From a virus: a DNA stretch of 24,494 nucleotides. How positions within the stretch are numbered: the stretch's first letter is position 1; every line of letters begins with the position of its first letter. Where the stretch lies: positions 1 to 24,494 of the IMG/VR virus record IMGVR_UViG_3300043466_000459. One strand, 5' to 3'. This document shows, one piece after another, positions 1 through 24,494 of this stretch. Below the pieces are notes generated by a model. That model worked only from the letters and a program-made list of their open reading frames with translations. It had not been told where the DNA came from and did not search any database. The translations under genes were made by a program, and so were the position numbers.

Positions 1-174
1 AACGGAGTGCGTGGCGAAGGCAATAGGTGTAACAATTTTATCTTTCTAAATATGAACTTAACAGAGGAACATTTGAAGCAGTTAGATGCTTTCATTCAAG
101 AGATGCCTGTCAAATTTGGCTTACCATTGATTCAATTCTTCAACAAGATAAAAGAGGAAGCTGAAAAAGAATGA
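1..174 (+). CDS. C-terminal part of an unidentified phage protein (truncated by window edge)
   Basis: The reading frame is open from the first base to a TGA at 172-174, so the gene probably begins before the window. An internal ATG at 52 would alternatively give a 40-residue protein. The visible end is a charged, helical stretch (LTEEHLKQLDAF, then FFNKIKEEAEKE). The stop overlaps the next start as ATGA, which supports translational coupling with the tail completion gene. No family is recognised. In many siphoviruses a small gene lies next to the gp10-like gene, but that does not identify this one. Confidence 0.6.
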   Translation, partial: NGVRGEGNRCNNFIFLNMNLTEEHLKQLDAFIQEMPVKFGLPLIQFFNKIKEEAEKE

Positions 175-794
175 GCATACTTGCTGAGCTGTTTGAACAG
201 GGAGCACTATACGATGTGCTGCTTGATTTCGGTGAGACCGTTACGGATCGTGCACGCTCTAACATTCGCATTCAGCAAACGAGATACGGCAAAAAGCGAA
301 GAGCTAACACTACAGGCACGCTTGCAGCTTCGCTATATTACGATATAGATGTAACAGGCACTACTCCATCTATCGGCTTTAACTCATCAGCAGACTACGC
401 TAAGTGGGTGGAATATGGTAGGCAAGGTAAGGAGAGTAATTACAAAGGCATAGATACACGCTTCGCAGCCAGTGCAGCCAAGCCTCCTGTAGATGCCATT
501 CTTAATTGGATGAACTTAAAAAAGATTAAGCTACGCTCAATAGGCGAGACAGGCAGAAGAACTAAGTTCGCTAAGAGTGCAATAAATAGAGATGAGGCAC
601 AGCGCTTAAGAGTGGCTAATGCGATGGCGAAGAGTATTGAAAAGAAAGGTATTGCTCCGCTCTACTATTGGAGAGATGCATATCTTGAGACACTACCTGA
701 ATATGGGCCACAACTTAACGAGGCAATGGGGGATGCGGTGTATATCTACATCTTAAATCAAACAAGAAAACTAACTAATATTAAACCTGTCTAA
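171..794 (+). CDS. HK97 gp10-like tail completion / head-tail joining protein
   Basis: 207 residues, basic. The central segment SADYAKWVEYGRQGKES resembles the A-x-x-V-E-Y/F-G signature of HK97 gp10-like proteins. These cap the tail tube end and join it to the head connector. An N-terminal helix containing RARSNIRIQQTRYGKKRR precedes a beta-rich part with a TGTLAASLYYDI strand, as in that family. The C-terminal half (YYWRDAYLETLPEYGPQLNEAM) is helical, consistent with the usual end of these proteins. The start overlaps the upstream stop and the next gene begins 2 bases downstream. The protein is longer than typical gp10 (about 110-150 residues). The assignment is by motif and neighbourhood only. 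Confidence 0.6.
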   Translation: MSILAELFEQGALYDVLLDFGETVTDRARSNIRIQQTRYGKKRRANTTGTLAASLYYDIDVTGTTPSIGFNSSADYAKWVEYGRQGKESNYKGIDTRFAASAAKPPVDAILNWMNLKKIKLRSIGETGRRTKFAKSAINRDEAQRLRVANAMAKSIEKKGIAPLYYWRDAYLETLPEYGPQLNEAMGDAVYIYILNQTRKLTNIKPV

Positions 795-796
795 TA

Positions 797-2077
797 ATGG
801 CAATTACAATACATCAGCAGCCATACGTTTTTACTGCACTTAAGCAGAAGCTTATCGTGGTGGCTACATCTTCTAACATAGGGCAGCCTGGCTTTCGCTA
901 TGTGATAGAGGTAAGCAATGGCACTACTTCTAATGTCTTTTACGTGCAGCCTAACATCAATGGCGCTTTAGTATTTGACCTTAACCCTGTGGTAAGTTCT
1001 GCAATGGATTTAGGAGTGAATAGCACTGATTCTGTTCCTTCATTATTTGCATCTATAACAGTGCAAGATGCGGATACATCGCGTAATGTTTTAGGCATTA
1101 GCACAATTATTCAAGAAGGTTATGAGGTGCTTGGTGTGTTTACTGTGCAGGCTACTGAATACCCATTAGATGGCAGCGCATTAATCAATGCAGCTTTTCA
1201 GATTAGTGATGGCTTTAATCCTAATCCTGCTACTCACTTTGCGCTGAGCTCAGCAACGAGCTACATCATGAGCGACTTAGTAAGAGAGACCTATGCAATG
1301 GATGACATGCTCAGCCAATACTCATTAGGTGCTAACACGATTGGTATAACAGGCTTTAGTGATGATTACGGAGTGCTTACTATTCCTGCTGATAATGGCA
1401 CAACTTTAACAGGGAATGCAATAGATGATGTACAGATAGTGCAATTCAATGCATCAGGAACACCTATTCAGACTGATACTTTAGCTTGCGTAATTGCAGC
1501 AGGAACGCTTAACCACTTGCCTCTCTTACCGGGTAACATAGAGGATGCGTTTGGCTTGCAAGCTACATGGCATCACTACCTACTTAACTTTAGAAATGCA
1601 GGAGGCACAGCAACTGCACGATCAATAGCTGTATTCAAAGCAGATGACGAATGCAGATTCGATAAGCTAAGATTAGGATGGACTAATAGCAGAGGCGGAT
1701 GGGACTATTTCAATTTTACTAAACGCTCTGAGTATTCTTACTCAGTGGAGCGCAAGAGATATAGAAAGGTAGTGGGTAATTATGGGACAGCAGATGAGAC
1801 TACTGAATTTGGATTTAACACTTACGATAGAGGATTAACTGAGCGCAGTCCATTCGTTGAAAAGATGATGCGTATACGCACTGACTACTTAACAGAGGGA
1901 CAATTCGAATATCTTAAGAATCTAATCTACTCTGAATCAGTCTACATGATTGGAGCAGATGGAAGCGCTACACCAGTAGTAATTGAATCTAATAACTACG
2001 TGGCTATTAAGACTCGCAGCTACGCGAAAACAGACTTAGAATTGACATTGAAATTTAGCAACGATTACACAGCATGA
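797..2077 (+). CDS. Tail structural protein, possibly distal-tail (Dit-like)
   Basis: 426 residues, rich in beta-strand patterns and poor in charged helices, as in phage tail proteins. The first 110 residues look like an immunoglobulin-type beta sandwich (QKLIVVATSSN, FRYVIEVSNG, VFDLNPVVSSAM). Residues from about 285 contain DKLRLGWTNSRGGWDYFNF, a W-x-N-x-x-G-G-x-D-x-F pattern I associate with structural proteins of Bacteroidota phages. The end (KTDLELTLKFSNDYTA) is a typical closing beta strand. It overlaps the following large tail-tip gene by 4 bases. Its position before a huge tail-tip protein suggests a distal tail or baseplate component, but no signature proves this. A tube-related role is the main alternative. 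Confidence 0.55.
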   Translation: MAITIHQQPYVFTALKQKLIVVATSSNIGQPGFRYVIEVSNGTTSNVFYVQPNINGALVFDLNPVVSSAMDLGVNSTDSVPSLFASITVQDADTSRNVLGISTIIQEGYEVLGVFTVQATEYPLDGSALINAAFQISDGFNPNPATHFALSSATSYIMSDLVRETYAMDDMLSQYSLGANTIGITGFSDDYGVLTIPADNGTTLTGNAIDDVQIVQFNASGTPIQTDTLACVIAAGTLNHLPLLPGNIEDAFGLQATWHHYLLNFRNAGGTATARSIAVFKADDECRFDKLRLGWTNSRGGWDYFNFTKRSEYSYSVERKRYRKVVGNYGTADETTEFGFNTYDRGLTERSPFVEKMMRIRTDYLTEGQFEYLKNLIYSESVYMIGADGSATPVVIESNNYVAIKTRSYAKTDLELTLKFSNDYTA

Positions 2078-5000
2078 AGCCATCAGTAATATTAACGGTT
2101 AAGGCAACCAATGGTGCTGCTGTAGTAGTAGACCTTTACGAAAATGAGAGCATCAGCTATTCATCTAATTTTAATAGCATTTCTGAGTTTACTACTAGGG
2201 GAGCATTCTCGCGTGAGTTTAGAATCCCTGCAACGAAGGCTAACGTAGATTTCTTTGGTCAGCAGTATAATGTAAATCTGCTTAATGATGACACTACGCA
2301 AATCAATGTGCTTCGTAAGATAGAGGCAACTCTTTCAGTAGATACCTTACCCATTGCTGAAGGCCACATACAATTTAAGCAGGCCATTACTCAGCAGGGC
2401 AAGATGCATGAGTTCGTTATAGCATTCTTTGGTGAGACTGTAGACTTAGCTCGCAGTATTGGAGACAAGCTCCTTAAAGAATTAGACTATTCAGATTTAG
2501 ACCATGAGAATACTTATGAGAATGTAAACTTAATTAATGATGGTAGCTTATTTGATAACGCTATCTGCTATACGCTGACTGATAAGGGACAAAATTGGAG
2601 TGAAGATACAGCCATAGGCAGCAGAAGGATATTCAGCTCAGTTAATCCTATCTACACAGGAGAGCTTACGTTAGCTGTTCAGGCAAAGTGGTTAATGGAC
2701 AAGATAATAAATGAAGCAGGCTTTACTTGGAGTGGAGATACTATAGCTGCTGAGTTAGAAAATATGTATGAGCCTTACATCACTAATCCTCTTACACTTG
2801 GCCCATTAAATAACGATGAAGCTAAATTTTTAGCAGCATTTGCAGGAGCAACTACATCAGTTACTATTAATGTTGCTGCTGCTAATGGCCAAACTAAGAA
2901 ACAACTTACAGGATGGACTGAGTCAACTGATCCAAGCAATAGCTTTGCTTCCGATGTTTATACATCACAAGGTAACTTTAATGCAACCTTTTTTATTAGC
3001 GCTAATTTTATTATACCAGGTGCTGTAGCATTTGCTCAAAATGCTTATGACTTTGTTTTAGGAGTTACAAGAGATGGCATAGAAACACTTTTACCAATGG
3101 GCCAAGGTCAATCTATTTCCGATACTGTGATAGAATTTGATCCATCAATAGGCCAATATATTCAAGTTCCTGTTGATCCTGTTGTATACGCTACCTATAC
3201 TTTAGATATGCAAGTAGGTGATGAGATACGCTACTATGTTTATGCTCATGCAGGAAGCGCTCAAACTATTTTATTTGGTGCTAACTGTACTATAGGCGTC
3301 TCATTTGTAACAGGAGAGCTGCAAGCGCAGCCTGTAAGCTTTGTTAAGAATGCTCCTGAGCAGAAACAAGTAGATTTCTTAAGAGATATTCTTAAGATGT
3401 TTAATGCTGTGCTTGTGCCTAATCCTAACATGCCTAACGCTGTTGAGATTATTCCAATGGTAGAGTATTTAGGTACTGGAGATGATTACGATTGGACCGG
3501 TAAGTTAGACCTATCAAAAGACATTGTATTAACTCCTGCAGCTGACATCAGAAAGCGCCTACTTAAGTGGAGCTATAAAGAGCAGGGAGATTTATTTAAT
3601 GCTAAGTATAAAACAGCAGCTCAGAGAGTCTATGGTGAATTAAGATTAACGGATGCAGGCAATGACTTTAGTACAAGTGATTTCACAGTAGAGCTAACTT
3701 TCGGAGCTTCGCCTTGCGACTTAATACCTAACACTAATTATATCATCCCTAAATACTTTAATGAGACGGGAGAGTTTATGGCGCCTGGGCCGCGAATACT
3801 TTATAAAAGACCATTCGAGGAGAGCGCTGTAGTTATGGTGTATGATGAGGTAGCTGAGGATGCAACCTTTACAGTATTACCTTTGCTTAGCCATTACCAA
3901 AATATTCCAACTGAGATAGGCACTAATGACCTAAACTTTGGGCAGGAAGTTCCTCCGCATCCAATCGAGGCTATGCCATTGCACACGCTATTTGATAGAT
4001 ATTGGAGGCAGTATATTTCTGAGCTTTACGATTCAGAGCAAAAGATAATGGAGGCTTATTTCAAGCTTAGCGTAACTGATGTATTTGGGCTTAAGTTTAA
4101 CGATAAGATTTGGATAAAGGATTCTTTTTGGAGAGTCATAGAATTGACTGATTACATAGTAGCAGATGAGCAAGTAACTAAATGCAAGCTCATCCGATTA
4201 CTTGACATTGGAGCGCTTTGTCAATTTACCCCATCTACAATAGATGTTAAGACTGGAGCAGTAGTATTCTTAGATTACGATGGTGGAGAAAGTGTAGGCT
4301 CACAAGAGTGCTGCGAGTTTTACGGCTACACTTGGAGCAGTGCTAAAGGCCGATGCTTTGCAAGCACAGGCACTAACGGCACAGGAGGTATAATTACCTC
4401 ACCAAACAACGTAGGAGGTAGCAATATCACTAACACAAGTGGTAATCAAAAGAGCGCTACCGGTATGGGTAACGTCAATAGGGCATCTATTGAGAATAAC
4501 AACGAACGCATATTTGTTAGTGGCTTAGGCCATGGCATTAGCCCTAACAATAACTACTCTCAAGCTTTAGGCTATCGCAACTTTATCAGGCCAAACTTAG
4601 AGGGCACTATGGTAGCAGGCAGATGGGCAGAAGCTGATGTAAGAGGGGTGCACTTTGGCGGTGGTACTTGGTACGATGGTACATCTGACTTCGGAACAAC
4701 TATACCAGGGCGCTCACAACATGGCTTTATTCAGCTGATGGGATTGGGTGAAATGGTAAGCAATCCAACTAATGTGAATCTATTTATAGATGGCATTAAC
4801 AATGGTGTATTAGTTATGCCTACTGAGACAGTGTGGAACGTTAAAGTTTACATTTCAGTGATGGAGTACAACTATGGCGGTATTGATTTTACTAATAAGG
4901 TTGCAGCTGTTGAATATAGCTGCATGGTATGGCGAGACAAGGTAACACACTACTCAGCTACTCCTCACAAGATACATGAATTCACAAGTGGCTTTGCATC

Positions 5001-5142
5001 TAACTCATTCATATTACACTTGCCAATAGTCAGCAATAGAATAGCACCTTACTTAGAATGCAAGCATACAGGTAAGACAGCTGTAATCAGCGCGACATTC
5101 CAATACACACAAACTAAGTTCCAACGTACACCTATAATATGA
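2074..5142 (+). CDS. Large tail-tip / baseplate hub protein with probable receptor-binding modules
   Basis: 1022 residues, the largest protein here. The N-terminal part (about 1-230) resembles the first domain of tail-tip hub proteins (AFSREFRIPATKANVDFFG). Around 255-435 lies a beta-sandwich-like stretch (DVYTSQGNFNATFFISANF ... MQVGDEIRYYVYAHAGS) that looks inserted, because the hub-like sequence resumes at QVDFLRDILKMFNAVLVPN. Residues about 745-765 form a small Cys motif (ECCEFYGYTWSSAKGRC). A Gly/Asn/Thr-rich linker follows at about 770-810. The C-terminal 200 residues carry degenerate repeats (SQALGYRN, GTMVAGRWAEAD, GVHFGGG) reminiscent of YadA-type adhesin heads. This suggests a tail tip that contacts the host. 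Hub identity is inferred. Confidence 0.6.
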   Translation: MKPSVILTVKATNGAAVVVDLYENESISYSSNFNSISEFTTRGAFSREFRIPATKANVDFFGQQYNVNLLNDDTTQINVLRKIEATLSVDTLPIAEGHIQFKQAITQQGKMHEFVIAFFGETVDLARSIGDKLLKELDYSDLDHENTYENVNLINDGSLFDNAICYTLTDKGQNWSEDTAIGSRRIFSSVNPIYTGELTLAVQAKWLMDKIINEAGFTWSGDTIAAELENMYEPYITNPLTLGPLNNDEAKFLAAFAGATTSVTINVAAANGQTKKQLTGWTESTDPSNSFASDVYTSQGNFNATFFISANFIIPGAVAFAQNAYDFVLGVTRDGIETLLPMGQGQSISDTVIEFDPSIGQYIQVPVDPVVYATYTLDMQVGDEIRYYVYAHAGSAQTILFGANCTIGVSFVTGELQAQPVSFVKNAPEQKQVDFLRDILKMFNAVLVPNPNMPNAVEIIPMVEYLGTGDDYDWTGKLDLSKDIVLTPAADIRKRLLKWSYKEQGDLFNAKYKTAAQRVYGELRLTDAGNDFSTSDFTVELTFGASPCDLIPNTNYIIPKYFNETGEFMAPGPRILYKRPFEESAVVMVYDEVAEDATFTVLPLLSHYQNIPTEIGTNDLNFGQEVPPHPIEAMPLHTLFDRYWRQYISELYDSEQKIMEAYFKLSVTDVFGLKFNDKIWIKDSFWRVIELTDYIVADEQVTKCKLIRLLDIGALCQFTPSTIDVKTGAVVFLDYDGGESVGSQECCEFYGYTWSSAKGRCFASTGTNGTGGIITSPNNVGGSNITNTSGNQKSATGMGNVNRASIENNNERIFVSGLGHGISPNNNYSQALGYRNFIRPNLEGTMVAGRWAEADVRGVHFGGGTWYDGTSDFGTTIPGRSQHGFIQLMGLGEMVSNPTNVNLFIDGINNGVLVMPTETVWNVKVYISVMEYNYGGIDFTNKVAAVEYSCMVWRDKVTHYSATPHKIHEFTSGFASNSFILHLPIVSNRIAPYLECKHTGKTAVISATFQYTQTKFQRTPII

Positions 5143-5336
5143 CAAATCCTTACGAAGACATTATCTATAGTATGACTTTATTGCGCTCAGGAGTACCTGG
5201 CAAGAGTCAAGAATTTAAGCAAGCAAGTGGCATCCATCACGCGAGGCTAAAGGTGTGGCAAATAAGAGCTATTAATTACACTATACTATTAGGAGTAATC
5301 GGTTTAATCGCACTAACAATTTATAGCATAGCATAA
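5139..5336 (+). CDS. Small single-span membrane protein of unknown function
   Basis: 65 residues. The N-terminal 45 residues are polar and basic, followed by one hydrophobic segment (YTILLGVIGLIALTIYSIA) reaching the C-terminus. Its start overlaps the stop of the tail-tip gene (ATGA) and its stop overlaps the tape-measure start, so it sits tightly inside the tail operon. No family is recognised. A role in tail assembly or in membrane passage of DNA would be guesswork. A C-terminal anchor could place the basic part in the cytoplasm. Confidence 0.6.
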   Translation: MTNPYEDIIYSMTLLRSGVPGKSQEFKQASGIHHARLKVWQIRAINYTILLGVIGLIALTIYSIA

Positions 5337-7573
5337 TGGCTACACAAGAGATGATATTAAAACTCTCCTTTAATGACGAGGGTACTTTTCAAGGTTTAGA
5401 GGAGATTAATCAGGAGCTGCAAACAGTAGACAATTCTACGCAGAAATTAGAGAAATCCACTAAGACTTTAAAGCAGCAATATGCTGAGCTGAAAAAACAG
5501 CAAGACCAATTCGATCCAGGCACTGAGAAATTCAATCAGCTATCTCAGAAGATGGGTGAGCTGAAGGATAGAATGAATGATGCGGCTGAAGCTGTTAAGG
5601 GTAATACAGGGCCTGCTATTGAGGGAATGAGCAACACCTTTGGAATCATGGGTGAGCAGCTTAAGAATTTAGACTTTGAAGGATTAAGCCAATCGCTTCA
5701 GACGTTCAGCGGAAATCTTTCACGCATTGACACTAAGGCTTTATCAGCTGGATTGAAAGGTGCATTTCAGGCAGGTATAGCAGGTGTTAAAGCATTAGGA
5801 AAAGCTATCTTAGCGAATCCTATTTTACTTTTAGTAGCAGCTATCATTAGTGTTATAGCTTATTGGGAAGAGCTGACTGATTTGGTTAGTGGAAAGAGCA
5901 AGATGCTTGAAGGTTTAAAGCAGCAAGCTGAAGTACTTAAATCTCAAGAGCAAGCTTTAGCAAGACAGATGGCGCTTCAAAAAGCATTAGGAGCAGGAGC
6001 AGCTCAGATGTTACGCACTGAGTTAGAAATGCTCAAGAATAAGCAGGCTCAAGCTGAAACAGCTATGAAGATAGCTTACTTAGAAAAAGATAGAGCAGCA
6101 TTCTTAGAGGCGCAGCAATCACAATTACAAGCCATCAATGATCTTGAGATTAGAAAGGTTAAGATTAACCAAGATGCTCAAGCTTTATTAGATAAGATTC
6201 GCTCAGGTACTGACGAGCAATATAATAAGCAGTTATTACAGAATCAGGCATTCAGTGAATACAAAAAAGCTACTGAAGAGCTTACTGTATTGCAGCAATT
6301 AAATAATGAGAGAGCAGTCCAAATTAACAAAGAGATAGCAGCAGCTCGCCAAGCTGGCAATAATGCTTTAGCTAATCAGTTAATTTTAGAGAGAGAGTCA
6401 TTAAAGAATCAAAATATCAGCCTTCAAAATAATAAGGATGAGATTTGGAACGCAGGGCAAGCCGCTAAAGATAGTGTTAAGACTGAAAAAGAACTTGAAG
6501 CTATTGCAAAAGCTAAGGCAGCAGCAGCAGAGAGAAAAGCTAAAGCCGATGCTGAAGCTAAAAGAATAGCAGATGAAGCTTTAGCAGTAGACAAGAGATT
6601 AGATGAAGTAGAAAAAGCAAGAGCAGATGCTAAGAAAACAGCTTTAAATAAAGAGTTAGACGACACATTAGCACTACAAAAGAAAGAAGAAGAAGCTTAT
6701 GTAGCAGCTAAAAAAAGTGAGACTGAGCTACAAGATTTAAAAATAAGACACTCACAAGAGCTTCAGGGTATACTTCAGAAATTTGCTGAGTTAGAACAAG
6801 AGAAAGCTGATGAAGATGCAAAGAAATTAAAAGAGTTACAGCAAGAGGCAATTAATCAAAAACAAGCTGAATTAATAGAGCTTCAATCTATTATTGATGG
6901 AGCAGATGAAGCTAATTACCAATCAAAATTAAGTAAGCAAGAGCAGGAGCTAATGGCTTCTCAAGAGTATTACTTTCAACTTAAGACTCAAGCGGAAGCA
7001 GCAGGATTGGATGCTACTGCATTGGTAGAAGAGCAGGCTCGGAAAGAGAATGAGATAAAAGAGAAGTACAGAAAGGAAGATCAGGAAAGAAGAATGGCTA
7101 ACATTCAATCGAACTTCGAGATGGCAGGCCTTGCTTTAGATGCACTAAGCTCATTAAATGAGGCAGCTGCTAAAGGTGATGAAGCAAGCCAGCGCAAAGC
7201 CTTTGAACGTAATAAGATGATTCAGAAGGCGCAGGCTACAATAGCCATGGCTTCGGGTATTGTTCAGCAGTTAGCAGTGCCACAAGACCAACTAACAGGA
7301 ATGAACTTCGTAAAAGCAGCAGCTGTAGCAGCAGCAGGGGTAGCTAACATTGTTAAGATTAACCAAACGCAGTTTAATGGTAGCGGAACAGGTAGCGGAG
7401 GTAATGGAGATTTAAATGCACCAACAGGAACAGCTAATGCACCGGCTATTGACTTTAGCGGAGCAGCAATGAATAACAACGCGCCTGGCACTACTGAGAC
7501 TTATGTATTAGCAGGTAACGTGGCTAACGCATTAGAGGCACGACAAAAGATTATTGACCAATCATATCTATAA
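5336..7573 (+). CDS. Tail tape measure protein
   Basis: 745 residues, dominated by coiled coil. Residues about 18-90 form a heptad-rich helix (LEEINQELQTVDNSTQKLEK). A strongly hydrophobic segment lies at about 156-176 (AILANPILLLVAAIISVIAY), as is usual in tape measures. A long Lys/Glu/Ala/Gln coiled coil follows from 190 to 620. The last 130 residues are Gly/Asn/Ala-rich (NGSGTGSGGNGDLNAPTG). In siphoviruses the length of this protein sets tail length. At about 0.15 nm per residue this would suggest roughly 110 nm. It lies downstream of the tail-tip genes, whereas canonical siphoviruses put it upstream. The coiled coil plus hydrophobic segment make the call fairly secure. Confidence 0.8.
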   Translation: MATQEMILKLSFNDEGTFQGLEEINQELQTVDNSTQKLEKSTKTLKQQYAELKKQQDQFDPGTEKFNQLSQKMGELKDRMNDAAEAVKGNTGPAIEGMSNTFGIMGEQLKNLDFEGLSQSLQTFSGNLSRIDTKALSAGLKGAFQAGIAGVKALGKAILANPILLLVAAIISVIAYWEELTDLVSGKSKMLEGLKQQAEVLKSQEQALARQMALQKALGAGAAQMLRTELEMLKNKQAQAETAMKIAYLEKDRAAFLEAQQSQLQAINDLEIRKVKINQDAQALLDKIRSGTDEQYNKQLLQNQAFSEYKKATEELTVLQQLNNERAVQINKEIAAARQAGNNALANQLILERESLKNQNISLQNNKDEIWNAGQAAKDSVKTEKELEAIAKAKAAAAERKAKADAEAKRIADEALAVDKRLDEVEKARADAKKTALNKELDDTLALQKKEEEAYVAAKKSETELQDLKIRHSQELQGILQKFAELEQEKADEDAKKLKELQQEAINQKQAELIELQSIIDGADEANYQSKLSKQEQELMASQEYYFQLKTQAEAAGLDATALVEEQARKENEIKEKYRKEDQERRMANIQSNFEMAGLALDALSSLNEAAAKGDEASQRKAFERNKMIQKAQATIAMASGIVQQLAVPQDQLTGMNFVKAAAVAAAGVANIVKINQTQFNGSGTGSGGNGDLNAPTGTANAPAIDFSGAAMNNNAPGTTETYVLAGNVANALEARQKIIDQSYL

Positions 7574-7578
7574 CGAAA

Positions 7579-7731
7579 ATGGCAAACTTTCCACTATTAA
7601 AAAAGTGCGTAGAAAGAGGAGTTCGAAACGCACTATCTGAAATTGATAAGACTGAGCTACAAGATACCGAGGCTATAATAGATGAAGTAATTGAAGCTAT
7701 ACTATTTGAAATAAATGAAACCTATGAATGA
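7579..7731 (+). CDS. Small acidic protein between tape measure and protease genes
   Basis: This 50-residue ORF starts 6 bases after the tape measure stop, in the A-rich context AACGAAAATGG. Its stop overlaps the protease start. The sequence is a Lys/Arg-rich N-terminal helix (FPLLKKCVERGVRNAL) followed by an acidic helix (TELQDTEAIIDEVIEAILFEI), plausibly a helical hairpin. Tight packing and codon use like its neighbours argue that it is real. No family is recognised. Confidence 0.55.
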   Translation: MANFPLLKKCVERGVRNALSEIDKTELQDTEAIIDEVIEAILFEINETYE

Positions 7732-8317
7732 TAAATTGAAGTTAATTGAATATGGCCTCGGAGAGGAAGAGGATAACATGGGGGTATACGCTGTGAGCCT
7801 TGTATCTGAGCCTGCTATAATGGTAGACTTTGTAGCACTGTCTAAAGCTAACTTGTTATTAGCTCGCGTGGAAGATGGAGAGAAGCGCATGCTCTATGGC
7901 CCTGCATTAATTCCTAATCAGCCTATAGTTAGATATGATGGGAATGGAGAAAAATACTTTATCACTTACTCTAAAGAGACCATTGAGCAGACAGCTCAGG
8001 AATTCCTGAAGCGTAACATGCACCATAACCATACTATTCAGCATGAGATGCCTGTGAATAATCTTACAGTAGTAGAATCATGGATTAAAGCAGGTGCGGA
8101 TAAAGGTGATAACTACGGCTTTGAACTGCCTGATGGTACGTGGATGATTGGAGTAAAAGTAGATGACGATAAGACGTGGGCAGCTGTAAAGAATGGCGAG
8201 GTTAAAGGCTTCTCTATAGAGGGATGGTTTACTCCAATGGGTGAGAGCAACGTATCTGAGAAAGACTTAGAGAAGCTGTTGGCTGAATTGGCTGCAGCTC
8301 TTGAAATGAATTTGTAA
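7715..8317 (+). CDS. XkdF-like prohead protease
   Basis: 200 residues. The sequence matches what I know of the XkdF / S78-type prohead serine proteases of Bacteroidota and Firmicutes phages. An N-terminal SLVSEPAI precedes ALIPNQPIVRY. HHNHTIQHEMPVNNLTVVESWI carries candidate catalytic His residues, and VKNGEVKGFSIEGWF carries the conserved K-G-F-S-I-E-G-x-F motif with the candidate nucleophile Ser. Such enzymes cleave scaffold and capsid N-termini during head maturation. The position directly before scaffold and capsid genes fits. Two starts are possible: 7715 and 7724 (MNDKLKLIEYG). The latter overlaps the previous stop and is slightly more typical. Confidence 0.8.
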   Translation: MKPMNDKLKLIEYGLGEEEDNMGVYAVSLVSEPAIMVDFVALSKANLLLARVEDGEKRMLYGPALIPNQPIVRYDGNGEKYFITYSKETIEQTAQEFLKRNMHHNHTIQHEMPVNNLTVVESWIKAGADKGDNYGFELPDGTWMIGVKVDDDKTWAAVKNGEVKGFSIEGWFTPMGESNVSEKDLEKLLAELAAALEMNL

Positions 8318-8338
8318 TTTTTTCCACTAACTAATATA
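8315..8338 (+). promoter_or_regulatory. Shared noncoding element upstream of the scaffold/capsid unit
   Basis: Starting at the protease stop codon, 17 bases ending in TTCCACTAAC match positions 20101-20117 at 15 of 17 places. The core CACTAACTAATATA (8325-8338) recurs exactly at 13283-13296. No TAnnTTTG box is visible here although a highly expressed unit starts. It is a candidate late-promoter or mRNA-processing element. Function is inferred only. Confidence 0.35.
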
Positions 8339-8342
8339 ACAC

Positions 8343-8915
8343 ATGAACATGATTCAAGAAATTTTAAACAAATTCAGCCCGATGCTTAGTAAGCATGGGA
8401 TCAAACTATCTGTTGAAGAGACTCCTGCTGTTGAAGAATCTACTAAAGTAGAAATGATGGCTCAAGAGACTCTTGAAGATGGTACTATTGTTTACACTCC
8501 AGCTCCTGAGATGGCAGAAGGTGTAGAAGTATTCGTAATGGATGCAGATGGCAATCCAACACCTGTAACCGATGGCGAGTATAAGTTAGCTAACGGCACT
8601 ACTATAGTAGTAGCAGAAGGCAAGATAGCTTCTATCGCTGAGGCAATCACTGAAGAGCCAACTGTTGAAGTAACTATTGAGCAGGAAGTAGCTGAGACTT
8701 ATAGCAAAGAGCAAGTAGAGGGATTGTTAAATAACATCATGGCTGAGTTCGAGGCTAAGCTTAGCGCTGCTGAAGCAAAGATAGTAGAGCTTTCACAAGC
8801 ACCTGCTGCAACAACTGTTAAGCAATCTCGCCAATCAGCACCTGCTCAGCCTGTAGATATGTCACGCATGACATCTCAACAAAGAGCATTCGCAATTTTA
8901 AGTAAATTCAAATAA
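8343..8915 (+). CDS. Probable capsid scaffold protein
   Basis: 190 residues, strongly acidic (many Glu). It lies between the prohead protease and the major capsid gene, the usual place of a scaffold. A short N-terminal helix (MIQEILNKFSPML) is followed by beta-like repeats (DGTIVYTPAPEM, GVEVFVMDADG, DGEYKLANGTTIVV). A coiled coil at about 120-150 (EQVEGLLNNIMAEFEAKLSAA) leads to a Gln/Ala/Pro linker and a basic C-terminal helix (SQQRAFAILSKFK). A basic C-terminal helix contacting capsid is common in scaffolds. The second ATG at 8349 is an alternative start. Cleavage by the upstream protease is expected but not visible. Confidence 0.7.
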   Translation: MNMIQEILNKFSPMLSKHGIKLSVEETPAVEESTKVEMMAQETLEDGTIVYTPAPEMAEGVEVFVMDADGNPTPVTDGEYKLANGTTIVVAEGKIASIAEAITEEPTVEVTIEQEVAETYSKEQVEGLLNNIMAEFEAKLSAAEAKIVELSQAPAATTVKQSRQSAPAQPVDMSRMTSQQRAFAILSKFK

Positions 8916-8941
8916 ACACAAAATAAAAACAAAAACAAAAA
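8916..8941 (+). promoter_or_regulatory. A-rich translation leader of the major capsid gene
   Basis: The 26 bases between the scaffold stop and the capsid ATG contain only A, C and one T, with no Shine-Dalgarno. Bacteroidota use A-rich, unstructured leaders for strong translation, so this fits the most abundant virion protein. Confidence 0.5.
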
Positions 8942-9868
8942 ATGGCATCTAATTTATCCATTTCAAGCTCATATGCTGGCGAGTTAGCTCTGCCGTATAT
9001 CAGCGCAGCAGTTTTATCGGGAGATACAATTGCTAACAACTACGTAACCGTTAAGGAAAACGTAAAATTCAAAATGGTACTTAAGACTTTAGCGTCTACA
9101 GGTATCGTTAAGGCTTGGGGTTGTGACTTCGACAACGCAGACACTACTCTTACTTTGGCTGAGCGTGTACTTCAAGTTACTGACCTTAAGGTGAACGTGG
9201 AAGTTTGTAAGGCTCAATTCGCATCGGATTGGGAAGCGGCTCAAACAGGTCGTGGATTCATCAACAATGTTATTCCTGCTAACTTCGCAGACTTCGTTAT
9301 CGCACACCTTTCAGGTAAGGTAGCTGAGAACATTGAATACACTTTGTGGCAAGGTAACTTCGAAGGTTCTTCATTCACTTCTTTCAACGGAATTTTGAAA
9401 GTATTGGACACTGCTAAGAGTGGTACTCCTGATGTTGACTTCGCTAACGCATTCACTGCTGCTAACATCGTATCTTCTTTGACAACTTTAGCTAACGCAT
9501 TACCTGCTACTTTGTTGGGTGACACTACTGTTAAGCTTTACATCAATAGAAAGACTGCTCAACTTTATCGTCAAGCGTTAAGCGCTTTGGGTTACTTGCA
9601 ACAGTTCAACGCTGCTTCTAACTACCCATTGATGTTTGATGGATATGAGATTTATGTTTGCCCAGGTATTCCTGACAACGTAGCTTTATTCGCTAAGGTA
9701 GATAACCTATTCTTTGGTACTGACTTAGTATCTGACTTCAACGAAGTTAAGGTTGTAGATATGAGCGTAACTGATGGATCAGATAACGTGAGAATGGTTA
9801 TGAAGTTTCGCGCAGGTACTCAAGTAGCTATTCCTGCTGAGGCTATCTTAGGATTCATGAATCCCTAA
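8942..9868 (+). CDS. Major capsid protein (probable HK97 fold)
   Basis: 308 residues. The sequence and position fit major capsid proteins of Bacteroidota siphoviruses. The N-terminal part is SNLSISSSYAGELALPYI. A long helix-like segment includes AAQTGRGFINNVIPANFADF, and the E-loop/A-domain-like end contains FDGYEIYVCPGIPDN and FFGTDLVSDFNEVKVVDMSV, closing with a beta-rich GTQVAIPAEAILGF. The protein forms the icosahedral shell. Codon use differs visibly from neighbours: TTC and AAC are favoured over TTT and AAT, as expected of a highly expressed gene. An A-rich leader precedes the ATG. No independent signature fixes the fold, but gene order supports it. Confidence 0.8.
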   Translation: MASNLSISSSYAGELALPYISAAVLSGDTIANNYVTVKENVKFKMVLKTLASTGIVKAWGCDFDNADTTLTLAERVLQVTDLKVNVEVCKAQFASDWEAAQTGRGFINNVIPANFADFVIAHLSGKVAENIEYTLWQGNFEGSSFTSFNGILKVLDTAKSGTPDVDFANAFTAANIVSSLTTLANALPATLLGDTTVKLYINRKTAQLYRQALSALGYLQQFNAASNYPLMFDGYEIYVCPGIPDNVALFAKVDNLFFGTDLVSDFNEVKVVDMSVTDGSDNVRMVMKFRAGTQVAIPAEAILGFMNP

Positions 9869-9962
9869 TTAATACTCCTTTGTTAAAAGAGTGGGTAAGC
9901 TAAGAGCTGCCCATTCTTTGCAAAGAATATTTCATAATAATAAAAAAAAATTACACACAGAT
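9869..9962 (+). promoter_or_regulatory. Capsid-tail tube gap with three stem-loops and a perfect 16-bp palindrome
   Basis: Three adjacent hairpins are visible. ACTCCTTT/AAAAGAGT lies at 9874-9892 (one mismatch). TGGGTAAGCT/AGCTGCCCA lies at 9892-9913 (small bulge). The perfect palindrome ATTCTTTGCAAAGAAT lies at 9913-9928. An A-rich leader with a 9-A run precedes the next ATG. No T-run follows the hairpins, so this is not a standard terminator. It could modulate readthrough or protect mRNA ends. Confidence 0.45.
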
Positions 9963-10505
9963 ATGAGCTGTCTAACTACCGCTGGATTCCAGATCAACTG
10001 CCGCGAAGCGATCGGGGGGATTAAAGCAATCTACCTTGGCGCCTATGATACATTTGCTAATTCAGCTGCTATCACCGATAACGAAGTTACGGCTTTAGCA
10101 ACTGGTAGCATTTACGAATTTTTATTACCTAAGCATACAGGATCATTCACCGAAGAGGCTGCTATCAGCGTTGAGAATGGCACTGTATTCTACACTCAAA
10201 CTGTTGTAGCTATGTTTCATGGCATGACAGCTGAGCGTGCACTACAACTTCAGAACATTGCTAAAGGCCGTAACGTACTTTGGGTATTGGATAACAATGA
10301 TAACCTTTGGATGTGTGGCTATAAGGATGGAGTGCAAATCACTGCATTTACTACAGCTACAGGAACAGCTAAAGGAGATATGTCAGGATTTACAGTTACA
10401 TTCACAGGAGAGGAGAAAGATAAAGCTTACTACCTTACTGTTAGTGATACTACTGACGTATGGGATGACTACTCTACAATTACTGTAGTACAAGGTTCAC
10501 TATAA
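9963..10505 (+). CDS. Probable tail tube (major tail) protein
   Basis: The ATG at 9963 (MSCLTTAGFQINCREAIGGI) gives 180 residues. An upstream in-frame GTG at 9891 would force the hairpin region to be coding and is rejected. The protein is beta-rich with FLLPKHTGSFTEEAAISVENG and a QTVVAMFHGMTAERALQLQNIAKGR helix, followed by VLWVLDNNDNLWMCGYKDG. This is a strand-helix-strand arrangement I associate with tail tube proteins of Bacteroidota phages. It would polymerise around the tape measure. Its location right after the capsid gene, with the portal further downstream, is unusual. A head decoration protein is the alternative. Confidence 0.55.
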   Translation: MSCLTTAGFQINCREAIGGIKAIYLGAYDTFANSAAITDNEVTALATGSIYEFLLPKHTGSFTEEAAISVENGTVFYTQTVVAMFHGMTAERALQLQNIAKGRNVLWVLDNNDNLWMCGYKDGVQITAFTTATGTAKGDMSGFTVTFTGEEKDKAYYLTVSDTTDVWDDYSTITVVQGSL

Positions 10506-10506
10506 G

Positions 10507-10514
10507 TAAATTTG
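10507..10514 (+). promoter_or_regulatory. Candidate Bacteroidota -7 box before the portal gene pair
   Basis: TAAATTTG matches TAnnTTTG exactly and lies in the short gap between the tail tube stop and the ATG at 10530. No clear TTG/TTTG -33 box lies 17-23 bases upstream, so it is weak or a chance match. If active, the leader would be only about 8-10 bases. Confidence 0.3.
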
Positions 10515-10529
10515 TGCTATATTTAAAGC

Positions 10530-10940
10530 ATGATTTACTTACTCAAAAATACAGCAGCACAGCTCCTCTACCTTACACTAAAGGAAGGGGAGCTTTTGCT
10601 TGCTAATCCATACACTCATTACCTGCTTGAACTAACTAACGAGCAGACACTTCAAAAGCTTTACGCTATTCCTACTAAGATAGCAGAGAATGATAGGTAC
10701 ACTACCATTCAGATTGGCACAAATGCCAACACACCAACAGCTGCAAGCCTACTAATTAACTACCCAGCTCGATTCAGCTACGTAGTTTATGGCCAAAATA
10801 GCAGCACTAACTTAGATCCTACCAACGCGGCAGTAGAGGGGATAATAGAGAAGGGGTATTTAATCGTTGAAGATATTACTACTCCCCGATTTACTGAGCC
10901 GAATTTAACAATAGATAACGATATAGCCTACAATGGATAA
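10530..10940 (+). CDS. Unknown structural-region protein
   Basis: 136 residues, beginning MIYLLKNTAAQLLYLTLKEG, with alternating hydrophobic strands (LLANPYTHYLLELTN, RFSYVVYGQNSS) and a late GIIEKGYLIVED motif. I recognise this pattern as common among unnamed proteins in head gene clusters of Bacteroidota phages but know no function. It overlaps the portal start by 8 bases, which suggests coupling. A head-associated or connector role is possible from location only. Confidence 0.6.
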   Translation: MIYLLKNTAAQLLYLTLKEGELLLANPYTHYLLELTNEQTLQKLYAIPTKIAENDRYTTIQIGTNANTPTAASLLINYPARFSYVVYGQNSSTNLDPTNAAVEGIIEKGYLIVEDITTPRFTEPNLTIDNDIAYNG

Positions 10941-12702
10941 TACAGCACACTCAGCACCAATGTTAGTTAATCTTGGCGCAGCAATGCCTCAGGAAGCTAC
11001 CGAGAAAGAGACTCCTAAAGGATGGGTAACGCTTGGCGAGGCGAATTTATTCAGCAACTATTTGATAGACCTTTACTATGCCTCTCCTGTGCACTCTGCA
11101 TTAACGATGAGCATAGCTTTCATGATAGCAGGGAAGGAAATTAAGAGTAACAATCCTGCTGCTCAAAGAGAGATAGATAGACTTAAATTAAATACTATTC
11201 GTAGACCTATAGCATTGGATGCAAAGATGCAGGGCGGATATTACTTAGAGGTGATTTGGTCAGTAGATAGAAACACTATTGCTAAGATTAATCATCTGCC
11301 ATACGAAAACTGCCGCTTAGCTGTGGCTAATGATGAGGATATTATACCGGGTATTTATTACTCAAAGGATTGGTCAGATACTCGCAAGAAAAAAAACATT
11401 CCTGTATTCATCCCGATGTATAACACTACCACGAAAGCAGATGAGCCTTCGCAAGTGTTATTCGTTGGAGTAATGACACCAGGCAGCGCTTACTATCCTA
11501 AGCCTGATTACTACAGTGCTATTAATTACATTGAAATTACTCGCGACATTAGCGAATTTTATAGAGCATTCTTAAGCAATGGAATGGCACCGAGCTATTT
11601 CTTGCATATGAACAATGGCATTCCTGATCCTGAGGAGCAGATGGCTATTCGCAGAAATTGGGAGACCATGGTAGGTGCTAAGAAAGCAGGTAAGGTAGTA
11701 TTCACATTTAATGAATCAGCTGATAGAGCACCGCGTTTAGACTTAGTGCCAATGTCCGATGCAGATAAGCAGTGGCAAGAATTAAGCGTGCAGTCAAGAG
11801 AGAATATCTTAGCAGCTCACCGCGTAACTTCACCCCTATTATTTGGTATTAGAGATGCAGGTGGATTAGGAAGTAACGCAGATGAAATGAAGCAGGCTTA
11901 CCGAATCTTCAACAGAAACATCATTGAGCCTTACCAACAAATTATAACAGACAGCCTTGAAGAGATATTTAAAGGCATGGGCATTGTTGCTGATTTATAC
12001 ATTGAGTCTAATGATATATTCGGCGAAGAAATCACTACAACAACTGTTGCACAAACTGCAACAACTCAACTAAGCGCTGAAAAAAAAAAGTCTAATTTAG
12101 ATCCACAAGAGAAGCCTCCAATCTTTACCGATGAGGACGAGAATTGGTGGTGTGAATTCTTAGAAGATAAGGGCGAGATTGTAGATGAAGATGAGTGGGA
12201 ATTAATCGAAGCTGAGCCTGTTAATCTTGCATCAGTTAGAAGCTATGCAGATCCTGATAAGCCATCTGAAATGGATAGCGGCCTTTATAAGATTCGCTAC
12301 GCATACTCTAAGAACACAAGCGCTAAAAGCAGAAGGTTTTGTAGACAAATGGCCAACGCTGCACGCGCTGGATTTGTGTATAGATATGAGGATTTGCAAG
12401 CTATGGAGCCTGATACTAATACATTAAATCCAGGCTTAGCACAAAGAGGCAGCACTACCTATTCGGTTTGGTTATACAAGGGAGGAGTCAATTGCAAACA
12501 TGCTTTCGAGCGCAGAGTATATTTCCGCAAAAGAGAGAAGGGAAGATTCATTGCTGATAATGGCTTAGAGTCATCTAATCCAATCTCAGTAGCAAGAGCT
12601 ATTAGAGCAGGCATGCCTTTGAAAGATATAGCTAAAGACTTTGCTACAGCTAACACTCGCCCATTTGATATGCCTGATAATGGCAGAGTTAATCCAATCT
12701 AA
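10933..12702 (+). CDS. Portal protein fused to an extra C-terminal domain
   Basis: 589 residues. Residues about 20-365 look like a phage portal: FSNYLIDLYYASPVHSAL, IRRPIALDAKMQGGYYLEVI, PYENCRLA, PDYYSAINYIEITRDISEF, and SVQSRENILAAHRVTSPLLFG, where the last is the typical late portal helix and loop. The portal ring forms the DNA entry vertex. A Thr-rich linker (about 365-382) and a Lys run lead to an extra 200-residue domain with WWCEFLEDKGE, SRRFCRQMANAARAG and LYKGGVNCKHAFERRVYF. The last segment has a C-x-H pair that could bind metal. HK97-type portals are usually near 400-450 residues, so the tail is an addition. Its function is not recognised. Confidence 0.8.
   Translation: MDNTAHSAPMLVNLGAAMPQEATEKETPKGWVTLGEANLFSNYLIDLYYASPVHSALTMSIAFMIAGKEIKSNNPAAQREIDRLKLNTIRRPIALDAKMQGGYYLEVIWSVDRNTIAKINHLPYENCRLAVANDEDIIPGIYYSKDWSDTRKKKNIPVFIPMYNTTTKADEPSQVLFVGVMTPGSAYYPKPDYYSAINYIEITRDISEFYRAFLSNGMAPSYFLHMNNGIPDPEEQMAIRRNWETMVGAKKAGKVVFTFNESADRAPRLDLVPMSDADKQWQELSVQSRENILAAHRVTSPLLFGIRDAGGLGSNADEMKQAYRIFNRNIIEPYQQIITDSLEEIFKGMGIVADLYIESNDIFGEEITTTTVAQTATTQLSAEKKKSNLDPQEKPPIFTDEDENWWCEFLEDKGEIVDEDEWELIEAEPVNLASVRSYADPDKPSEMDSGLYKIRYAYSKNTSAKSRRFCRQMANAARAGFVYRYEDLQAMEPDTNTLNPGLAQRGSTTYSVWLYKGGVNCKHAFERRVYFRKREKGRFIADNGLESSNPISVARAIRAGMPLKDIAKDFATANTRPFDMPDNGRVNPI
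12080..12095 (+). other. Slippery A10 run with in-phase A_AAA_AAG and immediate off-frame stops
   Basis: Ten A residues (12080-12089) followed by G encode Glu-Lys-Lys-Lys at residues 383-386 of the portal fusion. The heptamer A AAA AAG (12084-12090) is in the phase used for -1 frameshifting. A -1 slip reads GTC then TAA (12093-12095), ending the protein at 387 residues. A +1 slip reads CTA ATT TAG. A 7-bp hairpin (12045-12063) lies 17 bases upstream of the run. Frameshifting itself is not shown. Confidence 0.45.
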
Positions 12703-12719
12703 TTAAACACTAAACAACA

Positions 12720-13292
12720 ATGGCAATAGCACCGGAAATATTATTCATTAACGAGGAATTCTTAAAGAAGTACACTCAGCTTAATGAGGCTGTAGATACT
12801 AACTTAATTAGACCTGCAATGTATCTCGCTCAAGATAAGTACATGACCTTATACCTTGGCACTGATTTAACTAATAAGATTAAATCTGAGATAAGCGCAG
12901 GCACATTAGCTGGAGTGTATGCAACTCTATTAAATGAATACATCGTTAAGCCAACGGCTTGGTGGACAATGGTAGAGCTTTATCCTTTCCTAATGTATAA
13001 GCACGACAATGGTAACTTAGTTACACGTCAATCTGAGAATACTACAGCCATAACTAAAGGTGAGATGGATAGCTTAGTAGAGAAGGCACGTGAGAATGCT
13101 CAGTGGTACACTCAGCGCTTAGTAGATTATTTGTGCGACAATAGCAGCAGCTATCCTGAATACAGCTCTAATAACTTTCCTGATATCCATCCATTGCGCA
13201 AAGTGAACAGGCAGAGCACTGTAGCTTTTAGTGAGGGGAGAAATTATGATAGCGCTTGGAGCAGATTCAACGTGAGAGATTTCACTAACTAA
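12720..13292 (+). CDS. Head-tail connector / adaptor-like protein (DUF6712-like)
   Basis: 190 residues, mainly helical. LFINEEFLKKYTQLNEAVDTNLIRPAMYLAQDK opens the protein, and TNKIKSEISAGTLAGVYATLLNEYIVKPTAWWTM follows, resembling the helical bundle of gp6-like head-tail adaptor proteins after a portal. I recall similar Bacteroidota phage proteins as DUF6712. Position right after the portal supports a connector role. The first ATG follows an A-rich leader (TTAAACACTAAACAACA). The C-terminal tail (YDSAWSRFNVRDFTN) is polar. Confidence 0.6.
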   Translation: MAIAPEILFINEEFLKKYTQLNEAVDTNLIRPAMYLAQDKYMTLYLGTDLTNKIKSEISAGTLAGVYATLLNEYIVKPTAWWTMVELYPFLMYKHDNGNLVTRQSENTTAITKGEMDSLVEKARENAQWYTQRLVDYLCDNSSSYPEYSSNNFPDIHPLRKVNRQSTVAFSEGRNYDSAWSRFNVRDFTN

Positions 13293-13297
13293 TATAC

Positions 13298-13411
13298 ATG
13301 ACAAAGGAAGAAAAAACAAGAAAAGACTATGAGCGAAAGCTTAAAGTCTACTTAAGCAAACGAGATAAAGAACTTAGAAAGCATGAAAGCACCAACAATA
13401 GACGAGCTTAA
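13298..13411 (+). CDS. Small highly charged protein overlapping the lysin gene
   Basis: This 37-residue ORF starts 6 bases after the connector stop and overlaps the lysin start by 29 bases. The sequence is almost entirely Lys, Arg, Glu and Asp (MTKEEKTRKDYERKLKVYLS) and forms an amphipathic helix in projection. It could be a real small protein or a translational coupler that delivers ribosomes to the lysin start. No family is recognised. Confidence 0.4.
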   Translation: MTKEEKTRKDYERKLKVYLSKRDKELRKHESTNNRRA

Positions 13412-13928
13412 GGCTCAATTTACAGAGCTTGGCTACAAATGGCCATCTATTCACATCGTGGGTATCCGCAGCAAAGCTAACGAGCCTAACAAATTTGACG
13501 ATCTAATAGGCTTGGTGCAGGGTAATGAGGTCAAGTGGTACACTGGCACAACTAATCCAGGTACTTTTTGGCTTAATAATCCCATGAATAAGTTAGGCAC
13601 AGCAGTTTTAAAGCCAGGGCAATACGTAGACACATACACAATAGGGCTGCATCAGGGCAAATACAGCGCATTAGTGCAGTCAAAGAAAGTAACTGTATTC
13701 AGAGATGCGGACAAAGATTCAATAGCTGAGGAGCAAGGTAAAGAAGATACAGGCCTATTTGGAATTAACATCCATCGTGCTAATGAATTAACAGAATCTA
13801 AGAACATTGATAAGTGGAGCGCAGGCTGCCAAGTGTTGAACATTCCTAAGCAATACAAAGAGCTAATCCAAGCGTGTATTAAATCAAACAAAAAGGCATT
13901 TACTTACACTCTATTAAAAGAGATATGA
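13383..13928 (+). CDS. L,D-transpeptidase-like lysin (candidate endolysin)
   Basis: 181 residues without a signal peptide. The C-terminal half contains FGINIHRANE (His131) and KWSAGCQVL (Cys149). The spacing and surroundings resemble the L,D-transpeptidase (YkuD) active site H-x(13-17)-[ST]-x-G-C, with Ala replacing the usual second His in S-H-G-C. A hydrophobic beta core (GTAVLKPGQYVDTYTIGLHQG) precedes it. Related phage proteins are annotated as endolysins or peptidoglycan cleaving enzymes. Location directly before holin-like genes and the spanin pair supports lysis. Which peptidoglycan bond is cut cannot be told from sequence. Confidence in the fold is moderate. Confidence 0.65.
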   Translation: MKAPTIDELKAQFTELGYKWPSIHIVGIRSKANEPNKFDDLIGLVQGNEVKWYTGTTNPGTFWLNNPMNKLGTAVLKPGQYVDTYTIGLHQGKYSALVQSKKVTVFRDADKDSIAEEQGKEDTGLFGINIHRANELTESKNIDKWSAGCQVLNIPKQYKELIQACIKSNKKAFTYTLLKEI

Positions 13929-14101
13929 GCAACCATCAGCAACAAGTAGCAGAAGGAGTAACCGGCACTATTAGCAGCATTCTGTTATCAGTGCCAGCAT
14001 GGATGTTAGATGTTGAATTTGCATTAAAAATATTCTGCCTACTATTATCAGCAGCTGCATCCATCTTTACCATCTATAAGATGAATAAGAAGCGCAGATG
14101 A
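13925..14101 (+). CDS. Small membrane protein, candidate holin
   Basis: 58 residues with two hydrophobic stretches, TISSILLSVPAWML (about 15-28) and ALKIFCLLLSAAASIFTIY (about 33-51), and a basic end (KMNKKRR). It starts inside the lysin stop (ATGA) and its own stop overlaps the next start, so it belongs to the lysis cassette. Short two-segment proteins of this kind often act as holins that release lysin. Equally short neighbours leave open which one is the holin. A pinholin or antiholin is an alternative. Confidence 0.5.
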   Translation: MSNHQQQVAEGVTGTISSILLSVPAWMLDVEFALKIFCLLLSAAASIFTIYKMNKKRR

Positions 14102-14337
14102 AATGGCTGAAGAGTGTATTCAGTAACGAGACCGATGCGAGCTCTAAGAGAGTGGCATCTATCTTAGCGTTAGTAGTATGCATTAACTTAAGTTACATAG
14201 GCACATTTACTGAATACAAAACTCCTGAATACATGTTTGATGGCTTATTGATTTTAGCAGGTGGAGGGTTAGGGTTAACAGTTATAGAATCTATCTTTGC
14301 AAATAAAAAGAAATCTAATGACGAAGGATCAAATTAA
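14098..14337 (+). CDS. Two-span membrane protein, candidate holin or antiholin
   Basis: 79 residues. An N-terminal basic segment (MKWLKSVFSNETDASSKRV) is followed by two membrane segments, ASILALVVCINLSYIGTF and MFDGLLILAGGGLGLTVIESIF. The Lys-rich C-terminus (ANKKKSNDEGSN) should face the cytoplasm. The Gly-rich second segment is seen in many small proteins of Bacteroidota phage lysis regions. It overlaps the i-spanin-like gene by 20 bases. Confidence 0.5.
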   Translation: MKWLKSVFSNETDASSKRVASILALVVCINLSYIGTFTEYKTPEYMFDGLLILAGGGLGLTVIESIFANKKKSNDEGSN

Positions 14338-14665
14338 GGGCGCTATTTTTATAGCTGTAGCTATCACCATCTGCATAATTATTCAGAGTTTATACATCAG
14401 AATTAAGCAGGATGAAAAGACTATTGAAGGTTATGAGCGTAGAGCAGATAGAGCTACTCACGTTATTGATAGCTTAGAAGCTACCAATGTGCAGCGCATG
14501 CTTCAGATAGAGGAATTAAATCAGCAGTTAGAAAGAAATAAAGAAAGATATGAAGCAAACATTAGTGCTATTGATTCTCTTGATAGGCATGGGCTGCGCA
14601 GAGCCATGCACTCTCTACTCGCAGAGCTTGCAGGAGAGAGATACCCTGGTCAGTCTAACGACTAA
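14318..14665 (+). CDS. i-spanin-like (Rz-like) inner membrane protein
   Basis: Starting at ATG 14318, the product has 115 residues: a short basic N-terminus, one hydrophobic segment (IFIAVAITICIIIQSLY), then a long charged coiled coil (EKTIEGYERRADRATHV, MLQIEELNQQLERNKERYE). This is the layout of i-spanins, anchored in the inner membrane with a periplasmic coiled coil. An upstream TTG start at 14297 is less likely. Its 3' third overlaps the next lipoprotein gene in another frame, as Rz/Rz1 pairs often do. The overlap is 116 bases. Confidence 0.6.
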   Translation: MTKDQIKGAIFIAVAITICIIIQSLYIRIKQDEKTIEGYERRADRATHVIDSLEATNVQRMLQIEELNQQLERNKERYEANISAIDSLDRHGLRRAMHSLLAELAGERYPGQSND

Positions 14666-14948
14666 GGAAGTAAGAGCATTACTTAAATTAAAGGCTGAGA
14701 GAGATTATCTTAAGACTCAGTTCATAACGCTATCTAAATCGGATAGCATTTCAGCTATTGTTATTAAGGATCAGCAGAAGTCTATAGACGCATGGGCGCT
14801 CACCAACGAAAAGACTTCTCAGCAGTTAGTTAAATCTCAGGAAGATTTATACAAAGAAGCTGCACGTAAAGAATCTTGGCGCAGTGCAGCGCTTATAGGT
14901 ATTCCCATCTCATTCGTGGGGGGTATTATCTTCACTCTACTTTTCTAA
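14550..14948 (+). CDS. Lipoprotein with C-terminal membrane segment: u-spanin-like
   Basis: 132 residues. The N-terminus has a signal-peptide-like core and a lipobox-like Cys (MKQTLVLLILLIGMGC, Cys16). The residue at -3 is Gly rather than the usual Leu/Val/Ile, so the lipobox is weaker than ideal. The middle (about 40-105) is helical and charged (ALLKLKAERDYLKTQF). The last 20 residues are hydrophobic (ALIGIPISFVGGIIFTLLF) and run to the end. N-terminal lipid plus C-terminal membrane segment is the signature of unimolecular spanins such as T1 gp11, which bridge outer and inner membranes and fuse them at lysis. The gene begins inside the i-spanin-like gene, as o-spanins do. It could be an o-spanin with an unusual tail. 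Confidence 0.6.
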   Translation: MKQTLVLLILLIGMGCAEPCTLYSQSLQERDTLVSLTTKEVRALLKLKAERDYLKTQFITLSKSDSISAIVIKDQQKSIDAWALTNEKTSQQLVKSQEDLYKEAARKESWRSAALIGIPISFVGGIIFTLLF

Positions 14949-14950
14949 AC

Positions 14951-14975
14951 TAACAAATCTTTGTTAATAACTTTG
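14951..14975 (+). promoter_or_regulatory. Perfect inverted repeat followed by candidate -7 box
   Basis: TAACAAA-tc-TTTGTTA (14951-14966) is a perfect inverted repeat directly upstream of TAACTTTG (14968-14975), which matches TAnnTTTG. No clear -33 box is present at normal distance. The repeat lies where a -33 region would be, so it could be an operator. Confidence 0.4.
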
Positions 14976-14995
14976 CTAACTTTAGTAAGGTTTCT

Positions 14996-15026
14996 TTTGC
15001 TTTTCTAAAATATCGTAGTACATTTG
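14996..15026 (+). promoter_or_regulatory. Strong Bacteroidota-type promoter of the early/replication unit
   Basis: TTTG (14996-14999), 19 bases, then TACATTTG (15019-15026) match both the -33 and -7 consensus of Bacteroidota promoters at proper spacing. Transcription would start near 15032, about 17 bases before the ATG at 15049. It probably drives the 15049-20100 genes, which end at the terminator near 20150. Confidence 0.65.
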
Positions 15027-15048
15027 CTAAAATTAAATCAATAAGCAA

Positions 15049-15162
15049 ATGAAAAAAGCACTACTCTTCTTAGCCATGCTAATAGCAGGCCTACTCATCG
15101 GAGGTTCATTCGATGCAGACACAGCTAAATTAGAATCACAACCAAATCACATATCTAAATAA
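15049..15162 (+). CDS. Small secreted or membrane peptide, first gene of early unit
   Basis: 37 residues: a Lys-Lys start and a strongly hydrophobic stretch (ALLFLAMLIAGLLIGGSF), then a short polar tail (DADTAKLESQPNHISK). It may be a signal-anchored or secreted peptide. It is the first gene after the TACATTTG promoter. No family is recognised. Superinfection exclusion proteins are sometimes of this form, but nothing specific supports that. Confidence 0.5.
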   Translation: MKKALLFLAMLIAGLLIGGSFDADTAKLESQPNHISK

Positions 15163-15164
15163 TC

Positions 15165-15347
15165 ATGAAAACACTTTTTGAAATTGTTGAGATAGCGAAG
15201 TACGATGGCACTCGCTACATGTTAAAAATTGATGGTAGCTACTATAAAGCATTCAGCACCTATGAGGAAGCTTTTGCTGAGTTCACATTAGCTACTAACT
15301 TCAGAGAGACTCGCACTGTGTTAGTTAGTAAGGAGGTAGAGTTATGA
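15165..15347 (+). CDS. Small unknown early protein
   Basis: 60 residues with mixed beta/alpha pattern (EIVEIAKYDGTRYMLKIDG, YYKAFSTYEEAFAEFTLA). Translation starts after the AATAATC leader that recurs in this phage. It overlaps the next start by 4 bases. No family is recognised. Position suggests early expression and perhaps host takeover, but that is conjecture. Confidence 0.55.
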   Translation: MKTLFEIVEIAKYDGTRYMLKIDGSYYKAFSTYEEAFAEFTLATNFRETRTVLVSKEVEL

Positions 15348-15574
15348 GCTTCGTACTTAAAGTAACTCCTCTACGTGAGGATAGAATCAGCTTATACAGC
15401 CGCTTGAATATTCCTACTCAGTTTGAAGCTGAGACCTTTGAGATAGCTCAGCAGATGGCTGCTTTAATGTTTGACCTTTACAACTTCAAAGAAACGTTAC
15501 CATTCCAGGAAGAGTTCACTGAATATTCTATTGAAGGTGAAGGATTTTTAATTGAGATAGAAAAAGTTTTATAA
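15344..15574 (+). CDS. Small unknown acidic early protein
   Basis: 76 residues (MSFVLKVTPLREDRISLYS, EIAQQMAALMFDLYNFKE) ending in acidic strands. It is coupled to the preceding gene by a 4-base overlap, and both seem to share a beta-helix-beta outline with a central Glu-Ala or Glu-Ile helix, which could mean that the pair is related by duplication. That is too weak to assert. No family is recognised. Confidence 0.55.
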   Translation: MSFVLKVTPLREDRISLYSRLNIPTQFEAETFEIAQQMAALMFDLYNFKETLPFQEEFTEYSIEGEGFLIEIEKVL

Positions 15575-15594
15575 ATTAGCAAAAATTAATAATC

Positions 15595-15825
15595 ATGAAT
15601 AAACCAAACAACATTACCGGTAAGGTAATCGTATCTCGGTGGGATGCCGAAGGATGCGGATGGAAGCTGTACACATCAGCCCACAGCTACTCATTAACTG
15701 ATTTCTCAATAGCCAAGAAGCATGGCGAGGTGTATCCTGAAGATGGCACTTTTCTATTTCAATTCGAGAGCGAAGGTGAAGAGAATGTACACGATTACTT
15801 TATGTCTGATCGTTATGTTATCTGA
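15595..15825 (+). CDS. Small unknown early protein
   Basis: 76 residues starting after ATTAATAATC, the same leader type as 15165. The sequence is beta-rich and aromatic (GKVIVSRWDAEGCGWKLYT, GTFLFQFESEG), acidic in the second half, and ends MSDRYVI. No family is recognised. Its stop overlaps the start of the next small gene. Confidence 0.55.
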   Translation: MNKPNNITGKVIVSRWDAEGCGWKLYTSAHSYSLTDFSIAKKHGEVYPEDGTFLFQFESEGEENVHDYFMSDRYVI

Positions 15826-15970
15826 TAGATATAACAGCCGCTTTATTTGCGTGCAGAGCTCACTACCGGGAGAGGAGTTAGAGTTCAACGAGATGGCTCA
15901 GAAAGTAGTCTATGAATCTTGGCGTAGTTACTTCATCAATAATCCCCATGAACTACAACAGGGAGCCTAA
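15815..15970 (+). CDS. Small unknown protein overlapping both neighbours
   Basis: The ATG at 15815 gives 51 residues (MLSDRYNSRFICVQSSLPGE, then a helical QKVVYESWRSYFINNP). It begins 11 bases before the end of the previous gene and runs 23 bases into the SSB-like frame. A longer in-frame start at 15722 would overlap the previous gene almost fully and is disfavoured. Tight overlap on both sides supports it, but it could be non-coding. Confidence 0.45.
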   Translation: MLSDRYNSRFICVQSSLPGEELEFNEMAQKVVYESWRSYFINNPHELQQGA

Positions 15971-16568
15971 TTGGGATAAGCTCAAGCCATCAATAGATTG
16001 GGATGAGCAAGAAGAAAAGTTAGCAGAAAAATTAAGTAAATACATAAATAAAAACAACACAGTTATGAAACAAGGAATTGTTAAAAGTCAGAAATTCGTT
16101 AGAACGTGGGATGGCCCAAGCGGAGCAATCCATTACTTTGACCTTGTGTTAGAGAATGGAGAGGTAGGGCAGGTAGGAGTTAAGGACATGCAGAGCCCGA
16201 AGATAGCAGTAGGTGCTACCATTCACTATACAGCTGAAGAGCGCACTGGACCAACAGGTAGAAAGTCAACTAACTTTAAACTACAAAATCCTAACCCATT
16301 TAATGGCTCATCTTCTGCTCCAAGTGGTGCGGTGAATAGCGCTGTTAATTACCGCAAAGAAAGCCCTGATGTACAGAATTCTATCAGCAGATCAGTAGCG
16401 CTGAACAATGCAGTTCTATTCTGCAAAGAGCAGAAAGGTAGTAAGCCAGGTGATGTATTAGATACAGCTGAGATATTCTTGGCTTGGCTTAAAGAAGAGG
16501 AAGTTAAAGTTAGTTCAACAATTAATTCTAAATTAGATGAAGCAAGCGACGATGAAATGCCATTCTAA
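15948..16568 (+). CDS. SSB-like single-stranded DNA-binding protein
   Basis: The C-terminus EASDDEMPF closely resembles the acidic SSB tail (DDDIPF) that recruits host replication and repair proteins. The N-terminal core (MKQGIVKSQKFVRTWDG, YFDLVLENGEVGQVGVKD, GATIHYTAEE) fits an OB-fold-like beta barrel. A Ser/Pro/Asn-rich linker and a helical section (about 140-185, ISRSVALNNAVLFCKEQ) intervene. Two starts are plausible: 15948, adding an acidic helical leader, or 16065, which has a very A-rich leader and gives 167 residues. The latter looks more natural for an SSB; the former retains a full frame with charged coding-like sequence. Binding of DNA is inferred from these features only. Confidence 0.65.
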   Translation: MNYNREPNWDKLKPSIDWDEQEEKLAEKLSKYINKNNTVMKQGIVKSQKFVRTWDGPSGAIHYFDLVLENGEVGQVGVKDMQSPKIAVGATIHYTAEERTGPTGRKSTNFKLQNPNPFNGSSSAPSGAVNSAVNYRKESPDVQNSISRSVALNNAVLFCKEQKGSKPGDVLDTAEIFLAWLKEEEVKVSSTINSKLDEASDDEMPF

Positions 16569-16773
16569 GCTTACTCCATTTCACAGCTGGGTTCGCAGTC
16601 ACTTTGTGACTGTGGCTCAGTTCGCTGAAGTGCTAGAGGTGAGTTACCCTACAGCTCAGAAATACATTAAGCAGCCGCGTAGCATGAAGGTTACGCACAT
16701 AGGCAAACTTGCTAATATAACTGAGGAAGAGATACCATACATATTAGAATTAATGAAAGACAGTAAACCATGA
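16552..16773 (+). CDS. Small helix-turn-helix DNA-binding protein
   Basis: Start at ATG 16552 (MKCHSKLTPF), overlapping the SSB-like stop; a start at 16537 is less likely. 73 residues. FVTVAQFAEVLEVSYPTAQKYIKQP forms a clear helix-turn-helix, with TAQKYIKQ as likely recognition helix. The rest (ITEEEIPYILELMKD) is an oligomerisation-like helix. It could be a Cro-like regulator or replication-region binder. A perfect dyad (16596-16612) lies within its own 5' coding part, consistent with autoregulation. Confidence 0.6.
   Translation: MKCHSKLTPFHSWVRSHFVTVAQFAEVLEVSYPTAQKYIKQPRSMKVTHIGKLANITEEEIPYILELMKDSKP
16596..16612 (+). promoter_or_regulatory. Perfect dyad inside the HTH gene
   Basis: CAGTCAC-TTT-GTGACTG is a 7-bp perfect inverted repeat with a 3-base spacer, about 45 bases into the coding sequence of the HTH gene. 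It encodes the SHFVT segment. It could be an operator or an mRNA hairpin; coincidence from codon use remains possible. Confidence 0.35.
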
Positions 16774-17024
16774 GTAACAATAGAGTAAGTATTATAGATC
16801 AATTATATTTTGAGTTAGCATTTAAATTAGACTGGACTCCTGACATGGAGGAATTGTTTGAACAAGCCCGAAATATACATAGGCAAGAAATTCAAGAGGC
16901 ATTTATTGAAGGGAGTAAATTAGAATTTGTAAATGAAAATTCATTGAGCCAATCTCTTGAGGCAAAATTTGAATCATTGCTTTTCTATAAATCTAAATAC
17001 GAAGAAAATGAGCAAAGCAATTGA
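16770..17024 (+). CDS. Unknown acidic helical early protein
   Basis: 84 residues, helical and acidic (PDMEELFEQARNIHRQEIQEAFIEGSK, LEAKFESLLFYKSKYEE). It resembles small unnamed proteins common in Bacteroidota phage early regions with the same MEELFEQA-type motif. The stop overlaps the DnaA-like gene start by 17 bases. Function is unknown. Confidence 0.55.
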   Translation: MSNNRVSIIDQLYFELAFKLDWTPDMEELFEQARNIHRQEIQEAFIEGSKLEFVNENSLSQSLEAKFESLLFYKSKYEENEQSN

Positions 17025-17496
17025 TAGAAAGATAGCAGATTTAATTCTACTTATACCAGCGGAGCAGCAGCTTCATGCGCGTAGACGAATTGATAACTTA
17101 GTTAGAGCTGTAATAGAGACGCCCATACCTGAGCTTAAATGGCAAACCATTAACGGAGAGATAGAGTCTTTAAATGAGCAGCGCGTTAATGCCATGATGA
17201 AGGTAGTATGTAATTTAACTCATGTAGAATGGAGCGAGCTTAAGGGCAAATCTCGTAAGCGTGAGATTAATGATATACGTCAAACGTCTATGTGGATTCT
17301 ACGCAAGGGCACTTCTCTAAGCTTTGCTAACATCGGAGCTATATTTAATAGACATCATGCGACTGTGCTGCACGCTGTAGATTCGGTTAACAATATGATT
17401 CAAACAGATCGCATGTACAGAGGACATGTAGAGCAGATTCTAAATCACTTAGACAATGAGAATCTTAATAAGGCTTTCGATAAACTAACAGATTAA
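17008..17496 (+). CDS. Stand-alone DnaA domain IV-like replication initiator
   Basis: Start ATG 17008 (162 residues); an upstream TTG at 16957 is disfavoured. Residues about 78-142 match DnaA domain IV, which binds DnaA boxes: KSRKREINDIRQTSMWILRK, then SFANIGAIFNRHHATVLHAVDSV. The NRHHATVLHA segment aligns with the signature G-R-D-H-T/S-T-V-x-H-A. There is no AAA+ ATPase domain, so it is not a full initiator. The N-terminal 75 residues are helical and unplaced. It probably binds the phage origin and recruits or blocks host DnaA. The TTATAC dyads at 22823-22884 are candidate targets. Confidence 0.75.
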   Translation: MSKAIDRKIADLILLIPAEQQLHARRRIDNLVRAVIETPIPELKWQTINGEIESLNEQRVNAMMKVVCNLTHVEWSELKGKSRKREINDIRQTSMWILRKGTSLSFANIGAIFNRHHATVLHAVDSVNNMIQTDRMYRGHVEQILNHLDNENLNKAFDKLTD

Positions 17497-17516
17497 TAAT
17501 TAATAAATCAATAATC

Positions 17517-18002
17517 ATGGAACAAACTAAAATGAAATTCGACAAAAGAAAGCAAGAGCCGGTAACTATTCAGAGATTACAACAGGCAGTAGATTTAATA
17601 TCGCAAGGTCTTATGTTAACCCAGGCACTTCGTAAAGTAGGATTATCAGGATCAATGGGTAAGTATTTAGTAGATGCAAGAATTCTTGGAAGGTATGATG
17701 GTAAAACTGTATTTGTAGTAAAGCCAAAATTAGAACGTAAAGATTTCTATAGAATAATGGAGATTCAAAAGAAAAACCGTCATAAAAAATACCTTCAGCA
17801 AAAAGAAAAAATGAAATATACTTCATTCCTTTTGCAGAAGAAAGATAGTCAATTTGTAGATATACCTACCGACATGCTCGGCTTAGTTAACATGCCAAAA
17901 ACTGAGCCTATAAAATTACTGCGCACTCCAAAGCCAAGAGTAAAAAAAGCAGTAGCACTGCCATGGTGGAAGAGAATCTTATTATATTTGGCTAATCATT
18001 AA
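17517..18002 (+). CDS. Unknown basic protein with HTH-like N-terminus
   Basis: 161 residues, highly basic. Residues about 18-55 (QRLQQAVDLISQGLMLTQAL, then GLSGSMGKYLVD) resemble a helix-turn-helix or small winged helix. The middle is Lys-rich (KKNRHKKYLQQKEKMKY), and the end is a tryptophan-containing amphipathic or membrane-touching segment (LPWWKRILLYLANH). The leader ATCAATAATC before the ATG matches other early genes. No family is recognised; DNA binding is likely from charge and fold hints only. Confidence 0.55.
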   Translation: MEQTKMKFDKRKQEPVTIQRLQQAVDLISQGLMLTQALRKVGLSGSMGKYLVDARILGRYDGKTVFVVKPKLERKDFYRIMEIQKKNRHKKYLQQKEKMKYTSFLLQKKDSQFVDIPTDMLGLVNMPKTEPIKLLRTPKPRVKKAVALPWWKRILLYLANH

Positions 18003-18015
18003 TCAATAAACCAAT

Positions 18016-18339
18016 ATGACAACAATCTTATTAAAGCGCATAGAAGCGCTTGAGGAGAGAGTGCGAGCGCTTGAATCTAAGCGCTCTGCCTCTACTAAAT
18101 TCACCCCTCCATCACTATCAGATGTAGTAGAATACCTACAAGATTTAGTATTAGCTAAGAAATTCTACTGCCACTATGAATCTAATGGATGGAAGGTAGG
18201 CAGAAATTCCATGAAGAGCTGGAGAGCTGCTGCAGATCAATGGAAAGCAAGAGATACTAACCAACAAAAATCTAAAGAAGATGAGCAAAAGATTGGGCGC
18301 ATTAGCACATCAGAGCTTCAGTCGTTCACTAAGCGCTGA
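18016..18339 (+). CDS. Replication-region protein with FYxHYESNGWKVG motif
   Basis: 107 residues. An N-terminal leucine-zipper-like helix (LLKRIEALEERVRALESK) precedes a small domain, FYCHYESNGWKVGRNSMKSW. This motif (Y-x-x-N-G-W-x-V-G-x-x-x-M-x-x-W) occurs at the C-termini of phage replication proteins, where it may contact DNA or partner proteins. Here it is free-standing with a coiled coil. The C-terminus is polar and overlaps the next gene by 59 bases. Confidence 0.6.
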   Translation: MTTILLKRIEALEERVRALESKRSASTKFTPPSLSDVVEYLQDLVLAKKFYCHYESNGWKVGRNSMKSWRAAADQWKARDTNQQKSKEDEQKIGRISTSELQSFTKR

Positions 18340-19024
18340 AGAGAGTAACGTAGTAGAGGCTATTAACTCACCTAAGCTTCACTCATTATCTGAGCAGGAG
18401 TTTAGAGAGCTGATTGCGCAGGCTGCTGTAATCAATTCTATTAAGGCTTTACCTTCAGATATAGAAGTTACTCTGCTTCAGCAACTTACACAAAATACGT
18501 ATCGGACTACATCAATTAAAGATTGGCAGAATGCCTTTTTGTTAAATGCAGTAGGTAAGGAATGGGAGAGAGTAGATGCCTATAACCTATTCAGTATCTC
18601 ATTTATGGCTGATGTGTTTAAGAAGTACGAAGAGTATAAAGCTAAGACATGGAGAGAGCTTAATAAAGCGCTTATCTTGCCTGAGGCTGAGCCTCGTGAA
18701 TACACTCCTACAAATCCTATAGATGACTTGCATGCTGATGCTGAGCGCTATAAGAACGGCAAGCAAACATGGGTAGAGATATCTGCACCTTACAACTGCC
18801 AGCGCTTGTTCAGACAAGGCATTTATAAGAAGTCTGATTGGATGCCTGAGGTGTGGGAGCGAATGGATGACTTAGCCGAGCAGCGCATAGCACAAAGATG
18901 GAAGGATGCTAACAAGCTTCGCAACGAAGGCACTGATCAGGATTTCATTAATGCTAAGAAGATAGAGCTTAGCAGAATAGTTTACATTGACATTATTAAA
19001 CAAATAAACAAAGGAGAAAAATGA
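18281..19024 (+). CDS. Probable replication-associated protein, unknown function
   Basis: 247 residues. The segment SLSEQEFRELIAQAAVINSIKALPSDIEVTLLQQ followed by NAFLLNAVGKEWERVDAYNLFSISFMADVFKKYEEY resembles proteins I know as unnamed replication-region products in Bacteroidota phages: a helical domain before an F-S-x-x-F-x-x-x-V-x-x-x-Y motif. The C-terminal half is charged and helical (ERMDDLAEQRIAQRWKDAN). A helicase loader or primosome-like role is conceivable, but no catalytic motif is present. It is coupled to 19021 by a 4-base overlap. Confidence 0.55.
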   Translation: MSKRLGALAHQSFSRSLSAEESNVVEAINSPKLHSLSEQEFRELIAQAAVINSIKALPSDIEVTLLQQLTQNTYRTTSIKDWQNAFLLNAVGKEWERVDAYNLFSISFMADVFKKYEEYKAKTWRELNKALILPEAEPREYTPTNPIDDLHADAERYKNGKQTWVEISAPYNCQRLFRQGIYKKSDWMPEVWERMDDLAEQRIAQRWKDANKLRNEGTDQDFINAKKIELSRIVYIDIIKQINKGEK

Positions 19025-19320
19025 AGTATTTAGTTATTCCAAAAGAAGAATCATTGATAACAGTAGATTACGTTATAGAAAGTGATGAGTATACACATTC
19101 ATTGTATTATTCAGGAAGTGATGCTTGGGCATTTAAATTACGTGGTAAGTTAATAGGCACAATTCACGATGATGGCAATGGAGTATATTTATCTGATTGT
19201 TGGACAAAAAGATATCTTAATTATTCTGAATTAAGTGAATTAAACGTACTACTTACTTTTATAAATAAAGTAGATCACGGCTCTTATAGATTTTCTATTT
19301 TAAAACAAGAAGAAATATGA
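19021..19320 (+). CDS. Small unknown protein
   Basis: 99 residues, beta-rich, with many Tyr and Ser (VDYVIESDEYTHSLYYSG, FKLRGKLIGTIHDDGNG). The ATG is preceded by AAGGAGAAAA, one of the few Shine-Dalgarno-like sites in the window. It overlaps both neighbours by 4 bases. No family is recognised. Base composition looks more AT-rich than the preceding genes. Confidence 0.5.
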   Translation: MKYLVIPKEESLITVDYVIESDEYTHSLYYSGSDAWAFKLRGKLIGTIHDDGNGVYLSDCWTKRYLNYSELSELNVLLTFINKVDHGSYRFSILKQEEI

Positions 19321-19562
19321 CAAGAGAAAGATTTCAAGAGCTTATCTATATTCATGAAGAGATAGATGATTTAAGGACTAAAATAGTAGACTTAACAAGA
19401 GCTAAAAAAAGAAAGCCTGAGCTGTACATACCTAAAGAATTTGGCTATTCAATTTCTATAGTTTATATCAGTAATGAAAATTATGAAAGCCTTATTGATT
19501 ATGAAATTGAAAAATGCCAAGAGCAAATAGAAACATTAACTAAAGAATTTGAAAAATCATGA
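19317..19562 (+). CDS. Small coiled-coil protein
   Basis: 81 residues: two charged helices (ELIYIHEEIDDLRTKIVDL and EKCQEQIETLTKEFEKS) flanking a short beta hairpin (GYSISIVYISNENY). This is likely a helical hairpin or dimeric coiled coil. It overlaps the next HTH gene by 4 bases. Function is unknown; a partner of the adjacent HTH protein is possible but unsupported. Confidence 0.5.
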   Translation: MTRERFQELIYIHEEIDDLRTKIVDLTRAKKRKPELYIPKEFGYSISIVYISNENYESLIDYEIEKCQEQIETLTKEFEKS

Positions 19563-19753
19563 TATCATTTCACAGAAGCATTAAATGCTATAGACTTTTT
19601 TACGGCTATAGCCAAGAATATCTCGCGTATAAATTAGGTATAGAGCAAAGTAATTACTGCCTCAGAGAGCAAGGTATAAGCAACTTTAAAGATCATGAGA
19701 TAGAGATACTTAAAGACTTATTTAGAATTGAGATTCGGGAGGGTAAATTATGA
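19559..19753 (+). CDS. Small XRE-type helix-turn-helix protein
   Basis: 64 residues forming one Cro/C1-type HTH: IKCYRLFYGYSQEYLAYKL (helices 1-2, with YSQEYLA as usual S-Q-E-x-L-A), GIEQSNYCLREQG (turn and recognition helix), then HEIEILKDLF. The minimal size gives a Cro-like DNA binder without an extra domain. Location at the end of the early unit suggests it may repress or time early expression. No operator is identified. Confidence 0.6.
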   Translation: MISFHRSIKCYRLFYGYSQEYLAYKLGIEQSNYCLREQGISNFKDHEIEILKDLFRIEIREGKL

Positions 19754-20100
19754 GCAAGTATATCTATGATGAAGAGGGTATCTGCACCAATGGAGATACA
19801 ATGTTGTATAAAGCCGATGGAGTTTTAGCTAACTATGAAATAGCTAAGAATAAAAATGGATATGCTCGCACATATCACATACAAGGTATTAGCACAACTA
19901 TTAGCAGGCCTTTATCTTGGGAAGAGGAAGATGTTAGCGCATCGAAAGAAGAGGCTATATCATTGGTTAAATCAGAGATGAAGCAGGCTTTAATCATATC
20001 TAACTACAATGGCAGATTTGACGGTATTCTGATGGCAATGGGTGAGATACCAATACCAGGTAAAGAGGTTGCTATTAAACCACAACTTAGTTTATTTTAG
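19750..20100 (+). CDS. Unknown protein ending in canonical beta-clamp-binding motif
   Basis: 116 residues. The body is mixed alpha/beta (GDTMLYKADGVLANYEIAK, KEEAISLVKSEMKQALIISN) and not recognised. The last residues are KPQLSLF. QLSLF is the canonical pentapeptide (Q-L-S/D-L-F) by which proteins bind the DNA polymerase sliding clamp DnaN, and it usually sits at a flexible C-terminus, as here. The protein could hijack or regulate the host clamp. It is the last gene before the terminator, coupled to the HTH gene by a 4-base overlap. Confidence 0.6.
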   Translation: MSKYIYDEEGICTNGDTMLYKADGVLANYEIAKNKNGYARTYHIQGISTTISRPLSWEEEDVSASKEEAISLVKSEMKQALIISNYNGRFDGILMAMGEIPIPGKEVAIKPQLSLF

Positions 20101-20117
20101 TCATTTCTTCCACTAAC
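20101..20117 (+). promoter_or_regulatory. Second copy of the shared noncoding element
   Basis: Just after the stop codon, this 17-base block ending in TTCCACTAAC matches 8315-8331 at 15 of 17 positions. It lies immediately before the terminator hairpin and upstream of the 20166-22673 packaging genes. It may be a late-promoter element or part of terminator control. Confidence 0.35.
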
Positions 20118-20125
20118 AATAAGAG

Positions 20126-20151
20126 AGCTCAGCAATACGCTGGGCTTTTTT
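20126..20151 (+). terminator. Rho-independent terminator of the early unit
   Basis: AGCTCAGC-AATAC-GCTGGGCT forms a 7- to 8-bp stem (one G-T pair, GC-rich, 5-base loop) followed directly by six T residues. It lies in the 65-base gap before the 20166 gene and closes the early/replication operon. Downstream packaging genes then need readthrough or their own promoter. Confidence 0.75.
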
Positions 20152-20165
20152 ATTAATTTTAGCGT

Positions 20166-20516
20166 ATGAATCTATTTAAGAAAAAGAAGGAGCCTGTAGA
20201 TTTAAATGCGAAGCTGCTACCTGAGTTATGCAGCACTTACATAGTTCAGTGGAACTATACCGAGGATATCGGCTTAGAAGCTACCTATGCCGATAATGTG
20301 CCCTTCATGTTCGATGCAAGAAAGTGCGTAGGTATCCAGGCTGAAGTAGAGTTTAGATCAGATGGCACTTACTACGTAGGGCAGCGCACAATAGCACTAA
20401 TGCAAGGCATTGATAACGGAATAGTAATAGATGTGCCTTACAACGAATTCAAGAAGCATTTTCAGGAGTTAAAATCTAACATAATCACAAATGATTACAT
20501 CATCTCGCGAGGGTAG
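20166..20516 (+). CDS. Unknown protein before metallophosphoesterase
   Basis: 116 residues: basic start (MNLFKKKKEPVDLNAKLLP), then beta-rich aromatic segments (YIVQWNYTEDIGLEATYAD, VEFRSDGTYYVGQRTIAL). It is the first gene after the terminator, with the 3' end overlapping the phosphoesterase start by 26 bases. No small terminase signature (no HTH) is visible although it is near the large terminase. Function is unknown. Confidence 0.55.
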   Translation: MNLFKKKKEPVDLNAKLLPELCSTYIVQWNYTEDIGLEATYADNVPFMFDARKCVGIQAEVEFRSDGTYYVGQRTIALMQGIDNGIVIDVPYNEFKKHFQELKSNIITNDYIISRG

Positions 20517-21369
20517 AAACGTCATAATTACAACGTGCAAGAGTGGGGATAAATTCTTAATGATGAGTGACATCCATTGGGATAATCCTCACTGCGACAG
20601 GAAGTTACTTAAGGCACACTTAGATAAGTGCTTAGCTGAAAACATTTATTTCGCTGTAAATGGAGATTTGTTCTGTGCGATGCAGGGCAAGTATGATCCG
20701 CGCAGGAGTAAGAATGACATCTTGCCGGAGCATAACGTAGCTAACTACTTAGATGCGCTTGTAAACACTGCAATAGATTGGTTTAAGCCATACGCTCACC
20801 TGATGGTGTTTGTTGGCTATGGTAATCATGAGACAGCTATAATTAAGAACTGTGAGACTGACTTAATAGAGCGCTTTATTAGTGGCTTAAACAGAGAAGC
20901 AGGCACCAATGTATTAGTAGGTGGATATGGTGGATGGTGGATTCATAGAGTGGCTAAAGGAAAGAGCAGCCACTTTACATTCAAGACTAAGTATTATCAT
21001 GGAAGTGGTGGTGGCGGAGTAGTGACTAAGGGAGTAATTCAGAATAACCGTATGGGTGTTATGATTGATGGAGCGGATTGCATTTGGAGTGGTCACGTTC
21101 ACGAGCTTTATCACCATGCCGATATGGTAGAGGAATTAACTCACAGCCCTGGTAATGGCTACCGAATTAACATGAGATACGTGCATCACATTAGAACAGC
21201 AAGTTATAAAGAGGAATATGATGAAGGTTACATGGGCTTTCATGTTGAAAGGATGCGCCCACCTAAGCCATTAGGCGCTTATTTGATGGAATTGAATTTA
21301 GAAAGAGTACGTAACCCTATTGATTCTCACGTCATTGTGCCTAACTTTGTGCAATGGCGCGACAAATAG
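20491..21369 (+). CDS. Calcineurin-like metallophosphoesterase
   Basis: 292 residues with all metal-binding motifs in order: SDIHW (Asp27, His29), NGDLF (Asp59), GNHE (111-114), a later His (170, YYHGSG) and GHVH (201-204). These fit a two-metal phosphoesterase of the Mre11/SbcD-MPP superfamily that could cut DNA, RNA or nucleotides. There is no coiled-coil partner ATPase nearby. Its position directly before the large terminase, with a 16-base overlap, suggests late expression and perhaps a DNA processing role in packaging. The substrate cannot be deduced. Confidence 0.8.
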   Translation: MITSSREGRNVIITTCKSGDKFLMMSDIHWDNPHCDRKLLKAHLDKCLAENIYFAVNGDLFCAMQGKYDPRRSKNDILPEHNVANYLDALVNTAIDWFKPYAHLMVFVGYGNHETAIIKNCETDLIERFISGLNREAGTNVLVGGYGGWWIHRVAKGKSSHFTFKTKYYHGSGGGGVVTKGVIQNNRMGVMIDGADCIWSGHVHELYHHADMVEELTHSPGNGYRINMRYVHHIRTASYKEEYDEGYMGFHVERMRPPKPLGAYLMELNLERVRNPIDSHVIVPNFVQWRDK

Positions 21370-22673
21370 AGTACAACTTTAAGCCTCTAACAAGACAAAG
21401 CGAGGCACTTAAATTCTTATCAGTAGATTCAGATGTAGAAACCATCTTGTATGGTGGAGCAGCAGGCGGTGGAAAGACTATGCTCGGCTGCATGTGGCAG
21501 ATATTACGCAGGTTAAAGTACCCAGGTACACGCTCACTAATAGGCCGAGCTAAGTTAGACACGCTTAAAAAGACTACAATGGCTACCTTCTTTCAGGTGG
21601 CTAACGAGATAGGGCTAAAGGCAGGCGAAGATTTTATCTATAATCAGCAGAGCCATATCATTAAATTTAGCAATGGTAGTGAGATTATATTAGCCGATTT
21701 ATTTCTATATCCATCAGATCCCATGATGACGGATTTAGGCGGCCTTGAAATTACAGATGCATTTATTGATGAAGCTACTGAGATAACTGAGAAGGCTTAC
21801 TCTATTGTTAGCTCACGTATTCGCTACAAGCTTAACGAGTTTGGATTAAAGCCTAAGATATTACTTACTTGCAATCCATCAAAGGGGTGGATATACAATC
21901 AATTCTACTTACCATACAAGAATCAGAACTTGCCTGAGCATAGAGCTTTTGTACAAGCGCTACCTGGGGACAATTTGTACCTACCTGACAGCTACGTTAC
22001 AAGCCTTACTCGCCTTCCCGAAGCAGATAGGAAGAGACTATTAGAGGGAGACTGGGAATTTGATAACAGCTCAGATAGACTTTACATGTATGATGAGCTT
22101 ATGCGCTGCTTTCGTGAGCCTATGAATGTAGGTGATGGATATATCACTGCCGACATTGCGCGGCTTGGTAAGGATAGAACTGTGCTATGTGTATGGAAAG
22201 GTTTAAGCTGTATTGATATAGTAGTTCTTAGGCAGAAGAGACAGGATGAAGTTAAAGCTGAGATACAAAGATTAATGAACACTCACAGCATTAGACTATC
22301 TAACGTGCTTGCCGATGCTGATGGGGTGGGCGGTGGCTTGGTAGATAGCTTACGCTGCAGAGAGTTTATGAATGGTAGTAAGGCAGTGCGAGGCACTCAG
22401 TACATGAATCTAAAAGCTGACTGCTACTTTAGATTAGGAGAGCTGATAGATAAGAATGAAATAACCTTTCCCATTAAATGGCAGGAAGATATTGTTAAGG
22501 AACTTGAGCTTATTCGCAGAGTAGATCCTGATAAAGAAGGTAAGCTGCGAGTAACATCAAAAGATACTATCAGCCAGCGCACCGGTGGAATCTCTCCCGA
22601 TATAGCTGATGCTATAATGATGAGAGCTTACTTTGAGCTCAATAGGAATTATACCAAGTATGCATTCATCTAA
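21354..22673 (+). CDS. terL: Large terminase subunit (TerL)
   Basis: 439 residues. The N-terminal ATPase has Walker A GGAAGGGKT (34-42), Walker B AFIDE (136-140, catalytic Glu140) and coupling motif TCNPS (172-176). The C-terminal RNase H-like nuclease has ADIAR (Asp267), LADADG (Asp321 or 323) and SPDIADAIMMR (Asp416/419). Terminase translocates DNA into the prohead and cuts it. Full length for the family with all catalytic residues visible. No small terminase is recognised upstream, where it often lies. The stop is followed by the 371-bp structured gap. Confidence 0.92.
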   Translation: MARQIEYNFKPLTRQSEALKFLSVDSDVETILYGGAAGGGKTMLGCMWQILRRLKYPGTRSLIGRAKLDTLKKTTMATFFQVANEIGLKAGEDFIYNQQSHIIKFSNGSEIILADLFLYPSDPMMTDLGGLEITDAFIDEATEITEKAYSIVSSRIRYKLNEFGLKPKILLTCNPSKGWIYNQFYLPYKNQNLPEHRAFVQALPGDNLYLPDSYVTSLTRLPEADRKRLLEGDWEFDNSSDRLYMYDELMRCFREPMNVGDGYITADIARLGKDRTVLCVWKGLSCIDIVVLRQKRQDEVKAEIQRLMNTHSIRLSNVLADADGVGGGLVDSLRCREFMNGSKAVRGTQYMNLKADCYFRLGELIDKNEITFPIKWQEDIVKELELIRRVDPDKEGKLRVTSKDTISQRTGGISPDIADAIMMRAYFELNRNYTKYAFI

Positions 22674-22684
22674 GATAACTCCAT

Positions 22685-22749
22685 TAAAGTGTTATTTAGC
22701 ACACTTTATTGTACTTAAAAGTGCTTTATGAGGGATATTACACACTTTA
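22685..22749 (+). repeat. Cluster of AAAGTG/CACTTT half-sites
   Basis: TAAAGTGT (22685-22692) and ACACTTTA (22701-22708) form an 8-bp perfect inverted repeat with an 8-base spacer. AAAGTG recurs at 22718-22723, and ACACTTTA again at 22742-22749. Four copies in 65 bp suggest binding sites of a protein, for example the small terminase, an HTH regulator or an initiator. Confidence 0.45.
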
Positions 22750-22822
22750 ATATGCATTTCGTGTAAAATAATCTACATCAATTCGAAGCACAGCCGAATT
22801 AACTGCATGAATTTTTCTAAAA

Positions 22823-22884
22823 ATTATACCCGATAACGTATAATCTACGCTAATATCTGCAAATTATACGCATAAGGGTATAAA
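22823..22884 (+). repeat. Two 22-bp TTATAC dyads spaced 40 bp: candidate origin elements
   Basis: ATTATAC-N8-GTATAAT (22823-22844) is followed exactly 40 bp on by ATTATAC-N8-GTATAAA (22863-22884). Each half matches the first six bases of the DnaA box TTATnCACA; TTATACGCA (22864) differs by one base. A DnaA domain IV protein is encoded at 17008. Binding is inferred. Confidence 0.45.
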
Positions 22885-22889
22885 CTAAA

Positions 22890-22913
22890 AGAGCCTCACC
22901 GTTGTGAAGCTCT
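22890..22913 (-). terminator. Hairpin with T-rich tail on the minus strand
   Basis: AGAGC-c-TCAC-cgtt-GTGA-a-GCTCT forms a 9-bp stem with one mismatch. On the minus strand it is followed by TTTTAGTTTAT, which looks like a weak terminator. On the plus strand no T-run follows. It could end a short minus-strand transcript starting near 22955. Confidence 0.35.
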
Positions 22914-22960
22914 AATAGAAAATCAATAATCATTGCTAAACCAAAAGCAAATTCTTAGGC

Positions 22961-22968
22961 CAAAGATA
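22961..22968 (-). promoter_or_regulatory. Minus-strand candidate -7 box
   Basis: The complement reads TATCTTTG, matching TAnnTTTG. No suitable -33 box lies 17-23 bases upstream on that strand. If active, a transcript of about 65-75 bases would run to the hairpin at 22890-22913. Confidence 0.25.
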
Positions 22969-23008
22969 TAGCGCTTAATGCTATGTGAATAAGTATGTTA
23001 ACAAGATG

Positions 23009-23040
23009 TTGAAACGAACTAAGTTAATAGGTTAATTTTG
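23009..23040 (+). promoter_or_regulatory. Bacteroidota-type promoter giving a near-leaderless mRNA
   Basis: TTG (23009-23011), 21 bases, then TAATTTTG (23033-23040) match the -33/-7 consensus. Transcription should start near 23045, which is the A of the VRR-NUC start codon. It probably drives the nuclease, sigma-like and zinc-protein genes. Confidence 0.6.
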
Positions 23041-23044
23041 AGAC

Positions 23045-23398
23045 ATGAAGAATGAGGAAGCCTTAATACAAGAGGCAGTTATTAACTACATTAACGCTCA
23101 ATATCCTCGGCTACTTTACTGTGCTTCAGCTGGTGGTGTTCGCACATCCATGAAGCAAGCTGTAAAGATGAAAAAAACAGGATACGTTAAAGGCTTCCCT
23201 GACATTTTTATTTATCAGGCCAAAGGCTCATTCTTTGGATTAGCAATAGAAATGAAAACAGCTAAGGGTGTTATGAGTCAATCTCAGAAAGACTGGCAAG
23301 CAAAGTTAATTAACAATGGCTACCATGCAGTTACATGCAAGAGCTTTGATGAGGCCAAACAAGTTATAGATGAGTACCTATCACTCAGAAATAAATAA
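23045..23398 (+). CDS. VRR-NUC domain nuclease
   Basis: 117 residues, the usual size of stand-alone viral VRR-NUC proteins. The PD-(D/E)xK core is visible: N-terminal Glu5 and Gln9 helix (EEALIQEAVINYI), GFPD (50-53, Asp53), AIEMK (67-71, Glu69 and Lys71) and Q-x-x-W (Gln81, Trp84) with SQSQKDW. Such nucleases resolve or cut branched DNA; in phages they are linked to replication or packaging. It lies directly after the structured gap, and its 3' end overlaps the sigma-like gene by 29 bases. Confidence 0.85.
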   Translation: MKNEEALIQEAVINYINAQYPRLLYCASAGGVRTSMKQAVKMKKTGYVKGFPDIFIYQAKGSFFGLAIEMKTAKGVMSQSQKDWQAKLINNGYHAVTCKSFDEAKQVIDEYLSLRNK

Positions 23399-23870
23399 GT
23401 GTTATAACGAGTGGCGCAGAGTAGCAGCAACTGTTACGCGCTTAGACTTAGCCGATGAGCTACTGCACGACACGCTGCTTAAGATTTTAGAGAGCGACAA
23501 AGATAAGCTGCAAGATATTCATAACCGAGGCAAGCTCAATAATTACGTTAGCAATGCTATCCGCTTATCTGCACGATGCAGTAACAGCTCATTCAATTAT
23601 ACCCGGTTAAGATTCGAAAAGATACGCAATGATCTGAAAGATGATATTATTGATGATGTAAACAAGAGTGTAGGGATGAGATTAGAGAATGAGCAGTTAG
23701 ACATCTTCATCAGCAGGCTGCCTTACTTTGAGCGTGAGCTATTCTTCTTATACGCATTGGATGACTTCAGCTATCAGGAATTAGCTAAAGAGACCGGTAT
23801 ACCTTTGAACTATCTTTACCGCACAATTAAGAAAGCTAAAACAACACTTAGAAATTCTTTACAAATATGA
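23370..23870 (+). CDS. Sigma-70-family-like factor (ECF size)
   Basis: 166 residues, the size of ECF sigma factors. The N-terminal part (about 10-45; YNEWRRVAATVTRLDLADEL, HDTLLKIL) resembles region 2 with the D-x-x-D/Q-E-x-x-L pattern. Residues about 110-165 resemble region 4: RLPYFERELFFLYALDDFSY, QELAKETGIPLNYLYRTIKK with an HTH at ELAKETGIPLNYLYRTI. It may redirect host RNA polymerase to late or specific phage promoters. Region 2 is divergent, so a terminase-like or RNA polymerase-binding regulator with sigma fold is an alternative. Confidence 0.65.
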   Translation: MSTYHSEINKCYNEWRRVAATVTRLDLADELLHDTLLKILESDKDKLQDIHNRGKLNNYVSNAIRLSARCSNSSFNYTRLRFEKIRNDLKDDIIDDVNKSVGMRLENEQLDIFISRLPYFERELFFLYALDDFSYQELAKETGIPLNYLYRTIKKAKTTLRNSLQI

Positions 23871-24418
23871 TGATAAACAGCACTGACTTCGAAGCTCGCG
23901 TTAAGGTGTGCAAAGAGTGCCCTGTCTATAACAAGCAGTTTGGTACTTGCGGCCCTCCAATTAATGCGATTAACCCATTTAAACGGCCTCATCAAATTGG
24001 TGAGATAACCTTTAAGCCTTGTGGCTGCCCGGTAGATCACTTAGCAAGTTACGCAGCTACTGACTGCCCAGCTAAGCAATGGCCTAAGCTCGATGCTAAA
24101 GATTGGCAGATGCCAACACTTGAACACATCAGAGAGATTCGTAAGCGAGGAAGATTAGAGCCAGGTGAGATGGCTAAGATATTCAAACTCAGAAAAGAAT
24201 ATCTCGGTGTTAGAGATGGCAGAAGCTTTACATCTTGCGCTCCCTGCATGAATGACTTGCTAAACAGATTAGAAAGGCATTTGATGGAAGATTTAGCTAA
24301 GGCTGAACAAGCTCAAGCACTGATAGAATTAACGCAAGTAGAGCTTACTCCTGAGCCAATAACAGAGGTAACTAATACACCACAAAAAAAACGTAGAGCT
24401 AAACGTAAAAAACTATGA
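23867..24418 (+). CDS. Cysteine-rich zinc-binding-like protein
   Basis: 183 residues; the start may be 23867 or the next ATG at 23870. Three Cys clusters occur: CKECP with FGTCG (about 15-28), PCGCPVDHLA with DCPAKQW (about 51-72), and SCAPCMND (about 123-130). They could bind one or two zinc ions. The C-terminus is Lys/Arg-rich (PQKKRRAKRKKL), suggesting nucleic acid binding. A first module like this is common in unnamed proteins of Bacteroidota phages. Function is unknown. It is coupled to the sigma-like gene by overlap. Confidence 0.6.
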   Translation: MMINSTDFEARVKVCKECPVYNKQFGTCGPPINAINPFKRPHQIGEITFKPCGCPVDHLASYAATDCPAKQWPKLDAKDWQMPTLEHIREIRKRGRLEPGEMAKIFKLRKEYLGVRDGRSFTSCAPCMNDLLNRLERHLMEDLAKAEQAQALIELTQVELTPEPITEVTNTPQKKRRAKRKKL

Positions 24419-24494
24419 CACTATTAACAATCTACTTAGTAGGCTTCCTACTGCACTTTGCAATCCTCAGCACTAACATTTACAGACATCAGAG
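24415..24494 (+). CDS. N-terminal part of a small membrane protein (cut by window edge)
   Basis: It starts inside the zinc-protein stop (ATGA) and remains open to the window end. The visible 26 residues are hydrophobic (LLTIYLVGFLLHFAILSTNI) followed by YRHQ, a membrane segment. The gene continues outside the window. No family can be assigned. Confidence 0.5.
   Translation, partial: MTLLTIYLVGFLLHFAILSTNIYRHQ

Follow-up and report, generated by a model that had tools for sequence, protein, structure and literature searches.

The question raised by this locus is why a phage portal gene should carry ten consecutive A's exactly where its core gives way to an added domain. The portal ring is assumed to consist of twelve copies of a single subunit, and a slip in reading such a run could give two forms of the protein from one gene. 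The locus lies in an IMG/VR virus record of 24,494 bases, the whole of which was analysed and is here called the window.

The portal gene and its A10 run

The window carries a head-gene module (Table 1) in which the ORF at 10933-12702 is a phage portal protein of the PBSX/HK97 type. Its residues 25-586, which include the C-terminal domain (C-domain), match phrog_33693 (portal; E=1.5e-73). The matches to PF04860 Phage_portal (E=7.3e-9) and to the NCBIfam profile TIGR01540 PBSX portal (E=2.2e-19) are significant, the first just below and the second below its curated cut-off, and a relative (L042) scores above Pfam's cut-off for portals. Elsewhere in the window, an A9 run (9942-9950) falls in the 5' part of a GTG-initiated ORF (9891-10505) whose true ATG is probably downstream of the run, and the overlapping ORFs 14297-14665 and 14550-14948 resemble an inner/outer spanin pair, the second starting with a lipoprotein-like signal.

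A preliminary description, made from the window alone, had reported an A10G stretch encoding EKKK at residues 383-386, in the linker between the portal and its extra domain, with an A_AAA_AAG heptamer in the -1 slippery phase and stops one codon after a -1 slip (TAA) and two codons after a +1 slip (TAG). All of this is exact to the base. The codons at 12079-12090, GAA AAA AAA AAG, specify E383 K384 K385 K386; the -1 frame, equivalent to the insertion of one A, continues GTC TAA and would yield 387 residues ending in EKKKV, and the +1 frame, equivalent to the loss of one A, continues CTA ATT TAG and would yield 388. A10 is the only A/T run of at least ten bases in the window, where a first-order Markov model expects 0.19; taken alone, this is weak evidence.

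Table 1. Features of the window
Feature	Coordinates (strand)	Remarks
Window	1..24494	IMG/VR virus record, 24494 bases
XkdF-type protease	7715-8317	Head-gene module
Capsid	8942-9868	Head-gene module
Portal-C-domain fusion gene	10933..12702 (+)	589 aa
Portal core	11209..11964 (+)	Residues 93-344; basis, PF04860 match
Lys152-154	11386..11394 (+)	Internal control; protein equally conserved, codons free to vary
Hairpin	12045..12063 (+)	TGTTGCA-CAAAC-TGCAACA; 7-bp, perfect; 16 bases upstream of the A10 run
A10 slippage run (putative)	12080..12089 (+)	Followed by G12090; between portal core and C-domain
A_AAA_AAG heptamer	12084..12090 (+)	-1 slippery phase; element of the preliminary description
TAA closing the -1 frame	12093..12095 (+)	One A inserted; one codon past the run
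TAG closing the +1 frame	12098..12100 (+)	One A lost; two codons past the run
C-terminal domain	12160..12699 (+)	~180 residues; common to other portals and XkdF-type head proteins
DUF6712 protein	12720-13292	Head-gene module
Terminase large subunit	21354-22673	Head-gene module

Conservation of the run and of the stops beside it

Relatives were retrieved through protein similarity, with the run not used as a criterion, and the clade sample comprises the 103 distinct relatives of more than 55% identity that span the site. Every one has A10 (100) or A11 (3) with G as the next base; a search of the clade for homologues encoding the linker without a slippery run, proposed in the preliminary description as a check, thus found none. 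The Glu codon changes to Gln or Leu and the adjoining Ser and Leu codons are variable, and in one group (L041) the site is displaced by one codon phase (TTA AAA AAA AAA GTT) with the ten A's intact. On a tree built from the N-terminal codons, the wobble positions of codons 383, 384, 385 and 386 changed 0, 0, 0 and 1 times, against a mean of 10.65 changes at 49 two-fold purine columns elsewhere in the gene.

Such constancy could in principle come from the protein, if a Lys-rich linker were selected as a flexible or basic hinge, or as a cleavage site for the head protease, with the A's following from codon bias. KKK is indeed present in most members, in a linker between two domains, and an XkdF-type protease is encoded in the same module. 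However, AAG makes up 52% of the Lys codons of the portal gene, and at Lys152-154, our internal control, the codons vary freely (AAG/AAA usage of 60/43, 90/13 and 48/55, with 19, 7 and 5 wobble changes). Moreover, K386 has become Asn in several lineages while A10 stayed unbroken. Selection on the peptide is therefore a highly improbable explanation, and the run, as judged from these alignments, is neither chance nor peptide constraint.

More distant portals were added through profile scans, and 297 distinct ORFs that combine a portal core with a C-domain were scanned, the junction being set by domain coordinates. A run of A9-A13 lies in the junction in 171 of the 297, the junction representing 14% of the codons; the other 86% of codons hold five such runs. 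The 171 ORFs are related, metagenomic and phylogenetically nested, and amount to 28 groups at 80% identity rather than 171 independent events. They make up 99/99, 63/69, 8/83 and 1/2 of the members of four clusters and none of the remaining ones, with a median distance of 11 residues from the run to the start of the C-domain. In a second family, about 33% identical to the window's portal, the run occupies the same border in 63 of 69 members, where EKKK, QKKK, VKKK or EKKN is read from GAA AAA AAA AAG/AAC/AAT and similar codons. Overall, the peptides over the kept run include EKKK, QKKK, VKKK, LKKK, CKKKS and EKKN, and codon phases 0, 1 and 2 all occur. Since the run is constant while peptide and codon phase change, selection acts on the nucleotides rather than on the residues.

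The length of the run is narrowly kept, with A10 in 157 of the 171, A9 in 7, A11 in 3, A12 in 2 and A13 in 2. Long homopolymers are classical contingency loci, and replication slippage in the DNA might in that case toggle the C-domain on and off across the phage population. However, despite lengths of 9-13, in no portal ORF of the assembled contigs does the run put the C-domain into another frame, and a mutable switch would not give a fixed length of 10; we consider phase variation very improbable. The genomes as a whole also set the site apart: the second-family loci (348 kb) contain 58 border runs of at least A10 and none elsewhere, where a Markov model expects 32.5, and the loci of the window's own family (645 kb) contain 96 border runs and 3 elsewhere, against 6.7 expected. 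Long A/T runs are avoided in these phages except at the portal/C-domain border.

The stops beside the run are kept as well. Alignment of the homologues, which the preliminary description had called for, showed that within the clade the -1 frame is closed within two codons in 94 of 103 members and the +1 frame in 99 of 103. Across families, the test used one representative per 80%-identity group (n=28), with Lys/Asn codons of the same genes as controls and with tail values that assume independent groups, which is only approximately true. By this measure, insertion of an A leads to a stop within two codons in 21 of 28 against 23% of controls (tail 7e-9), and all 28 representatives meet a stop within 13 codons in each of the two shifted frames, as do 61% of controls (tail 1e-6).

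The earlier suggestion that a short conventional portal is made beside the long fusion is thus well supported by evolution, both in the clade (103/103) and through recurrence at the same border in families about 30-35% identical, but it does not extend to all distant C-domain portals. Several families lack the run, including a cluster of Nonlabens phages, GC-rich families and 75 of the 83 members of one cluster, so the putative device, as far as these genomes tell, is not universal among C-domain portals; in such families the short form may not always be needed, or may be made otherwise. Among the tblastn matches in a phage collection, no cultured phage has the run, and the only cultured phages that share the C-domain, Nonlabens P12024S and P12024L, are both without it. 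As for a host, a scan of genome contigs found no relative.

The C-terminal domain and the linker modules

What the shifted frames would remove is a domain with the signature R-x-F-C-x-x-M ... GG-x-x-C-x-H in our alignments. It has no match in Pfam. Its AlphaFold model, which is moderately confident (pLDDT 69), found nothing in a fold search of the PDB; against BFVD, Foldseek returned portal and XkdF-type proteins of uncultured phages with E down to 1e-8. By its signature and predicted fold, then, the domain is a member of a portal/XkdF C-terminal domain family. A MuF domain, which the motif had suggested, was rejected: none of 52 members matched PF04233 or PF06152 with E values of up to 5 allowed, comparison with Mu gpF by hhalign gave a probability of 0.1%, and the fold search offered no support either.

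In the fetched loci, the C-domain occurs outside portal ORFs only in the second copy of L287, in L132, in L371 and in L380. The last two (L371:2995-5662 and L380:351-4413) have a portal without the A-run and with a different C-terminal extension, and here the C-domain is a separate overlapping ORF that begins at the portal stop (ATGAGTAA). By analogy with SPP1 gp7 (below), this arrangement suggests an advantage in leaving some of the portal without the domain. Among individual contigs, L287 has two portal-like C-domain ORFs (2977-4866 and 5986-7854), and L132 has an in-frame TAA (GAA to TAA, 1106-1108) in the C-domain past the run, seen in a single contig and representing either an error or a natural loss. 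L073, which is without a C-domain, is likely a chimeric contig.

The portal linker is also a site for modules in the window's family (L045, L055, L113, L166 and others). Module A (GAQISSALEIV...) always lies 5' of the A-run and module B (GRGGTEVGVARARDIS...WGGDAGRDWA) 3' of it; neither matches Pfam. In L410 (2995-6510), and likewise in L368, L369 and L378, the portal ORF reaches up to 1172 aa, and the sequence past A10 includes a stretch resembling GNAT, the C-domain, an ART-PolyVal domain (PF18760, E=1.5e-17 in L410) and an end like module B. That module A directly precedes and module B directly follows the run in many relatives might indicate that the A's are a recombination or module-joining sequence on whose two sides the modules were inserted. 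We give this reading scarcely any weight: the A's alone are kept while the adjoining bases vary, in the Ser and Leu codons, and most members of the second family have the run without either module.

Possible slippage by polymerase or ribosome, and known systems

Two routes could produce a shortened portal from the run. In the first, which the preliminary description had offered as its second option, RNA polymerase would add or drop one A over the run on some transcripts. In the second, which it had put forward as a dnaX-type heptamer with a hairpin, ribosomes would shift -1 on A_AAA_AAG or A_AAA_AAA, much as on the E. coli dnaX mRNA; the same 387-residue product would result, with ten A's kept in both DNA and mRNA. 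The in-phase A_AAA_AAG is present in the window and in most members, every A10 run contains A_AAA_AAA and would thus permit a shift in every member, and the early -1 stops described above would serve a ribosomal shift equally. On the other side, A_AAA_AAG is absent from members with C or T after the run and from those in phase 0 or 2, and a heptamer needs seven A's whereas all ten stay fixed, even at the third position of the Glu/Gln codon, which the heptamer does not reach. The element that is conserved thus exceeds the ribosomal heptamer, and it is conserved in all three codon phases and before any next base. In a purified cell-free system, sliding of E. coli ribosomes was efficient on A11 and slight on A9 or A10 (PMC4363877), which also speaks against a ribosomal shift here.

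No conserved stem-loop or upstream stimulator was found. The 7-bp hairpin is present in the window as described, but all 7 pairs are kept in just 39 of 96 relatives, all 96 of which have the run, and no unusual folding was found within 70 bases either side of the run (mean z of -0.4 downstream and -0.2 upstream). The upstream hairpin and downstream structure were therefore rejected as stimulators, being neither conserved nor unusual, and the hairpin is probably not part of the device. Programmed ribosomal frameshifting is, on balance, unlikely, with some chance of being right. It is homopolymer length that evolution has held constant, not the heptamer or the hairpin, and this favours slippage by RNA polymerase.

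This site also shares the marks of the slippage described for dnaX of Thermus thermophilus. In many bacterial genomes, selection against slippage becomes visible at runs of nine A/T, and a constant run length across homologues has been proposed as a mark of purposeful slippage (PMC1088944). Here, the run has at least nine A's and a length that is otherwise avoided, its length is constant in homologues (exactly A10 in 157/171), and stops lie nearby in the shifted frames. Comparison of these genomes leads us to propose that A10 is probably a programmed slippage site giving a truncated and a full-length portal, with RNA polymerase a likelier agent than the ribosome. Exact decoding would give the full portal of 589 residues, C-terminal domain included, and a frame change, by an added or lost A or less likely by a ribosomal shift, would lead to a prompt stop and a portal of 387-388 residues, the bare ring-forming core. 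The phage would so set the fraction of subunits that bear the bulky C-terminal domain, and either the 12-fold ring or the free portal pool would be mixed. Slippage itself, its level, the ratio of the products and the entry of both forms into the virion are what we infer.

If a conserved slippage site separates the ring-forming core from a removable domain, many phages may assemble their portal rings from both forms or keep a two-form portal pool, with the ratio of short to long portal set through the length of one homopolymer. It could equally be right or wrong that, in a broad group of aquatic phages, kin of Flavobacteriia phages, length-tuned A10 slippage in transcription sets up a portal ring in which only some of the twelve subunits carry an exchangeable, in some lineages effector-like, C-terminal cargo into the capsid. 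The proposal is also relevant to the question of how domains fused to portals, among them the ADP-ribosyltransferase-like domain of one relative, might be carried at low copy. Slippage to a truncated product was called hard to predict by comparison in a 2005 genome survey (PMC1088944), and the portal would rank among its widest conserved uses.

In a literature search confined largely to papers outside subscription journals, no paper was found that describes slippage or frameshifting for a portal gene, and a review of frameshifting includes no portal (PMC5009743). The polyvalent proteins include portals fused to PBECR, 2H and InPase domains, and L410, whose ART-PolyVal domain follows the run, resembles them; unlike the A10 portals, they are presented with no mention of a slippage site in the parts of that source consulted (PMC5512222). 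At the level of function only, the C-domain may be compared with gp7 of SPP1, which is bound to the portal gp6 in one or few copies, and with MuF proteins, as a low-copy portal-bound head protein with swappable effector domains (PMC6316719, PMC5576092). However, gp7/MuF is encoded by a separate gene downstream of the portal and has no sequence or fold match to the C-domain.

E. coli dnaX shares with the window the A_AAA_AAG heptamer and a shorter product of a -1 ribosomal frameshift; the portals differ from it in having no conserved stimulators, no universal heptamer and a homopolymer whose length is kept. In Thermus dnaX (tau/gamma), the exact copy gives the long protein and slipped copies run into a nearby stop that leaves a shorter functional protein, A9 giving about 50% short product (PMC1088944). 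That gene, however, is a host clamp-loader gene with A9; the portal is a part of the virion with A10, and its proposed device, as comparison of the genomes suggests, spans many phage families. By analogy, the A10 run would work like the Thermus slippage, and its use in a portal, where it would drop a domain from some of the subunits, appears new. The frameshifts of phage head and tail genes, such as T7/T3 10A/10B, the capsid proteins of Lactobacillus A2 and Listeria PSA and lambda G/GT, likewise let one gene supply a structural protein in two forms, short and C-terminally extended, in a defined mixture (see the review PMC5009743). In those systems the longer product results from the shift, whereas in the portal normal decoding gives the longer product and a shift would take a domain away.
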